From positions 930,001 to 994,000 of the forward strand of contig NC_010175.1 of NCBI RefSeq assembly GCF_000018865.1: a DNA stretch of 64,000 nt, written 5' to 3'. Both the position numbers and the translations under genes were made by a program. Below, in pieces: positions 1-64,000 of the stretch. Below the pieces are notes generated by a model that saw only the letters and a list, made by a program, of their open reading frames with translations, was not told the origin of the DNA and made no database searches. The first letter of the stretch is position 1. Each line of letters starts with the position of its first letter. The stretch is from Chloroflexus aurantiacus J-10-fl (GTDB taxonomy: Bacteria; Chloroflexota; Chloroflexia; Chloroflexales; Chloroflexaceae).

Positions 1-565
1 CGGTATGGATTCCGCCCCCAATTGCCGAGAGGATCAGACCAAACCAGAGATCGGTGCCAACCACCGCCTGGGGTGAGAGCCGTGTCGTATTGAGCAGTAA
101 CAACGTGCCCAAAGCCCCTGCTCCAGCCGATGAGAAGCCTACTTCAAGACCGATAAATCCGGCGCCGGCAATCATCCAACCCGGTGCGAGATGAAATGAG
201 GGCACTTTGATCAGGGTCACGAACAGATTGATCCCTGCGGCCACCAGCACGATCAAACCAATACCGAGCAGCACTACATCGCGATAGCTTTTCAAAGCGT
301 GTAACAGAAAGCTACCGATCACAACAGCCGGCACACCACCGGCCAGCAGCCGGGCGAGGGTCTGCGGATGTACCTGTTGCTGCTGCCAGTAGATCAGGCC
401 AGCCGGAATTTTGGCGCACAGCGCAAACAACAGCGCTGTGCCTACCGCTACTTCCGGCGCAATCCCCAGACCAAGGATCAACACCGATGTGGTGATCGTG
501 CCACCACCAACACCGGTCAGACCAATGCTGACAGCAATGAGCAAACCAAGCAACACTTCGAGCAT
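1..565 (-). CDS. TauE/SafE family permease (partial, C-terminus off the left edge)
   Basis: The reverse strand is open from an ATG at 565 to the window edge, giving the first 188 residues of a polytopic membrane protein. It has an N-terminal hydrophobic helix with glycines (GLTGVGGGT), further hydrophobic segments, and GFSSAGAGALGT near residue 149, both typical of the TauE/SafE sulfite/organosulfonate exporter family. GAGGG precedes the ATG with normal spacing. It lies just downstream of sat on the same strand (16 bp after the sat stop), so it is probably the last gene of the cysC-cysH-sat operon. A role in sulfate uptake or sulfite export fits this position but the substrate is inferred. 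The stop codon is not in the window. Confidence 0.85.
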   Translation of the reverse strand, partial: MLEVLLGLLIAVSIGLTGVGGGTITTSVLILGLGIAPEVAVGTALLFALCAKIPAGLIYWQQQQVHPQTLARLLAGGVPAVVIGSFLLHALKSYRDVVLLGIGLIVLVAAGINLFVTLIKVPSFHLAPGWMIAGAGFIGLEVGFSSAGAGALGTLLLLNTTRLSPQAVVGTDLWFGLILSAIGGGIHT

Positions 566-581
566 CTTACCCTCGTACCGG

Positions 582-1727
582 CTACAGCGTCTGGTAAGCA
601 GCGCGTAACACTTCAGCTACTTCGGGTCTGGTAAACTCCGGCGGTAATGGCGATCCTGCGCGCAACAATTCACGTACCCGCGTGCCTGAAAGAACAAGGT
701 GATGTTGGGTATCGTGAGGGCAGGTACGCGGCGAGACAACTGCGGCGCAGGTTACGCAATAGAAGGTCTGCTCAAACTTGAGAATATGGATGCCAATCTC
801 CTCTGGACGGAAATGGTCAAAGATGGCCTGCGCCTCATACGGGCCGTAATAGTTGCCAACCCCGGCGTGATCGCGCCCCACGATGAAATGGGTGCAGCCG
901 TAATTTTTGCGACTGATGGCGTGCAGAATTGCTTCACGTGGCCCGGCGTAGCGCATTGCTGCCGGATAGACACCCAACAACACCCGGTTTTGCGGGTAGT
1001 AGCGTTCGAGGAGAACTTTATAGGCCGCCATCCGCACCGGGGCCGGAACATCATCCGACTTGGTAGAGCCGACGAGCGGGTGAAGGAACAGACCATCGAG
1101 CGACTCTAGTGCGACTTTGTGCAAATACTCGTGGGCACGATGAATGGGATTTCGGGTCTGGAAAGCGACAATTGTCTGCCAGCCCCGCTCTTGAAACAGT
1201 TGTCGCGTCTCGCGAGGCGTATAGTGGTGTTCGGGGAATGGCCCCCGATCCAGGGTCAGCAATTGCACCTTACCGGCCAGATAGACATCCCCTCGCGCAA
1301 ACAGCGCCGCAACACCGGGATGGGCGAGATCCGTGGTGCGATAGACCGCCAGTGCTTCATGCTCTTTATCAGGTCGATACTGCTCTTCGACATCAAGCAA
1401 GCCTACCGTTCGCCCATCCTTCGTCAAACGAACTGTTTTTCGATAGGAAGCTGCATCCTGTGCCGACACCCCCAGGGTGATCGGGATACTCCACGGCAGA
1501 CCATTCGTCAGGCGCATCTCTTCCAGCACACTCAGATAATCGGCCTGGCCCATAAAACCTTCTAACGGCGAATAGACACCGGTGGCAATGAGTTCGAGAT
1601 CGGCATACGCCCGTTCATCAAGCTCAAGTGCCGGCAGATGGTCATATTCGCGTGGATGTGCAACCCGAATCCGCTCAACCAGAACACCACCGTGCGGCTT
1701 CGGGAGAGAACTCGTTTGTGGTATCAT
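582..1727 (-). CDS. sat: Sulfate adenylyltransferase (ATP sulfurylase)
   Basis: 381 residues, the usual size for a monofunctional bacterial/archaeal-type Sat. It activates sulfate with ATP to adenosine 5'-phosphosulfate (APS) and pyrophosphate in the cytoplasm. Visible motifs are [11 protein letters not shown] (nucleotide-binding HxxH signature), GRDHAGVG, and a cysteine cluster near the C-terminus (CVTCAAVV followed by SPRTCPH) like that of zinc-binding thermophile-type Sat proteins. The open frame extends upstream to 1820, but the start chosen is the ATG at 1727, directly behind GAGGTGAGGTG; an adjacent GTG at 1730 is possible. It follows cysH by 13 bp. With cysC and cysH it forms the assimilatory sulfate activation and reduction operon. 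Confidence 0.95.
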
Positions 1728-1740
1728 CACCTCACCTCGT

Positions 1741-2406
1741 TCACAGCGATTGTTCACCGATCCATAGGCCACATTCAATCTTGCCCTTCCCCGACCAACG
1801 CCCGGCCCGCACATCTTCACCAGGGCGCACGGCCCGTGTACAGGGCCAGCAGCCGATACTCTTGAAACCGGCCCAGTACAATGGGTTCACCGGCAGGTGA
1901 TGGGCTTGCGCAAATGCCTCTATCTGCTCCCGCCGCCAGTAGGCCAGTGGATTGATCCGCACCCGCTCACCAATCTCGACAAAACCCAGATCCCGGCGGG
2001 TTGCGGCCTGATCACGACTGCGAGCGTTTAAAAGAGCAGAAGGATTCTTGCGCGCCAGATATTCACGCAGGGGAGCAACTTTTCGCACGCGACAGCACCC
2101 ATCGGGATCGCTCCGAAATTGCTCTTCCCCCCACGGTTCAGGTGGCAGGTCGGCACTTAGGGTGACAAACTGCATCTGGGGATAGCGCGTGATCAGATGG
2201 TCACGAGTGGCAAGGGTCTCCGGAAAATGGTAGCCGGTATCCACAAAAACCACCTCGCCCGCAAAACCGGCCTGAGCTGCCAGCTCAATAAGCACGACCC
2301 CGTTAAGATTGAATGCACTGGTCATCAGCAGATCGGGATAACCGGCAAGTGCCCAGCGAATGACATCACGAGGGTCGGTGTTCGCGTCCCAGTATTGTGT
2401 TGTCAT
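1741..2406 (-). CDS. cysH: Thioredoxin-dependent APS (PAPS) reductase, iron-sulfur type
   Basis: 221 residues of the CysH/PAPS-reductase family, which reduces activated sulfate to sulfite. Four cysteines in the CC...CxxC arrangement (C104, C105, C186, C189) mark the [4Fe-4S] subtype. By family knowledge this favours APS rather than PAPS as substrate (EC 1.8.4.10), although the operon also encodes an APS kinase. The catalytic cysteine lies in ECGLW (C212); most relatives have ECGLH, so the final His is replaced by Trp. The start is the ATG at 2406, which overlaps the cysC stop by 4 bp (ATGA), indicating translational coupling; GGTGAG lies 8 bp upstream. The family call is firm; the substrate is inferred from the cysteine pattern. 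Confidence 0.92.
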
Positions 2407-2963
2407 TGGTGACTCACCTTCACCACAATATCCAGCCGTTCCAGCGCAGCCAGCAGATGATCCAGACACTCCGGCAAACTCATCAGATCGGTGCGCAGAT
2501 GGACATCGGGATGCAACGGAGGTTCGTAAGGGTCAGAGATACCGGTAAATTGCGCAATCTCGCCGCGCAACGCCTTCGCGTACAGCCCCTTCACATCACG
2601 CTGAATGAGGACATCTAGCGGTGCCTCCACAAACACCTCAAGTTTTCTGGGTGCGGCAGCCAGCACCTCAGCACGTGTTTCCCGGTAGGGACTGATCGCA
2701 CTGACCAACACGATCACACCGTGTTTGGCCAGCAAATTGGCTACAAAACCAATCCGCCGGATATTCGTATCACGATCTTCGCGGCTAAACCCTAACCCCT
2801 TCGACAAATGTTCACGAACGACATCGCCATCGAGCTGTTCAACCGGGTAGCCGGCCTCTTGCAACAGCGTCGCCAGCGCCCGTGCCAGCGTTGTTTTCCC
2901 GGCGCCAGAAAGCCCGGTAAACCAGACGACAAGTCCTGATCGGGTTGTTGGAATAGTGGACAC
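2403..2963 (-). CDS. cysC: Adenylylsulfate kinase (APS kinase)
   Basis: 186 residues. Phosphorylates APS to PAPS. It shows the P-loop GLSGAGKTT (residues 17-25), LDGD in the adenylylsulfate-binding region, and DPYEPP near the C-terminus, all characteristic of CysC. The frame is open to 3053. AAGGAG abuts an ATG at 2969 with no spacing, while it sits 6 bp before a GTG at 2963, so the GTG is taken as the start. The gene is first in the operon and overlaps cysH by 4 bp. An 8-bp inverted repeat lies about 45 bp upstream of the start. Confidence 0.93.
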
Positions 2964-3009
2964 AAACATCTCCTTATCCCAAGACTGTAATTGAGTACAG
3001 CAGACCACT

Positions 3010-3029
3010 CGTAGCATATCGATGCTACG
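3010..3029. promoter_or_regulatory. Inverted repeat upstream of the cys operon
   Basis: CGTAGCAT-ATCG-ATGCTACG: perfect 8-bp arms with a 4-bp spacer, 47 bp upstream of the cysC GTG. It could be an operator for the sulfate operon or a small hairpin in its leader. No clear -35/-10 pair was found around it, so its role is open. Confidence 0.35.
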
Positions 3030-3679
3030 GCCCGCAAAGTTTCGGTCTCCCAAATGGCAGCGGTGGCACTGGGGAATTAATAGCTTTGTCGAACGCCTGC
3101 CTGTTCCAGGCTCCTGTAGCCAACAGAGCCAGATAGCGCTAGCTCAGGTGGCAGGCGGCTATTATGTGAGGGTTGAACCGCCGGTACAACCAATCGAACA
3201 GGAGCCGGCAGTGGGGATTAATGGACAGCACCAAACCCGATTAAAACGGTGCCCCTCATAAAGCTGAGTGCAGCGTACCGATGAACTGATAGAACCAACC
3301 CTGGCAGTGCGAACATGGAGCGTCTGCACGGTTGCCCTCACTTTCTCTTCCAGGTAGAGCACGATTGCACCGGTGCAGGCTTGAGTATAGAGGAGAACAG
3401 CAATTTTGTCAATATATTTGATCAAGAACTCAAGAATGATCTTGACCGATTTCGTTCGCAAGCGAAGTGTACATGCGGAACCTATACCATCAGGGCGGTG
3501 GTGTACCGACGGATTGTGAGGCTGGTTGAAAACCCATACGGATGCCCGACGTGATGGGCGTCTCCGCCGGTTTCCCCGACGATACGATGCCGTACCTACA
3601 CCATCACGTGGTATCAGGATGAGACACGGGTACAGTGTGTTGGCCTTGCACTTGCCAGGAACGATGTTGCCGATGCCCG

Positions 3680-3707
3680 GTAGGGGCGCACAACCGTGCG
3701 TCCCTAC
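3680..3707. repeat. REP-like palindrome GTAGGGGC type, copy 1
   Basis: GTAGGGGCGCA, 6-bp loop, TGCGTCCCTAC: 11-bp arms with one G/T mismatch. It shares the GTAGGGGC...GCCCCTAC ends with the elements at 3796, 25712 and 26564. It is extragenic and non-coding. Confidence 0.6.
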
Positions 3708-3795
3708 ACTGCAATGGCGACCTGACTCAGCCGCACCAGCACCACGATACTCACACTGGATACATCTTGCTCAACAATGTGCATTCACTCAGTGG

Positions 3796-3822
3796 GTAGG
3801 GGCACGGCAACCGTGCGCCTAC
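3796..3822. repeat. REP-like palindrome GTAGGGGC type, copy 2
   Basis: GTAGGGGCACGG, CAA, CCGTGCGCCTAC: 12-bp arms with one mismatch. Same class as the element at 3680-3707, 116 bp away. Confidence 0.6.
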
Positions 3823-4358
3823 CCTGGTGTCCGGCGGTGCATCATTCGGGTACAGCATCAAGGTCGTAGCTGGTGTGTCATACCTTCTGGATTTGATATT
3901 ACCCCTGCCTCAGCCCGGTGTCAGTGAGAAATGGTGCCGATGCAACTGAATCGGGTCAGCGGAGACCATAACAGAAAGGGGCAACACTCGCATGGTCTTA
4001 CAAGTACGTGTTGAGGTATGCCTATCGCTTCCATCAGCATTCAAAGGCAGACTGCACATGCGAGCGTAGAGGCAGGTCTTTAGGCGTCCTGAACGCTCTC
4101 CCCCCCGCCCCTCTCCCGCAATGGGGAAGAGCGGAGGACAGCGGTCTGACTCAGGTCTTCCTGATGAGGTAGACGCTGTGGCAGATCATATTTTCAGTCC
4201 ACCACAGTATAGATCAGGACAACACCTTCACCAGCGCATCGATGAAGAAAAGCCAGCTTGTTTGATCTCATTCAGAGTTGACGATGACAGGCACTTGCAG
4301 GTACCATACCTGTACAGCATCGGATCACTTTGACAACAATGAGTTCACTGGTGTTGAT

Positions 4359-4610
4359 ATGGATCCATCACCTGCACGTCGTTTACGCTGGTCTATGTAT
4401 GGGGCACTCGTCCTGGCCATCCTGGCCATGATCCTGGGCGGATTATTCACCGTCATCATCGGTTTGTTCACCGGCCAGCTAACCCCTGATGCGCCATGGC
4501 AGCAGTGGCTGGCAGTTCTCTTTCCTGCCGTGCTGATATGGGGTGGTGGCGCGCTTCCCTTCGGCGCTGCGCTCGGCTTCTTCGCCTCGCATATCTGGCG
4601 TGATGTTTGA
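4359..4610 (+). CDS. Small two-helix membrane protein of unknown function
   Basis: 83 residues. The N-terminus is basic (MDPSPARRLRW), followed by two hydrophobic helices, roughly residues 13-38 and 49-75, separated by a short polar loop (GQLTPDAPWQQW). The start is the ATG at 4359; the frame is open upstream to 4278 but that part is Cys/His/Thr-rich and looks non-coding, and the ribosome-binding site is weak. The stop codon overlaps the -35 box of the following tRNA promoter. I do not recognise the family. The hydrophobicity pattern supports a real gene. Confidence 0.55.
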   Translation: MDPSPARRLRWSMYGALVLAILAMILGGLFTVIIGLFTGQLTPDAPWQQWLAVLFPAVLIWGGGALPFGAALGFFASHIWRDV

Positions 4611-4635
4611 CTCTTCGCCTCGACCGCGCTATAAT
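4607..4635 (+). promoter_or_regulatory. Sigma-70 promoter for tRNA-Pro
   Basis: TTGACT (4607-4612), 17-bp spacer, TATAAT (4630-4635). It is nearly consensus and ends 11 bp before the tRNA. The -35 box overlaps the stop of the preceding ORF. Confidence 0.8.
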
Positions 4636-4646
4636 CAAGGGGCGTT

Positions 4647-4723
4647 CGGGGCGTAGCGCAGACCGGTAGCGCACCTGAATGGGGTTCAGGAGGTCGCTGG
4701 TTCAAATCCAGTCGCCCCGACCA
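4647..4723 (+). tRNA. tRNA-Pro (anticodon GGG)
   Basis: 77 nt including an encoded CCA. The acceptor stem CGGGGCG/CGCCCCG is perfect, the anticodon stem is CCTGA/TCAGG, and the loop ATGGGGT places T at 33, GGG at 34-36 and G at 37. The T arm is GCTGG/CCAGT with TTCAAAT (one G-T pair). GGG reads CCC and CCU proline codons. Confidence 0.95.
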
Positions 4724-4726
4724 GAC

Positions 4727-4756
4727 AAGACTGGCGAGTGTTTACTCGCCAGTCTT
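4727..4756 (+). terminator. Hairpin terminator after tRNA-Pro
   Basis: 13-bp perfect stem AAGACTGGCGAGT / ACTCGCCAGTCTT with a GTTT loop, 3 nt after the tRNA CCA and followed by ATCGTTT. It makes the tRNA a single-gene transcript. Confidence 0.75.
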
Positions 4757-5141
4757 ATCGTTTAATCCCCCGGTCAGGAAGAAGAGCAAACCTCAGTCCT
4801 ATCTCCCCAATGTTGAGTGACGCTGTGTAACACGAGATTTGCAAACAATGGTGATAATATCAGTTATTACCATAACGTTCGTTTCAGATAAACATACGCT
4901 TGCTGCAACATCATTGATGATTTAGTGGTGATACTTATACCAAATGGTGTCAATCATTGCACAAACGTCGTAGAACGCAAGCACTATCCTGGTGCAGATT
5001 TCGCTTTCGGATGCCGAAGTGCTGTGCTAGCGCCGATCTGCCGGGATTGCAGAATTCGTTATTCAAACTGGTGTTACAGTCTGCGATCAGATGTTCAGGC
5101 AGGTTGTGAATCAACATTTTCTGTTTGCATCCGACAAAACA
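4757..5141. other. AT-richer spacer, no gene seen
   Basis: About 385 bp between the tRNA terminator and the promoter at 5142. Two overlapping short open frames on opposite strands (4925-5200 and 4950-5222) are Cys-rich, lack ribosome-binding sites and look non-coding. Confidence 0.5.
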
Positions 5142-5170
5142 TTGCATGCAGTGAACGTATATGCTATACT
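5142..5170 (+). promoter_or_regulatory. Sigma-70 promoter upstream of a possible structured RNA
   Basis: TTGCAT (5142-5147), 17-bp spacer, TATACT (5165-5170). The expected start is near 5177, about 370 bp before the nearest gene, so it drives either a separate small RNA or a long leader for the TPR gene. Confidence 0.55.
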
Positions 5171-5176
5171 GTTTAC

Positions 5177-5312
5177 AATGTGAGCCTGTGGATTGCATAG
5201 TGTTCGCCTTTTGGCGAGGCACCCGAACAGCAGGAATCGTTACCAGTTATAACCTGGAACTCCTGCCCGGCGTAAAATAGACCTGGGTGTTCCTCAAGCT
5301 ACTGCATCGCAT
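5177..5312 (+). ncRNA. Candidate structured RNA (6S-like fold or TPR-gene leader)
   Basis: Hand folding gives a closing helix (GAT-GCA-TAG at 5191-5200 with CTA-TGC-ATC at 5299-5308), an internal bubble holding a small hairpin TCGCC-TTTT-GGCGA on its 5' side, and a long arm: GAGG/CCTC, CACCC/GGGTG, GCAGGA/TCCTGC, CCAG/CTGG. This order (closing stem, open bubble, long terminal arm) recalls 6S RNA, but I see no primary-sequence identity. It starts where the promoter at 5142-5170 predicts. It could instead be part of the 5' leader of the TPR gene. Boundaries are approximate. Confidence 0.35.
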
Positions 5313-5545
5313 TCCTGAAAGGACGTGGCTCATTTCGAGTCATGAGGCATGAACGTAGTAAGCTGCCGTATGCGTTGCTTGAGAAGCCGCGAGACATAAG
5401 CTGCTGCGAAGTGTCACACCTGCCATAATTCGGTGCTATACTGCTTGCAAGCGGCGAATATCATTCGCATTGCTCTGGCGTTCCCTCAACGCATGATGTT
5501 TCACTTTCCGGCGGCGCCAACAGTAATGATGTGGGAGGATTCAGG

Positions 5546-8500
5546 ATGGCGACTATTAGCCTGCAAGACGCCTATACACAAGCCAGAACATTTCTCGAGG
5601 CGAACCAGATCGAGCAGGCAATCGGCCTGATCCAGCATATCCTTGAACACCATCCAGACAACCTGGAAGCTCAACGACTTTTAGGTGAGGCATATCTGGC
5701 AAAACGCGATTTGCCTGCGGCAACGGCAACGTTTGAACAGGTCTTACAGGTTGACCCCGAAAATATTCCGGCCCACGTCGGTCTGGGAATGGCGTATGAA
5801 TGGCAGGGTCGGCTGGATAAGGCGATTGCCGAGTTCGAGCAGGCACTGGAGATCCGTCCTGATATGCCCGAACTACGTGCCCAGTTGGTACGTCTCTACA
5901 CCGAAGCCTGGGGCAGCGAGCATGCCGCTCTCCGCCTGAGCCGTCCTGGTCTTGCCCGCCTGTATGCCCGTGGTCATATGTTGCCACAGGCTATCCACGA
6001 ATTTCGACAGGTTATTGCTGAGCATCCTGACCGGCTCGATGCCTGGGTTGGTCTGATTGAAGCACTCTGGCGAGACGGTCAACTGGATGAAGCAGCTACC
6101 GTGTGTCGGGATGCGTTGAAGCAACAACCCCATCTGCTCAAGGCAAATCTGATCCTCGGCGGAATATTGCTATTAGATGGCGATCAGCGCGGGCTTGATT
6201 ACTGGCGGGTTGCGCAACGTATTGATCCCTACCAGACAGTCGCAAAACTTCTGTTTGACACGCTGCCGGTCGGTATACCAACACCTGACGTTTCCCTGCC
6301 GGCATGGGACGAGGCCGAATGGCAGGCGCGACGCGCAGCTTCAGTGGCAGCGGAGCAACCTGCATCGACGCCGGCGGACGATTTCTTTGCCGAGACAGGC
6401 TGGTTGACACCGGCAGCCAGCCCGGTGGCAGCCGCAGTAGCTGCCACTTCAGACGATGATCTGCTGGCTATGCTGCTCTTTTCGCCACCAGCAGCAACCA
6501 GTGTGGCTGAACCGACACAACCACCTGCTGAGCGGGATGAGTTCGATTTTGATCTGGATTTACCCCTCTCATCAGCTACACCAACCGGCCTGACACTTGA
6601 TGAAATTGGAGTAGGTGTAACCGAAACCACACCTGCCAGCGCTGAACCGACCCTGCAACCCTTCTCGCTCGAAGAACTGGGCCTTTCACCAGAAGAGATT
6701 GCCCAGCTTGAAGGTCAGGCGCCCGCTGCTGCGGCCAGCGCCGAACCGGAGCTGACACCCTTCTCCCTCGAAGAACTGGGCCTGTCACCAGAAGAGATTG
6801 CCCAACTTGAAGGCCAGGCGCCTGCTGCTGCGGCCAGCGCCGAACCGGAGCTGACACCCTTCTCCCTCGAAGAACTGGGCCTGTCACCAGAAGAGATTGC
6901 CCAACTTGAAGGCCAGGCGCCCGCTGCTGCGGCCAGCGCCGAACCGACCCTGCAACCCTTCTCGCTCGAAGAACTGGGTCTGTCACCAGAAGAGATTGCC
7001 CAGCTCGAAGGTCAGGCGCCCGCTGCTGCGGCCAGCGCCGAACCGACCCTGCAACCCTTCTCGCTCGAAGAACTGGGTCTGTCACCAGAAGAGATTGCCC
7101 AGCTCGAAGGCAGATCAACAACAACCGGCGGAGCCGACACCTTTGCCGATGAACTGAGCGGTCTGCAACCATTTTCCCTTGACGATCTTGATTTCGGTGC
7201 AACATCGGCGAGTGATGAACTACCGGCCACACTTCAGCCCTTCTCGCTCGACGATCTGGCACTTGATGATGCAGTATCAGCATCTCCCGAAGCACACACC
7301 GAGTCTATCGAGCCAGGGATTTATAGCTGGCAAGAGCCATCAGCTCGCGGTGGTGGTATCAAGTTACCCCAAGAGCCAGAGCAGGGTGGCCCATCGATTT
7401 TCAGTAAGCTGGTCGAACGGGCGGCTTCGTTGCCTCCGGTCGAGGAGCCACCATTGTCACCGGTTGAGCTAACTGAAACTGATGTCGCCGCTTATTTCTC
7501 AAATGATGATGTGTCGCTTCGCGAGGATGACGATACACCTGAGCGTCTAACCGGTACATTCCGCATCCCAAAGGCAAGTATCGATGAGAGTCTGGCGCCA
7601 ACCGGTGCGGTTCGCGCTCTGAGTGAAAAGAGTGAGCCGGTCAACCTGCCGAAAGAGCCGGAGCTGACCCCCTTCTCCCTCGAAGAGCTAGGCCTGTCGC
7701 CGGAGGAGATTGCCCAGCTTGAAGCTGCCCAACAGCAGCAGGCCCAGCCGGCAGCCCCTGCCGAGCCGGAGCTGACCCCCTTCTCCCTCGAAGAGCTAGG
7801 CCTGTCGCCGGAAGAGATCGCTCAGCTTGAAGCTGCCCAACAGCAGGCCCAGCCGGCAGCCCCTGCCGAGCCGGAGCTGACCCCCTTCTCCCTCGAAGAG
7901 CTAGGCCTGTCGCCGGAAGAGATCGCTCAGCTTGAAGCTGCCCAACAGCAGGCCCAGCCGGCAGCCCCTGCCGAGCCGGAGCTGACCCCCTTCTCCCTCG
8001 AAGAGCTAGGCCTGTCGCCGGAAGAGATCGCTCAGTTTGAAGCTGCCCAACAGCAGGCCCAGCCGGCAGCCCCTGCCGAGCCGGAGCTGACCCCCTTCTC
8101 CCTCGAAGAGCTAGGCCTGTCGCCGGAGGAGATTGCCCAGCTTGAGGCCGCCCAGCAGCAGGCCCAACCCGCCGCGCCTGCCGAGCCGGAGCTGACCCCC
8201 TTCTCCCTCGAAGAGCTAGGCCTGTCGCCGGAGGAGATTGCCCAGCTTGAGGCCGCCCAACAACAGCAACAGTCCCAACCCGCAACCCCTGCCGAACCGG
8301 AGCTGACCCCCTTCTCGCTCGAAGAGCTGGGGTTGTCGCCGGAGGAGATTGCCCAGCTTGAGGCCGCTCAACAGCAACAGTCCCAACCCGCAACCCCTGC
8401 CGAGCCGGAGCTGACCCCCTTCTCGCTCGAAGAACTCGGCCTGTCGCCGGAGGAGATTGCCCAGCTTGAGGCGGCGCAGCAACCGGCGACCACAAGTGAA

Positions 8501-10846
8501 ACGATGGTCTTCACCGATGAGCCAATTGATAGCCTGCTGTCATCAACTGGTTCTACAGACGATGTGTTTGCACATCTGGATACAGCAAGTGCAGAGCCAT
8601 CGTTTGAGTTGCCTGGGGTCGAACCCTTCTCACTTGATGAGTTTGCCGATCTTGAGCCATTCTCGTTTGAAGATATTGAGAGTGGGGCAACAACCAGTAG
8701 TGAGCTTGGGCTTTCACCCGATGAAATAGACAGTATCAGCCTGGGTAACTTTGAGACAGTAGTCCTCTCTGATGATGAAGAACCGATGATCGATACCGGC
8801 GACCCCGATCTCAACCGTTTGATAAAACTGGGACATCGCCAGGGGTACGTCGATCTGACCGATATTATCGCTGTGGTGAAAGACCCCGAACAGGAAGCTG
8901 ACCGGATTGAGCAGATTGGCTGGTCGCTTTACCGGGCCGGCATTCAGATACGGGATGGCGATGAGATTATCGATATGGAGGCCGAGCTAAATGAGGAAGA
9001 ACCTGCTCCAGCAACCTCATCAGCGACGGCGGATTTAACCCCATTCGATGAAGAGCCAGCCCTGGCACAACCTTCCGCCGAGCCGGAGCTGACCCCCTTC
9101 TCGCTCGAAGAGCTAGGCCTGTCGCCGGAGGAAATTGCCCAACTTGAGGCCGCCCAACAGCAGCAGGCCCAACCGGCAGCCTCCGCCGAACCGGAACTGA
9201 CCCCCTTCTCGCTCGAAGAACTGGGACTGTCGCCGGAGGAGATTGCCCAGCTTGAGGCCGCCCAGCAGCAGGCCCAACCCGCCGCGCCTGCCGAACCGGA
9301 GCTGACGCCCTTCTCGCTCGAAGAACTGGGCCTGTCGCCGGAGGAGATTGCCCAGCTTGAGGCCGCCCAACAGCAGCAGGCCCAACCGGCAGCCTCCGCC
9401 GAACCGGAACTGCCCCCCTTCTCGCTCGAAGAACTGGGCCTGTCGCCGGAGGAGATTGCCCAGCTTGAGGCCGCCCAACAGCAGGCCCAACCCGCCGCGC
9501 CTGCCGAACCGGAGCTGACGCCCTTCTCGCTCGAAGAACTGGGACTGTCGCCGGAGGAGATTGCCCAGCTTGAGGCCGCCCAACAGCAGCAGGCCCAACC
9601 CGCCGCCTCTGCCGAACCGGAGCTGACGCCCTTCTCGCTCGAAGAGCTAGGCCTGTCGCCGGAGGAGATTGCCCAGCTTGAGGCGGCCCAGCAGCAGGCC
9701 CAGCCCGCCGCGCCTGCCGAACCGGAGCTGACACCGTTCTCGCTCGAAGAGCTGGGACTGTCGCCGGAGGAGATTGCCCAGCTTGAGGCCGCCCAACAGC
9801 AGCAGGCACAGCCGGCAGCTTCCGCTGAACCGGAGCTGACCCCCTTCTCGCTCGAAGAGCTGGGGTTGTCGCCGGAGGAGATTGCCCAGCTTGAGGCGGC
9901 CCAGCAGCAGGCCCAGCCCGCCGCGCCTGCCGAACCGGAGCTGACACCGTTCTCGCTCGAAGAGCTGGGACTGTCGCCGGAGGAGATTGCCCAGCTTGAG
10001 GCCGCCCAACAGCAGCAGGCACAGCCGGCAGCTTCCGCTGAACCGGAGCTGACCCCCTTCTCGCTCGAAGAGCTGGGGTTGTCGCCGGAGGAGATTGCCC
10101 AGCTTGAGGCGGCCCAGCAAGCGGCTTCGCCGTCGGGGACGGGGGCGGCTGAGGATGACCTGTTTGATTTCAGCATTGCCGAAACCGCACCGGTAGCAAA
10201 AGCTGTACGCACCGCTCCACGGGTAGAGGAACCACCGCCGCCGCCAGCACCAGAAGATACTGGCTTCGTGCCGGAACCACTGGAGGCGCTTGATGACATC
10301 TGGAATGCACCGCCTGAGCCGATGACGAGTGAACCGGCACGAGTCGTGTTGCCACCACTCAGCGAACGACCTAAAGCGCAACCGATGTTACGGACGCCGA
10401 CAAGAGAAGAGCGACGAAGTGTAGCACCGACTCGTGACGATCTTCGTTTTGCCCGCCGTGAAGCTCTGACCAGCGGGCGTGGTCGTTCGGCACGGGCACC
10501 AATTCGGCCACGGGCACCAGAAGACTTTATTCCTACCGGTAATGCAACAATCGACGATTACTTACGACAACTGAGCACCAATCCGGCCAATCACTCTCTG
10601 GCTTTCACCATTGCCCGCCTCTGTGCGCAAACCGGGCAGGCCGAGCTAATGGCTGTCATCTATCGTCGCTTACTCAAGCACACGACACTGCTTGATCGAA
10701 TGGCCGAGGAGCTGGAAGACCTTATCAACACCATCGAGGACACGCCAGTTCTTCGTCAGTTATATCGCATCCTTGGTGATGTGTACTCGCGTCAGGGACG
10801 ACTGGAAGAGGCGATTGCCACTTACAGCGTCACATTTGCCGAATAA
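5546..10846 (+). CDS. Giant TPR protein with 23 LEELGLSPEEIAQLE repeats and a sigma-1.1-like segment
   Basis: 1766 residues. The start is the ATG at 5546 behind GGGAGGA. Residues 1 to about 220 are tetratricopeptide repeats (for example DPENIPAHVGLGMAYEWQGR). Then come low-complexity acidic linkers with three blocks (5, 8 and 10 copies) of a 33-37-residue repeat centred on PFSLEELGLSPEEIAQLE joined by Gln/Ala/Pro-rich spacers, plus degenerate forms such as LQPFSLDDL. Between blocks 2 and 3, residues about 1085-1145 (LIKLGHRQGYVDLTDII ... IEQIGWSLYRAGIQI) resemble sigma-70 region 1.1. The C-terminal ~100 residues look TPR-like again (LYRILGDVYSRQGRLEEAI). No signal peptide or membrane segment is seen, so it is probably cytoplasmic. 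The roadblock gene follows closely. A scaffold or hub role is inferred only. Confidence 0.9.
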   Translation: MATISLQDAYTQARTFLEANQIEQAIGLIQHILEHHPDNLEAQRLLGEAYLAKRDLPAATATFEQVLQVDPENIPAHVGLGMAYEWQGRLDKAIAEFEQALEIRPDMPELRAQLVRLYTEAWGSEHAALRLSRPGLARLYARGHMLPQAIHEFRQVIAEHPDRLDAWVGLIEALWRDGQLDEAATVCRDALKQQPHLLKANLILGGILLLDGDQRGLDYWRVAQRIDPYQTVAKLLFDTLPVGIPTPDVSLPAWDEAEWQARRAASVAAEQPASTPADDFFAETGWLTPAASPVAAAVAATSDDDLLAMLLFSPPAATSVAEPTQPPAERDEFDFDLDLPLSSATPTGLTLDEIGVGVTETTPASAEPTLQPFSLEELGLSPEEIAQLEGQAPAAAASAEPELTPFSLEELGLSPEEIAQLEGQAPAAAASAEPELTPFSLEELGLSPEEIAQLEGQAPAAAASAEPTLQPFSLEELGLSPEEIAQLEGQAPAAAASAEPTLQPFSLEELGLSPEEIAQLEGRSTTTGGADTFADELSGLQPFSLDDLDFGATSASDELPATLQPFSLDDLALDDAVSASPEAHTESIEPGIYSWQEPSARGGGIKLPQEPEQGGPSIFSKLVERAASLPPVEEPPLSPVELTETDVAAYFSNDDVSLREDDDTPERLTGTFRIPKASIDESLAPTGAVRALSEKSEPVNLPKEPELTPFSLEELGLSPEEIAQLEAAQQQQAQPAAPAEPELTPFSLEELGLSPEEIAQLEAAQQQAQPAAPAEPELTPFSLEELGLSPEEIAQLEAAQQQAQPAAPAEPELTPFSLEELGLSPEEIAQFEAAQQQAQPAAPAEPELTPFSLEELGLSPEEIAQLEAAQQQAQPAAPAEPELTPFSLEELGLSPEEIAQLEAAQQQQQSQPATPAEPELTPFSLEELGLSPEEIAQLEAAQQQQSQPATPAEPELTPFSLEELGLSPEEIAQLEAAQQPATTSETMVFTDEPIDSLLSSTGSTDDVFAHLDTASAEPSFELPGVEPFSLDEFADLEPFSFEDIESGATTSSELGLSPDEIDSISLGNFETVVLSDDEEPMIDTGDPDLNRLIKLGHRQGYVDLTDIIAVVKDPEQEADRIEQIGWSLYRAGIQIRDGDEIIDMEAELNEEEPAPATSSATADLTPFDEEPALAQPSAEPELTPFSLEELGLSPEEIAQLEAAQQQQAQPAASAEPELTPFSLEELGLSPEEIAQLEAAQQQAQPAAPAEPELTPFSLEELGLSPEEIAQLEAAQQQQAQPAASAEPELPPFSLEELGLSPEEIAQLEAAQQQAQPAAPAEPELTPFSLEELGLSPEEIAQLEAAQQQQAQPAASAEPELTPFSLEELGLSPEEIAQLEAAQQQAQPAAPAEPELTPFSLEELGLSPEEIAQLEAAQQQQAQPAASAEPELTPFSLEELGLSPEEIAQLEAAQQQAQPAAPAEPELTPFSLEELGLSPEEIAQLEAAQQQQAQPAASAEPELTPFSLEELGLSPEEIAQLEAAQQAASPSGTGAAEDDLFDFSIAETAPVAKAVRTAPRVEEPPPPPAPEDTGFVPEPLEALDDIWNAPPEPMTSEPARVVLPPLSERPKAQPMLRTPTREERRSVAPTRDDLRFARREALTSGRGRSARAPIRPRAPEDFIPTGNATIDDYLRQLSTNPANHSLAFTIARLCAQTGQAELMAVIYRRLLKHTTLLDRMAEELEDLINTIEDTPVLRQLYRILGDVYSRQGRLEEAIATYSVTFAE
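6640..7110 (+). repeat. In-gene repeat block 1 (5 copies)
   Basis: Five copies of a ~99-bp unit encoding P-(T/E)-L-(Q/T)-PFSLEELGLSPEEIAQLE followed by GQAPAAAASAE linkers. The DNA is nearly identical between copies. Confidence 0.85.
7650..8480 (+). repeat. In-gene repeat block 2 (8 copies)
   Basis: Eight ~105-bp copies with AAQQQ(Q)AQPAAPAE or QQSQPATPAE linkers. One copy carries AQFE instead of AQLE. Linker length varies by CAG/CAA codons. Confidence 0.85.
9077..10125 (+). repeat. In-gene repeat block 3 (10 copies, alternating as dimers)
   Basis: Ten copies in which QQQQAQPAASAE and QQQAQPAAPAE linkers alternate, giving a higher-order unit of 213 bp (for example 9827 to 10040). This implies recent amplification by two-unit steps. 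Confidence 0.85.
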
Positions 10847-10913
10847 GTGAGGTATCCGTCTTTCTTATGTAGAGAAAGCAGACTCCGCGATGGCACCACA
10901 AGAAAGGTTTAGC

Positions 10914-11261
10914 ATGCGCCGCATCGTAGAAGATCTCATTCGGGTCGACGGTGTGATTGGCAGTTTGCTGGTCGGCAAAGATGGCCTGGTCGTAGCCAGC
11001 ACACTGCTCGATGAAGAAGATGCCGAAATACTGGGAGCAATGTCCGCGGCAGTCTTCGGTGAAATTGATAAAGCGACCCGCCGACTCGGAGTCGGACATT
11101 TAGTTGACTCCATTATTGATGCCAAAGACGGCTCGATCTTACTGCTGGAAGCCAAAGAGCTAATCCTGGTGGTGATCACACAGCGCACGGTCAATCTCGG
11201 CCTGGTCAAGATGGAAATGCGCCGTGCGGCCAAACGGATCAGTGAGGCCGTTCCGATCTAA
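10914..11261 (+). CDS. Roadblock/LC7 domain protein
   Basis: 115 residues, essentially one roadblock/LC7 domain (VDGVIGSLLVGKDGLVVAS at the start, HLVDSIIDAKDGSILLLEAKE in the middle). Such proteins (MglB-like) bind or regulate small Ras-like GTPases in bacterial polarity and gliding, or dimerise as scaffolds. The start chosen is the ATG at 10914 with AAAGG 6 bp upstream; an ATG at 10890 would add 8 residues. It lies under 70 bp after the giant TPR gene and is probably co-transcribed. No GTPase is adjacent, so the partner is unknown; the TPR protein is the nearest candidate. Confidence 0.88.
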   Translation: MRRIVEDLIRVDGVIGSLLVGKDGLVVASTLLDEEDAEILGAMSAAVFGEIDKATRRLGVGHLVDSIIDAKDGSILLLEAKELILVVITQRTVNLGLVKMEMRRAAKRISEAVPI

Positions 11262-11290
11262 CGCGCCTTCAATGGTAGCTCAGAGCACAG

Positions 11291-11318
11291 ATCGACAGGT
11301 AACAACCTGTCGATTTTT
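11291..11318 (+). terminator. Rho-independent terminator after the roadblock gene
   Basis: ATCGACAGGT-AACA-ACCTGTCGAT, 10-bp perfect stem followed immediately by TTTTTG. Confidence 0.85.
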
Positions 11319-11320
11319 GT

Positions 11321-11347
11321 TTGTCAGCATTTTGTATGTGGTATACT
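11321..11347 (+). promoter_or_regulatory. Promoter for ndk
   Basis: TATACT at 11342-11347 preceded by TGG, an extended -10 element; TTGTCA at 11321 sits 15 bp upstream as a short-spaced -35. It lies just after the roadblock terminator and about 40 bp before the ndk start. Confidence 0.55.
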
Positions 11348-11390
11348 GACCGCGGGAAACAGACCTGTTTCTTAATGTTATGAGGTATCC

Positions 11391-11846
11391 ATGGAACGTG
11401 CACTGTTAATCTTGAAACCTGACGCCGTACAACGAGGATTGATCGGCGCTATCATCAGCCGCTTTGAACAGCGGGGCTTGAAATTTCAGGGCCTCAAGCT
11501 GATGCAGGTCGACGAGGCTCTGGCGCGCCGCCACTACGCCGAGCACGAAGGCAAGAGCTTCTTCAACGGTCTGGTCAGCTACATCACCTCTGCACCGGTC
11601 GTTGTGGCAGTCGTTGCCGGAAAGCCGGGCACCGTGGAGCTGGTGCGGGCAATGGTAGGCGCCACAAATCCGGCCAAAGCAGCACCGGGGACGATCCGGG
11701 GCGACTTTGGAGTAGACATTGGTCGCAATCTGATTCACGCTTCGGACTCGCCGGAAAGTGGTGAGCGCGAGACAGCGATCTTCTTCCAACCGCACGAGCT
11801 AATTGGCGAGTGGAATCGTGCGCTCGACAACTGGATCTACGAATAG
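11391..11846 (+). CDS. ndk: Nucleoside diphosphate kinase
   Basis: 151 residues, standard length. Transfers the gamma-phosphate of ATP to nucleoside diphosphates through a phosphohistidine. Motifs: LLILKPDAVQRG at the N-terminus and NLIHASDS with the active-site His116 (most relatives have HGSDS). GAGG precedes the ATG. It is preceded by its own terminator-promoter pair and followed closely by DAHP synthase on the same strand. Confidence 0.97.
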   Translation: MERALLILKPDAVQRGLIGAIISRFEQRGLKFQGLKLMQVDEALARRHYAEHEGKSFFNGLVSYITSAPVVVAVVAGKPGTVELVRAMVGATNPAKAAPGTIRGDFGVDIGRNLIHASDSPESGERETAIFFQPHELIGEWNRALDNWIYE

Positions 11847-11927
11847 TCGTTGTTCCGAATAACGGACACTACGTCCGTCAATGCGGTTGGCGCAACCTGA
11901 TGCTTGCCGCCAACCGCCGCCTTGTCT

Positions 11928-12971
11928 ATGCTAGTAGTCATGGAAGCACATGCCACGGCGGAGCAGATCGAAGCGGTCTGCGCTGAAATCCGGGCGATGG
12001 GATTCACTCCACATCCGATGCCTGGGCCAACACGCACAGCCATCGGAATTACAGGAAATCAAGGCCCAATTGAACAGGCCGGACGATTACAACGGTTGCC
12101 CGGCGTGAGTCAATTGATCCGGGTCACAGCACCCTACAAACGGGTGAGCCGGGAATTCAAAGAGCTGGACACCGTTGTCGACGTTGGTGGCATTCCCATC
12201 GGTGGATCGGGCATTACCATCATTGCCGGGCCATGTACGGTCGAAAGCCGCGAACAGACCTTCAATGTAGCAAGAGCGGTACAGGCCGCCGGTGCAGTCA
12301 TCCTCCGTGGTGGGGCCTATAAACCGCGCACCTCACCCTATTCCTTTCAGGGATTGGGGGAGGCCGGCTTACAAATTCTGGCTGAAGCACGGGCGTTAAC
12401 CGGGATGCCGGTGGTCACGGAAGTGATGGACACCGAGACACTACCGCTCGTCGTGCAGTATGCCGACATGCTGCAAATCGGTGCGCGCAATATGCAAAAC
12501 TACTCGCTGTTGCGGGCAGTTGGGCGTACCCGCCACCCGGTACTACTCAAACGCGGCTTTGCGGCTACCGTGAAGGATTTGTTGCTGGCGGCAGAGTATA
12601 TTCTGGCCGAAGGTAACCCAAACGTTGTTTTGTGTGAACGAGGTATTCGCACGTTCGATGACAGTCTGCGCTTTACCCTTGATCTGGGAGCGGTGCCCTT
12701 GATCAAGCAGCTTTCGCACCTACCGGTCATTGTTGATCCGTCGCATGCCAGTGGTCGGGCCGACATGGTGATTCCGATGGCGCGAGCTGCCATTGCTGCC
12801 GGCGCTGATGGTTTGATCATTGAGGTGCATGACAATCCAGCTTTTGCCGTTTGCGACGGGACACAGTCACTGGTGCCTGAGAGTTTTGCCGATCTGATGA
12901 AGCAATTGCATCGGGTAGCAGCAGCCATCGAGCGACCTCTGGTGCGTTGTGACGTAGCTCAGACAAAGTAG
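11928..12971 (+). CDS. aroF: 3-deoxy-7-phosphoheptulonate (DAHP) synthase, AroAI-beta type
   Basis: 347 residues. Condenses phosphoenolpyruvate and erythrose 4-phosphate in the first step of the shikimate pathway. An N-terminal ferredoxin-like regulatory domain (about residues 1-70, MLVVMEAHATAEQIEAV) is followed by the TIM barrel with AGPCTVES, RGGAYKPRTSPYSFQG, LLKRG, VIVDPSHASGR and IEVHDNP, the metal and substrate sites of the I-beta class. The frame is open further up only through TTG codons, so the ATG at 11928 is used. By family knowledge the N-terminal domain mediates Tyr/Phe feedback in some members. Confidence 0.95.
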   Translation: MLVVMEAHATAEQIEAVCAEIRAMGFTPHPMPGPTRTAIGITGNQGPIEQAGRLQRLPGVSQLIRVTAPYKRVSREFKELDTVVDVGGIPIGGSGITIIAGPCTVESREQTFNVARAVQAAGAVILRGGAYKPRTSPYSFQGLGEAGLQILAEARALTGMPVVTEVMDTETLPLVVQYADMLQIGARNMQNYSLLRAVGRTRHPVLLKRGFAATVKDLLLAAEYILAEGNPNVVLCERGIRTFDDSLRFTLDLGAVPLIKQLSHLPVIVDPSHASGRADMVIPMARAAIAAGADGLIIEVHDNPAFAVCDGTQSLVPESFADLMKQLHRVAAAIERPLVRCDVAQTK

Positions 12972-13221
12972 CAGTTGTTTCATAGCGCGCTGATATAGGC
13001 TTCTGCTCGTGCACAATAGACACACCTGACAATTAATAGCAGTCTAACCATCCGGGCAAAGTCCGGCAGGTGCCATGTGCATCCAAATATAGAGCACGAC
13101 AGGCGCGGAAGCATGGCTTCCCAACGCCAGACATCTGACACATGGATACTGAGCACGGCAGAGATACAATACCAGCAGAGTTGTTCACGACCTGGACAAC
13201 AACGACATAACGAGGTACCCA

Positions 13222-14346
13222 GTGGAAACGCGGCGCTGGCGGGATCTGGATTGGGGCATTTTGGTCAGTGTAGCTGTCCTGCTGATTATTGGCAGCCTGG
13301 CACTCCACAGTGCAACCCTGAATGCAGTGGCCGGTAATGGCTTACCATTACGTCCGGTCTTCGGACGTCAAATCGTATATATCGTTGTCGGCCTGATCGC
13401 CATGGTCGCCATGATGTCGTTTGATTACCGCTTGCTTTCCAGCCTGGCGCGCCCACTCTACGTCAGCACAATACTACTACTGGGTGCGGTATTGGTAATC
13501 GGCCGCGTAAGTGAAGGTGCGCAGAGCTGGATTGCCATCGGTGAACGAACGTTTCAACCTGCTGAACTGGGCAAACTCGTGCTCATCATTGCGCTGGCCA
13601 CGTACTGGCAGCACTACGCTGATCGTGGTGGAAGCTGGCTGGTGCAGATAGGTGGATTATTGATCGCCGGTGTACCAATGGCGTTGATCTTTATCCAGCC
13701 CGACCTGGGCACAACGCTGGTTCTGGCCGGCATCTGGCTGACGATGGCGTGGGGTGGTGGCATGCGGTTGGTCCAGTTGATCACCCTGTTCATTGCCGCC
13801 ATCCCACTCGCATGGATCGCGTGGCACTACGTGCTCGATACCTATCAGCAAGTTCGGCTCAGTACATTCTACTACTTGCTCACTAATCCGGCGGCTGTTG
13901 ATTTTAATGCCGCTTATAACGTCATTCAGGCACTCAATGCAATCAGTTCCGGCGGTCTGACCGGCACCGGCCTCACCCGTGGCCTGTTCAGTCAGGGCAA
14001 TTACGTGCCGGTGCAGCACACCGACTTCATCTTCGCTGTTATCGGCGAAGAATTAGGGTTTATCGGTGGTGTGGTGCTGATCATCTTTCAGGCGGTCGTA
14101 CTCTGGCAGACCCTCTCTATTGCTGGCAAAGCGCGTGATCAGTTTGGCCGATTGATAGCGCTCGGTATTTTCGGGATGCTCTTCAGTCACACCGTCATCA
14201 ACATTGGCATGAACATGAGTCTCCTGCCGGTAACCGGTCTGCCATTGCCGTTCGTCTCGGCGGGAGGCAGCTTTATGGTGACCACCCTGATCGCCATTGG
14301 CCTGTTACAAAGTATCAGTCTTCGCCACCGACATATTGCTTTCTGA
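13222..14346 (+). CDS. rodA: RodA/FtsW-family SEDS glycosyltransferase
   Basis: 374 residues, about ten transmembrane helices. SEDS proteins polymerise lipid II into glycan strands for cell-wall elongation (RodA) or division (FtsW). Signature stretches: QPAELGKL, IQPDLGTTLV, HTDFIFAVIGEELGF and VTGLPLPFVSAGGS. Length and lack of a nearby division cluster favour RodA. GTG start at 13222 with GAGG upstream. The 250 bp before it hold no gene. No penicillin-binding protein is adjacent. Confidence 0.92.
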   Translation: METRRWRDLDWGILVSVAVLLIIGSLALHSATLNAVAGNGLPLRPVFGRQIVYIVVGLIAMVAMMSFDYRLLSSLARPLYVSTILLLGAVLVIGRVSEGAQSWIAIGERTFQPAELGKLVLIIALATYWQHYADRGGSWLVQIGGLLIAGVPMALIFIQPDLGTTLVLAGIWLTMAWGGGMRLVQLITLFIAAIPLAWIAWHYVLDTYQQVRLSTFYYLLTNPAAVDFNAAYNVIQALNAISSGGLTGTGLTRGLFSQGNYVPVQHTDFIFAVIGEELGFIGGVVLIIFQAVVLWQTLSIAGKARDQFGRLIALGIFGMLFSHTVINIGMNMSLLPVTGLPLPFVSAGGSFMVTTLIAIGLLQSISLRHRHIAF

Positions 14347-14396
14347 TGCAGTTTTACCGATTGTCTGATCTCACCATACACATTAACCGTATCTTG

Positions 14397-15299
14397 CTAC
14401 TGCGCAGTGGTAGTGCGAACCAAGGCCTCAACCTCGGCGAGCGATGGTAACGCAGTTCGACCACCGAGTCCGCGTGTCTTGAGCGCAGCCGCTGCGCTGG
14501 CGAAGCGTAAGGCTGCCGGCAATGGATCATTGCGCAACAACGCGAACAGTAAGGCACCGTGAAAGACATCACCACAACCGGTTGTGTCCACCGGCGTAGT
14601 GGGAAAGGCCGGCGTGTGAATGAGTTCACCATTGTGACAGGCCCAGCTACCGGCTTCACCGGCGGTAACGACAACCAGTGTACGATACCGTTCAGCCAAT
14701 GCCTGAGTTGCCATTACTATGTCGGAAAGGCCGGTGACTGCACGGGCAAAATTGGCAGAGACGACAATATCATCACAGAGTGGTAGTAATTCCAGCACTG
14801 TTGGATTGACCCGCTCGGCATCAATCATTATTCGTCCTCCAGCAGCCCGTACCTGACGAGCCGCAGAGAGAGCCGCCGGTAGGTGAGAGTCAATCAACAA
14901 CGCACGGGTTTGTCCTGCCAGTTCGGCAGGAAATGAGAGATCGGCAAACACCGTCGGCTCGTTGTACCACCATACCGTTCGCCGATCACTCCCGGGTTCG
15001 GCCAACACGAACGCAATATGCGAAGAGCCACGACCGGTCACAACGAACGAGGTGTCAACCCCGAATCTGGTCAACTCGGCCTTGATCGCCATACCGTAGT
15101 GATCATCGCCAACAGCACTGACCAGCGCTACCTGAGCACCGAAACGGGCCATGGTCGCCAGCGCAGTCGCGACCGGCCCACCACCCATCTCCGTATATCC
15201 GGCAAGCGGTTGCTTCTGACCTAACACCGGTGACGTTGCAGTCACGCCGACAAGATCCCAACTGGCAATTCCCACGCCGATAGCATCAAATCGCGTCAT
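14397..15299 (-). CDS. PfkB-family carbohydrate/nucleoside kinase
   Basis: 300 residues, ribokinase-like fold. Motifs: N-terminal GGGPVATALATMARFG (sugar-binding GG) and DTTGCGDVFHGALLFA near residue 245, where the Asp is the catalytic base. The substrate cannot be read from sequence. It is divergently transcribed from deoC; a ribokinase-like or sulfo-sugar kinase role would be compatible but is not shown. The start ATG at 15299 follows GAGGAGAGGG. Confidence 0.9.
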   Translation of the reverse strand: MTRFDAIGVGIASWDLVGVTATSPVLGQKQPLAGYTEMGGGPVATALATMARFGAQVALVSAVGDDHYGMAIKAELTRFGVDTSFVVTGRGSSHIAFVLAEPGSDRRTVWWYNEPTVFADLSFPAELAGQTRALLIDSHLPAALSAARQVRAAGGRIMIDAERVNPTVLELLPLCDDIVVSANFARAVTGLSDIVMATQALAERYRTLVVVTAGEAGSWACHNGELIHTPAFPTTPVDTTGCGDVFHGALLFALLRNDPLPAALRFASAAAALKTRGLGGRTALPSLAEVEALVRTTTAQ

Positions 15300-15421
15300 A
15301 CCCTCTCCTCTGCGAGCACATGCCTATCATTGCTGTTCAGCAAGCAGCTTGCGCGGCTATGCTACAATAGCATCGTGAATGATGTCAGAACCTGGCGCCA
15401 GTCGTCAAGAGGAGCCTCGTC

Positions 15422-16213
15422 GTGGAAGATCTAATCGCACAGGTGCGGTCACACATAGATGCCCTGGTTGGATTACCGGTTGGTACACCCCTGGCGCATC
15501 CACCAGTCCCACCTGCTTCAGATACCCCTATTGCCAGTTTTATCGACCATACACTGCTCAAGCCTGAAGCGACAGTTGATCAGATTGACCGGCTGTGCAG
15601 CGAGGCCGAGCGTTACCGGTTCGCCAGTGTTTGTGTCAATCCGCGTTATGTTGAACGTTGTGCGCGTGCGCTCAGCGGTTCGGCAGTGCGGGTCTGCACG
15701 GTGATAGGCTTCCCGCTCGGAGCCACCACAACAAAAGTGAAGGTCTTCGAGACAGTACAGGCTATCGGGCATGGGGCACGTGAAGTAGACATGGTGCTGG
15801 CGATTGGGGCACTTCGCGGACGTGAATATCACGCTGTGGTTGATGATATTCGGGCTGTTACCGATGCTGCCCATGCCAGTGGCGTATTAGTAAAAGTTAT
15901 TCTGGAAACTGGCCTGTTGACCGATTTTGAGAAGGTGATGGCCTGTATGCTGGCAGTACGGGCGGGTGCCGACTTTGTGAAAACCAGCACCGGTTTCGGG
16001 CCGGGTGGGGCGACCGTTGCCGATATTCGCCTCATGCGGGCAGCGGTAGGGCCGACCATTGGCGTCAAAGCATCAGGTGGCGTGCGTTCACTGGCAATGG
16101 CCCAGGAACTGATCGCAGCCGGGGCAACCCGAATCGGCACGTCGGCAGGTGTTGCCATTGTGCAGGAGGCTGAAGGCACAAACCTTGAACCGCGAAATAG
16201 CGACACGTATTAA
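15422..16213 (+). CDS. deoC: Deoxyribose-phosphate aldolase
   Basis: 263 residues. Cleaves 2-deoxyribose 5-phosphate to glyceraldehyde 3-phosphate and acetaldehyde through a Schiff base. Lys187 in FVKTSTGF is the Schiff-base lysine and Asp123 in EVDMVLAIG is the conserved acid region; GVKASGGVR carries the second active lysine. It has an extra ~35-residue N-terminal extension before [16 protein letters not shown] start behind GAGGAG. It may be co-transcribed with sucD, which starts 48 bp downstream. Confidence 0.95.
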
Positions 16214-16261
16214 GATAAAGCATATCGCATCGTATATCTGTACTTTATTAAGGAGGAACGA

Positions 16262-17149
16262 GTGAGCATTCTGATCGATGCCAACACCCGACTGTTGGTA
16301 CAGGGAATTACCGGTAAAGAGGGTGAATTTCACACCCGCCAGATGATCGAGTATGGGACAAATGTCGTTGCCGGCGTCGTCCCCGGACGTGGTGGTCAGA
16401 AGGCGATTGATGGCCGAGTGCCTGTCTTCAATACAGTAGCGGAAGCAGTCGCTGCAACCGGCGCCAACACTGCGGTTATCTATGTGCCTGCACCCTTTGC
16501 GCCCGATGCCATTCGCGAGTCGGCAGCCGCCCGTATTCCGCTCATCGTGTGTATTACCGAGGGCATCCCGGCACTCGATATGGTCAGTACCTACGCCTTT
16601 GTGCAAGAGTGCGGCGTGCGCCTGATCGGGCCGAACTGTCCCGGCTTGCTTACGCCAGGAGCAGCCAAAGTGGGCATCATTCCCGGTAACATCGCGATGC
16701 CCGGCCCGGTTGGGATCGTGAGCAAATCGGGTACCCTGACCTATGAAGCGGTTGATGCGCTCACCCGGCTGGGCATTGGGCAGAGCACTATCGTCGGCAT
16801 TGGCGGCGATCCGATTATCGGGACAAATTTCATTGATGTATTAAGCATGTTTGAGGCTGATCCACAAACTGAGGCGATTGTTCTGATTGGCGAAATTGGT
16901 GGTACCGCCGAACAAGAGGCCGCCGCTTACATTAAGGCCCATGTGACGAAGCCAGTGGTAGGCTTCATTGCGGGCCAGACAGCGCCGCCCGGTAAACGCA
17001 TGGGACACGCCGGTGCGATCATCAGCGGTGGCGAAGGAACCGCCCAGGAAAAGATCGCCGCGCTGGAAAGTGTTGGGGTGCGCGTTGCCCGGATGCCAAC
17101 CGATATTGCCGGCCTGGTTAAAGAGGCGCTTAGCGCCCGTGCCGGGTAG
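16262..17149 (+). CDS. sucD: Succinyl-CoA ligase alpha subunit
   Basis: 295 residues. Alpha subunit of the ADP/GDP-forming succinate-CoA ligase of the citric-acid cycle. N-terminal CoA-binding Rossmann fold ([17 protein letters not shown]), phosphohistidine loop [17 protein letters not shown] with His249. GTG start with an ideal AAGGAGG. The beta subunit gene (sucC) is not adjacent and must lie elsewhere. A strong terminator follows. Confidence 0.95.
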
Positions 17150-17176
17150 GCTGGGTGATAGTAGTACGACGCACGG

Positions 17177-17207
17177 GAAGAGGGTGGGTTAGAAATCCAC
17201 CCTCTTC
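17177..17207. terminator. Hairpin terminator between sucD and the histidine kinase
   Basis: GAAGAGGGTGG / CCACCCTCTTC, 11-bp perfect stem with a 9-nt loop, 28 bp after the sucD stop. The T tract is weak (ATCTTTG). Confidence 0.7.
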
Positions 17208-17422
17208 ATCTTTGATCGGCCAGATAATTGTGATCAGCAAGGGTGAGCGTCGGATCACGGGGTATGAACCCTGCGACACTAGACTTGATAGGAGAGATGC
17301 CCGACTCAGGTCGTGGTTGAGCTGTGTCGGGTAGACGGCAACCAAACTCAACCTGCGCAGGTCTTGGCGGATGACCGGGATGCAGGCAAGGCGAGCGTCG
17401 TCTGTCGCGGCCAAACCCTGCA

Positions 17423-19060
17423 TCAACGCGCTTGACTCAGTGGAATACGCAATTCAACCGTTGTCCCCTGACCGATCTCACTACGAATACGCAGATCGGC
17501 ACCAATCAGACGTGCCCGTTCTTTCATATTCAACAGGCCGAGACTACCGCGATTCACATAGCCACTTTCCACCGCAGCAACATTGAAGCCCCGCCCGCGA
17601 TCACGCACACTGGCTACAAAGTGATCCTCTTCAACATACAAATAGATAGTGATCGTATCACTGTGCGCGTGCTTGCGGGCATTATTCACCGCCTCTTGCA
17701 AAATAATGAAGACGGCTGCTTCAACTTCGGGTGACAGGCGTGGCACCTGAGCCGGTGCTTCCAGGCGCAACTTCGTATCACTACCAGATGGATCGCGCCA
17801 ACGTTCAACGTACTGTTGCAATGTTGCCAGCAGACCCTGCGTTTCGAGGCCGAGAGGACGCAACTCGAACAGTAACGTGCGAATGTCGTGGGTCGTTTTT
17901 TGCACCAGTTCAGCCAGGGTATCGAGTTCAGCCGGAACTCGTTCAGGCATGGCCTTGAACAGACGCTTAATGAACTCAATATTCATCGCGATTGCCGCGA
18001 TACTCTGAGTGGGGCCATCGTGCAAATCGCGCGCAATAGCGTGGCGTACCTCGGCCTCTTTCAGCAACAGCCGGTCACGCTCTTCCTTCAGCCGTTGATA
18101 GAGGCGGGCATTCTCGATAGCAATGGCCGCCTGAGCCGCCAGCGTTGTCAGCAATTGCATATCCTGATCGGTGAACGGCTGACCGTTCGCCTTATTCAAC
18201 AACTGCATGGCACCGATCACCCGATCCTTCACCCGCATCGGCACACACACTATCGAGCGGGTGACAAAATCGGCTTCACGGCTAATCGCATCGTACCAGC
18301 GCGGATCGTGTTCGACATCATTCACAATCTGACCAACGCCATGCGTCACCACCCAACCGGCAATCCCACGATCAGCCGGCATCCGATACTGACGCTGCTC
18401 GCCGGGAATTTCGAGGACTAACTCATTCGTCTCTTCATCGAGAATAAAGATTGAGCAGCGCTCGGCCCCAACAACTTTGGGGGCGCGTAACTTAATATCG
18501 TTCAGCAGACTGGCGAGATCGAGATTCACTGCCAGTGACTGGCCGATCTCGTAGAGTAGATGCAGCTCGCGTAAATCCCGCTCGGCCCGGCGCAACATGG
18601 CCAGCTTATCGGCTTCACCACCAATTGCCCGCACCAGCAGCACAAGCAACTCCTCATCCAGGGGTGGATGCCCCCCCGACTGCTGATTGTTACGGCTGAC
18701 CACCAGGTGCAGCAGTCCCACACCCTGCCCGCCGCTCTGTAATGGCAACTCGATAAGGTCACGCCCCTCGTCAATCGAATACGAGCCGACAATCGGTTCG
18801 CCATTATCGTCACGACGGGTGAAGCCATCGCGCGCCTGCTCGATCAACAACAACGTTTCAGCATCGAGTTTGCCGTGCATCACCTTCGTCGTTTCACCGT
18901 ATGGCGAAACGTAGAGCAATGCACCGGCCTGAGCCGGCCAGAAAGCGATCAGGCGATCAAGCGATGCCTGCAAGAGATCAGCCACTTCGTGGTGACCGCC
19001 GGCAATAAGCAGTTGACTGAGCGTTTCCAGTTGGCGCTGATTGATCGCAAGCGGCGGCAT
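17423..19060 (-). CDS. GAF-domain sensor histidine kinase (NarL-partner type)
   Basis: 545 residues. The N-terminal ~150 residues look like a divergent sensory region; a GAF domain spans about 165-320 (ELHLLYEIGQSLAVNLDL ... AAQAAIAIENARLYQRL); a HisKA_3 dimerisation domain contains RDLHDGPTQS with the phosphoacceptor His near 347; the C-terminal ATPase domain shows LQEAVNNARKHAH, DRGRGF and GLLNMKERA. No membrane helix is seen, so it is a cytoplasmic sensor. No response regulator gene is adjacent. The start is the ATG at 19060 behind GAGGTG; the frame extends to 19219 but the added 53 residues read through the divergent promoter region. Confidence 0.92.
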   Translation of the reverse strand: MPPLAINQRQLETLSQLLIAGGHHEVADLLQASLDRLIAFWPAQAGALLYVSPYGETTKVMHGKLDAETLLLIEQARDGFTRRDDNGEPIVGSYSIDEGRDLIELPLQSGGQGVGLLHLVVSRNNQQSGGHPPLDEELLVLLVRAIGGEADKLAMLRRAERDLRELHLLYEIGQSLAVNLDLASLLNDIKLRAPKVVGAERCSIFILDEETNELVLEIPGEQRQYRMPADRGIAGWVVTHGVGQIVNDVEHDPRWYDAISREADFVTRSIVCVPMRVKDRVIGAMQLLNKANGQPFTDQDMQLLTTLAAQAAIAIENARLYQRLKEERDRLLLKEAEVRHAIARDLHDGPTQSIAAIAMNIEFIKRLFKAMPERVPAELDTLAELVQKTTHDIRTLLFELRPLGLETQGLLATLQQYVERWRDPSGSDTKLRLEAPAQVPRLSPEVEAAVFIILQEAVNNARKHAHSDTITIYLYVEEDHFVASVRDRGRGFNVAAVESGYVNRGSLGLLNMKERARLIGADLRIRSEIGQGTTVELRIPLSQAR

Positions 19061-19104
19061 AAGGCACCTCGAATTGTGGCAAGAGTTTCCGATCCAGTAA
19101 TATG

Positions 19105-19120
19105 TATAATGCGTATTATA
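19105..19120. promoter_or_regulatory. Overlapping divergent -10 boxes forming an inverted repeat
   Basis: TATAAT-GCGT-ATTATA lies between the divergent histidine kinase and Rieske genes. Each half is a perfect -10 hexamer, one on each strand, so the two promoters would overlap face to face. -35 boxes are poor on both sides. Confidence 0.5.
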
Positions 19121-19189
19121 ACGTATGAGGGCGTATATTGTAATGGTACTGTAATCATAAATACCTCGCCTGTCAATGGAGTAGCGCCT

Positions 19190-19513
19190 GTGGAACGGTT
19201 TAAAATTTGTCATCGTCACGAATTACTACCAGGTCAGATGCGATACGTTGAGATTGATGGACTGCCAATCGGGATCGCCAATGTTGGTGGTGACATCTAC
19301 GCCTTTAGCGACAGTTGCCGACACGAAGGTGGCCCACTCTCGGCGGGGGTATTGATTGATCACACCGTCACATGTCCCTGGCACGGATGGACATACGATG
19401 TGCGTACCGGCAAGAGTATCGTGCCACCGGTGGGGCTACGTATCGCTACCTACCCGGTTGAGATCATCAATGACGAGATCTATGTGCTGATTGACTGGCC
19501 ATCGTCTCAATGA
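19190..19513 (+). CDS. Rieske [2Fe-2S] ferredoxin-like protein
   Basis: 107 residues, a single Rieske domain as in NirD or dioxygenase ferredoxin components. Cluster ligands are C43 and H45 (SCRHEG) and C62 and H65 (CPWHGW). It is soluble and has no signal peptide. It starts with GTG at 19190 behind GGAG; the open frame before it crosses the divergent promoter. It stands alone and is transcribed away from the histidine kinase, so its electron partner is unknown. Confidence 0.9.
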   Translation: MERFKICHRHELLPGQMRYVEIDGLPIGIANVGGDIYAFSDSCRHEGGPLSAGVLIDHTVTCPWHGWTYDVRTGKSIVPPVGLRIATYPVEIINDEIYVLIDWPSSQ

Positions 19514-19835
19514 GCCAGAGCACATTCGTTGGTAACGCACCGCATCCCCGTTCCCTACCTCATCGGCCTGGAACCTCGCCGGCAAGTGCATGTTGCATCT
19601 ACATACCTGAAACATCCTCTTGACAAACGTGCCGGTAGTCTCATATAATAAATTGCACAAGCATCTATTTCATACAAAACTATTTTGAGTAAAACAAAAA
19701 TCGCCGCGCCCTTCCCAGCTCCGTAGCGCCCAACGTGCGGCCAGTGCAATGACGCCGCTTCACGGCATCCCCGACCGGATGCCGCTGTGTTGAGAGAGCA
19801 CTATTCGTGCAAAGGAGCTTTGTGTAAGACCGCGC
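19514..19835. other. Intergenic region before the amylase gene
   Basis: 322 bp without a gene. It contains the promoter at 19620-19649 and an 8-bp hairpin CGGCATCC/GGATGCCG around 19757-19780. AAAGGAG at about 19811 lies about 18 bp before the chosen ATG of the amylase gene. Confidence 0.6.
19620..19649 (+). promoter_or_regulatory. Near-consensus sigma-70 promoter for the amylase gene
   Basis: TTGACA (19620-19625), 18-bp spacer, TATAAT (19644-19649). It leaves a leader of about 180 nt before the ATG at 19836. Confidence 0.75.
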
Positions 19836-22800
19836 ATGTTTCTCCGCCTGATGCACCTCATCCTTGCGATTGGGGTGCTCTTTGGTGCAACGATTGCACC
19901 ACTCTCCTCGGTTGCGTTCGCCGATCACACGCCATTACCAGCGTCAGTTAACCTGGCAGGTGATTTACAGTCGGAAGCGACCGGCGGCGCCTGTGGCGAT
20001 TGGGATCCGGGATGTGCCGCAGCGGCCTTCAGCGCTCAGGGTAACGGTGTCTATCTGTTCGTCTCGCAGACGATTCCAGCAGGGAGCTACGAATACAAGA
20101 TCGCAATGGGGAGCTGGGCTGAAAACTATGGGGCTAATTTTCAGCAGAATGGCCCCAACATCCCGGTGACGCTCGGCAGTGCACAGAGTGTACGGTTCTA
20201 CTACGATCACAAAACCCATTATATCGCCGACAGCGTGCGTAACACTATCTACACCGTACCGGGTAACTTCAACGACGAGATCGGGTGCAGTGGTGACTGG
20301 CAACCAGATTGTCTGCGCACGTTCATGAGTGATGTTGATGGTGATGGTGTCTTTACATTTGCCACTGACGCCATTCCACCCGGCAATTATGAGTTCAAGA
20401 TTGCCACAAATGAGAGCTGGGCAAACCCAAATTATGGCGCATTTGGGAACAATGTTCCCTTTACAGTTACCGGCCCGGCAACCGTCATTTTTAGCTTCAA
20501 TACGGCAACTACGTATGTTGGTGTGGAAGTACGTAGTGCACTCCCGCAGCCTGACAACAATGTGGAGTGGGACGGCGTTTACCACAACTCGCGCGATCCT
20601 CTTTATCGCACGCCGGGAGGTGCTGTACCTGCCGGTACACCGGTGACAATTCGGCTCCGCACCTTCCACAATGATGTCACGGCGGTAACCCTGCGGGTGT
20701 ACGATGTCAATGCCGGGGCACAGCGGTTCATTCCGATGAGTGTCGTCGCTGCCAATACCGACTGTTACGGCGATTATGGGCCACGTCGGTGCGATTTCTG
20801 GGCGGCTACGCTGAATGAGGCGCAACCGAACAACCTCTGGTACCGCTTTATTGTCACCGATGGCAGTGATACCGACTATTACGCCGATAACACCGCAGCG
20901 CTCGATGGCGGCAGCGGACGTATGACGGATGATGTCGTTGACTTCAGTTATGCCTTGATGTTCTACGATCCGGCATTCACCTCGCCAAACTGGGCACGAA
21001 CGGCAGTCATCTACCAGATTTTCCCTGATCGTTTTCGCAATGGCGATCCGCATAACGATCCGCAAGACGGTGACATCCGGTACGATGATCCGGTGATTAC
21101 GTTGGGTTGGGGTGAATTACCTGAAGGCTATTGCCGTCACTATGCCGACGCAACCACCAATTGTCCGTGGCGGTTTGACACGACCCCACCGGCCTGGAGT
21201 CCAACTATCGAAGGGCCACGGGGACGTGATTACTACGGCGGTGATTTGGCCGGCGTGATCGAGCAACTTGACTACCTCCAGCAATTGGGCATCACGACCA
21301 TCTACTTCAATCCCATCTTTGCCGCCGGATCGAACCATCGCTACGATACCCGTGATTACTATCGCATCGATCCCTATCTTGGCAATAACGGCACCTTTGC
21401 GCACCTGGTTCAGGAGGCGCGGCGGCGTGGGATGCGAGTGATCCTCGATAGCGTCTTCAATCACATGTCGTCGGATAGCCCCTTCTTCGACCGCTATAGC
21501 CATTACACGACCCTGGGTGCCTGCGAGTCACTGGCCTCGCCATATCGCACCTGGTTCAACTTCCGCACGAATAATGTTCCGTGTACGAGCGACGATTATG
21601 TCGGCTGGTTTGGCTTCGACTCCATCCCCGAAATCAACAAATCAAACCCGGATGTGCAGAGCTACTTCTTAACCGGAGCCAACAGTGTGACACGCTTCTG
21701 GCTACGACGCGGTGCCGCCGGTTGGCGCCTGGATGTGATGGGAGATGCCAGCTTCCCGGCAGGCTATTGGGAGACATTCCGCACCGTCGTGCGCCAGACC
21801 AAACGAGACGGTCTGATTATTGGTGAGTTGTGGCAGAAGGACTCAACATTGCTGCGCCACCTCCGTGGGCAGACTGCCGATACAACGATGAACTACCGTC
21901 TGCGTGATGCGGTGATCGGCTTGCTCCTGCCTGGGGGAACGTTTGACAGCAAAGGGTTTGGTGACAGTGGCCGGGTCATCAGTCCATCAGAATTCTTGAG
22001 TCGACTGGCCTCGATCCGTGAAGACTACCCGGATGCAGCCTACTACACGCTCATGAATCTGCTCGGCAGCCACGATACGGAGCGGATTCTGTGGACGCTT
22101 ACGCCTGGACAGGAGACACGCGCCGATAAGGAATTCAATGCCGCTAATCTGGCAGAAGGTAAGCGGCGTGTCCAACTGGCCTCTCTGATCCAATTCACCG
22201 TACCCGGTGCACCGACCGTGTATTACGGCGATGAAGTAGGAGTCACCGGCGATGATGATCCAGATGACCGCCGCACCTATCCCTGGCCTGATCAGGGTGG
22301 TACACCCGACACCAACCTTCTGAACCATTACCGCAGCCTGACCGAGCTGCGCAACCGTTATCCGGTGCTGGCGAAGGGTGATTTCACACCGCTGCTGGCC
22401 GACGATGCCGCAGGCGTTGTGGCCTATGGTCGAAAGTATCGCAATAAAGCCGCGTTGGTGCTGATCAATCGCAGCTCAACAACGCAGACGATCACGGTAC
22501 CCGTACAGGGCTTTCTGCCCAATGGGGTAGAACTCTGCGCGCTGTTTACCGTTGGCAATCAGCTCGACGAGACGGTACAGGTCGTGAACGGGAGCATCCA
22601 GATCACGCTGAACCCGCTGAGCGGTACGGTGCTGATCAGCGAGCCGGGAGCCGATCTCACGCCACCGGCGGCCCCCACCAACCTCCAGGTCACCGAAGAG
22701 GGTGATCGGTCGGTAAGCCTGAGCTGGCAGCGGCCCAGTGGTGGAGCACAGGCGTACAACATCTACCGCAGCCCGGTTAGTGGCGGTGGTTGGGTCAAGG

Positions 22801-23975
22801 TCAATACTGCGCCGGTAAGCGGTCTGAGCTTTACCGACACCACGGTAGAGAACGGGCGAACCTACTACTTCGTTGTCCGTGCGCTTGACGCCGTCGGGAA
22901 CGAAGGGCCAGCTTCGGCGGAAGTGAGCGCTCTGCCGCACTACCGGATTGGGTGGGCCAATTTGCAATGGCCACCGGCGATCTCACACACCGTGTCGGCC
23001 ATCAACACCACCCCGGATATTTACGGGCAGGTCTGGATCGACGGTGTAACCAGTCAGCCCGGCGCGACACCTGGCCTGCGTGCTCAGGTGGGATACGGCC
23101 CGCAGGGCAGTGATCCCCGTGGGAGCAACTGGGTGTGGGTGGAGGCTACCTTCAACGTTGATGCCGGCAACAACGACGAATTCAAGGCGCAACTCCAGCC
23201 CGAAACGGTTGGCACCTTCGATTACGTCTTCCGCTACAGCACCACCAACGGACGCGACTGGCTCTACGCCGACAGCAGTGGGCCGTTCAGTGGCTTACCG
23301 CCACAACCAGGCGTACTCACCGTTCTTTCCAGTGGTGACACAACACCGCCGGCAGTCCCAACCGGCCTGCAAGTGATCAGCGCGTCCCCGGCAGGAATCG
23401 TCTTGAGCTGGAATGCCGTCGGTGATGCCTATGCCTACGAAGTACGCCGTATCGATGGCAACGGCAATGAACTCATCTTTGCCCGTACAACTGCAACCAC
23501 CTTCACCGACACCGGTGTCATGCAGGGGGCAACGTACACCTATGACGTGCGTTCTTTAGACATCTCCTTCAACCGTTCAGCCTTCAGCGCACCGGTAACG
23601 GCTACCGCCGAACTCCGCACGGTTACGCTGGTGATGAATGTGACGGTACCGACCCCGGTTGAAGACGCGATTGGGCGCAGCGTCTACATTGCCGGCTTCC
23701 TTGACCGGCTCGACGGTGGTTTACCGCAGTGGAATCCGGGTGGTGTGGTGATGACGCAGGTCTCGGCAACACAGTGGACAATCACCTTCACCGGACGCGA
23801 GGGCACGCAACTCGAATACAAGTACACCCTCGGATCGTGGGACTACGTTGAGAAGGGTGCGACTTGTGAAGAGCTGGCCAACCGGCAATTGACGCTGACC
23901 TACGGTACGAGTGGCGTGCAGACGGTCAATGACACTGTGCTCAACTGGCGAAATGTAGACCCGTGTGGGAATTAG
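19836..23975 (+). CDS. Secreted multidomain GH13 alpha-amylase/pullulanase-type enzyme
   Basis: 1379 residues. A signal peptide (hydrophobic residues about 5-27, cleavage near FADHTP) is followed by two pullulanase-type X25 starch-associated modules (about 35-130 and 135-225), a neopullulanase-like N domain, and a GH13 catalytic barrel (about 385-860). Catalytic residues: nucleophile D633 (GWRLDVMG), acid E664 (IGELWQ), transition-state D747 (GSHDTERIL). Two fibronectin type III domains (about 945-1030 and 1170-1255) flank a beta-rich segment, and the C-terminus (about 1265-1379) looks like a starch-binding module (YKYTLGSWDYVEKG). It acts outside the cell on alpha-glucans; exact linkage preference is not determinable. 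ATG at 19836, with AAAGGAG rather far upstream. Confidence 0.93.
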   Translation: MFLRLMHLILAIGVLFGATIAPLSSVAFADHTPLPASVNLAGDLQSEATGGACGDWDPGCAAAAFSAQGNGVYLFVSQTIPAGSYEYKIAMGSWAENYGANFQQNGPNIPVTLGSAQSVRFYYDHKTHYIADSVRNTIYTVPGNFNDEIGCSGDWQPDCLRTFMSDVDGDGVFTFATDAIPPGNYEFKIATNESWANPNYGAFGNNVPFTVTGPATVIFSFNTATTYVGVEVRSALPQPDNNVEWDGVYHNSRDPLYRTPGGAVPAGTPVTIRLRTFHNDVTAVTLRVYDVNAGAQRFIPMSVVAANTDCYGDYGPRRCDFWAATLNEAQPNNLWYRFIVTDGSDTDYYADNTAALDGGSGRMTDDVVDFSYALMFYDPAFTSPNWARTAVIYQIFPDRFRNGDPHNDPQDGDIRYDDPVITLGWGELPEGYCRHYADATTNCPWRFDTTPPAWSPTIEGPRGRDYYGGDLAGVIEQLDYLQQLGITTIYFNPIFAAGSNHRYDTRDYYRIDPYLGNNGTFAHLVQEARRRGMRVILDSVFNHMSSDSPFFDRYSHYTTLGACESLASPYRTWFNFRTNNVPCTSDDYVGWFGFDSIPEINKSNPDVQSYFLTGANSVTRFWLRRGAAGWRLDVMGDASFPAGYWETFRTVVRQTKRDGLIIGELWQKDSTLLRHLRGQTADTTMNYRLRDAVIGLLLPGGTFDSKGFGDSGRVISPSEFLSRLASIREDYPDAAYYTLMNLLGSHDTERILWTLTPGQETRADKEFNAANLAEGKRRVQLASLIQFTVPGAPTVYYGDEVGVTGDDDPDDRRTYPWPDQGGTPDTNLLNHYRSLTELRNRYPVLAKGDFTPLLADDAAGVVAYGRKYRNKAALVLINRSSTTQTITVPVQGFLPNGVELCALFTVGNQLDETVQVVNGSIQITLNPLSGTVLISEPGADLTPPAAPTNLQVTEEGDRSVSLSWQRPSGGAQAYNIYRSPVSGGGWVKVNTAPVSGLSFTDTTVENGRTYYFVVRALDAVGNEGPASAEVSALPHYRIGWANLQWPPAISHTVSAINTTPDIYGQVWIDGVTSQPGATPGLRAQVGYGPQGSDPRGSNWVWVEATFNVDAGNNDEFKAQLQPETVGTFDYVFRYSTTNGRDWLYADSSGPFSGLPPQPGVLTVLSSGDTTPPAVPTGLQVISASPAGIVLSWNAVGDAYAYEVRRIDGNGNELIFARTTATTFTDTGVMQGATYTYDVRSLDISFNRSAFSAPVTATAELRTVTLVMNVTVPTPVEDAIGRSVYIAGFLDRLDGGLPQWNPGGVVMTQVSATQWTITFTGREGTQLEYKYTLGSWDYVEKGATCEELANRQLTLTYGTSGVQTVNDTVLNWRNVDPCGN

Positions 23976-24041
23976 GACAGGAGGGGTAGCAGGCTTACCC
24001 GCCTCGTTACCCTGATGAGAGCAACCGGAACCTCACGCACA

Positions 24042-24067
24042 TGCGGCAACCAGTTTTGGTTGCCGCA
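24042..24067 (+). terminator. Hairpin terminator after the amylase gene
   Basis: TGCGGCAACCA-GTTT-TGGTTGCCGCA, 11-bp perfect stem, followed by TTGCCATTCC. Confidence 0.65.
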
Positions 24068-24143
24068 TTGCCATTCCTGAGTGCAACTAATAACACGGCG
24101 ACAGCGTCAAACAGACAGTACGAATAGTGGGAGGAGGGTAGCG

Positions 24144-24437
24144 ATGAATACGCCACAAACACAACGGTTGCAACGGTTGCGCAATGATCGCATGCTTGCC
24201 GGTGTTGCCAGTGGGCTGGCCCAATATATCGGGGTTGATCCGGTTATCATCAGGCTGGTTTTTGTGGTATTGGGCCTGGTGAACGGCATGGGTGTGCTGT
24301 TCTATATCTTGTTGTGGTTGCTGATGCCGAATGAAGACGCCGACCCAACGACGAACAATCTGCATACGGCCATCGGCGAGATGCGGGTCATTATGGAACG
24401 GTTCCTTAGCGAAGTTCGCGATGTCTTTCGGCGGTAG
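24144..24437 (+). CDS. PspC domain protein
   Basis: 97 residues. A PspC domain: RLRNDRMLAGVASGLAQYIGVDPVIIRLVFVVL, then a hydrophobic helix and LLWLLMPNED, followed by an amphipathic tail. Related proteins sit in the membrane and take part in envelope-stress (phage-shock) responses. ATG at 24144 behind GGAGGAGGG; the frame upstream to 24081 is not used. No pspA is adjacent. Confidence 0.9.
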   Translation: MNTPQTQRLQRLRNDRMLAGVASGLAQYIGVDPVIIRLVFVVLGLVNGMGVLFYILLWLLMPNEDADPTTNNLHTAIGEMRVIMERFLSEVRDVFRR

Positions 24438-24461
24438 GACGAAGGTGCATGGTTGATTGAG

Positions 24462-24490
24462 GAGCGAGTAGCGCGATGCGTTACTCGCTC
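24462..24490 (+). terminator. Hairpin terminator after the PspC gene
   Basis: GAGCGAGTA / TACTCGCTC, 9-bp stem with an 11-nt loop, followed by TTGTTGT. Confidence 0.65.
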
Positions 24491-24603
24491 TTGTTGTCAT
24501 AGATGTGGTTAGTGAGACACCCTCAACCCCTGGCCCCTCTACTGCGCTGCGGACACGGGGAGGGGTCAGAACTTGCCAGAGAGACACTGGCGTAGCGAAG
24601 GGG

Positions 24604-25320
24604 TTAGCCGCCGCTCCACCCGTTCAATCCTCGCACAGCCACCGGCCCAAACCCAAGGTAATCACAGGCGGTGAGCTGATAGTAGACCCCATCGACGCGC
24701 CCCTGCACAGCGTTGTCCCAATCGTAACGCCGATGCAGGTGGCCGTAGATGCACGCAGCCGCACCGGAGGCAGCGATTCGACGGGAAAACTCGGTTGGTT
24801 GACGATTGACGAATGGGGGGAAGTGGATCATCACAATCAACGGTTTGTTCACAGCCAATGCCTGGCCGGCAGCCAGTGCCCGTTCCAGTAAACCGAGTTC
24901 ACGTTGATAGATCGGGAGATCGGTTTCAGTAAACCCTGGGGTTTCCGGAGTAATCCAGCCGCGCGTTCCACACACCACGGCCTCGCCAATGTCAAGAGCA
25001 TCAGCCCCGATCAGGCGCAGGCTGGGTGGCAGATGGCGTCGGATCGAATTCACCCGGCGTGGACACCAGTAATCGTGGTTGCCCCGGATTAACACTTTCG
25101 TGCCGGGTAGGGCATCGATCCACTGAAGGTCAAGCAGGGCGTCGGGCAATTTCATTGCCCAGGAAATATCACCAGCGATCAAAACCCAATCGGTTGCAGC
25201 GACCCGCTCCCGCCACGCCTGCGCAATCCGTTCGGGATGATCTTTCCAGCCGGGGCCAAAGATGTCCATCGGCTTGGGACGAGCAAATGAAAGATGGAGA
25301 TCAGAAATTGTCCAGATCAT
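24604..25320 (-). CDS. Calcineurin-like metallophosphoesterase
   Basis: 238 residues with all motifs of the two-metal phosphoesterase fold: SDLHLS (residues 5-10), GDISWAMK, RGNHDYW, HFPP and YGHLHRRY. Substrate unknown; cyclic nucleotide, nucleotide or protein phosphoester hydrolysis are all possible. The frame is open to 25536, but that extension translates the non-coding repeat beginning near 25422, so the ATG at 25320 is used. Ribosome-binding site is weak. Confidence 0.9.
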   Translation of the reverse strand: MIWTISDLHLSFARPKPMDIFGPGWKDHPERIAQAWRERVAATDWVLIAGDISWAMKLPDALLDLQWIDALPGTKVLIRGNHDYWCPRRVNSIRRHLPPSLRLIGADALDIGEAVVCGTRGWITPETPGFTETDLPIYQRELGLLERALAAGQALAVNKPLIVMIHFPPFVNRQPTEFSRRIAASGAAACIYGHLHRRYDWDNAVQGRVDGVYYQLTACDYLGFGPVAVRGLNGWSGG

Positions 25321-25421
25321 AGCGCTTGATGATAACAGGCATCCCGTTGCAATGCAACTGATACTACCATGCGATCCACGCATTGCGGTGCGTGGACGTG
25401 CGCCCCGCTCGCACCCCGGCT

Positions 25422-26063
25422 CCTTTCCCGCGCTGCGGGAGAGGCGGGACAGCAGAAGGGCAAGCCAGCCCCCGTAACGTGCAGGGAAACCGCTGCAATC
25501 CGCACTGGTTCGTGAGCGTGGCTGGCGCGGCAGCATGGCTGCCGCACTCCATACGTCGTGACACGGGTAACGCCGCCGGAAACCTGTATCCCCCCGGCGG
25601 GTGCAGCGGAAATGCCGTTCGCCGGGTCTGTGATCACGACCGGCGTGATCGGGTGATGTCCCTCATTCACCGCATCCCGTGGATGGTAAGGTGACTGGCA
25701 CAGGCACCGTCCGTAGGGGCGGGTTGAGAACCCGCCCCTACGAAACCCGCCCCTACGTACCACCGGCACCAGCACGCTGTGGGGCAGACTGCCGGCCTGC
25801 GTTCAACCATTCCCATCATCAGGGGCGCGTACCGGCACGGGAGTCCGCTGCAATCCGCGTCGGATCGTGAGCACGGCTGGCGCGGCAGCATGGCTGCCGC
25901 ACTCCACACGTCGCGACACGTGCATAACGAGCGGATACGACAATCCATCCAGCACGTGCTGGCACGGCTGGAGCGGCGCACTGCCGCCGGGCCAGTCGCC
26001 CACAATAGCACCCATGGCGATCATACTCGCTGATACGCACGTGGTTGACACCAGTTGTGGGTA
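25422..26063. repeat. ~640-bp direct repeat, copy A
   Basis: Runs from CCTTTCCCGCGCTGCGGGA to the GACACCAGTTGTGGGTA text. Nearly identical to 26274-26901, from which it differs by scattered substitutions and one extra 14-bp AACCCGCCCCTACG at 25745. It contains one GTAGGGGC palindrome (25712-25742) and two copies of a ~70-bp subrepeat around the hairpin GCGGCAGC-ATG-GCTGCCGC (25527-25545 and 25882-25900). Confidence 0.85.
25712..25742. repeat. REP-like palindrome GTAGGGGC type, copy 3
   Basis: CGTAGGGGCGGGTT-GAG-AACCCGCCCCTACG, perfect 14-bp arms. Same class as the elements at 3680 and 3796; the right arm is repeated once more directly after it. Confidence 0.75.
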
Positions 26064-26273
26064 GTGAATAGCCCGCTGGAGGCGGGTGTACGTTCTCAGC
26101 TCCTTTCCCCAGCGGGGGATGTTGGGAGGGGGGCGAGCCGGAGGCGCGCGCTCCTAGGGGGGGGGCGCAGTGCGGGCCGGCAGCGGTGCAGGGTGCTGTG
26201 GCCTGATGGGATGTGCGCCCCACCCTCAACCCGGCCTGCCCTCGCTGAGAGCGTTCTCGTCCCCACCCTAACC

Positions 26274-26901
26274 CCTTTCCCGCGCTGCGGGAGAGGCGGG
26301 ACAGCAGAAGGGCAAGCCAGCCCCCGTAACGTGCAGGGAAACCGCTGCAATCCGCACTGGTTCGTGAGCGTGGCTGGCGCGGCAGCATGGCTGCCGCACT
26401 CCATACGACGCGACACGGGTAACGCCGCCGGAAACCTGTATCCCCCCGGCGGGTGCAGCGGAAATGCCGTGCGCCGGGTCTGTGATCACGACCGGCGTGA
26501 TCGGGTGATGTCCCTCATTCACCGCCTCCTGTGGATGGTAAGGTGACTGGCACAGGCACCGTCCGTAGGGGCGGGTTGAGAACCCGCCCCTACGTACCAC
26601 CGGCACCAGCACGCTGTGGGGCAGACTGCCGGACTGCGTTCAACCATCCCCATCATCAGGGGCGCGTACCGGCACGGGAGTCCGCTGCAATCCGCACCGG
26701 TTCGTGAGCGCGGCTGGCGCGGCAGCATGGCTGCCGCACTCCATACGTCGCGACACGTGCATAACGAGCGGATACGACAATCCATCCAGCACGTGCTGGC
26801 ACGGCTGGAGCGGCGCACTGCCGCCGGGCCAGTCGCCCACAATAGCACCCATGGCGATCATACTCGCTGATACGCACGTGGTTGACACCAGTTATGGGTA
26901 A
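26274..26901. repeat. ~640-bp direct repeat, copy B
   Basis: Second copy, same orientation, 628 bp. It carries the palindrome at 26564-26594 and hairpin subrepeats at 26379-26397 and 26719-26737. A truncated piece of the same subrepeat (GATCGTGAGCATGGCTGCCG) recurs near 47782. Confidence 0.85.
26564..26594. repeat. REP-like palindrome GTAGGGGC type, copy 4
   Basis: Identical to the element at 25712-25742, carried along in copy B of the larger repeat. Confidence 0.75.
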
Positions 26902-27170
26902 TGCATAGCTCCCAGCGGGGGTAAGTTGGTAGGGGGGCGATCCTCCGGCGCGCGCTCCCAGGGGGAGCGCAGTGCGAGCAGGTAGTGGGTGCAGGGTGCT
27001 GTCACCTGATGGGGTAGCAGCTCTCATCACTATCTGATACAGGTTGCGATGAGGGTATCATGCATTCTTCAGAGGCTTATCACGTACCAGGCAGTATGCG
27101 GCAGACTACGGTCGGCAATAAATAGCGGTATAATGGCCGTCGGCATTGGAGCGAGTGGCGAAGGAGCACG

Positions 27171-29999
27171 ATGACCGTTAGTGATCGTTCGATCAGTAGT
27201 GAATTGTTTGCAGCCGACACCGTGCCATCGTTGCGGGCAACGGTACGAGTGCTGTTGTTCATACTGGCCCTGGCATTGCTGGCCGGCGCGATGGCGTACC
27301 AGGCCCCACCGCAGGGTCGGGTTGCGATTGGCTGGCCGGGAGATCGCCTCTTTGTAGGGGTGAGTCCGGGTTTGGGACGGATACCGGTTGAGCGCGGGGA
27401 TTTGTTTGCGGATGAATTGACTCCCGATTCACCAACCGGGCGTTCGCGCTGGACACGTGAGCGCGCTGTGATTGTGTTGCCCAACGTCGGTGCCGGGTCG
27501 CCGTTGCAGTTGACGCTGGTGGCGCAAGGGTGGCCGGCCACGGTTGGGACACAACCATCGGTGATGGTGTTGATTGATGGGGCAGTCGTTGGCAGTTTTG
27601 TGCCAAAACCAACCTGGGAAGCCTACTCATTTGCGGTGCCGGGAATTGCCCATCAGCACGGCGATCTTACCCTCGTGCTGCAATCTTCGGCAACGCTGTT
27701 CGATGAACGCGATCCGCGACCAAAAGGGGTGCGTCTGGCCGAAGTCCGTATCTCACCCGCCGGCGAAACGGCGCTGTGGTTACCGCCGGCATGGCCGGCA
27801 GTGACTCTGATGGGGTGGAATGCGCTGCTGCTGGCGCTCTTGCTGACACGATTGCGTTTGAGTCAGAGTCAGGTGTACGTCATCACGGCAATCGGCATTG
27901 GTGCGGCTGCGATTGGGCTGGCGGTCGCTCGCATCTGGATGGCGGCGATCCTGAACGTCGCGATGGTTGGTTTGCTGGTGCTGCTGTTGATTGCCTATCG
28001 GCAGCCGCTTCTGTTCTACCTGCGCTTCCTGGTGCAGCGTTATGGTCAGGGGCAGGCACTGAGTTATGGGCTGGTGGCAGTGGCCCTGGTCTGTTTTGGG
28101 TATGTACTGCTGCACGTGATCAACTGGATGACGGCAGCCGGGATACGCCTTTTCTGGCAGGTTTTTCCCGACTCGCTGCTGTTAACGCTGTTGGGCACGA
28201 CCTTGCTGGCGTTACTTCTGACCTATGGGCGGGCCGGTTTGCCGCGCTTGAGTGACAGATTGGTTGATGTGCTGGCAAGCCGACGCGGTGCGTGGCTCGT
28301 CTTGGGAGGATTCGCCGTCATCTGGCTGGGTTTTGAAGCGACGGTTATCGCTGCTCTACCCTATGTGGGCCACGCTGATTACAGCGACAACGCTATTGTC
28401 GCCCGTAATCTGGTGCGTGGACGGGGTTGGGTCGTTGACTATATCAGCCAGTTTTATTATCCATACGACAGTCTAACGCGCCCCCAGGAGACCTGGCCGC
28501 TGTTGCAGCCGGTCTGGATCGCGCCCTTTTTTGCTCTGTTTGGGCCAACGGCGTGGGCTGCAAAGATACCCAATTTTATCTTCGATGTTATCCTGATCGT
28601 GCTTATCTACGCAGTTGGCAGTCGCTGGTGGGATCGGCGGGTCGGTGTAACGGCGGCTGTGCTTGTGCTGACCAATTATCTTTTCTTCCGATTATCGATC
28701 TATGTGACGAACGATCTGGCGTTTGTGGTCTTTAGTATGGCAGCGATAGCAGCGTTGCTTCAGAGCCATACCGATCCGGCGAGACAGTGGCGCTGGCTGT
28801 TCATCTCGGCTGTCAGCACCGGGCTGATGATGTTGCAGAAGCCGAGTGGGGCCATGTTCGCGCTGGGTATGGGTCTCTGGCAACTGACGATCCTGGCGAA
28901 CCACCTGCGTATGGCGGGAGACTGGCAACAGCGCTGGCAACGGCTGCGCGTCGGTTTAACGCCGATTGTCGTCTGGTCGGCCATTGCCCTCCTGATCCTT
29001 TCGCCCTATCTGGTGCGTAATCTCATTCTGTTCGGGAAACCGGTTTACAGCACCGAAAGTTACGATGCCTGGGTGCTCGATTATCGCGGGGTGAGTGGGG
29101 ATGCCTGGTCAGAAATCTATCGCGTCTTTGCGCCAGAATGGGGCGGGCCGGGATTGCCTGATCGGAGCTGGATTTTACGCTGGGGTTTTGATGCGACCTT
29201 TACCAAGTTCGAGACGCAGGTGCGCGAGCTGCGGGCGTACCTGATGCCGGCCTGGCCGGGTGCGCCACCTGTGCTTGCTGCTCTCTTCAGTCACGATGCG
29301 CAGAAGAATATTCTGACCCCGCTCGGCGCGTGGCTGGCGCTCACCGGGTTTCTGGCAGCTATTGCTTATCGACGGAATTGGCCTGGTTTGCTGGCATTTA
29401 CGTATACGCCATACATCATCTTTATGTTGACGTACTGGCGTACCAATGAGGAACGCTACTGGGTTGCGCTTATTCCCTGGCTGGCCCTGCTGGCGGCGTG
29501 GGTTATCTGGGCCGGTTATGACCGGCTGGCAGCGGTTGGGGATCGGCGCTGGGCGCCGTTAGGGTTGATCCTGGCGCTGGCAGCGATTATCACGATTGTG
29601 GCCGGCTCGCAGGCCGATATAGAAGACAAGGTACGTAACGAACCACAAATCTGGCACCAAGACCTGGCCGCTTACGAGTGGTTACAGGCGAACACGCCAC
29701 CCGATGCCGTGATCATGACCCGCTTACCGTGGCAGGTCAACTGGCATACCGAACGACCGGCAGTGATGATCCCTAATACGGATGACCGTGAGCTGTTATT
29801 GCAGATTGCCCGCCACTACGGTGCGCAATATCTGGTGCTGGAAAACCAGATGCGGGTGAAGGGTGATGTCGGGCGTTTGCTGGCTCCGCTGATGGATCAC
29901 GATAACCAGCCGGGGATGATCATCGACGGTTTTGAATTGCTGTACGCCAGCCCAACACCTGATTTTCGGGCATTTATCTACCGTATCCCCGACTCATAA
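27171..29999 (+). CDS. Polytopic membrane glycosyltransferase-like protein (GT39/PMT-like)
   Basis: 942 residues. One membrane helix at about 22-43, an external beta-rich domain (about 50-200, with SPTGRSRW and a VMVLIDG strand), then about twelve helices. A first extracytoplasmic loop holds HADYSDNAIVARNLVRGRGW, similar to the acidic catalytic loop of PMT/ArnT-type GT-C enzymes, which use polyprenyl-phosphate sugars. A C-terminal ~100-residue soluble domain follows (AYEWLQANTPPDAVIMTR). ATG behind AAGGAG. It heads a six-gene co-directional run; acceptor and donor are unknown. Confidence 0.85.
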   Translation: MTVSDRSISSELFAADTVPSLRATVRVLLFILALALLAGAMAYQAPPQGRVAIGWPGDRLFVGVSPGLGRIPVERGDLFADELTPDSPTGRSRWTRERAVIVLPNVGAGSPLQLTLVAQGWPATVGTQPSVMVLIDGAVVGSFVPKPTWEAYSFAVPGIAHQHGDLTLVLQSSATLFDERDPRPKGVRLAEVRISPAGETALWLPPAWPAVTLMGWNALLLALLLTRLRLSQSQVYVITAIGIGAAAIGLAVARIWMAAILNVAMVGLLVLLLIAYRQPLLFYLRFLVQRYGQGQALSYGLVAVALVCFGYVLLHVINWMTAAGIRLFWQVFPDSLLLTLLGTTLLALLLTYGRAGLPRLSDRLVDVLASRRGAWLVLGGFAVIWLGFEATVIAALPYVGHADYSDNAIVARNLVRGRGWVVDYISQFYYPYDSLTRPQETWPLLQPVWIAPFFALFGPTAWAAKIPNFIFDVILIVLIYAVGSRWWDRRVGVTAAVLVLTNYLFFRLSIYVTNDLAFVVFSMAAIAALLQSHTDPARQWRWLFISAVSTGLMMLQKPSGAMFALGMGLWQLTILANHLRMAGDWQQRWQRLRVGLTPIVVWSAIALLILSPYLVRNLILFGKPVYSTESYDAWVLDYRGVSGDAWSEIYRVFAPEWGGPGLPDRSWILRWGFDATFTKFETQVRELRAYLMPAWPGAPPVLAALFSHDAQKNILTPLGAWLALTGFLAAIAYRRNWPGLLAFTYTPYIIFMLTYWRTNEERYWVALIPWLALLAAWVIWAGYDRLAAVGDRRWAPLGLILALAAIITIVAGSQADIEDKVRNEPQIWHQDLAAYEWLQANTPPDAVIMTRLPWQVNWHTERPAVMIPNTDDRELLLQIARHYGAQYLVLENQMRVKGDVGRLLAPLMDHDNQPGMIIDGFELLYASPTPDFRAFIYRIPDS

Positions 30000-30015
30000 T
30001 GGAACATCGTACCGT

Positions 30016-31260
30016 ATGCGCATCTTAATGCTGGCTTCATCACTACCAAAATATCCGCGAGAAACAACGGCACCGTTCATCGAAGAGATTGCCGCCGGGA
30101 TCGCGGCTCGTGGTCACGAGGTGACACTGGTGGCACCGTGGCATCCCGATCTGCGGCGCGGTACCTACGAACGTGGGATTCATCTGCGTTTCTTCCGTTA
30201 CGCACCGCATCCGGCACTCAATATCTGGGGCTATGCCCAATCATTGCAAAGCGATACTCAGGTGCGCGAACGGGCGTGGCTGGCGGCGCCGTTTGCGCTT
30301 ACTGCTTCGTTCAGTGCTCTGAGGCGCGAATTACACCAGGCGCGGGCCAGGGGAAAACCATTCGATCTGGTGCAGGCGCATTGGGTCTTACCCAACGGGC
30401 CGCCCGCTGCCCTCGCAGCGCTCATGGCTCGCCTGCCGCTGGTGGTCAGCCTGCACGGCAGCGACATCTATCTGGCCGAGACACAACGCATCATGGGTAC
30501 CCTAGCCGGGCTGGTCTTTCAACGCGCTGCCGCCGTCACTGCCTGTAGTGCCGATCTGAGCATGCGAGGAGTACGGTTGGGCGCTAACCCGACCCGTACC
30601 TTCGTCATTCCCTACGGTGTGCATCCCGATCAGTTTCGGCCTGATCCGGCAGCGGCGCAGCAGTTTCGTACCGAATGGAATATTCCTGCCCACGCCCCGC
30701 TGGTGTTAGGGTTAGGGCGACTGGTGAGTAAAAAGGGGTTCAGTGTTCTGCTCGATGCGTGGCCGGCGGTGTTGCGCATGCACCCTACAGCGCGTCTGGT
30801 TATCGTCGGCTACGGCGATCTGCGTCCGGCCCTGGAAGCGCAGGCCGCCCGACTGGGTATTGCCACCACCGTGCTGTTTACCGGTCAGCTCGACCGGGCG
30901 CGTACTGCGATGGCGATGGCCGCTGCCGATGTTTTTGCGCTGCCGATTGTGCGAGAGGGTGTTGACGGCTTGCCCAACGTTTTGCTGGAAGCGATGGGGG
31001 CGGCGCGCCCGATTGTGGCGGCACGGGTAGCCGGGGTGCCCGATGTGATCGAGGATGGCGTGCATGGCCTGATTGTTCCCGAACGCGACGCAGCCGCCCT
31101 GGCAGCCGCTATTGGTCGCCTGATTGAAGATCGGGCACTGGCAGCCCGCCTGGGGGCGGCAGCGCGCGAACGCATTCTGCATGAGCTGACGTGGGAGAAT
31201 ACAGCGGCACGCTATGAAGCTGCCTTTGCGGCTGCACTACGCGGTGAGGTCAGGCCATGA
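30016..31260 (+). CDS. GT-B glycosyltransferase (family 4-like)
   Basis: 414 residues. Typical WcaJ-neighbour type group-1 glycosyltransferase: N-terminal LMLASSLPKYPRETTAPFIEE, central GRLVSKKGFSVLLDAW, and C-terminal REGVDGLPNVLLEAMGAARP, where the glutamates contact the nucleotide sugar. Cytoplasmic. The start at 30016 (MRILML) is 16 bp after the previous stop; the longer frame would overlap that gene. The stop overlaps the next start (ATGA). It probably adds a sugar to the glycan handled by the flanking membrane enzymes. Confidence 0.92.
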   Translation: MRILMLASSLPKYPRETTAPFIEEIAAGIAARGHEVTLVAPWHPDLRRGTYERGIHLRFFRYAPHPALNIWGYAQSLQSDTQVRERAWLAAPFALTASFSALRRELHQARARGKPFDLVQAHWVLPNGPPAALAALMARLPLVVSLHGSDIYLAETQRIMGTLAGLVFQRAAAVTACSADLSMRGVRLGANPTRTFVIPYGVHPDQFRPDPAAAQQFRTEWNIPAHAPLVLGLGRLVSKKGFSVLLDAWPAVLRMHPTARLVIVGYGDLRPALEAQAARLGIATTVLFTGQLDRARTAMAMAAADVFALPIVREGVDGLPNVLLEAMGAARPIVAARVAGVPDVIEDGVHGLIVPERDAAALAAAIGRLIEDRALAARLGAAARERILHELTWENTAARYEAAFAAALRGEVRP

Positions 31261-33236
31261 CGTGGCGATGGCTGATAGGCTGGCTTGTGATCGGCATCGC
31301 TGCGCTGGCCCTGCGCCTCTACCGGCTCGGCGATCAGAGTCTCTGGCTGGATGAAGGCAACAGTTGGGCAATGGCAATGCAGCCGTGGACGGTGCTGCTG
31401 ATCGATTTGATCCGACCTAACGCAGCCTACCCGCTCTACCATGTGATCTTGAAGGGATGGATGAGTCTGGCCGGAGCGAGTGAGTGGGCACTGCGCTTCC
31501 CTTCGGCGATAGCGGGTGCGTTGAGCGTGCCGCTGCTGGCGCTGGCGGCGAGACGTGCGGTTGGCGACTCGCCGCAACGCGACGCGGTGACCATCGCGGC
31601 TGCGCTGATCGGCGTGTGTTCGCCTTTTGCCATCTGGTATGCGCAGGAAGCGAAGGTCTACGCGCTGGTGCTGCTGGTCAGTACTGCGATCCTCTGGCTG
31701 ACATTGCGCGCCGTACACGAGCAGCGTGCGCAGGTGTGGTACTGGTTGATCGGGTTAACGGTGCTGGCCTTGTTCATCCATCGGCTGACGGCACTGCTGG
31801 CATTGAGTGCCGGTCTGGTGTGGTTGTTCAGCCGTCCGCGCCGGTACACGATTCCTATCGCCGGTGGCCTGCTTCTGATCGGTCTGGGTATGATCGGCGC
31901 TATGGCTGCCGGCATCGGTAGTGATCGGGCAGCGAGTGGAGCGTCAATCGCCGCCGATCCGCTGACCGCCCTCTGGTTGACCATCACCCGCTTTAGCCTG
32001 GATCGCTGGCCGGGTGATTTCGAATGGTTTTGGCTTGTGCCGTGGCTCCTGCTGTTTGGTCTGGGCCTGATCGGATTCGCACGTCTGCCGCAATCGAGTC
32101 GGCTGGTCATCGGGGTGATGGGGAGTGTGCCACTGGTGCTGTTCGGGGTACAGCTTCTCTTCACCCGGCTCTACGAAGCACGTTATCTGATGATCGTCTT
32201 TCCAATCTGGTTGATCACTCTCGCAATTGGCGTTGGGCACACGAACTGGCGACGAGCGCTGGCATGGCTAATGTTAACCGGTGTCTTGACCACGTCGGCT
32301 TTGGCCCTGACCCAACCACGCTTCGGGCTGTTTTCTGGCGACCCGGTCAAGGAGCAATACCGTGAAGCAATCGGCGAATTGATGCGCCGGGTACATCCCG
32401 ATGATGCGGTTGTGGTGCATCCAGGATACCTGCGCCCGCTCTACGACTACTATGCGAGCCGGTTGAGCAGCGATCCGGCACCGCAGCCGATCAGCTTTGC
32501 CAATTTCTGGACGGGCGAGACCAGCTATACTCAGCGTGAGTGGGATGTCGAACGGCGGGCGGCATTAACCGGTTATACGCGAAGCTGGCTCCTGATAGCT
32601 CCCGATCATGCGCGGACTGTCGATCCGCCGCGACCGGGTGATGAGTACGGTCTGGTCGGTAATTTTTGGGCTTTCAGCCGCGAGCAGCGGACGTGGCCGT
32701 GCGGTATCTGGCGCTTCCAGGGGGTTCATCTCTTCTGTCAGGAGGCACCGGAGGCGTACATTACCGGCGAGATCGTGCAGCCGGCTACGCCGGGTAACGC
32801 CGTGTTTGGCGAGCAGTTGACGTTTCTCGGTTATACGCTGAAGGCCACCACGCCGGCGGGGCCGGGCATCTATCGCGCCGGTGGCAACATCCCGCTCAGT
32901 CTGTTCTGGGATGTGACACAGCCACTCGGTGAGGACTACAGCCTCTTCATTCACCTCTGCCGCGATTGTGAGCAGCCACCGGTTGCCAGCGATGATGGGC
33001 AACCGCTGGCCGGTTATCTGCCAACCAGTACATGGCTGCCGGGGAAGCCGGCGCGCGATGATCGCACGGTGCATTTACCGCCCGACCTGGAACCCGGTCA
33101 CTATCAGCTCTTGATCGGCTGGTACCGACCGACCGATCCGACACCCGATGGCCGTCTGCCGGTGCGTGGCGAGGGAGCACTGAGTGCAGGGCGGCTCTGG
33201 TTAACAACGATTGAGGTCATTGCCGGTGAGGAATAG
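31257..33236 (+). CDS. Polytopic membrane glycosyltransferase-like protein with C-terminal beta domain
   Basis: 659 residues. About ten hydrophobic helices in residues 1-380, with an acidic loop DQSLWLDEGNSWAMAMQ resembling the catalytic DE motif of GT39/PMT_2 proteins, and AQEAKVYAL typical of the family. The C-terminal ~270 residues are soluble and end in a beta-rich module (YLPTSTWLPGKPARDDRTVH, then GHYQLLIGWYRP) that is frequent in Chloroflexota membrane proteins. It overlaps the GT-B gene by 4 bp and the next gene by about 11 bp, so translation is coupled. Confidence 0.85.
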   Translation: MTWRWLIGWLVIGIAALALRLYRLGDQSLWLDEGNSWAMAMQPWTVLLIDLIRPNAAYPLYHVILKGWMSLAGASEWALRFPSAIAGALSVPLLALAARRAVGDSPQRDAVTIAAALIGVCSPFAIWYAQEAKVYALVLLVSTAILWLTLRAVHEQRAQVWYWLIGLTVLALFIHRLTALLALSAGLVWLFSRPRRYTIPIAGGLLLIGLGMIGAMAAGIGSDRAASGASIAADPLTALWLTITRFSLDRWPGDFEWFWLVPWLLLFGLGLIGFARLPQSSRLVIGVMGSVPLVLFGVQLLFTRLYEARYLMIVFPIWLITLAIGVGHTNWRRALAWLMLTGVLTTSALALTQPRFGLFSGDPVKEQYREAIGELMRRVHPDDAVVVHPGYLRPLYDYYASRLSSDPAPQPISFANFWTGETSYTQREWDVERRAALTGYTRSWLLIAPDHARTVDPPRPGDEYGLVGNFWAFSREQRTWPCGIWRFQGVHLFCQEAPEAYITGEIVQPATPGNAVFGEQLTFLGYTLKATTPAGPGIYRAGGNIPLSLFWDVTQPLGEDYSLFIHLCRDCEQPPVASDDGQPLAGYLPTSTWLPGKPARDDRTVHLPPDLEPGHYQLLIGWYRPTDPTPDGRLPVRGEGALSAGRLWLTTIEVIAGEE

Positions 33237-35505
33237 TTGGTTGCGACAACACTGGCCGCTGCTGCTGGCATTGGGCGCCGGTATCGGCTTGCGATTGGCA
33301 CTTTGGGGCAACCTGCCGCGCCTCGGTCTCATATCTGATGAAGCCGAATATCTGGCATCTGCCGATTGGCTGGCCAACGGGCGAGGTTTTGCCTGGCATA
33401 CCACGTATCTGTGGACGCGAGCGCCACTCTACCCGCTGTTTCTGGCCGCCCATATCGCGCTCTTTGGGCGGAACGAAGCGTTTATCTTCGTGACGCAGAA
33501 CCTGCTCAGTCTGGTCAATGTCGGCCTGGTGTATGTGCTCAGCCGACAGTTGGGAGCGACATCGCGCATGGCTGGCGGTGCCGCTCTGCTGAGCGCACTG
33601 TCGCTACCGCTGGCGATGTATCCGCAACTGCTGCTGAGCGAAACGCTGTTTATCAGCCTGCTGCTGGCGGCGTTCTGCCTGCTGGCTAATCCCCGGCAGC
33701 GGCGCAATCTGCTGATCGGTGGTGTGCTGCTCGGTCTGGCGACGCTCACCCGTGGCTTACTACTCGGCTTTCTGCCGTTGATTGCCGGCTGGATCGGTTG
33801 GCGCACACCGGGTCACTGGCGTGAACGATTGATCAGCGGCTTGTTGCCGTTACTGGCTGCCGGCTGTCTGATCGGGCCGTGGGCGTTTTATGCGTCGCGG
33901 ACGTATGGCGGTCTGATAATCATTGACACAACCAGCGCCTACAACCTGGCCCTGGGTGCCCGTACCGCCTACGACGGTGGCCGGAGCGATGCACCGACGC
34001 GCAATCTGGTGCTGGCGCTGCTCGACCCAACCCTTGATGATGATATCCGTGCGCAGCTCACTGCCGGTTCGTGTCTGGCAGAGCGGAACGATCCACGGCT
34101 GGCCGCTGCGCTGGCCAAGCCGGTTACCGCGATAACGCAGGCTGAACGACAACACGTGCTTAGTGCCGAAGGCTGGTGTCTGATCCAGGCGAAACCGTGG
34201 GCGTTTGGCGAGAAGACATTTGCAGAGTTGATCGATCTCTTTCAAATCAACTACAGCGGTGATGAGCGACTGGCGGAAGGCTTTGCCCTGGGGCGGTTGC
34301 CGGCATGGTACACGCTGGCCCTGCTTGTGCTGGACGATACGCTTTACGTGATTGTGTTGCCGCTGGCCGTGTTGGGGTGGGCTGTCCTGCGCCGACCGCA
34401 ATCACTGCTCGCCGGGCTGATTGGCTGGTGGCTGTTGTACAATCTGGCGGCGGCGCCGTTACTCTTCGCGATTAACCGCTTCCGCATCCCGCTGCTACCG
34501 TTTCTGTTTGTTCTGGCGATGTTTACGCTGGCGGCCATCCTCCACCGGCGCACGTGGCCGGTGAACCGGCGGGGGGCAGGCTACGCAACGCTGGCCGGGC
34601 TGGTGTGGCTGATTGCCGCCACTCCCTACGCCTATCTTGAACCACGACCCGCCGGTGCGCCATCACAATGGGCATCCTACTTTGGCCCCTACCCGTCGGC
34701 GATAGCCGCAGCGCAGATCGCCTGGCAGAGTCGGGCGCAGTACGCTGCCGTAGAACGGTTAGCCGCCGCCGTGGCCGCCGACGATCTGACAGCGTGGGCG
34801 CAGGCGCTCGCCGATCCAGATTTGCCGGCTTACGCACGCGCTGTCGGCGAACCGTTACTGGCTGCCCGGCAGGGGCAGCCGGCTGTCGGACTGGAACTGC
34901 TGGCCCGTCAGCAACCGCTCTACCCATGGCAGACCGCCGTGATCCGCGGCGAATTGCTGCGGCAGATGGGTGATCTGAATGGGGCGCGCCAATCGCTTGG
35001 GCAAACCCTGGTTGACGATTGGAACCCGACGGGCTGGGCATGGCAGTGGCTCAAACCGCCCCGCCTCCCCGGTGACCGGATCGATCTGGCCGACGATAAC
35101 GATCTCGGTTATATCGATGGATTTTACCTCGGCGAGTTTGATCCGGTTCTCGGCGCGACTGTGCGTTGGGCAGGGGAGAGGGCCGCTTTGCGCTTTCCGG
35201 CAGCCGCGACGGGCAACAATCGGCAGCTCTGTCTCCGCGCAGCGGCTAACTGGCCAGCCGATCTGACACCACCAGCGATTACGGTCTGGCTCGATGGTAC
35301 TGAGGTGGGGAAGTTTCAACCTGAACGTCAGTTACAGGAGTTCTGTCTTGCATTGCCGGCCCGTTCGCCGGGAAGCGATTACATCATCACCCTGCACGGC
35401 CCCGGCTTCATTCCTGACGCGCTCGACCTGGTGCGCAGGCAAGGGCCACAGGTCGGTCAGGTGCGGATTCTGGCGTTTCAGCTGGATTGGGCAGAGGTGA
35501 GATGA
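33226..35505 (+). CDS. Polytopic GT39-like protein with TPR-like segment and C-terminal beta domain
   Basis: 759 residues. N-terminal helices with the acidic loop LISDEAEYLASADWLANGRG (GT39/PMT_2 style), about ten helices to residue 460, an alpha-helical TPR-like stretch (about 500-600), and a C-terminal beta domain (about 615-759) beginning DLGYIDGFYLGEF and ending DWAEVR. The same architecture recurs in the next two genes. The start is ambiguous: the GTG at 33226 has GAGG 9 bp upstream; TTGs at 33211 and 33220 are possible. Confidence 0.85.
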   Translation: MRNSWLRQHWPLLLALGAGIGLRLALWGNLPRLGLISDEAEYLASADWLANGRGFAWHTTYLWTRAPLYPLFLAAHIALFGRNEAFIFVTQNLLSLVNVGLVYVLSRQLGATSRMAGGAALLSALSLPLAMYPQLLLSETLFISLLLAAFCLLANPRQRRNLLIGGVLLGLATLTRGLLLGFLPLIAGWIGWRTPGHWRERLISGLLPLLAAGCLIGPWAFYASRTYGGLIIIDTTSAYNLALGARTAYDGGRSDAPTRNLVLALLDPTLDDDIRAQLTAGSCLAERNDPRLAAALAKPVTAITQAERQHVLSAEGWCLIQAKPWAFGEKTFAELIDLFQINYSGDERLAEGFALGRLPAWYTLALLVLDDTLYVIVLPLAVLGWAVLRRPQSLLAGLIGWWLLYNLAAAPLLFAINRFRIPLLPFLFVLAMFTLAAILHRRTWPVNRRGAGYATLAGLVWLIAATPYAYLEPRPAGAPSQWASYFGPYPSAIAAAQIAWQSRAQYAAVERLAAAVAADDLTAWAQALADPDLPAYARAVGEPLLAARQGQPAVGLELLARQQPLYPWQTAVIRGELLRQMGDLNGARQSLGQTLVDDWNPTGWAWQWLKPPRLPGDRIDLADDNDLGYIDGFYLGEFDPVLGATVRWAGERAALRFPAAATGNNRQLCLRAAANWPADLTPPAITVWLDGTEVGKFQPERQLQEFCLALPARSPGSDYIITLHGPGFIPDALDLVRRQGPQVGQVRILAFQLDWAEVR

Positions 35506-35541
35506 GACTGTGCAGAAACCCGGTTGTGATTAACCGGTACC

Positions 35542-37680
35542 ATGACTATGAATACCGATCAACGAACCGCGCAACGTAACTGGTGGATCGCCGTCGCCGC
35601 GCTGACGATACTGGCGCTGATCTTGCGGCTTCAGGTCTGGCGCTGGCGCGAGTTCTATCCGCTGGGAGGCGACGAAACCGAATATCTGGCCCAGGCAATT
35701 ACCCTCTTGCAGGAACGACGTTACGTTGAGCTGCGGCTGATGCGGCCACCGCTCTACCCGATCTTTCTGGCGACGGCGATTGTGCTGGTGGACTCGCTGG
35801 TGCAGAATCTGCGGCTGGTGCAGGCGATTATCAGTACATTGACGGTACCACTGATAGCCCTGCTCACCCGAACGCTGGCCAGCCGCAGTGCGCCGCAGGC
35901 CGCACCCGCTTTTGCCAGCCGCGCCGGATTGCTGGCCGGGCTGCTGACGGCGTGTAACTATACGCTGGCCGCTAACGCGACCGAATTACTGACCGAGACC
36001 CTCTTTCTGGCCGGGCTAAGCCTGTTGTTCTGGTTGATTCTGATACCGCAGCTATCGCGGCGGCTCGCTCTGGTTGCCGGGATGATCTGCGGAGCGCTGT
36101 GTCTGATCCGCTCGGTGGCGTTGCCCCTACTCCCGCTGACGATAGGCTGGTGGCTGATAGACGGCTGGGTACGCGGGCAACACCGGCAACGGTTACAGCA
36201 GGCTGTGATCTTTGGGCTGGGATGTGCGCTTGTAGTGGGGCCATGGACGATCCGCAACACCCTGACCTACGGCGGGGTGATTCTGATCGATACCACCGGC
36301 GCCGAGAATCTATGGCTCGACAACGACCCCGCCGGTCGCGAAGCGGTGAAAGCTCAGCTTTACGCTCTGGGTGAAGACCGGTTATTACGGCAGCGATTGG
36401 CTACCGAACGCGGTATTGCGGTGATCCTGGCCGACCCGGCCCGGTTTCTGGCAAAGATGGCTCGTGAGCTGCGCCTCTTCTTTGCCCTCGAACACGCCGA
36501 TGATATGCGGGCCAGACCGGCGATCTGGGTCTCGCCAGGCGAAGTCGCGGCCCGCCTGATCCTGGGAGATGGGGTGTGGCTGATCATCCTCATCGGCGGT
36601 AGCTTTGGTCTGTTCCAGCGCTGGCACACGGCAGCGCAGACAACACCGCAGCGTCCGGCGACCTTCTTGCGCGCCCTGACGAGTCCGGCCTGGTTGTTGG
36701 GCGCGTGGGCCGCGTATGTCCTCTTCACCACGCTCATCTTTCATGTCGAACTGCGGTATCGTCTCCCCCTTTACCCGGTCTTGCTCGCCTACACCGGCAT
36801 GGCTGGTGCGGCGTGGTTGACGGGGCTGTACAAAACTATTCCCCGCCAACCACAAACCCTGCTTATCCCGCTCCTGGCCATGCTGATCACGCTCTGGCAC
36901 GCCCCGTACCCGCTGCTAGCCTGGCAACTGGCCGGCAAACATCTGGCGCTGTGGCGTGCCGAACAGGCATTGGCCGCCGGTGATCCGGCAACGGCAACCA
37001 CGGCTGCGTACCAGGCGCTGGCGGGTGACGATCAATCGGTGCTGGCGCGGGTCGCGCTGGCCAGAGCCGCTCTGCTGAGCGATGATGAGGAAGCGGCGTT
37101 GCGCTGGCTGGAGGAAGCGATCACGATCCTGCCCGCCCACCCTTACCCGCATCTGCTGCGCGGCGACGTGTTGCGCCGGCGGGGGGAGCTGGAGGCTGCG
37201 CGGCGTGAATTGAGTGATTTTGCGTCCGGGTCGCGTGAAGACCTCGCCACCTGGCTTTGGGAGCGCTCGGTTACGCCACCGCCAACGACACTCGTCGTCG
37301 GCGATAGTCTGGCGCTCGGTTTCATTCGCGGCATGCACCAGACCGATCCCGGCGAACAGGAATGGCGCTGGACGACCGGATGGGCACAGCTACGTCTGAG
37401 CACACCGGCCAACGCTCAGCAGATCAGGCTGACAGTACGTAGTGGCCGGCCTGATCGAAGCGCCGTCACCATCTGGGTAACGATTGCCGACGGCCAGCCG
37501 CAGCCTTTCACGATTGGTGCCGACCGGCAAACCATCGCCATCCCATTACCGGCAACGCTCCGCGCAGAAGAGCTGGTGATCTCGATCACGACACCTACCT
37601 TTTGGCCGCGGCAATACGATCCGGCCAGCGCCGATGGTCGCCGGCTAGGGGTGCAACTAGGCTTTGTGGAGGTACGATGA
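35542..37680 (+). CDS. Polytopic GT39-like protein with TPR-like segment and C-terminal beta domain
   Basis: 712 residues, paralogous in architecture to its two neighbours: GGDETEYLAQAITLLQERRY in the first loop, about ten helices, a TPR-like segment (RAEQALAAGDPATATTAAYQ), and a C-terminal beta domain starting GDSLALGFIRGMHQ and ending LGFVEVR. ATG at 35542; a second ATG at 35548 is possible. The stop overlaps the next start by 4 bp. Confidence 0.85.
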   Translation: MTMNTDQRTAQRNWWIAVAALTILALILRLQVWRWREFYPLGGDETEYLAQAITLLQERRYVELRLMRPPLYPIFLATAIVLVDSLVQNLRLVQAIISTLTVPLIALLTRTLASRSAPQAAPAFASRAGLLAGLLTACNYTLAANATELLTETLFLAGLSLLFWLILIPQLSRRLALVAGMICGALCLIRSVALPLLPLTIGWWLIDGWVRGQHRQRLQQAVIFGLGCALVVGPWTIRNTLTYGGVILIDTTGAENLWLDNDPAGREAVKAQLYALGEDRLLRQRLATERGIAVILADPARFLAKMARELRLFFALEHADDMRARPAIWVSPGEVAARLILGDGVWLIILIGGSFGLFQRWHTAAQTTPQRPATFLRALTSPAWLLGAWAAYVLFTTLIFHVELRYRLPLYPVLLAYTGMAGAAWLTGLYKTIPRQPQTLLIPLLAMLITLWHAPYPLLAWQLAGKHLALWRAEQALAAGDPATATTAAYQALAGDDQSVLARVALARAALLSDDEEAALRWLEEAITILPAHPYPHLLRGDVLRRRGELEAARRELSDFASGSREDLATWLWERSVTPPPTTLVVGDSLALGFIRGMHQTDPGEQEWRWTTGWAQLRLSTPANAQQIRLTVRSGRPDRSAVTIWVTIADGQPQPFTIGADRQTIAIPLPATLRAEELVISITTPTFWPRQYDPASADGRRLGVQLGFVEVR

Positions 37681-39719
37681 AGCGCGAGGCGTGGTGGCTG
37701 ATCGCAATCCTGACCATAGCGGCCTTGATCCGATTGGCACTCTGGCTGCAACCGCTGCATCTGCCGGCAAACGACGAGGTCGAGTATCTCACGGTGGCGC
37801 GTGACCTGTTGGCCGGGAGGGGATGGAGCTTCTACGAACGCTACCACTGGCTGCGGGCACCGCTCTATCCGCTCTGGCTAGCCGGATCACTCTGGCTCAG
37901 TGGTGGTAATGTCTGGCTGGCAGCGCTGCCCAACATTGCCCTCAGCGTACTCAACGTCTACCTGATCTACCTGCTCTCGCAGGCGATAGCCGATGGCGCC
38001 GGGCCGTGGGTGCATCGCCTGGCCGCCGGCGGAGCCGCCATTCTGCTCACCAACGCAACCTTTGCCTCGCTCTATATGAGCGAAACCCTCTTCACCACGC
38101 TATTCTGTGCGGCGTGGTGGCTACTGCTGGTATGGCGGCGACGCGGTGCCCAATGGCGCGACTGGCGTCTGTTTCTTGCCGGTGGCCTGTGGGGGCTGGC
38201 GCTCTTGACCCGCTCGATGCCGCTGTACTTTACGCTGCTGGTGAGCGGCTGGATTGCGGTCGTTGCTGCCGGCAACTGGTCACAATTGCTACGGCGACCA
38301 ACGCCGGTGCTTGCCGGGCTGATCTTCGCCACCAGTGCGGTGATCGTTGTGGCACCGTGGACAATCCGCAACTGTCTGAGCTATCGCAGTTGTATTCTGA
38401 TCGAAACCGGCCTGTCGTACAATCTCTGGGCATTCAACGAACCACGCGAAGATATGGCAACCATCTTTCGCGTGCTGGAAAACATTCCCGATCCGGCCGA
38501 GCGAGCGGCATACGCGACGGCGCGTGGGCTGGAGCGGCTGCGCGAAGACCCGGCGATTATGCTGCGCAAACTCTGGCCGAACTGGCTGGCAATCTGGCGG
38601 GTGAAGGCGATCCAGGATCGCTTTCTGCTGGAAGATTACCGGGCCGATCCACCGCCGTTGCTCTTTCTATCTGCCCTTATCTTCGACGATCTGTTATACG
38701 GCCTGATTGCCGTGGGCGGGATAGCCGGTCTGGTGTATGGGGCACTGCACCGACGGGCGCCGGCAGTGCTGGTCGGCTTATGGCTGATCTACTTCATCGC
38801 TGTATCGCTGGTGACCCACGGCGAAGGGCGTTATCGCCACTTCATCTTCTTCGCCCTCATCCCCTATGCGGCACGGGCGTGGCTGGCACTCCCGCACTGG
38901 TATCGGCTCAACCAGCCAGCCCTGCGCACAGCGTTGCTGATCAGCGGGGGTGTCGGTCTTTCGATCCTGATCGCCTACCAGTGGGAATACGCCATCCAGG
39001 GCGGTGTCCGCAGCTTCTGGCGGCTCAGCGGCGACCTTGCCCGCGTTACCGGCAACCTGCCGCAAGCCGCTGCTGCGTACCGGCAGGCACTGGCCGCACA
39101 ACCCACGCCTGACGGGTATCTCGTGCTGGGGGATGTGCTACGTATCCAGGGCGACAATGAAGGTGCGTTGAATGCCTACCGCGCCGCCCAACGCCTCAAT
39201 ATCCTCTACCCACCGACGTACATCCGGCTTGGCGATCTGTTGCGGGCAACCGGCAATCTCGACGAAGCCCGTCAGGCGTATCGCCCGCAGTACGTGAGTG
39301 AGCAGACGCTGATCGATCTGGCCTGGCGCGACACGCGACCATTGCCGACACCGGTGATTGATGTGGGTGATGGTCTTGATTTTGGTTATCTTGTCGGCTT
39401 CTATCCCGCCGAGACCCTGGCCGGTGCCCGCAGTCGCTGGACGGGGCCGGTGGCGAGGATTCGCATCCCGGCCACCGGTCAGGTGGTACGGTTGCGCGTG
39501 GCAGCATTACGCCCCGACGCGCCGGTTACTGTGCAGTTCTGTAGCGACAATCGCTGTCATCCGTTCCAGCTTGACACCAACTGGCGCTGGTTGACGGTGC
39601 GCCTACCGGCGCCGGCGGAGTCGACTACCCTGCGCGATATTGAGTTGCGGGTGGAGTCCTGGTCTGCGCCGGATGGGCGTGAGCTGGGGATTGTGGTGGA
39701 TCGGGTTGAGGTGCGGTGA
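37677..39719 (+). CDS. Polytopic GT39-like protein with TPR-like segment and C-terminal beta domain
   Basis: 680 residues. First loop PANDEVEYLTVARDLLAGRG, about ten helices, a clear TPR pair (YLVLGDVLRIQGDNEGALNA and YIRLGDLLRATGNLDEARQ), and the C-terminal beta domain (DFGYLVGFYPAETLAGARSR, ending VDRVEVR). The ATG at 37677 sits behind GGAGG and overlaps the upstream stop (ATGA); the longer frame from 37602 lies inside the previous gene. It ends the glycosyltransferase run. Confidence 0.87.
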   Translation: MKREAWWLIAILTIAALIRLALWLQPLHLPANDEVEYLTVARDLLAGRGWSFYERYHWLRAPLYPLWLAGSLWLSGGNVWLAALPNIALSVLNVYLIYLLSQAIADGAGPWVHRLAAGGAAILLTNATFASLYMSETLFTTLFCAAWWLLLVWRRRGAQWRDWRLFLAGGLWGLALLTRSMPLYFTLLVSGWIAVVAAGNWSQLLRRPTPVLAGLIFATSAVIVVAPWTIRNCLSYRSCILIETGLSYNLWAFNEPREDMATIFRVLENIPDPAERAAYATARGLERLREDPAIMLRKLWPNWLAIWRVKAIQDRFLLEDYRADPPPLLFLSALIFDDLLYGLIAVGGIAGLVYGALHRRAPAVLVGLWLIYFIAVSLVTHGEGRYRHFIFFALIPYAARAWLALPHWYRLNQPALRTALLISGGVGLSILIAYQWEYAIQGGVRSFWRLSGDLARVTGNLPQAAAAYRQALAAQPTPDGYLVLGDVLRIQGDNEGALNAYRAAQRLNILYPPTYIRLGDLLRATGNLDEARQAYRPQYVSEQTLIDLAWRDTRPLPTPVIDVGDGLDFGYLVGFYPAETLAGARSRWTGPVARIRIPATGQVVRLRVAALRPDAPVTVQFCSDNRCHPFQLDTNWRWLTVRLPAPAESTTLRDIELRVESWSAPDGRELGIVVDRVEVR

Positions 39720-39833
39720 GGGGGGGAGGGGCGTGCTCCGTATGGCGTTCGCTCACCGCAATCCCGGCCCCTCACCTCACCCCCCACTCCAGCCCGCACC
39801 CGCTGGGGGCGGGAGAACACCCTGGAGCGTGCC

Positions 39834-39868
39834 CACTCCCCACTCCCCACTCCCCACTCCCCACTCCC
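39834..39868. repeat. 7-bp tandem repeat (CACTCCC)
   Basis: Five perfect head-to-tail copies of CACTCCC in the 247-bp gap between the last glycosyltransferase and the photolyase. The rest of that gap is GC-rich non-coding text. Confidence 0.85.
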
Positions 39869-39966
39869 GCACCCAACCCCGTCCGCCCCCAAAACCGTGG
39901 TACCATACATAATGAAGCTATTGGCGTAACGGTAGTGCCCAATCAGTCGCTTACTCAACTGCGCAG

Positions 39967-41499
39967 ATGTATATACAACTCGTCTGGTTCAAGCGTGATC
40001 TCCGCCTTCACGACCATCCGGCTCTAAGCGCCGCCGCTGCCCGTGGCCCGGTGCTCCCGCTCTACATCGTCGAACCATCGCTCATCCACGCACCCGATTT
40101 CGCGGCCCGACACTGGACATTCATTCGCGGGTGTCTGGTTGAACTGCGAGCAAACCTGGCCCGCCTTGGTCAGCCGCTGGTGGTGCGGGTTGGCGAGGCG
40201 GTTGAGGTGCTTGATCACCTGGTCAGCACCTGGCCGATTGAAGCGATCTGGGCGCACGAGGAGACCGGTAATCTGCTCAGTTATGCCCGCGACCGGGCAG
40301 TCCGGCGTTGGGCCCGCGCACGTGGGATTCCGTTTCACGAGCTGCCGCAGAACGGGGTAGTGCGTCGGTTGCCGTCGCGTGATGAGTGGCAGGCCCGCTG
40401 GGAAGAGCGCATGGCAGCCGCGCAGGCCCAGCCTCCATCGGCCTTACCGCCACTCGCCATTGATCCGGGAACCATTCCTACTGCCGACGAACTCTCGTTG
40501 CCGCCCGACACGCTCAGCGAGCATCAGCCGGCGGGAGAGACTGCGGCCCTACAGACGCTCACCGACTTTATCCACCGGCGCAGTCAACAATACCATCGCG
40601 CCCTCGCCAGTCCGCTAACCGCCTGGGAAGGCTGTTCCCGCCTGAGTGCTTATCTGGCCTGGGGAGCACTGTCCATTCGTACCGTCGTCCAGGCGACCCG
40701 CCACCGGATTTCTGAACTCGCGTTTGATCCGTCACCGGCGACCCGGGGCTGGGTGCGGGCGCTGAATGCCTTTGAGTCACGGCTGCACTGGCACTGCCAT
40801 TTCATTCAGAAGCTGGAAGACGAGCCGGAGATCGAAGTCCGCAATCTGGTGCGGGCTTACGACGGTATGCGCGAAGAAAACCACCGCCCTGATCTGCTCG
40901 TGGCCTGGGCCAGTGGCCGCACCGGCTACCCATTCGTCGACGCCTGTATGCGTGCGCTCACCGCGACCGGCTGGCTCAATTTTCGGATGCGGGCCATGCT
41001 GGTCAGCTTTGTGGCCTACGACCTGTGGCAGCACTGGCGCGAACCGGCGCTGATTCTGGCCCGCCGCTGGATCGACTACGAACCGGGCATTCACTACAGC
41101 CAGATGCAGATGCAGGCGGGTACTTCGGGCAACCGCACCATTCGCATCTACAACCCCGTCAAACAGGGCATCGATCACGACCCCGAAGGCATCTTTATCC
41201 GCCGCTGGGTGCCCGAACTGGCGCACGTCCCCACGCCCTACATCCACACCCCCTGGTTGCTCGACCGTCACGGACAAGAGCGGGCCGGCTGTCGGATCGG
41301 GCGCGACTACCCGGCGCCAATTGTCGATCACGAGGCTGCCTACCGACGCGCCCGCGCTGCGATTGCCGCCGTGCGTGCCCGACCCGAAACCGCCCAGGAA
41401 GCGGCGGCAGTCCATCAACGCCACGGCTCGCGCACCTGGCGCCCGCAGCGCCGCCCGTCCAAAACCGTCTCCAGCCGCCAGCTCAGGCTGGACTTATGA
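39967..41499 (+). CDS. Cryptochrome/photolyase family protein
   Basis: 510 residues. N-terminal alpha/beta antenna domain (LVWFKRDLRLHDHPAL, residues 5-20) and C-terminal FAD-binding helical domain with WEGCSRLSAYLAWGALSIR, TGYPFVDACMRALTATGWLN, FRMRAMLVSFVAYDLW and YNPVKQGIDHDPEG. It probably repairs UV-induced pyrimidine dimers with blue light, useful for a phototroph; a photoreceptor role is an alternative. The spacer LWQHWREPALILAR and the Arg/Ser-rich tail differ from classical PhrB, so the subclass is left open. Convergent with the next gene, with a 6-bp overlap of 3' ends. Confidence 0.92.
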   Translation: MYIQLVWFKRDLRLHDHPALSAAAARGPVLPLYIVEPSLIHAPDFAARHWTFIRGCLVELRANLARLGQPLVVRVGEAVEVLDHLVSTWPIEAIWAHEETGNLLSYARDRAVRRWARARGIPFHELPQNGVVRRLPSRDEWQARWEERMAAAQAQPPSALPPLAIDPGTIPTADELSLPPDTLSEHQPAGETAALQTLTDFIHRRSQQYHRALASPLTAWEGCSRLSAYLAWGALSIRTVVQATRHRISELAFDPSPATRGWVRALNAFESRLHWHCHFIQKLEDEPEIEVRNLVRAYDGMREENHRPDLLVAWASGRTGYPFVDACMRALTATGWLNFRMRAMLVSFVAYDLWQHWREPALILARRWIDYEPGIHYSQMQMQAGTSGNRTIRIYNPVKQGIDHDPEGIFIRRWVPELAHVPTPYIHTPWLLDRHGQERAGCRIGRDYPAPIVDHEAAYRRARAAIAAVRARPETAQEAAAVHQRHGSRTWRPQRRPSKTVSSRQLRLDL

Positions 41500-41907
41500 G
41501 GTATACCGCACCAAAGCCCAGACAATAGCGCCGGCAGCCACCACGTGCATCAGATTCAACACCATCTGCTCAAGCAGACTGACCGGCAGCGTAAACGGGC
41601 CGGCAAACGAAATCACCAGCACCACTGCCGCACAGATGAGAAATATCCGCAGCGGTCGAGCGGTGAAGCGACTGAGCAGGGCCAGCACCAGCGCGGCCCC
41701 AATCGCCGGCACCACCGTCGCCGTGATCACCGCGATCACCGGCAACGGCATTAGCTCATTCGTCGGTGGCACCGGTGCCCGAAACTCCAGCCCGGCGGCC
41801 CGGGCAGCACCGTAAATAATCAGATTGATAACTACACCAATCACAGCACCAATGATAGTTGCCCGTGGCAGGCGGCGCAGATCGATCTGTCGGTCAAAGC
41901 GCTGCAT
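41494..41907 (-). CDS. Small four-helix membrane protein (DUF6069-like)
   Basis: 137 residues with four hydrophobic helices (about 15-33, 48-72, 79-100, 110-133) and a short basic N-terminus (MQRFDRQIDLRRLPRA). The pattern VIGVVINLIIYGAARAAGL followed by PVPPTNELMPLPVI resembles the DUF6069 family; that assignment is from memory. The start at 41907 has AGAGG upstream. The longer frame to 42066 is unlikely. Function unknown. Confidence 0.75.
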   Translation of the reverse strand: MQRFDRQIDLRRLPRATIIGAVIGVVINLIIYGAARAAGLEFRAPVPPTNELMPLPVIAVITATVVPAIGAALVLALLSRFTARPLRIFLICAAVVLVISFAGPFTLPVSLLEQMVLNLMHVVAAGAIVWALVRYTS

Positions 41908-42102
41908 GGCTAACCTCTGGGGAATGATGTTATTCACTTTCGTCACCCATATCATACAGCCTGGGTGTCCATAGTACCACATCAACGCCAGTCCCTGGGC
42001 AGAGTGGGACTGGCGGGATCGAGCCGACCTCGTCCGTGGAGCGGGTATGGCGAAACGCCGTTGCACCGTTTCCGGGCAGGGATGACATCAAATCTTGATT
42101 GG

Positions 42103-43130
42103 CAGGTAATGAGCGCGCCGGCGGCGCGCGCTCACAGTGCTGCCGGTGAGGGAGTCGGTGGCGTGCTCGTAGGACACACCGACCCGCCCCTACCCTGCCC
42201 TGCACCCGCTGGAGGCAGGAACCGGCGGCGCCGAATGGCGCAGGTGATGAGCGCGCCGGAGGCGCGCGCTCCCAGTGCTGTCGGTGAGGGTGCGGGAGGG
42301 GCGCACTCGCAGGGTATGCAGACCCGCCCCTACCCTGCCCTGCACCCGCTGGGGGCAGGAACCGGCGGCGCCGAATGGCGCAGGTGGGGAGCGCGCCGGA
42401 GGCGCACGCTCCCAGTGCTGCCGGTGAGTGAGTCGGCGGCGTGCTCGCAGGGTATGCAGACCCGCCCCTACCCTGCCCTGCACCCGCTGGGGGCAGGAAC
42501 CGGCGGCGCCGAATGGCGCAGGTGGGGAGCGCGCCGGAGGCGCACGCTCCCAGTGCTGCCGGTGAGTGAGTCGGCGGCGTGCTCGCAGGGTATGCAGACC
42601 CGCCCCTACCCTGCCCTGCACCCGCTGGGGGCAGGAACCGGCGGCGCCGAATGGCGCAGGTGGGGAGCGCGCCGGAGGCGCACGCTCCCAGTGCTGCCGG
42701 GCGGCGCCGAATGGCACAGGTGGGGAGCGCGCCGGAGGCGCACGCTCCCAGTGCTGCCGGTGAGTGAGTCGGCGGCGTGCTCGCAGGGTATGCAGACCCG
42801 CCCCTACCCTGCCCTGCACCCGCTGGGGGCAGGAACCGGCGGCGCCGAATGGCGCAGGTGGGGAGCGCGCCGGAGGCGCGCGCTCCCAGCGCTGCCGGTG
42901 AGGGAGGCGGCGGCGTGCTCGCAAGACATACCGACCCGCCCCCACCCTCACCCGCCCCCGCTGGGGGCGGGAACCGGCGGTGCCGGATGGCGCAGGTGAT
43001 GAGCGCGCCGGAGGCGCGCGCTCCCAGTGCTGCCGGTGAGGGAGCGGGAGGTATGTGCTCGCAAGACATACCGACCCGCCCCCACCCTACCCCGCCCCCG
43101 CTGGAGGCGGGAACCGGCGGTGCCGGATGG
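42103..43130. repeat. 138-bp tandem repeat array
   Basis: Units begin with CAGGTGGGGAGCGCGCC-like text at 42103, 42241, 42381, 42519, 42657, 42717, 42855 and 42993. Spacing is 138 bp except 140 once and 60 once (a truncated unit). Each unit carries the palindrome GAGCGCGCC-GGA-GGCGCGCGCTC and the text CCCGCTGGGGGCAGGAACCG. Middle units are almost identical; outer ones diverge. Confidence 0.9.
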
Positions 43131-43359
43131 TTCTCGCAGCGATCATTACCGTTCGGCAATGTGTTTTGCGGAGCATCTTGCTTCGTCCACGCTTGCGTGT
43201 ATCGGTCAATCCGAGAGCAACAGAGTCGCCCTGGACAAGCCCTCTCCCGATTTGCAGGGCAGTGGGTGCAGGTACTGGCTTGATTTGGGCGCGGCAGAGA
43301 TGGACGCGAATGTATCTTGTCAATCCGGCAAGAAGATGATCCGTAGCGTTGGGAGAGAA
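43128..43359. repeat. ~235-bp dispersed direct repeat, copy 1
   Basis: Begins GGTTCTCGCAGCG and ends TTGGGAGAGAA. About nine of ten bases agree with 48402-48640 by eye. It directly abuts the end of the 138-bp array. No open frame is conserved between the copies. Confidence 0.85.
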
Positions 43360-43443
43360 GGCGTCGCTGGTAACGCATACGATGCCGGGCAAGTCGGTGT
43401 GAGTCAGAGTGTAAGTCTATGTCCATCTGGTGAGGTTTTTGTT

Positions 43444-43449
43444 TATAAT
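43444..43449 (+). promoter_or_regulatory. -10 box of the subtilase gene
   Basis: TATAAT 35 bp before the ATG at 43485; the -35 region is weak (TGTCCA). The start predicted near 43456 rules against the upstream ATG at 43452. Confidence 0.45.
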
Positions 43450-43484
43450 GTATGCGTATATTTCCAGAGCACAGCGAGCAACGT

Positions 43485-45533
43485 ATGCGATTATTTTTGC
43501 GCCTTCTTCTGACGGTTACTCTCTTTGGCATGACCGGTCTCGTTGTGCTGCCGACCATCTCCCTCTCGGCACCGGCAGGGCCATTCATCCGGTTACGTTC
43601 GCGCACCTTTATCCCGCAGCCGGGTTTTCCTGCCGGTGAGCGCAGTCTGGTCAGTGCGGCGGATGGTCGCGAGGCGCCGGAACGGGTTCACGTCTTTGTG
43701 CAGTTTGCGCACGTTCCTACCGATGCTGAACGTGATGCTCTGGCTCAAGAGGGTGTCACGCTGCTGGCTTACGTGCCGGATTATGCCTGGTACGCATCCA
43801 TCCCCACTGCGTGGCTTCAGGCTGCAACCCTGCCGGCGAGCATTCGCGCTATCGCTGCCATCCAGCCCGCCGATAAACTGTCACCACGCCTGCATCGCTA
43901 TCTCGACCGCTGGCCATTGCCGGTGCTGATCGCAACGTATGCCGATGTTGAACTGACTGCGCTTCGCGATCTCGTTCAACGTCTCGGTGGGAGTGTGGCG
44001 AAGCTGTTGCCGGAACGGCGGTATGTGCTTGCGTTGCTGCCCGATGTTGCCGCACTTACAGCCTTGAGTCGGACGGATAGCGTTTTCTGGATCGATGCCT
44101 GGCCGGGTCCGTTTGAACCGAAAAACGATGGTGGGCGTAGTGCAACCAAAACCGATCTGGTGCATCAACTTGGTTATCACGGCAATCCGGCTTCGGCACC
44201 GGGTAGTATTGTGATCGGCGTTTGGGACTGTGGGTGGGTTGAGAGTAATCATCCCGCTTTCAGTGGCCGGCTTACGATTGGCGATCCCGACTCATTCACA
44301 AATGGATGTGGTGATGTTGCCGGTACGGATTATCACGCCACCCATGTTGCCGGTACTGCTGCCGGTAGCGGCGCCGGTAGTCCGTCAGGTCGTGATCTGC
44401 GTGGCCACGCCGATCAGGCAACGGTGTTGTCATACGATGTGTACGATGTAGACCTGGAGGTGATGCAGGCTATTCAGGACTACGATCTCGATATTTCGCA
44501 AAATTCCTGGGGGCCGGACACGGGTGGGATATGCGACCTGACCGTACTCGGTGTGTATGATGAGTTCGCAGCGATGTTTGATGCTCTGGTTCACGGTACA
44601 TATTCAACTGAGATAACAAAGCAGATCGCCGTCGCTTTTGCCAATGGCAACGAGCAAAGCTACTGCCCGAACGGCTGGCGTACCGGAAGTGGCGGTGCGA
44701 TGGGCAAGAATGTGATTGCCGTTGGGGCCACCAACTCTGATGACAAGTCCATGACCGACTTCAGTTCATTCGGCCCAACCGAGGATGGTCGGGTCAACCC
44801 GACAGTCGTCGCTCCGGGGTGTGAAGCTGGTGGCGAAGGAGCGATCTGGTCAACGTTGCCCGGTCCGACTTACGGCGCGAATGGCTGGTGCGGCACCTCG
44901 ATGGCAACCCCGGCAGTATCAGGCATTCTCGGCTTGATGCTGGAAGCGTACAATCTGACGTACAACAGTGATCCACTCCCGGCAACTCTGCGCGCAATCC
45001 TGGTGCATACCGCCGAAGATTTGGGCAATCCCGGCCCAGACTACCAGTTCGGTTACGGTCACGTGGATGCCCTGGCGGCTATCAACCTCATCACTGCAAC
45101 CACCGGCCCGGCTGAGTCGCGGTATATCACAACCAACACTATTACAAATGGGCAAACACACGAATACACCATCACCCATGCCGGCGGACCACTGACATGC
45201 ACTCTGGCCTGGGACGACGTTCCGGCTACCCTTGCCGCCAGCCAGACCCTCATCAACAACCTCAATTTGCTCCTGATCGGCCCGGATACCGGCTCGTACC
45301 TGCCCTGGGTGCTCGATAAGAACAATCCGGCCAACCCGGCTACGCAGGGCGTCAACAACGTTGACACTATCGAACAGGTACGGATTGCCGATGCTGCTGC
45401 CGGCGAATGGACGGTACAGGTCGTGGGGAGCAATATTCCGCAAGGTCCACAATCATACGCCTTGATATGTCCGTTTAGCGTTCCACCAGAACCTGAGACG
45501 TTTAGTGTGTACATGCCGGTGGTGAGCCGGTAG
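43485..45533 (+). CDS. Secreted S8 subtilisin-like serine protease
   Basis: 682 residues. Signal peptide (MRLFLRLLLTVTLFGMTGLV, cleavage near SLSAPA), a ~200-residue N-terminal pro-region, then the subtilase domain: Asp248 (GVWDCGWV), His284 (HATHVAGT), oxyanion Asn340 (SQNSWG), Ser472 (GTSMATP). A C-terminal beta (P-domain-like) segment follows, ending in VYMPVVSR, a tail resembling that of the metzincin protein at 52.2-55.8 kb. Start at 43485 fits the signal peptide and the -10 box. It is exported and probably degrades external protein. It lies between two direct repeats. Confidence 0.93.
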   Translation: MRLFLRLLLTVTLFGMTGLVVLPTISLSAPAGPFIRLRSRTFIPQPGFPAGERSLVSAADGREAPERVHVFVQFAHVPTDAERDALAQEGVTLLAYVPDYAWYASIPTAWLQAATLPASIRAIAAIQPADKLSPRLHRYLDRWPLPVLIATYADVELTALRDLVQRLGGSVAKLLPERRYVLALLPDVAALTALSRTDSVFWIDAWPGPFEPKNDGGRSATKTDLVHQLGYHGNPASAPGSIVIGVWDCGWVESNHPAFSGRLTIGDPDSFTNGCGDVAGTDYHATHVAGTAAGSGAGSPSGRDLRGHADQATVLSYDVYDVDLEVMQAIQDYDLDISQNSWGPDTGGICDLTVLGVYDEFAAMFDALVHGTYSTEITKQIAVAFANGNEQSYCPNGWRTGSGGAMGKNVIAVGATNSDDKSMTDFSSFGPTEDGRVNPTVVAPGCEAGGEGAIWSTLPGPTYGANGWCGTSMATPAVSGILGLMLEAYNLTYNSDPLPATLRAILVHTAEDLGNPGPDYQFGYGHVDALAAINLITATTGPAESRYITTNTITNGQTHEYTITHAGGPLTCTLAWDDVPATLAASQTLINNLNLLLIGPDTGSYLPWVLDKNNPANPATQGVNNVDTIEQVRIADAAAGEWTVQVVGSNIPQGPQSYALICPFSVPPEPETFSVYMPVVSR

Positions 45534-45848
45534 TAACTAATGTCTGTTCGGGATGCGACTGTTTTGGATCAGGGGTTACGAATGCTATGCCACCAGATTC
45601 GATCCAACAAGCCTCAGAAAAAGGCCAAAAAAACTTGCTACAACACTATATTCTGACTACACATGCAGAATACTGATAGATACTGATCAGGTTATTGCCA
45701 CCCTTATCACGCCACAAGGGATTAGTCGCATCCTGTGGGTGATAGATGCGTAGATTCGTGCCAAAGGGGTTATTTTAGTCACTATCGCACTGTCTGGTGA
45801 TGCCAATGTTTGCCTGCCGCGTAATGTCGTTATTTACTTCGAGGAGAG
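45534..45848. other. Intergenic, no gene seen
   Basis: 315 bp. A 66-codon open frame at 45553 has no ribosome-binding site and no recognisable pattern. GAGGAG at 45841 serves the following gene. Confidence 0.5.
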
Positions 45849-47618
45849 ATGACCATTATGAGCAACCTGTTGTTCAAAAAAGTTGATTATTCTGTCAGTA
45901 AACTGCTGGAAGACATCGCTATCGGCGAGATTGGCTTACCTGACATCCAGCGCCCCTTCGTGTGGGATACCACCCGTGTTCGCGACTTATTCGATTCTAT
46001 GTATCGCGGCTACCCCATCGGCACCCTGCTCTTTTGAGAGAATGGTTATCCTGGTGAACACCGCACTATCGGTGCGCATGGTAAACAGAAGGTGCCTCAC
46101 CTGCTCATTGTTGATGGCCAGCAACGCCTCACTGCCCTGTATGCAGTGATGAGGGGCGAGCCTGTTATTGATCAGGAGTTCCAGCGCCGATACATCAGAA
46201 TCGCCTTTTCACCTCTCGAGGATCGCTTTGAAGTCACTAACACTGCCATCGAGCGCGATCCATCCTGGATTGCCGACATCAGTATTCTCTGGCAACCTGA
46301 ATTTGACCAATACGCCTTCGTTTCCGAATTTTTAGACCGCCAGACCAGGCGTCACGAACTGGATGCTGACACCCGCAAACGCATTCCCGCCGCTATTCAG
46401 CGTGTTGTCAACCTCAGCAACTATCCAATGACCGCGTTGGAAATTTCGCTCAATGCCAATGAAGAGCAGGTGTCGGAAATCTTTGTGCGCATTAACAGCC
46501 GTGGTCGCACACTCAACCAGGCCGACTTTGTCCTGACGCTTATGTCTGTCTTTTGGGACGAGGGGCGCAAAGAACTGGAAGATTTTGCCCGCAAGACCAG
46601 ACAACAACCCGCTGATAGGCAGCCTTCTCCCTACAACCTGTACTTCCGGCCTGCACCCGACCAGCTACTGCGCGTAGATGTAGCTCTGGCCTTTCGCCGT
46701 GCGCGACTCGAGCATGTCTATTCTATTTTACGGGGTAAAGACCTGCAGAGTGGCGAGTTTTCTGTTGAACGGCGTGATGAACAGTTCACAGTACTGAAAG
46801 AAGCGCAAGCCTATGTGTTGGACCTGCAACACTGGCATGAATTTATCAAGGTGATTAAACGAGCCGGCTTTATCCATCCGAAAATGATTACCTCTGAAAC
46901 GGCTCTGACGTATACCTATGCCTTCTGGCTGATCGGCAAACGTGATTTTCAGCTCGATCTCTCTACTTTGCGGAATCTGATGGCCCGCTGGTTCTTTATG
47001 AGTTCACTGACCGGACGCAATACCGGATCACCTGAGTCTCGAATGAGTCTGGATCTGGCACTGCTGCGTGATTACACCAATCCTGACGATTTTATCCGTG
47101 CTTTAGAGCAGGAAATTCATGCAGTGTTTACTCCAGATTACTGGAAGGTCACGCTTCCCAACAATCTGGCTACTGCCTCAGCTCGCAGTACCGGTCAGTC
47201 TGCCTACATTGCCGCCCTATGTATTCTGGATGGGCCGGTCCTCTACTCGCGTATGAAGATTCGCGATCTGTTAGACCCCAATACCCAGGCCAGGAAAGAA
47301 GCATTGGAGCGACATCATCTCTTTCCGCGTAAATATCTGGCACGCCAGAAGATCACCGAACAGCGCGACGTCAACCAGGTAGCCAACTATGCGCTGGTCG
47401 AATGGCACGATAACATCGATATCAGTGACCAGCCACCGACTGTATACGCACCACAATACGAAAAACAGTTTTCCCCAGCCGAACTGAAAGAGATGTATCG
47501 CTTTCACGCCCTGCCTGAACAGTGGTACACCATGGACTATTTCACGTTCCTGGAGCAACGTCGCCAGCTTATGGCGGATATTATTCGGCAGGGGTTCATG
47601 CACCTTTCGCAAAGGTAG
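45849..47618 (+). pseudogene. GmrSD/DUF262-family restriction-like protein, interrupted by an in-frame TGA
   Basis: Two open segments in the same frame (45849-46037 and onward to 47618) are separated only by TGA at 46035. Together they give a ~589-residue DUF262 protein: PDIQRPFVWD and YRGYPIGTLLF, then the ParB-like nuclease motif IVDGQQRLTALYAV, EIFVRINSRGRTLNQADFVL, and near the C-terminus an HNH-like EALERHHLFPRKYLA (DUF1524-like). Relatives usually have a Trp after GTLLF, so TGG to TGA is the simplest cause. The family includes type IV restriction enzymes acting on modified DNA. A GTG at 46092 could start a truncated product that keeps DGQQR. It has no partner gene. Confidence 0.82.
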
Positions 47619-48672
47619 GACTGACATTACCAGAACCTGTTTCAAAAACATTCACGACCAGTGATCTCATTCATTCCTGACAGACTCTATGAACGTGACG
47701 AGCACCCATAGCATCGCCGTGACCAGCAGGTTCAACAGCGTGATACGGTGCCCAGCAGAATCAACAGCGTGATACGCACTGGATCGTGAGCATGGCTGCC
47801 GCACCTGGCTTTTGGCCCTTTTTATGAGGGGCCTGCCCTGAGCGTGCCAGAAAGGTATGGTGAGGCAGCACCATGACCCACGAACACCATTCAGAAGACA
47901 CGTGATGCCCAGAAAGCAGGCCCCTGGCCTGGCTGCTTACCCTCGTTGCTGAAACACCTGATGATGATCATTGCCACCAATTGGCTGGCGTTTCGCCAGG
48001 AGTGGACGTTTCGCCGTGGCGCTGCTGGTTGGCGAGCCAGTCGCAATCGCCCGACACAACGCCACACAGGTGCAGCCAGTACCCGGCATGCACGACGCGG
48101 ACGGAACGGCGTGCTCTCGCCTGTTCAGTTGGTCTAGTTCTTCGCGAGACGCTAACGCGCTGCCCGACACGTGTTCCCTCTGTGATCGAGAGCGATGACG
48201 CGCAGCTTCCGCGTACCAGGCGAACCTTTCCCGGGAGCTGGCTGCACACACTACGCACGCCCGTGTTTCAGCGCGGTATCCACCGCGCACAGTAGTGTGC
48301 AGAAGACCTGGCTGCCGGCGCGGGTGACGGAGTACAACGCGGGCGATCCCACTGCGCTTCCTGCCGGCGTTCCTGGAACGGGCCGCACCGACGGCACCTG
48401 CTGGTTCCCGCAGCGGTCACGGCGTGATACCGTTCGGCAACGTGTTTTGCGGAGCATCTTGCTTCGTCCGCGCTTGCGTGTATCAGCCAATCCGCGAGTA
48501 ATAGAGTCGCTCTGTACAAGCCATCTCCCAATTTGCAGGGCAGTGGGTGCAGGTACTGGCTTGATTCGGGCGCCGCAGAGATGGACGCGAATATATCTTG
48601 TCAATCCGGCAAAAAGATGAACCGTAGCGTTGGGAGAGAACTGGTATGTGATACGTCCTGACACAAATCTGC
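47619..48672. other. Intergenic region with repeat remnants, no gene seen
   Basis: Just over 1 kb. It includes two near copies of a ~25-bp CAACAGCGTGATACG text (about 47730-47775), a truncated piece of the 25-27 kb hairpin subrepeat (about 47780) and copy 2 of the ~235-bp repeat. Open frames on both strands look random. Confidence 0.6.
48402..48640. repeat. ~235-bp dispersed direct repeat, copy 2
   Basis: Same orientation as 43128-43359. It differs by scattered substitutions and 7 extra bases near the left end. It ends 30 bp before the stop of the convergent STAND regulator gene. Confidence 0.85.
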
Positions 48673-51000
48673 TCAACGCTTCAGCCAGGTTTCGGCGCAT
48701 ACGAGCGCCTGTTGCGGCGTCCACGTGCGTGCAGTGCGCCAGAGGGCTGACCACTGTGCGGCGTCAATCCGCTCACGCGCACGTTGCCGGCGTTGGGCGA
48801 TCAGCGTCCGGTAGATGGGCGAGAGTGGCCCGCCGCGCTCACCCAGTCCCTCCTCGGCGGCCAGGCACTGCGCGCTTAGGGCAGCGTTATCCTGAGTGCT
48901 ATCGGCCAGTAGCCAGCCGGCCAGCGTGACCAGCCAGAAGCGTATCCGGCGCTCATGCTGGCGGACGTGAGGTAGCGCCAGCAGCAGTTCTCGCCGTGCA
49001 GTCGTCGTATCCCCGTGCACCAGAGCGATCTCGGCCCGGTCGGTGTGCAGGATGGCACGCGCCAGGTCCGGCCCGGCGTCGGGCAGCAAGGTAGCGGCTT
49101 CGTCGAACAGCGCCCGTGCTGTGACCAGGTCGCCGCGTGCCCAGGCTACCTCGCCCAGTTGCAGCGTGGGGAAACCGGGGTTGAGCAGATCAGGCCGCTG
49201 GTGCGCCAGCGCCTTGCTACGCTGCAACGCTGTTTCTGCCTGGCTAAACTCCCCACGTTCGATGTTTATACGCCCCACCAGGTTGAACAGCGCAGCCAGC
49301 CGTGCAGGTTGTTCCGCCTGTGCGAGAGCAATGGCCTGATGGGCAAACTCGTCGGCGCTGGTGAAATCGTAGCACTGCCACGACAGGTTTGCCGCTTTGA
49401 ACAGCAGGTTGATACGCTGGTCGGCATCCATCGTCCCTGGCAGCGCCAGGCTACGACGGATTAACGCCTGCCCCTCGCGCACATAGCCGTGTGTCTCCCA
49501 GAACCAGGCCAGCGCAGAGCACATCTGAAGCGCAGCCGCCGTTTCCCCCTGTTCAATCGAGCTGTGGAGCGCAGCCAGATAGTTGTCGTGATCCTGTTCG
49601 ATAGCTTCTGGTTGGCCCGCTGACTGTGTCAGTAAGTCGTGAAAGTAACGTGCATGTCGCTTCTGGGCCTGGATGCGCTCGGCCACAGTCATCTGGTTCC
49701 AGGCAAACTCGCGGATCATTTCCAGCAACCGCCACCGATCAGGCTCAGGTGTAACCAGACTGTGATCGGTTAGGGTCACCAGCCACGACTGTGTCAGGGC
49801 ACGACTGGACGCATTTGTCTCCCCTATACAGACCGCAGCCGCGGCGTCCAGGGTGAAGGAACCGACAAAAACGGCGAGATGCCTCAAGCATGCGCGGGAG
49901 TCTGGATCGATCAGGTCGTAGCTCCAGGCAATGGCGTTGGACAGTGTGCGCTGGCGGGGCGGCAGATCGCGCGCTGAGGTCTGAACCATTTCAACCCAGC
50001 CCGTCTGGCTGCGCAGTGCGGCGGCCAGATCCGCCACCGACATGCGGCGCAGGGTCGCCGCTGCCAGCTCGATGGCCAGTGGAATGCCCTGGAGCCGGTA
50101 CAGAATATCCGCCACGTCCCCAGCGTTGGCAGTGTCCACGACGAACGCTGGCCGGTGTTGGCGCGTGCGGGTCACAAACAACTGCACCGCCTCGAACGCC
50201 GGCATCTGGTCAGGCAGGGTTCCCGGTGGTGGGAGCGATAACGGTGGCGTAACGTATTCGTGCTCGCCGTAGATATGCAGCGGCACCCGGCTCGTCGCCA
50301 GAACCTTTAATCCTTTGCAGGCCCGTAGCAATTCACCTATGTCTGTCGCGACATCCACCACCTGCTCGCAGTTGTCCAGTACCAGGAGCACGCGCTTTGC
50401 CCCCAGGGCGGTGCGAAAGCGTTGAGACAGTGGTACATCGGCTAGAGGCAAAACCCCGACCTGACGGGCAATGGTTGCCAGCGCCAGCGCCGGATCGGTG
50501 ATTGACGCCAGGTCAACGAACCAGACGCCGTCGGGGAAATCGGGCAGCAGTACCTCTGCGGCCTGGACGCTGAGCCGTGTTTTACCGATGCCGGGTGGGC
50601 CGACAAGCGTGAGCAGGCGTACATCGCTGCGGCGCAGCAGAGTCGTGACTGCGGCAACATCATGCGTGCGGTTGACAAAAGAGGTGAGCGGCGCAGGCAG
50701 GTTGTGCGGCGTTCCCACCGACGGCGGAGAGAGTGGCAGCGTAGCCGGTGACAGATGCTCAACGGCAACAGCCCGACGCGCGGCGCGCAGAAATGCCGCA
50801 CGTTCATCATCGGGCACAGCCAGTGCTGTAGCGAGCAGCTCGGCTAGCTCGCGCGAGGGCCGCCGCTCATCCGCCTCGATCTTGCGGATGGTAGCGGCGC
50901 TGGCGCCGGTGCGCCGGCCCAGCTCGGCCTGGGTCAGGTCCAGCGCCCGTCGTCGCCGGCGCACCCAGGCCCCGAAGGAAGGTGTGGCGGTTTCGTCCAT
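48673..51000 (-). CDS. XRE-type HTH / STAND (NB-ARC-like) ATPase / TPR regulator
   Basis: 775 residues. N-terminal XRE helix-turn-helix (LTQAELGRRTGASAATIRKIE, about 22-42), an NTPase with P-loop GPPGIGKT (134-141) and Walker B RVLLVLDNCEQ, and C-terminal TPR-like helices (about 470-775). This is the layout of signal-sensing STAND regulators, where ligand binding drives ATP-dependent oligomerisation. It could be a transcription activator or, less likely, a defence sensor. The start at 51000 (MDETATP) places the DNA-binding domain at the very N-terminus; the frame runs to 51177 through the operator-like repeats. No good ribosome-binding site is seen. Confidence 0.9.
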   Translation of the reverse strand: MDETATPSFGAWVRRRRRALDLTQAELGRRTGASAATIRKIEADERRPSRELAELLATALAVPDDERAAFLRAARRAVAVEHLSPATLPLSPPSVGTPHNLPAPLTSFVNRTHDVAAVTTLLRRSDVRLLTLVGPPGIGKTRLSVQAAEVLLPDFPDGVWFVDLASITDPALALATIARQVGVLPLADVPLSQRFRTALGAKRVLLVLDNCEQVVDVATDIGELLRACKGLKVLATSRVPLHIYGEHEYVTPPLSLPPPGTLPDQMPAFEAVQLFVTRTRQHRPAFVVDTANAGDVADILYRLQGIPLAIELAAATLRRMSVADLAAALRSQTGWVEMVQTSARDLPPRQRTLSNAIAWSYDLIDPDSRACLRHLAVFVGSFTLDAAAAVCIGETNASSRALTQSWLVTLTDHSLVTPEPDRWRLLEMIREFAWNQMTVAERIQAQKRHARYFHDLLTQSAGQPEAIEQDHDNYLAALHSSIEQGETAAALQMCSALAWFWETHGYVREGQALIRRSLALPGTMDADQRINLLFKAANLSWQCYDFTSADEFAHQAIALAQAEQPARLAALFNLVGRINIERGEFSQAETALQRSKALAHQRPDLLNPGFPTLQLGEVAWARGDLVTARALFDEAATLLPDAGPDLARAILHTDRAEIALVHGDTTTARRELLLALPHVRQHERRIRFWLVTLAGWLLADSTQDNAALSAQCLAAEEGLGERGGPLSPIYRTLIAQRRQRARERIDAAQWSALWRTARTWTPQQALVCAETWLKR

Positions 51001-51005
51001 GGTTC

Positions 51006-51045
51006 TGTCACGCTTTGTCACGCTAATTGTAACGCTGTGCGTGAC
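51006..51045. promoter_or_regulatory. Operator-like direct repeats upstream of the STAND regulator
   Basis: TGTCACGCT at 51006 and 51016, TGTAACGCT at 51028, and the inverted half GTGCGTGAC at 51037. Spacings of 10 and 12 bp place the sites on one DNA face. Location 6-45 bp upstream of the XRE start suggests autoregulation. Confidence 0.5.
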
Positions 51046-51588
51046 CCTTTGCAAACAAGATTCGATCAACATGGACACAGATAGCCCTGGCTCACGGAGT
51101 AGATCGGAAGACGAAACATGGATGGTGTTTGTGAGACGCAGTGCTGTTGGCACAGGCTGTCTGGGGCGGCACACCACAGGTAGCTGACAATGGCCACCCT
51201 GTCCTCACCGGCAAGCTATGCCAGACGCTCCCGCAGAATGCTGTCGAAACGGTGCCTGGTCGTAAGTTGTTCGCTGTGTTGTAGCACTTCGCGAATGATG
51301 ACGCTCCCGGCAGTGCGGGCGACCAGTGCGACGTAGGCAGAGATGGGCGGGGCAATACCCTTTTTGTCTGCATGGCACGAACCTCGCCGGCTGCGTACAG
51401 CCATCCAGAACCGAGCTATCAGCGAGATTGGCAATGTAGCGGACTTCAACCACGGCGCCGATCCACACTCGCTTTGGGTAAGAGCCGCGAACAAGCCACC
51501 CTGGTGGTTGCTATCGAAACGCGCCGAACGAAACCGGCCTCAAGACCTTTGCCGGCCTGCTGGCCGATGCTCTGCAGAAGGAGACCAT
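51046..51588. other. Divergent intergenic region, no gene seen
   Basis: About 540 bp between the STAND regulator and the lipoprotein gene. Overlapping open frames around 51200-51490 on the minus strand could be a decayed gene end (HSEQLTTRHRFDSILRER), but I recognise no family. Confidence 0.4.
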
Positions 51589-52206
51589 ATGCGACGCGGA
51601 TTTGCGCTTCTATCGGTTTTGCTCACGGCTTTTGCCCTGATTCTCCTGGGTGCATGCGGGGGTGGCCAATCCGCAGCACAGACCGGACCGACACCCGCAG
51701 CCATCCCGCCGGAGCCGACGACTGCCGTCACCGTCGGGTCGGTCACGGATCAGCCGGCTGCGTCAGCAGCACTCGCCATCCCCTGTGCCGAGCTGGTGCC
51801 CGCCGACGAGTTGCAGCGCATGATCGGCGTGACGCCCGACAGTTTGATGGACACCGTCATGTCCGGCTGGACGGCTTGCAACTGGTTTTACACCCCGCCT
51901 GGCGCATCCCAGCAGGAAGCATTCACGGTGCAGGCTTACACCGGTGAGGAGACGCTGGTCAAATGGTGCATGGACACCAACCCCGCCAATCGCCTGGCGG
52001 GGGTAACCGTGAGTAGCCTGTCCGATTACGTGCAGGAAGGCTACACCTGGGTCATCCCAGAGGGCAAGCTGCGTGCAGTGCAGGCCCTGCAGGATGGCCG
52101 TTACATCTTCCTGCGCTTCCCTGCCGATACCCCGACCCTGAGCAGCGAGTCGCAGATCGCCGACTACCTGACCGTGCTGTTCCGCCGTTTGCAAGAGAAG
52201 GGGTGA
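51589..52206 (+). CDS. Lipoprotein of unknown function
   Basis: 205 residues. A lipoprotein signal peptide with lipobox LLGAC (Cys near residue 20), a Pro/Thr-rich linker, then a globular domain starting IPCAELVPADELQRMIG that resembles the DUF3558-type or other small extracytoplasmic lipoprotein domains only loosely. ATG behind AAGGAG. It overlaps or abuts the following metzincin gene, so the two are co-expressed at the cell surface. Confidence 0.8.
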   Translation: MRRGFALLSVLLTAFALILLGACGGGQSAAQTGPTPAAIPPEPTTAVTVGSVTDQPAASAALAIPCAELVPADELQRMIGVTPDSLMDTVMSGWTACNWFYTPPGASQQEAFTVQAYTGEETLVKWCMDTNPANRLAGVTVSSLSDYVQEGYTWVIPEGKLRAVQALQDGRYIFLRFPADTPTLSSESQIADYLTVLFRRLQEKG

Positions 52207-52211
52207 GAGCA

Positions 52212-55200
52212 ATGAAACCACGACGCTTTCCGCCTATCACGCTGCATTGGCTGGCGCTGATCGTCCTGCTGGCGGGGCTGCTGCCCGGTGCGGTGCAGGC
52301 CCAAGCCGGGGTCACCTCAACAATAGAGTTGCAGGACGTCCCAATAACCCTTGCCGACGACGTCACCAGCTTCTACTTGCGGGACCCGAAACTCTTCACA
52401 CACCGGGCACCTCCGCCCTGCGGCCCCAATGCCGCCGCGGTGTCGCCGAGCACGACATACGAGGAGTCCATCCGACGTATTCCTACACGTGGTGGACTAC
52501 CCCGCGATCTCTACCGCGAACCACAAGCCTGCAATACGCCTGGCATTCTATCAAACATCGTGGCCGATGACGATTACGTATACTGGACTGGTCCCAACGG
52601 ATTGATGCGTCTCTCAACTGATGCCAACCCTGGCGACACGCCGGAGCTGGTCAATGGTTTGCTGAGAGGCCGCGCCGAACTGGCAATTGACGACACGCAC
52701 ATATTTGTCATGACCTATGACAGCAACAACTACGCTACGCTGTATCGGGTGCCGAAATCGAGCGGCGTCGCCATCTTCATGACCGGTCCAGGTACCGGTG
52801 CCTCTAACCTGCAGACGAGCTATTCGTTTCTCGGCGGCGTCGTGCAGCGCTATTTTGTGTACTGGATCCAGGGCGGCAATCTGTGGCGCTTTGACGTGGA
52901 CACGCTGGCAACCACACTGCTCGCCGGCGGCGTCACCGGCTACTACGCCGAAGGCGGCCGCACGCTGTGTAGCGGATTGAGCTGTTTTTTCTTCGACACC
53001 GTGTTCATTGCTCAAGGCAACAAGGTAGTGACGTATAGCAACATCAGCGGAGCTACCAGCGCTCCCGTGTATTGCAGCAACAACCCATGCAGCCCCGATC
53101 CCAACCGTGTGGTGTTGTCGCCGATCACCGATGGCAACAACCTGTACTTCTTTGAAAGGCGTCGAACCGGTTGCGCTCCGTTCTGCGTTAACACGGATTT
53201 TCTGCTGCGCACCCCGCGCGGCGGAGGTCAGGTGGATGCGCTGTACTTCACCACCGGCGCCAGGCTCGCCAGCCGGCTGACCACCGACGGCACGCATCTG
53301 TACTGGCAGGAGGGCAACAATGTGCAACGACTGCCTAACAACGCCGCCGCGCTGCCCAGCATCAATCTGTTTGCCGTCGGACTGAAGGTAACCCAGGGCG
53401 TGCAGGACGACGCCTACAGCGTGCCGTTCATTCAGAATCGGCGCACGTTTGTGCGCTTTTTTGTACGCACACCAATGCCTGTTAGTCGACCTGTACTGGC
53501 CCTGCTCTACGGCTCGTGGGACGGCGGCAGTGGCGGGCCGCTGCTCCCCGTCAACCCTGCCGGGACCGAAATCCGCATCAAGGTTTTTCAGGATTACAAC
53601 AACATCAATGATAGCTTTCTGTTCGAGTTGCCATGGGAGTGGACGACCAAAAACAATCTGAGACTGACGGCCATCGTGAACCCGTACCAGTTCCCGCTGG
53701 AACCAAACTACAACGACAACATATCCACCGCCGGGCCGTTCAACTTCCTGCCTTCGCCCGCGCTTAAAGTGACGCTGGTCGGTCTGGGGTATCGACTCAA
53801 CAATCAGACTTTCTATCCCGACTATCAGCGTGACGTGATGGGCGCCGTCTCACTGGTGCGGCGAATGTTCCCCCTGGCCAACACAGTCGGTGGATCAGGT
53901 CTCGCCTGGGATTACTGGCACATCATGGATGAAGGACTCGGCTCGCGTGTGAACATGACCAATGTCGAGTGTAACGATTACATCTCGTGGGAAGACGGCA
54001 AGGTGGTGGATCGGCGCGACCTGTGTTCGACCCGCTACGCCAATCACCTGCTCGCCTATCTGCGCTCGGCATGGAAATACAGCGACCGCCTGTTTGTCTA
54101 CGGCCTGATTTCTACCAATGGACCAGGTGCTAAGGTGCGCGGCCAGGCCTTCCCGTGGGCGCGTGTCTCCAGCGGGGCGGCATGGGACGCCGATACTGCT
54201 GCGCACGAGATCGCGCACATGCTGGGCCGCCATCATCCCTTTAGAGGATCGGCGCTGGACACCAGGGTATGCGGCAACACTGAGAAAGACGGCCCCATGG
54301 ACTACAGCTATCCCTACGCAAACAGCCGCATCGGGGTTGGCTCGCTGGAAGGCTTCGATAGCGGTGATGGGTTCCTGGGGATCGCTCCCTCGATCAAGCC
54401 CAACGATCAGTGGTACGACATCATCGGCTACTGTAATCCATGGTGGATTAGCGACTACACCTATAAGGCGCTCTACAACTATATGATCGCCAACCCGCCG
54501 CAGCTCCAGGCGTTATCCAGCACGCCGCAGGTAGCAGGCGAATGGCTGTACATTGCGGGCAATCTCCGCGCCGATGGCAGCCAGGCCTCGATCTTGTTTG
54601 TGCGGCGGATGAGCAATCCGGCCAGTGTGCCGCCGCTCAATCCCGGCGACTATGCCATCCGACTCTACGATGGCAACGGTGTGCTGCTGGCCGACCATCC
54701 CTTCAGCGGGTTGTCGCAGGGCGAAGACGACGATCTTGGCATAGATCAGGCTGTGCCCTATGTGAACGGCACGCGCCAGGTGCGTATCGTGCGGCGGGCT
54801 AATGGGCAGACCCTGGCAACCTGGTCGCTCAGCGCCAACCCACCGACGGTCGGCAACGTTGCCCTCAGCGGTGCAACCAGCCCGGTCACCGGCACGGTCA
54901 CGCTCAACTGGACGGCGAACGATCCTGACGGCGACCCACTGACCTTCGACATTCTCTATCAGCGTGTGGGCGAGACGGAGTTCCGACCGGTGCGCCTTGG
55001 AGTAACTGGCAACAGCGCACAGATTGACACTGCGCTGTTCAGCGGCGGCGGGGCCGTACTGCGCGTGGTTGCATCTGATGGTGGCCACACGGCGCAAGCT
55101 GATACCACGCCGTTCACCGTGGCAAACAAGCCTCCGCGCGTAACCATACTCAATCCGGCAACCGGCCTGCGCATCCGGTATGGTCAGATCGTCAATTTCA

Positions 55201-55793
55201 GCGGCGAAGCCTTCGATCTACAGGATGGCTGGTTGGATGGCGCATCGCTTGTGTGGCGCAACCAGCGCGGGCAGGTTCTGGGCAGCGGGCCGTTACTTTC
55301 GGTAACAGATTTGCTGGTGGGCACGAACACGATCACGCTAACGGCCACGAATAGTCGAGGAATGACGGCCAGTGCCAGCGTGGTCGTGGTTGTGGACGAC
55401 GACCTGCAACTGCCGGGGCCATATCTCGCGGTAGGTCCGGATCAGGTAAACTGGCACCTCGCGCCGGGCACGACGGCGCTGCAATCGGCGGTGGTCAGTG
55501 TGATCAATGCCGGCAGCGGAAGTCTGACCTGGACGGCGAGTAGTGATCGTTCGTGGCTCAGTCTGAGCGCGGGCAGTGGTACCACACCGGTCACGCTCAC
55601 CCTGACTGCAAACCCCACCACATTCAATGAGGGCAATGTGTACACGGCCACTGTCACCATCACCGCAGACCCAGGCGGCGGCCAGCCGTTGCAGACAGTC
55701 GTGTTGCCCGTGCGCGTGTCTGTTGGTAATGTGGTTCGCGGACCCATATTGACGTTGGATCGACGGATCTTCCTGCCACTGGTCAGGCGGTGA
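52212..55793 (+). CDS. Secreted zinc-metzincin-like protein with Ig-like and BACON-like domains
   Basis: 1193 residues. Signal peptide (WLALIVLLAGLLPGAVQAQA), a beta-propeller-like N-terminal half (about 60-390, repeated DDDYVYWTG and GTHLYWQEG strands), a region with HEIAHMLGRHH (His665, Glu666, His669, His675), the metzincin zinc signature HExxHxxGxxH, followed by GPMDYSYPY as a possible Met-turn. Then come Ig/cadherin-like modules (LNWTANDPDGDPLTFDI) and a BACON-like domain (SDRSWLSLSAGSGTTPV). It ends RRIFLPLVRR. ATG at 52212 rather than GTG 52203 because of GGGGTGAG spacing and the signal peptide. Substrate unknown. Confidence 0.87.
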   Translation: MKPRRFPPITLHWLALIVLLAGLLPGAVQAQAGVTSTIELQDVPITLADDVTSFYLRDPKLFTHRAPPPCGPNAAAVSPSTTYEESIRRIPTRGGLPRDLYREPQACNTPGILSNIVADDDYVYWTGPNGLMRLSTDANPGDTPELVNGLLRGRAELAIDDTHIFVMTYDSNNYATLYRVPKSSGVAIFMTGPGTGASNLQTSYSFLGGVVQRYFVYWIQGGNLWRFDVDTLATTLLAGGVTGYYAEGGRTLCSGLSCFFFDTVFIAQGNKVVTYSNISGATSAPVYCSNNPCSPDPNRVVLSPITDGNNLYFFERRRTGCAPFCVNTDFLLRTPRGGGQVDALYFTTGARLASRLTTDGTHLYWQEGNNVQRLPNNAAALPSINLFAVGLKVTQGVQDDAYSVPFIQNRRTFVRFFVRTPMPVSRPVLALLYGSWDGGSGGPLLPVNPAGTEIRIKVFQDYNNINDSFLFELPWEWTTKNNLRLTAIVNPYQFPLEPNYNDNISTAGPFNFLPSPALKVTLVGLGYRLNNQTFYPDYQRDVMGAVSLVRRMFPLANTVGGSGLAWDYWHIMDEGLGSRVNMTNVECNDYISWEDGKVVDRRDLCSTRYANHLLAYLRSAWKYSDRLFVYGLISTNGPGAKVRGQAFPWARVSSGAAWDADTAAHEIAHMLGRHHPFRGSALDTRVCGNTEKDGPMDYSYPYANSRIGVGSLEGFDSGDGFLGIAPSIKPNDQWYDIIGYCNPWWISDYTYKALYNYMIANPPQLQALSSTPQVAGEWLYIAGNLRADGSQASILFVRRMSNPASVPPLNPGDYAIRLYDGNGVLLADHPFSGLSQGEDDDLGIDQAVPYVNGTRQVRIVRRANGQTLATWSLSANPPTVGNVALSGATSPVTGTVTLNWTANDPDGDPLTFDILYQRVGETEFRPVRLGVTGNSAQIDTALFSGGGAVLRVVASDGGHTAQADTTPFTVANKPPRVTILNPATGLRIRYGQIVNFSGEAFDLQDGWLDGASLVWRNQRGQVLGSGPLLSVTDLLVGTNTITLTATNSRGMTASASVVVVVDDDLQLPGPYLAVGPDQVNWHLAPGTTALQSAVVSVINAGSGSLTWTASSDRSWLSLSAGSGTTPVTLTLTANPTTFNEGNVYTATVTITADPGGGQPLQTVVLPVRVSVGNVVRGPILTLDRRIFLPLVRR

Positions 55794-55985
55794 TGAGTGA
55801 AGCACCTACCAATGCGAATGACCATCAACCTGACCATCCCTGTTCTACTCGCGGGATCATTGCTGTCACCTGCGCAGGCAGCAATCAGGGTGAAAGATGG
55901 TAGCCGTGCGTAAGGCGCATGATCCCTCGCCGGGAAGACGACGCTGGTAGTCGCAGCCGGCGTACAGAGCAATCGAGTCGACAGT

Positions 55986-56016
55986 CGAGCCAGGCACTTG
56001 CTAAGTGTCTGGCTCG
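55986..56016 (+). terminator. Hairpin terminator after the metzincin gene
   Basis: CGAGCCAGGCACTT-GCT-AAGTGTCTGGCTCG, 14-bp stem with one G-T pair, followed by GAGTTTAATA. Confidence 0.65.
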
Positions 56017-56136
56017 GAGTTTAATACGCCAGATGATCCGCCCATTCCGATGCAAACCGGGTTGTTGGGAAATGGACGAGGCGGTAGTGACTTTATATAC
56101 AACTCAACCGCTATTCCCTACCCTCATCGACTGGTG

Positions 56137-56142
56137 TATAAT
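56137..56142 (+). promoter_or_regulatory. -10 box of the methylase-HerA-NurA-helicase operon
   Basis: TATAAT, 48 bp before the first ATG; no good -35 box. Confidence 0.4.
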
Positions 56143-56189
56143 AGCAAGAAAACAGAGTCTTACTTTGCTGTGAGGATAACTTATTTTCA

Positions 56190-57080
56190 ATGCCATACTA
56201 CAGTCCTCTGCGATACCCCGGCTCAAAGCGCCATTTGACGTTATACGTTGAGAAGTCATTGACGATTAACGCTTTTCACCCAACGCTTTACATTGAGCCA
56301 TTTACAGGTGGGGCCAGCGTCGGATTACATTTACTCTTACGACAAAAAGTAGACAAAATTATCCTGATTGACCGCGATCCATGGATCGCCAGTTTCTGGC
56401 AAACGGTGTTCTGGGATACTCAATGGCTAGTTGACAAAGTTGAAAATGCTCCTATCACATTAGAAGAATGGGAGAGGATCAAACAAAGCGATCCATCCAC
56501 AACTCGCGAACAAGCCTGGACGTGTCTGTTTCTTAACCGAACCAGTTTTTCAGGCATCCTGCGTCAGGAAGTAGGACCACTGGGAGGAAAGACGCAAGCA
56601 TCGCCATACAAAATTGATTGTCGTTTTCCTCGCCAAACCTTGATCAAACGTATTCAACAGATCGCTGCCAGACGGGATAACGTTTATGCGGTTTGGAACC
56701 TTTCATGGGAAGAGGGATTGGAGGCTATTCGGTCAGAGCAACGCACAGGTAAACTGCCTGAGTCAGGTCTGTTTTTCTATCTCGATCCACCCTTTTTTGA
56801 AAAGGCAGATACACTTTATCGGTATTACTTTCAGGAAGAAGACCACAGTGCGTTAAGGGATACTCTTCTAAATATGACCGACAAATGGCTCTTAAGCTAC
56901 GATTCAGCGGAGCGAGTTGAGTATTTATACGGTGAAGCCATTGCCAGTCAGTCCAATGGAACCAAACGTTCTAATGTTGAATTCCTGTATAGCCTTTCGA
57001 TGCTACGGGAACGGAAACGCGGCAAAGAGGTTATTCTTTCCAACCTGGAAATACTGCCAGAACTTAATGGTCATTCGTAA
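56190..57080 (+). CDS. Dam-like DNA N6-adenine methyltransferase (D12 class)
   Basis: 296 residues. Transfers methyl from AdoMet to adenine N6. AdoMet-binding RYPGSKR (8-14) and YIEPFTGGASVG (34-45), catalytic DPPF (199-202) within FYLDPPFFEKADT; order and size fit the alpha/Dam (D12) class. NRTSFSGI in the middle is typical. The recognition sequence cannot be predicted. First gene of a five-gene operon, 11 bp before herA; there is no restriction endonuclease of classical type beside it. It may protect self DNA from the downstream nucleases. Base composition is lower in GC than the housekeeping genes. Confidence 0.93.
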   Translation: MPYYSPLRYPGSKRHLTLYVEKSLTINAFHPTLYIEPFTGGASVGLHLLLRQKVDKIILIDRDPWIASFWQTVFWDTQWLVDKVENAPITLEEWERIKQSDPSTTREQAWTCLFLNRTSFSGILRQEVGPLGGKTQASPYKIDCRFPRQTLIKRIQQIAARRDNVYAVWNLSWEEGLEAIRSEQRTGKLPESGLFFYLDPPFFEKADTLYRYYFQEEDHSALRDTLLNMTDKWLLSYDSAERVEYLYGEAIASQSNGTKRSNVEFLYSLSMLRERKRGKEVILSNLEILPELNGHS

Positions 57081-57091
57081 GGAGTACATCG

Positions 57092-59086
57092 ATGCAAAAT
57101 GTTAATTCTATTCTGAAAAAATCTCCTCTGGCAGAACTACTACAATCTGAAAATTTTGTCGGCTGGGTATATGCCATTGACTACGAATTTGCCTATGTGA
57201 TGACCAATGATCTGTGGAAGTATAAGGCACTCGGCATCCCTCACAACTGCTTCCTGGTAGCGGCTTCCTTCGATCCACAAAACCTCACTCAAGCGTCTGA
57301 AGATGAGATGGAAGTGATTCTTTTGCGCGTACTGGGTTCAGCTAAATTACCCCAAGATGATGACCTGGTACGCACAAAAATTGACCACTTTAAAGACCAG
57401 AAAAGCCCGATGGGCACTGATCGCGAACTGGATGACATCACGCGCAGCGAGATGCAGTTTAGCGGACTAAAATGCCGTGTGTTAGGCACATTTTTTGTAG
57501 ATCAGGATGAACTCTGGCTGGGAAGTGATTTAGAATCCTTTGCCACGGCCACGCGCCTGAATGTTTATCGCCCTCACGGAAAAGCACTGGAAACGATTGT
57601 TAATTATGTTGACCCAATTCGACGCAATGCTGCGCGGGAGATGGCCGAACAATTGGGTCTGAAAGGGGAAATCAAGCCATTTCAGATTGGTACAGTACGT
57701 TACACCTCCACCGACCGCTTGCACAGACGCGCTGTACGTGCGGAAAAAGTTCCAGTTTTCGTGCAACCGGCTGACTTTTTGGGACGCCGTACCGCCGTAT
57801 TGGGCATGACTCGCACCGGAAAATCTAACATGATCAAGCAGATGGTTTCAGTAGTTAAGCGTGTGGCTGATGCGAGTCAGGCGCGGATCGGACAGATCAT
57901 CTATGACATTAATGGCGAGTACGCCAATGCCAATCAGCAGGACAAGGGTGCCCTGGCCGATATTTACCCCAAAGATACCGTGCGCTACCGCATGTTAGAA
58001 GCAGAGGGTTTTCGCGAGCTGCGCACGAATTTTTATGAGCAGCTCAATGAAGGCTTTGGTATCATTCAGCGTGAACTGGAAGAGGCCAACCGCGTGACCA
58101 CCGACTACGTGCGGGCATTCGTTAACCTTTCTCTTGACGAACCTGACAAAGGAGAGTTCAGTGAATACAAGCGCTGGCAAGTGCGCGTTGCGGCCTACAA
58201 GACTTTGCTGTACGTGGCCGGGTTTGAGCCACCTGCCAATTTGAAAGTACGATTTGATGCCAGTAAGGAAATACGGACCAGTGTTAACAGTAAAGCAGGG
58301 GAGAATCTTCCTGATCCATCGCAAGGCTTGACCCTCGAACAGGCGAAGAAGTGGTTTCTGGCCTTGCGCCTTGCCAATCAGGAATCCTCGCTCAAAAGTT
58401 CTTCCGGCAACGGCAAAGACTGGGTTGACGACGCCTTGCAAACGCTGATTAACATGATTGCGCAACGTCAGGGAAATACCTACATCTCCGGCCACAGAAT
58501 CCTGACTGACGCCATCAAGTACCATTCTCCAAACCGCACTTCCGAAGTCGCCGATGAGATTTACGAACTGCTTAGAGATGGCAAGATCGTTATCCTTGAC
58601 CTTTCCGTCGGTGATGCACGTATTCGTGAGAAAGTAAGTACGCGGATTGCCCAGAAGATTTTCCAGAACTCGATGCAGATTTTCGTCGAAGGGAGAACTC
58701 CTCCCAACATTGTTGTTTACATCGAAGAAGCCCACAACCTGATCGGCAAGGGCATGGACCTGACCGAGACCTGGCCACGCCTGGCAAAAGAGGGGGCCAA
58801 ATATCGCATCAGTCTGGTCTACGCGACTCAGGAAGTTTCTTCCATGCACCCGAACATACTGGCAAACACAGAAAACTGGTTTATCACTCATTTAAACAAT
58901 GCCCGCGAGGTCAAAGAATTGTCTCAATTCTACGACTTTGAGGATTTTGGTGATTCGCTGATTCGGGCACAAGACGTAGGCTTTGCTCGCGTCAAAATGC
59001 TCTCCAGCCCCTTTGTCATTCCTGTTCAGATTGACAAATTCGACCCCGAAGCGGAACGTCAACGCATGGCTGCCAATCAGGAGTAA
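57092..59086 (+). CDS. herA: HerA/FtsK-superfamily DNA-translocating ATPase
   Basis: 664 residues. N-terminal beta-rich HAS-barrel-like region (about 15-200), P-loop GMTRTGKSN (238-246), YDINGEYAN, Walker B VVYIEEAHNL (around 543-551), and LVYATQEVSSMHPNILANT, the sensor/arginine region of HerA hexamers. HerA forms a hexameric ring that works with NurA in DNA end resection in archaea and in several bacterial defence systems. ATG behind AAGGAG. It is followed 4 bp later by the NurA gene, the classical pairing. Confidence 0.92.
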   Translation: MQNVNSILKKSPLAELLQSENFVGWVYAIDYEFAYVMTNDLWKYKALGIPHNCFLVAASFDPQNLTQASEDEMEVILLRVLGSAKLPQDDDLVRTKIDHFKDQKSPMGTDRELDDITRSEMQFSGLKCRVLGTFFVDQDELWLGSDLESFATATRLNVYRPHGKALETIVNYVDPIRRNAAREMAEQLGLKGEIKPFQIGTVRYTSTDRLHRRAVRAEKVPVFVQPADFLGRRTAVLGMTRTGKSNMIKQMVSVVKRVADASQARIGQIIYDINGEYANANQQDKGALADIYPKDTVRYRMLEAEGFRELRTNFYEQLNEGFGIIQRELEEANRVTTDYVRAFVNLSLDEPDKGEFSEYKRWQVRVAAYKTLLYVAGFEPPANLKVRFDASKEIRTSVNSKAGENLPDPSQGLTLEQAKKWFLALRLANQESSLKSSSGNGKDWVDDALQTLINMIAQRQGNTYISGHRILTDAIKYHSPNRTSEVADEIYELLRDGKIVILDLSVGDARIREKVSTRIAQKIFQNSMQIFVEGRTPPNIVVYIEEAHNLIGKGMDLTETWPRLAKEGAKYRISLVYATQEVSSMHPNILANTENWFITHLNNAREVKELSQFYDFEDFGDSLIRAQDVGFARVKMLSSPFVIPVQIDKFDPEAERQRMAANQE

Positions 59087-59090
59087 CCGT

Positions 59091-60482
59091 ATGCCCTATG
59101 AGAATGAGCGTGCCAGCAAAACTGCCCATGCAGACTTTATCAAAAATCCTGAAGTCCAGTCCTTCCTGAATTCTTGCGAATACCTGACGCAGCCAGATGA
59201 GGCCGAAGCTCAACACTTGATTTGTGATTTCAAACCACCACCACATGCTGCTCAGGCGAATCCCGTAGAACTTGTTCTGGCAATCGATGGCAGCAACTAT
59301 GAGGCTGCACTTGACGACGAAATACCCAGCACAAGACTAGGATACCTGAAAGTAGGCGCGATTTTGTTTAGCTTGAAAGATGTCTCCAAACTTCGGGAAG
59401 GTCGTTTTGTTGACCCATTCAAAGTGGCTGCTTTGCAAGATCAGAATGCATCTCTCACTTTTGTCCTGCCAAGTGCCAATGTACGCATCAAAGGACAGAA
59501 TAGTGTTCGGGATAGTTTCCGTGCTGCGCTGGATGAACAATTGCTATCAGAAAAGACGCGCTTTGACCCTAAAAACTTTCACACCAGTTTGCGAAGTACT
59601 CTTTTCTTTCTGGCCTCCCGCCGACCAGGAGATCTGGGCACTGGCACACCCCTCAAACTGAAATTGCACAAATGTCCCACGTGTGAGCGTGGCCCGGTTG
59701 AATTAGAAGATAAACTTGATCCTCAGATGTGTCCGTACTGCGGTGCCCCCGTCTACCCAAGCGATTGCTTGCGGATTTGGGAAGAGGTAACTGATTATCA
59801 ATCCAATCAGATAGCACTTTCGCGCCTGATGATAGTATTAGAGCATCTCATACCTATTCATTACATTCGGTTTATTGAACAAAAAGCGTTTTTGACGCTT
59901 ACCAAAATCGCTTTCTTCATAGACGGGCCACTAGCTATTTTTGGTGCATCCGCCTGGCTACACCGCAGCATTATGATTTACCTCCACGAGGTAAATACCA
60001 GACTGGCTAAATATCACCAACCTCCTCTGCTGATTATCGGTTTGCAAAAAAAAGGACAGATTGTAGACTATTTAGGGTTAATCAACCGATTTTTGCCCCC
60101 AGATCGCTTATTTGCAATAGACGATGAGTATCGTTACAAGTACATTTTAGCCAATCGCGAACCTTCAAGAGGTGGGTTTGGATTTGAGACGTATTATGGG
60201 CAAGACTTTATTTTCAAAACCAAACAAGGGCGCACGTTTGTCTTTGCCCTTCCCTATCCTTACCCATCGAAAGAAGAACCGGGTAGTGATTTTATCCGGG
60301 AAAAGACTGACTGGACACGTTACCCCAACTTACCAACGGCAGTACAACTGCTCGAACAATTGCAAACAGAGTTGTACCGTGATGCCGTAATTCCCATCGC
60401 CCTGGCTCATCGCTACACGGCCATCAGCACGCAACCCGGCGGGCGTGTGCTTGACTTGTTAACCCGGAGAGCACTATCGTGA
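59091..60482 (+). CDS. nurA: NurA-like nuclease with an inserted zinc ribbon
   Basis: 463 residues. NurA-domain hallmarks: LAIDGSNYEA (Asp66), FFIDGPLAIFG (Asp278), and LAHRYTAI near the C-terminus (His440), the RNase H-like metal site of a 5'-3' exo/endonuclease. An insertion carries C195, C198, C214 and C217 (KCPTCERG and MCPYCGAP), a zinc ribbon not usual in archaeal NurA. ATG at 59091 with AGGAG; the longer frame from 58983 lies inside herA. The stop overlaps the helicase start by 4 bp. It probably acts as the nuclease of the HerA ring. Confidence 0.88.
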   Translation: MPYENERASKTAHADFIKNPEVQSFLNSCEYLTQPDEAEAQHLICDFKPPPHAAQANPVELVLAIDGSNYEAALDDEIPSTRLGYLKVGAILFSLKDVSKLREGRFVDPFKVAALQDQNASLTFVLPSANVRIKGQNSVRDSFRAALDEQLLSEKTRFDPKNFHTSLRSTLFFLASRRPGDLGTGTPLKLKLHKCPTCERGPVELEDKLDPQMCPYCGAPVYPSDCLRIWEEVTDYQSNQIALSRLMIVLEHLIPIHYIRFIEQKAFLTLTKIAFFIDGPLAIFGASAWLHRSIMIYLHEVNTRLAKYHQPPLLIIGLQKKGQIVDYLGLINRFLPPDRLFAIDDEYRYKYILANREPSRGGFGFETYYGQDFIFKTKQGRTFVFALPYPYPSKEEPGSDFIREKTDWTRYPNLPTAVQLLEQLQTELYRDAVIPIALAHRYTAISTQPGGRVLDLLTRRALS

Positions 60483-63115
60483 GCACCTTTCACCAACATC
60501 TCACTGCTATTACCAGGCGACAACTTCCTCCCATCGAACGCCTGTGGGAGATGAGCGGTTTCACACCTAATGATGCCCAGCGTGAGGCTATCTTGCACGT
60601 AGATGGCCCTCTCTACCTGACTGCTGGTCCTGGTTCCGGCAAAACGCGTGTCCTTCTCTGGCGAACGCTCAACTTGATGGTTTACTATGGAGTGAAAGCC
60701 GAGGAGATTTTTCTTGCTACGTTCACCGAGAAGGCAGCCAGACAGTTAAGCGATGGTTTACGCTCCTATCTCGGTCTGGTCACCAACCTGACCGGCCAGC
60801 CTTATGACCTGGCTGGAATGTACATTGGCACAGTACATTCGCTCTGCCAGCGTATACTTACCGACCGACGACGTTTTTTTCTCGACCGCCAGCGGCCTCG
60901 TTCGCCTGCGCTTCTGGATGACCTGGGGCAGTATTTCCACCTTTACGAACGAGCCAACTGGGAGATCGTCACCCGCGCTGCTGGCCTTGATCCCAGTTCG
61001 GCTGCTGAAGTCGTTACCGGACACTTGAACACGCAACCTTCAGCTTCTCGTCATCGTGCAATCGAAGCACTACGCCCCTTCTTCAACCGCTTCTCGGAAG
61101 AATTGCTTGACCCCGCCGAGTTGCGCCCGCGCCTTTCCAGCCTGGTACGTGGCGAGTTTTCACCGCAAGATGTAGATTTGCTGCTGGCGCTCTACGAGGG
61201 TTATCTTCAAAGCCTGCGAGAGGCGGGAAGAACCGACTTTGCCCTGCTTCAGCGCGAGGCGTTCCAGGTTTTACAGGAGTTCCAGGGGGCCGGTGGTGTC
61301 TTTCGCCACGTGATTGTGGATGAATATCAGGATACCAACACTATCCAGGAACGCATCTTCTTTCGCTTGGCAGAAGGAACAGGTAACCTATGCGTAGTAG
61401 GAGACGACGACCAGGCACTTTACCGCTTTCGCGGCGCAACTGTGGAAAACTTTGTCCAGTTTCCAGCCCGCTGCCAGAAGTATCTGAACCAGACACCTCG
61501 TACCATTTCCCTGGAGATCAACTACCGCTCACGTTCCCACATTGTTGAAACCTATGGACGCTTTATTAATCACACCAATTGGCAAGACAGAGATGGAATG
61601 GTCTACCGCATCCCTAAAAATATTCGTGCCTATCGTAACGACCTGGCGCCAGCCGTAGTAGCCAGCACTCCCGCTGAGCCGGAGCAGGCTTGCCAGGAGA
61701 TTGCCCGTTTTGTCCGTCGCCTTATCGAGACAGGGAAAGTTCAAAACCCGAATCAGATCGCCTTTCTCTACCCCTCGCTCAAATCCGAACAGGCGAAGCG
61801 TATGATCGCTGCATTGAAAGCGGAAGGGCTGGACGTGTATGCTCCACGCGCTGGGCGTTTTCTGGAAGTGGACGAAGCCAGAGATGTACTGGGCATCTTC
61901 CTTGCCATCTTCGGACGCCCTACAATCGAAGGGAGGGGACATGATCTGCGAACTTTTGAGGTTTACTTAACGGCCCTTCAAACCCGCGCTGATGAATTAC
62001 AGCAGACCGACCCGTTACTCAAGCAGTTCATTCAGAACCGCCGCGACGAGATTCAGCGCGCCCTCAGCGATTATGCCGCCCTGCAAGCCGTGCTGACCCG
62101 CAACCGCTGGCTTCCCGATCAGCTCTACGATCCGGCAAGCATGAAACGCGCCCTGGCTGACGCACCAGGACTTTCAGAGACCGGACACCGCCTGGTGTCT
62201 AGCGCATACCTCGACCGCCTCGTGCTCCTGCGCGCCAGCGAGGGACGACCACTTTCGCTGGAATATGTTATTCGCCGTGCAACCTCACTCGACTGGAACC
62301 TGCTCGACCTGTTCTACCAGTTGATGGGCTTTGAGCACTTCAAAGCCATGTTCGACCGTGCCGAACGACAAGGCGACGAAGGCGCAGTAGCCAATCTGGG
62401 ACTGCTAACGCAATACCTGGCACGCTTCGTGCAGGAACGTGTCAACATTCTGACCGCTGCCATTCTCAGTGAACACAAATTTTCGGGAATGTTCTTCGGT
62501 TCCTTCATCTTCGCTCTCTACCGCCTGGAAGAGGGCGAGCGCGAAGACGAGGAGAATCCCTTCCCACGCGGACGCATTCCCTTTCTGACCATCCACCAGG
62601 CCAAAGGATTGGAGTTCCCGGTCGTAGTGCTGGGCAATCTCGATAAACGCGACCACGGTGCTCCTCTCATCGAACGTCTGGTACGCCCCTTATTGTCACG
62701 CCCGGCCGGCGAACCACTTGATCGAATGACCGCCTTTGATATTGCCCGCATGTTCTACGTTGCCCTGTCGCGGGCGCAGAATTTGCTCATCCTGGCTCAT
62801 TTTTCCGGACGCGGGCAGCGCCAGGACGAAGCGTTCAAACCTATCTTGAACGGTAATCTACCTCGCCTGGCTGATTTCGACCTGAACAGTTTGCCCAACG
62901 CTGTCGCAACCGATGAGACGTTGCCCAAAGTGTACTCTTTCACCGCCGATTACCTGCTCTATCAGACATGCCCGCGGCAGTACATGATTTTCCGTAAGTT
63001 CGGTTTCGTTCCTTCTCGTTCGCAAACGATGTTCTTCGGCTCGCTGGTGCATCGCACGATAGAGGATTTGCACCACGAGATCATTCGCCGCCGCAAACTA
63101 ACAGATGGCAGATAG
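60479..63115 (+). CDS. UvrD/Rep-family (SF1A) helicase ending in a partial PD-(D/E)XK nuclease domain
   Basis: 878 residues. Helicase motifs in order: GPGSGKT (50-56), FTEKAA, GTVHSLCQ, VDEYQDT (280-286), VGDDDQALYRFRGA, EINYRS, LTIHQAKGLEFP and FYVALSRAQNLL. The last ~50 residues (DYLLYQTCPRQYMIF ... FGSLVHRTIEDLHHEII) are the first part of a RecB/AddB/Cas4-type nuclease domain, including its first iron-sulfur cysteine, C831. The remainder is encoded by the next gene. GTG start overlapping the NurA stop. It likely unwinds DNA for coupled degradation. Confidence 0.93.
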   Translation: MSTFHQHLTAITRRQLPPIERLWEMSGFTPNDAQREAILHVDGPLYLTAGPGSGKTRVLLWRTLNLMVYYGVKAEEIFLATFTEKAARQLSDGLRSYLGLVTNLTGQPYDLAGMYIGTVHSLCQRILTDRRRFFLDRQRPRSPALLDDLGQYFHLYERANWEIVTRAAGLDPSSAAEVVTGHLNTQPSASRHRAIEALRPFFNRFSEELLDPAELRPRLSSLVRGEFSPQDVDLLLALYEGYLQSLREAGRTDFALLQREAFQVLQEFQGAGGVFRHVIVDEYQDTNTIQERIFFRLAEGTGNLCVVGDDDQALYRFRGATVENFVQFPARCQKYLNQTPRTISLEINYRSRSHIVETYGRFINHTNWQDRDGMVYRIPKNIRAYRNDLAPAVVASTPAEPEQACQEIARFVRRLIETGKVQNPNQIAFLYPSLKSEQAKRMIAALKAEGLDVYAPRAGRFLEVDEARDVLGIFLAIFGRPTIEGRGHDLRTFEVYLTALQTRADELQQTDPLLKQFIQNRRDEIQRALSDYAALQAVLTRNRWLPDQLYDPASMKRALADAPGLSETGHRLVSSAYLDRLVLLRASEGRPLSLEYVIRRATSLDWNLLDLFYQLMGFEHFKAMFDRAERQGDEGAVANLGLLTQYLARFVQERVNILTAAILSEHKFSGMFFGSFIFALYRLEEGEREDEENPFPRGRIPFLTIHQAKGLEFPVVVLGNLDKRDHGAPLIERLVRPLLSRPAGEPLDRMTAFDIARMFYVALSRAQNLLILAHFSGRGQRQDEAFKPILNGNLPRLADFDLNSLPNAVATDETLPKVYSFTADYLLYQTCPRQYMIFRKFGFVPSRSQTMFFGSLVHRTIEDLHHEIIRRRKLTDGR

Positions 63116-63144
63116 CAAATGAGCGCTGTTGAAGAAGGAAAGCT

Positions 63145-63963
63145 ATGACCGAAGACCCTTTTAACGATATTGAAGATTTTATTCGGCAGCGTTTTGAGGA
63201 GAACTTCAAGCAACTTTGCCTGGAAAGCGGACATACGCTGACGGCAGACGTGAAAAAGACCGCTCTGGATCAGGTGTTACTTTACTGGCGCAGTATGCGT
63301 AAGATTGCTGAACGCATCACCGATACTGAGGTGCGTCTGAGCCTACCCGGTCAGCGATCACCACAGGGACGCGAGTACACTATCGAAGGCGTGGTAGACA
63401 TCCTGCGCGCCGATGATCAGACCGTGATGTACGACATCAAGACGCATGACGCCGATTATGTGCGTGCCAACCTGGAACTTTACAAGCAGCAGTTGAACGT
63501 CTATGCTCATATCTGGCAGGAGCTGCGCGGTGAAGCGCTCGACGCCATGGCGATCATCGCTACCGCCTTTCCCCACGCCATCAAGGAGGCACTTGAGAAC
63601 CCCGAACCGATGGCCCTGGAAACTGCCCTTCAAGATTGGGAGCCTCTCATTCCCATCGAGTACGACCCGGCATATAAGGACCGCACTGTGCTTGCGTTTG
63701 GCGAGACGGTAGACAGAATCGAAAATGGCGAGTTCTCTCCGCCGCCCCTCGAACGGTTGCAAGAGAACATCCCTGGTATACGGACGCATGAACGCTTCGG
63801 TACGCGGGTATGCCGCAACTGTGACGCCCGTTTTTCGTGCAATTCGTACCGCCAATACGTTCGTGGCACATCGCGTCTCGCTGAACGCCGCATGAGCTAT
63901 TTCACTGACGACCAACCAGACCAGGAAATCTGGCGTACTGCCGGATTGGATGACCTTCCTTAA
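63145..63963 (+). CDS. PD-(D/E)XK nuclease, C-terminal part with iron-sulfur cysteines (Cas4/AddB-like)
   Basis: 272 residues. Nuclease core: EGVVDIL (Asp85), MYDIKTHD (Asp97, Lys99), QQLNVYAHIW; C-terminal CRNCDARFSC gives C223, C226 and C232. This is the CxxCx5C half of the four-cysteine iron-sulfur signature of Cas4/AddB nucleases, whose first cysteine is in the upstream helicase (C831). ATG with AAGGAAAG upstream, 29 bp after the helicase stop, in a different frame. Either the nuclease has been split in two polypeptides that reassemble, or a nonsense change plus frameshift broke a fused helicase-nuclease. Confidence 0.87.
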   Translation: MTEDPFNDIEDFIRQRFEENFKQLCLESGHTLTADVKKTALDQVLLYWRSMRKIAERITDTEVRLSLPGQRSPQGREYTIEGVVDILRADDQTVMYDIKTHDADYVRANLELYKQQLNVYAHIWQELRGEALDAMAIIATAFPHAIKEALENPEPMALETALQDWEPLIPIEYDPAYKDRTVLAFGETVDRIENGEFSPPPLERLQENIPGIRTHERFGTRVCRNCDARFSCNSYRQYVRGTSRLAERRMSYFTDDQPDQEIWRTAGLDDLP

Positions 63964-64000
63964 TTGGCGAATGAAGCAGGTTTAAAAATGCTCATCTGTT

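What the first reader, a model, noticed from the sequence alone, without database searches (positions are those of the whole stretch)
56190..63963. Five-gene operon: adenine methylase, HerA, NurA, UvrD helicase, Cas4/AddB-like nuclease
Seen: five co-directional genes with gaps of 11, 4, -4 and 29 bp, in AT-richer DNA, next to other accessory genes. Known: HerA-NurA resects DNA; UvrD plus PD-(D/E)XK is the RecB/AddAB plan; solo Dam-like methylases mark self DNA; HerA ATPases occur in several bacterial defence systems. Inference: one operon that marks self DNA and combines two helicase/translocase-nuclease pairs to degrade unmarked DNA. I know no named system with exactly these five parts.
Basis: partly seen in the sequence, partly recalled or inferred. 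Interest (0 to 1): 0.86.

Follow-up and report, generated by a model that had tools for sequence, protein, structure and literature searches.

The report
Methylase-guarded HerA-NurA operon, split helicase-nuclease
A mobile five-gene operon in a green photosynthetic bacterium appears to mark the cell's own DNA with a methyl group and shred unmarked DNA with two motor-nuclease machines, one of which has had its cutting domain split between two genes.

Summary
The five genes exist exactly as described (56190-63963). Three corrections follow.
(1) HerA and NurA are closer to TdpA/TdpB, an antiphage HerA-NurA-like complex, than to repair HerA-NurA. NurA model versus TdpB: Z 19.5, against at most 13.5 for other NurAs. 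HerA versus TdpA: E 3e-23. Across 28 HerA-NurA loci in bacteria, an archaeal plasmid and temperate phages, 25 carry a nearby DNA methyltransferase, of at least two unrelated classes. The modifier is swapped while the nuclease stays.
(2) Genes 4 and 5 are not a helicase plus a Cas4. They are one RecB/AddB-type helicase-nuclease cut in two inside its nuclease domain. The H motif and first cysteine are in gene 4; the D, DxK, QxxxY motifs and three cysteines are in gene 5. The split is conserved in one Chloroflexota clade; relatives are fused.
(3) In the relatives that can be read, Type III Mod-Res genes follow; this genome lost or never had them.
The operon is absent from seven congeners, lies in an 18.6-kb insertion, and is under purifying selection. 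Function is untested. Verdict: new variant of a known kind.

The parts
56190..57080 (+). Gene 1: D12-class (Dam-like) N6-adenine DNA methyltransferase, 296 aa; motif I EPFTGG, motif IV DPPF at residue 199. Proposed self-marking enzyme.
   Evidence: Pfam MethyltransfD12 8.2e-13; PADLOC PD-Lambda-5_B 4e-73 and MTase_II 3e-59; DPPF shared with closest relatives, DPPY in others
57092..59086 (+). Gene 2: HerA/TdpA-like hexameric ATPase translocase, 664 aa; Walker A GMTRTGKSN from residue 238, Walker B VVYIEEAHN from 541.
   Evidence: Pfam DUF87 7.4e-11; best solved-structure match TdpA 8wet 3.2e-23, ahead of canonical HerA 4d2i 2e-7; motifs conserved in the relatives aligned
59091..60482 (+). Gene 3: NurA/TdpB-like RNase-H-fold nuclease, 463 aa; invariant D66 (DGS) and D278 (DGPL), plus invariant zinc-ribbon-like cysteines C195/C198/C214/C217.
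   Evidence: Pfam NurA 1.5e-29; AlphaFold model pLDDT 79, best structural match TdpB 8wfd_G Z 19.5; invariant columns
60479..63115 (+). Gene 4: SF1 UvrD/PcrA/AddA-type helicase, 878 aa, carrying at its C-terminus the first part of a RecB/AddB-type nuclease domain: first cysteine (CPRQY, residue 831) and the H motif (LVHRTIEDLH, 856-865).
   Evidence: Pfam UvrD 2.5e-52 and PDDEXK_1 profile 9-52 at residues 827-867; alignment to fused homologues
62957..63115 (+). C-terminal part of gene 4 that belongs to the split nuclease domain (from residue 827).
63145..63963 (+). Gene 5: second part of the nuclease domain, 272 aa: D85 (GVVDI), D97-I-K99, Q116-xxx-Y120, C223-x2-C226-x5-C232. Own ribosome-binding site (AAGGA) before its ATG.
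   Evidence: Pfam PDDEXK_1 profile 59-247; invariant columns in 18 sequences; model matches AddAB, AdnA, RecE and Cas4
45534..64000 (.). The 18.6-kb accessory insertion that holds the operon; its right end lies about 180 bases beyond the window (equivalent to position 64177), so the operon is nearly flush with that end.
   Evidence: Right-flank homology of all six congener loci compared starts about 174-206 bases past the window end; in congener G008 (L142) the subtilase and the thioesterase are neighbours

Best explanation
A mobile restriction-like defence operon. The D12 methyltransferase marks adenines of a specific site in the host chromosome. HerA (hexameric ring) and NurA (dimer) form a TdpAB-like translocase-nuclease that threads and degrades double-stranded DNA lacking the mark. 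Genes 4 and 5 assemble into one RecB/AddA-like 3'-5' helicase-nuclease whose active site, and probably a 4Fe-4S cluster (one cysteine from gene 4, three from gene 5), form only when both polypeptides join. It would unwind and cut the ends exposed by HerA-NurA or by breakage. Shown here: gene content, homology, conserved motifs, the conserved split, selection, mobility, and association of HerA-NurA with methyltransferases. Inferred: that methylation protects, that unmarked DNA is the target, that the complexes assemble, and the order of action.
For: Domains intact and catalytic motifs present. HerA closest to TdpA and NurA closest to TdpB. 25 of 28 HerA-NurA loci carry a DNA methyltransferase close by, with D12 and N6_N4 families interchanged, against about 3% expected by chance in this genome with about 15 such genes in 5.26 Mb. 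Carriage by temperate Vibrio phages between integrase and excisionase, by other proviral contigs and by plasmids. Relatives sit beside Type III Mod-Res, Tiamat-like and DruE-like genes. The window island also holds a GmrSD_N protein. Absent from seven congeners, with an empty site in one. pN/pS 0.12-0.22 in all five genes. Split point and cysteine/catalytic pattern conserved in seven loci; the split helicases form one clade at 100/100 support.
Against: No phage or plasmid assay exists for this operon, and the methylated motif is unknown. HerA-NurA also has a proposed repair role in archaea and Deinococcus, although PMC12977600 questions it for T. kodakarensis. UvrD-nuclease more often travels with a Type III-like Mod that is missing here, so its functional tie to the D12 methylase is not proven. 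The inter-protein Fe-S cluster is inferred from cysteine spacing only, and the cysteine tail is unstructured in the isolated model. Three HerA-NurA loci (L012, L021, L131) have no recognisable methyltransferase.
Confidence: 0.68

Rival explanations
1. Two adjacent defence systems: a complete MTase-HerA-NurA restriction system, followed by the remnant of a separate UvrD-nuclease / Type III Mod-Res system that lost Mod and Res in this genome.
For: MTase-HerA-NurA stands alone in many taxa and phages; UvrD-nuclease with a Mod stands alone elsewhere; Mod-Res follow gene 5 in L016, L017 and L018 and, as a contig-edge fragment, L019, but not here. No close Type III Mod in the rest of this genome.
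Against: Genes 4-5 are under purifying selection like genes 1-3, NurA and UvrD overlap by 4 nt as in the relatives, and the HerA-NurA-UvrD-nuclease order recurs in the other Chloroflexota loci. The split UvrD clade was only found with HerA-NurA where the context can be read (one locus, L038, is cut by its contig end).
Confidence: 0.22
2. A DNA repair or recombination operon: HerA-NurA end resection plus an AddAB-like helicase-nuclease, with an incidental methylase.
For: HerA-NurA and RecBCD/AddAB families have repair roles (established knowledge; introduction of PMC12977600).
Against: Patchy, accessory distribution (4 of 158 class genomes for NurA, none of seven congeners), phage and plasmid carriage, near-constant linkage to swapped methyltransferases, and closer similarity to TdpAB than to repair HerA-NurA.
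Confidence: 0.07
3. Gene 5 is a frameshifted or decayed remnant: the helicase-nuclease gene is broken in this genome.
For: The nuclease domain is interrupted by a stop and 29 nt, and relatives outside this clade are fused.
Against: The same split occurs in six other loci, always with a start codon, usually with a 4- or 8-nt overlap, and in different relative frames. Gene 5 has its own RBS, all catalytic residues and pN/pS 0.195. The split clade has 100/100 support.
Confidence: 0.03

Closest known systems
TdpABC (phosphorothioation-based antiphage system of thermophiles; TdpA hexamer, TdpB nuclease; PDB 8wet, 8wfd)
   Same: HerA is closest to TdpA by sequence and NurA closest to TdpB by fold; a DNA-modification gene sits beside the translocase-nuclease; likely modification-sensitive degradation (Tdp mechanism from own knowledge).
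   Different: Modification enzyme is a D12 adenine methyltransferase, not the phosphorothioation enzyme TdpC; an extra split helicase-nuclease is attached; only about 14% identity to TdpB.
HerA-NurA resection complex (Deinococcus 7f6d; Thermococcus 9x1l-n; Sulfolobus 2ygk)
   Same: Same two protein families, and presumably the same hexamer-dimer architecture.
   Different: Weaker match (Z 9.4-13.5 against 19.5), linked to methyltransferases, accessory and mobile; a zinc-ribbon-like cysteine insert is invariant in this NurA family.
AddAB / AdnAB / RecBCD helicase-nucleases
   Same: UvrD-type helicase with an AddB/RecB-type nuclease motif order (H, D, DxK, QxxxY) and an AddB/Cas4-like four-cysteine pattern.
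   Different: Helicase plus nuclease domain is cut inside the nuclease domain into two genes; a single helicase; accessory distribution.
HerA-Sir2 and HerA-DUF4297 defence systems
   Same: A HerA ATPase ring paired with an effector in antiphage operons.
   Different: The effector is NurA, and a methylase is present.
Type III restriction-modification (Mod-Res)
   Same: Mod and Res follow the operon in Chloroflexota relatives; fused UvrD-nucleases elsewhere neighbour a Mod-like methyltransferase.
   Different: The window operon has neither Mod nor Res; its methylase is D12 class.
PD-Lambda-5 (PMC9519451)
   Same: The methylase is most similar in PADLOC to its MTase component.
   Different: PD-Lambda-5 is described there as a compact prophage RM+Abi system; the window's other four genes gave no match to its models among the rows shown.

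Membership tests
TdpABC | HerA-like translocase of the TdpA type | tested here: met
   phmmer best hit TdpA 3.2e-23, next relatives 2.7e-14 and weaker
TdpABC | TdpB-type NurA-like nuclease | tested here: met
   structural match Z 19.5, 321 residues aligned, rmsd 4.4; next family Z 13.5
TdpABC | Phosphorothioation enzyme TdpC in the operon | tested here: not met
   No such gene among the five; the modification gene is a D12 methyltransferase
Restriction-modification (self-marking plus nuclease) | DNA methyltransferase genetically linked to a DNA-degrading effector | tested here: met
   Operon here, and 25 of 28 HerA-NurA loci
Restriction-modification (self-marking plus nuclease) | Methylation protects DNA from the effector | not testable with these tools
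   needs biochemistry or genetics
RecB/AddA-type helicase-nuclease | SF1 helicase motifs plus PD-(D/E)XK nuclease with H, D, DxK and QxxxY motifs | tested here: met
   Met only across the two polypeptides together
Cas4 | Complete Cas4 nuclease domain in one protein | tested here: not met
   Gene 5 lacks the N-terminal cysteine and H-motif helix, which are in gene 4; weak PADLOC Cas4 hit 8e-6
AddB/Cas4-type iron-sulfur nuclease | Four cysteines binding a 4Fe-4S cluster | tested here: inconclusive
   Pattern C + CxxCx5C is conserved in every aligned sequence whose ends are complete, across genes 4 and 5; the cluster itself is not testable
Type III RM | Mod and Res genes in the locus | tested here: not met
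   Absent downstream in this genome; present in relatives
Known PADLOC (2023) system | A PADLOC model for each component | tested here: not met
   No PADLOC model matches the NurA gene; a later database release could differ

The most novel reading that the evidence does not exclude
HerA-NurA (TdpAB-like) is a general modification-sensing nuclease whose partner modifier is freely swapped (phosphorothioation, D12 adenine methylation, N4/N6 methylation). In this lineage it works together with a helicase-nuclease whose active site and 4Fe-4S cluster are assembled across two separately translated proteins, which would keep the nuclease off until both subunits meet.
Probability: 0.4. Interest if true: 0.8.

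Novelty: new variant of a known kind. Interest (0 to 1): 0.66.

Why it matters
HerA-NurA has long been filed under DNA end resection. A near-constant link between this bacterial and archaeal HerA-NurA family and swapped DNA modification enzymes, together with its closeness to TdpAB, would move a widespread family into modification-guarded immunity and make it testable with a three-gene cassette (methylase, HerA, NurA) from a Vibrio phage or this operon. The split helicase-nuclease is an unusual natural case of a nuclease active site, and probably an iron-sulfur cluster, shared between two polypeptides; it offers a natural split-nuclease design and a control point against self-damage.

Tried and rejected
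Recent frameshift in gene 4/5: rejected, because the split is conserved in one clade with differing relative frames. Programmed frameshifting: unlikely for the same reason. Known named system: PADLOC, NCBIfam and the paper searches found no HerA-NurA-methylase or five-gene system; TdpAB itself is in the PDB but in no paper of the held library, so its mechanism is cited from own knowledge. Type III Mod elsewhere in this genome: only a weak hit; the search for the Res endonuclease domain was uninformative because no control genome rang. Rfam: nothing in the island. Sigma-70 promoter scan: nothing found. Sequence search of the rejoined nuclease domain and of the NurA profile against PDB sequences gave nothing useful; structure comparison succeeded. 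E. coli genomes: no match to the phage HerA-NurA DNA.
Full report
Observation. The window is G000:C1:930001-994000 of a single 5,258,541-bp contig, which matches the size of Chloroflexus aurantiacus J-10-fl (own knowledge). Downstream of gene 5 come a thioesterase, a response regulator, a HIT-family protein and prfB, so the operon ends at 63963.

Genes 4 and 5 are one enzyme in two pieces. Pfam PDDEXK_1 matches residues 827-867 of gene 4 (profile 9-52) and residues 8-233 of gene 5 (profile 59-247). Aligned to 15 fused homologues, mostly 950-1000 aa long, gene 4 ends just after the H-motif helix, with the first cysteine (CPRQY) and LVHRTIEDLH. Gene 5 supplies D85, D97-I-K99, Q116-xxx-Y120 and C223-x2-C226-x5-C232. 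These gene 5 residues are invariant among 18 sequences. In AddB and Cas4 this cysteine pattern binds a 4Fe-4S cluster (established knowledge), so here the cluster would bridge two proteins; that step is inference. An AlphaFold model of gene 5 is confident up to about residue 200 and matches AddAB, AdnA, RecE and Cas4 nucleases. Its cysteine tail is disordered alone (pLDDT under 50), as expected if it needs gene 4, but also compatible with ordinary tail disorder.

The split is ancient, not damage. The same two-gene arrangement is found in L015, L016, L017, L018 (the same contig as L037), L019 and L038, mostly with 4- or 8-nt overlaps and in differing relative frames. Gene 5 here has its own ribosome-binding site. 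Six split helicases form one clade (100/100) apart from 18 fused ones. pN/pS against L019 is 0.12-0.22 for all five genes.

HerA and NurA. The closest solved relative of HerA by sequence is TdpA (3.2e-23; canonical HerA 4d2i 2.2e-7). The NurA model (pLDDT 79) matches TdpB with Z 19.5 and 18.4, other NurAs at 9.4-13.5. TdpAB is, from own knowledge, the effector of a phosphorothioation-guarded antiphage system; the held library has no paper on it. This NurA family has an invariant CxxC...CxxC insert.

The methylase is part of the module. Counting by hand over 28 HerA-NurA loci fetched by NurA or HerA similarity, and therefore without regard to methylases, 25 have a DNA methyltransferase within about 5 kb. 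D12: window, L015-L017, L019, L020, L022-L026, L057, L060, L129, L148, L149, L150. N6_N4 family: L014, L058, L059, L130, L132. SPPY-type, recognised by motif only: L062, L063. L018 has only the Type III Mod downstream. The exceptions are L012, L021 and L131. Some of these loci are cut by contig ends, so the count is approximate. This genome has about six D12 and nine N6_N4 genes in 5.26 Mb, so chance adjacency within 5 kb on either side is about 3% per locus. The loci span Chloroflexota, Proteobacteria, Bacteroidota, Chlorobi, Cyanobacteria, Deferribacterota and a haloarchaeal plasmid. In Vibrio temperate phages the order is integrase, HerA, NurA, methylase, excisionase.

Context and mobility. 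Of 158 class genomes, four have this NurA at E <= 0.001 and none of the seven congeners does. In congener G008 the genes that flank the island here, a subtilase (43452-45533) and the thioesterase, are neighbours, so about 18.6 kb (45.5-64.2 kb in window numbering) is inserted here or lost there. The island also carries a GmrSD_N/DUF262 protein (46092-47618). In relatives the operon is followed by Type III Mod and Res (L016, L017, L018; a contig-edge Mod fragment in L019), then a Tiamat-like gene in L016; a DruE-like helicase lies upstream in L019. Fused UvrD-nucleases without HerA-NurA sit beside a Mod-like methyltransferase in many proviral contigs.

Mechanism. Best reading: methylation of host sites, TdpAB-like HerA-NurA degrading unmarked double-stranded DNA, and a two-subunit RecB/AddA-like helicase-nuclease adding end processing. 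Homology, linkage, split, selection and mobility are shown; protection by methylation, target choice and complex assembly are inferred. The main rival is that genes 4-5 belong to a second system whose Mod-Res part is missing here.

Novelty. No named system with these parts was found in PADLOC 2023, NCBIfam or the paper library. The kind (modification-guarded HerA-NurA-like nuclease) is known from TdpABC, so this is filed as a new variant: methylation in place of phosphorothioation, plus a split helicase-nuclease.

Noticed in passing
window 46092-47618: GmrSD_N/DUF262 protein lacking the start of the domain (profile 59-194 of 199), PADLOC HEC-05, at the left end of the same 18.6-kb insertion; may be a truncated Type IV restriction-like gene.
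   Followed up: partly
L064-L078 (IMG/VR proviral contigs), e.g. L069 5734-13143: Recurrent cassette of fused UvrD-PD-(D/E)XK protein, Type III-like Mod and, in loci read in detail such as L069, a ResIII helicase with a TnsA-like nuclease domain; no PADLOC system match beyond single components. Looks like an unnamed restriction-like system.
   Followed up: partly
L129 1309-5750 (PQ189371) and twin PQ189353: Temperate Vibrio cyclitrophicus phages carry HerA-NurA-methylase between integrase and excisionase: a compact three-gene cassette suitable for testing.
   Followed up: partly
L132 5141-8939 (NC_013940): Deferribacter plasmid HerA gene interrupted by an IS200/IS605 tnpA-tnpB element.
   Followed up: no
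L016: Record titled Diapherotrites archaeon carries the five-gene operon at 69-83% identity to the window; more likely a mis-binned contig than an archaeal copy.
   Followed up: no
L012 5309-11089: Same-order genome with HerA-NurA beside a ThiF/JAB protein and a 1171-aa UvrD-like helicase, without a methylase: a possible different partner set.
   Followed up: no
window 48673-51177: HTH-ATPase-TPR (NB-ARC/MalT-like) protein in the same insertion, a STAND-type architecture.
   Followed up: no
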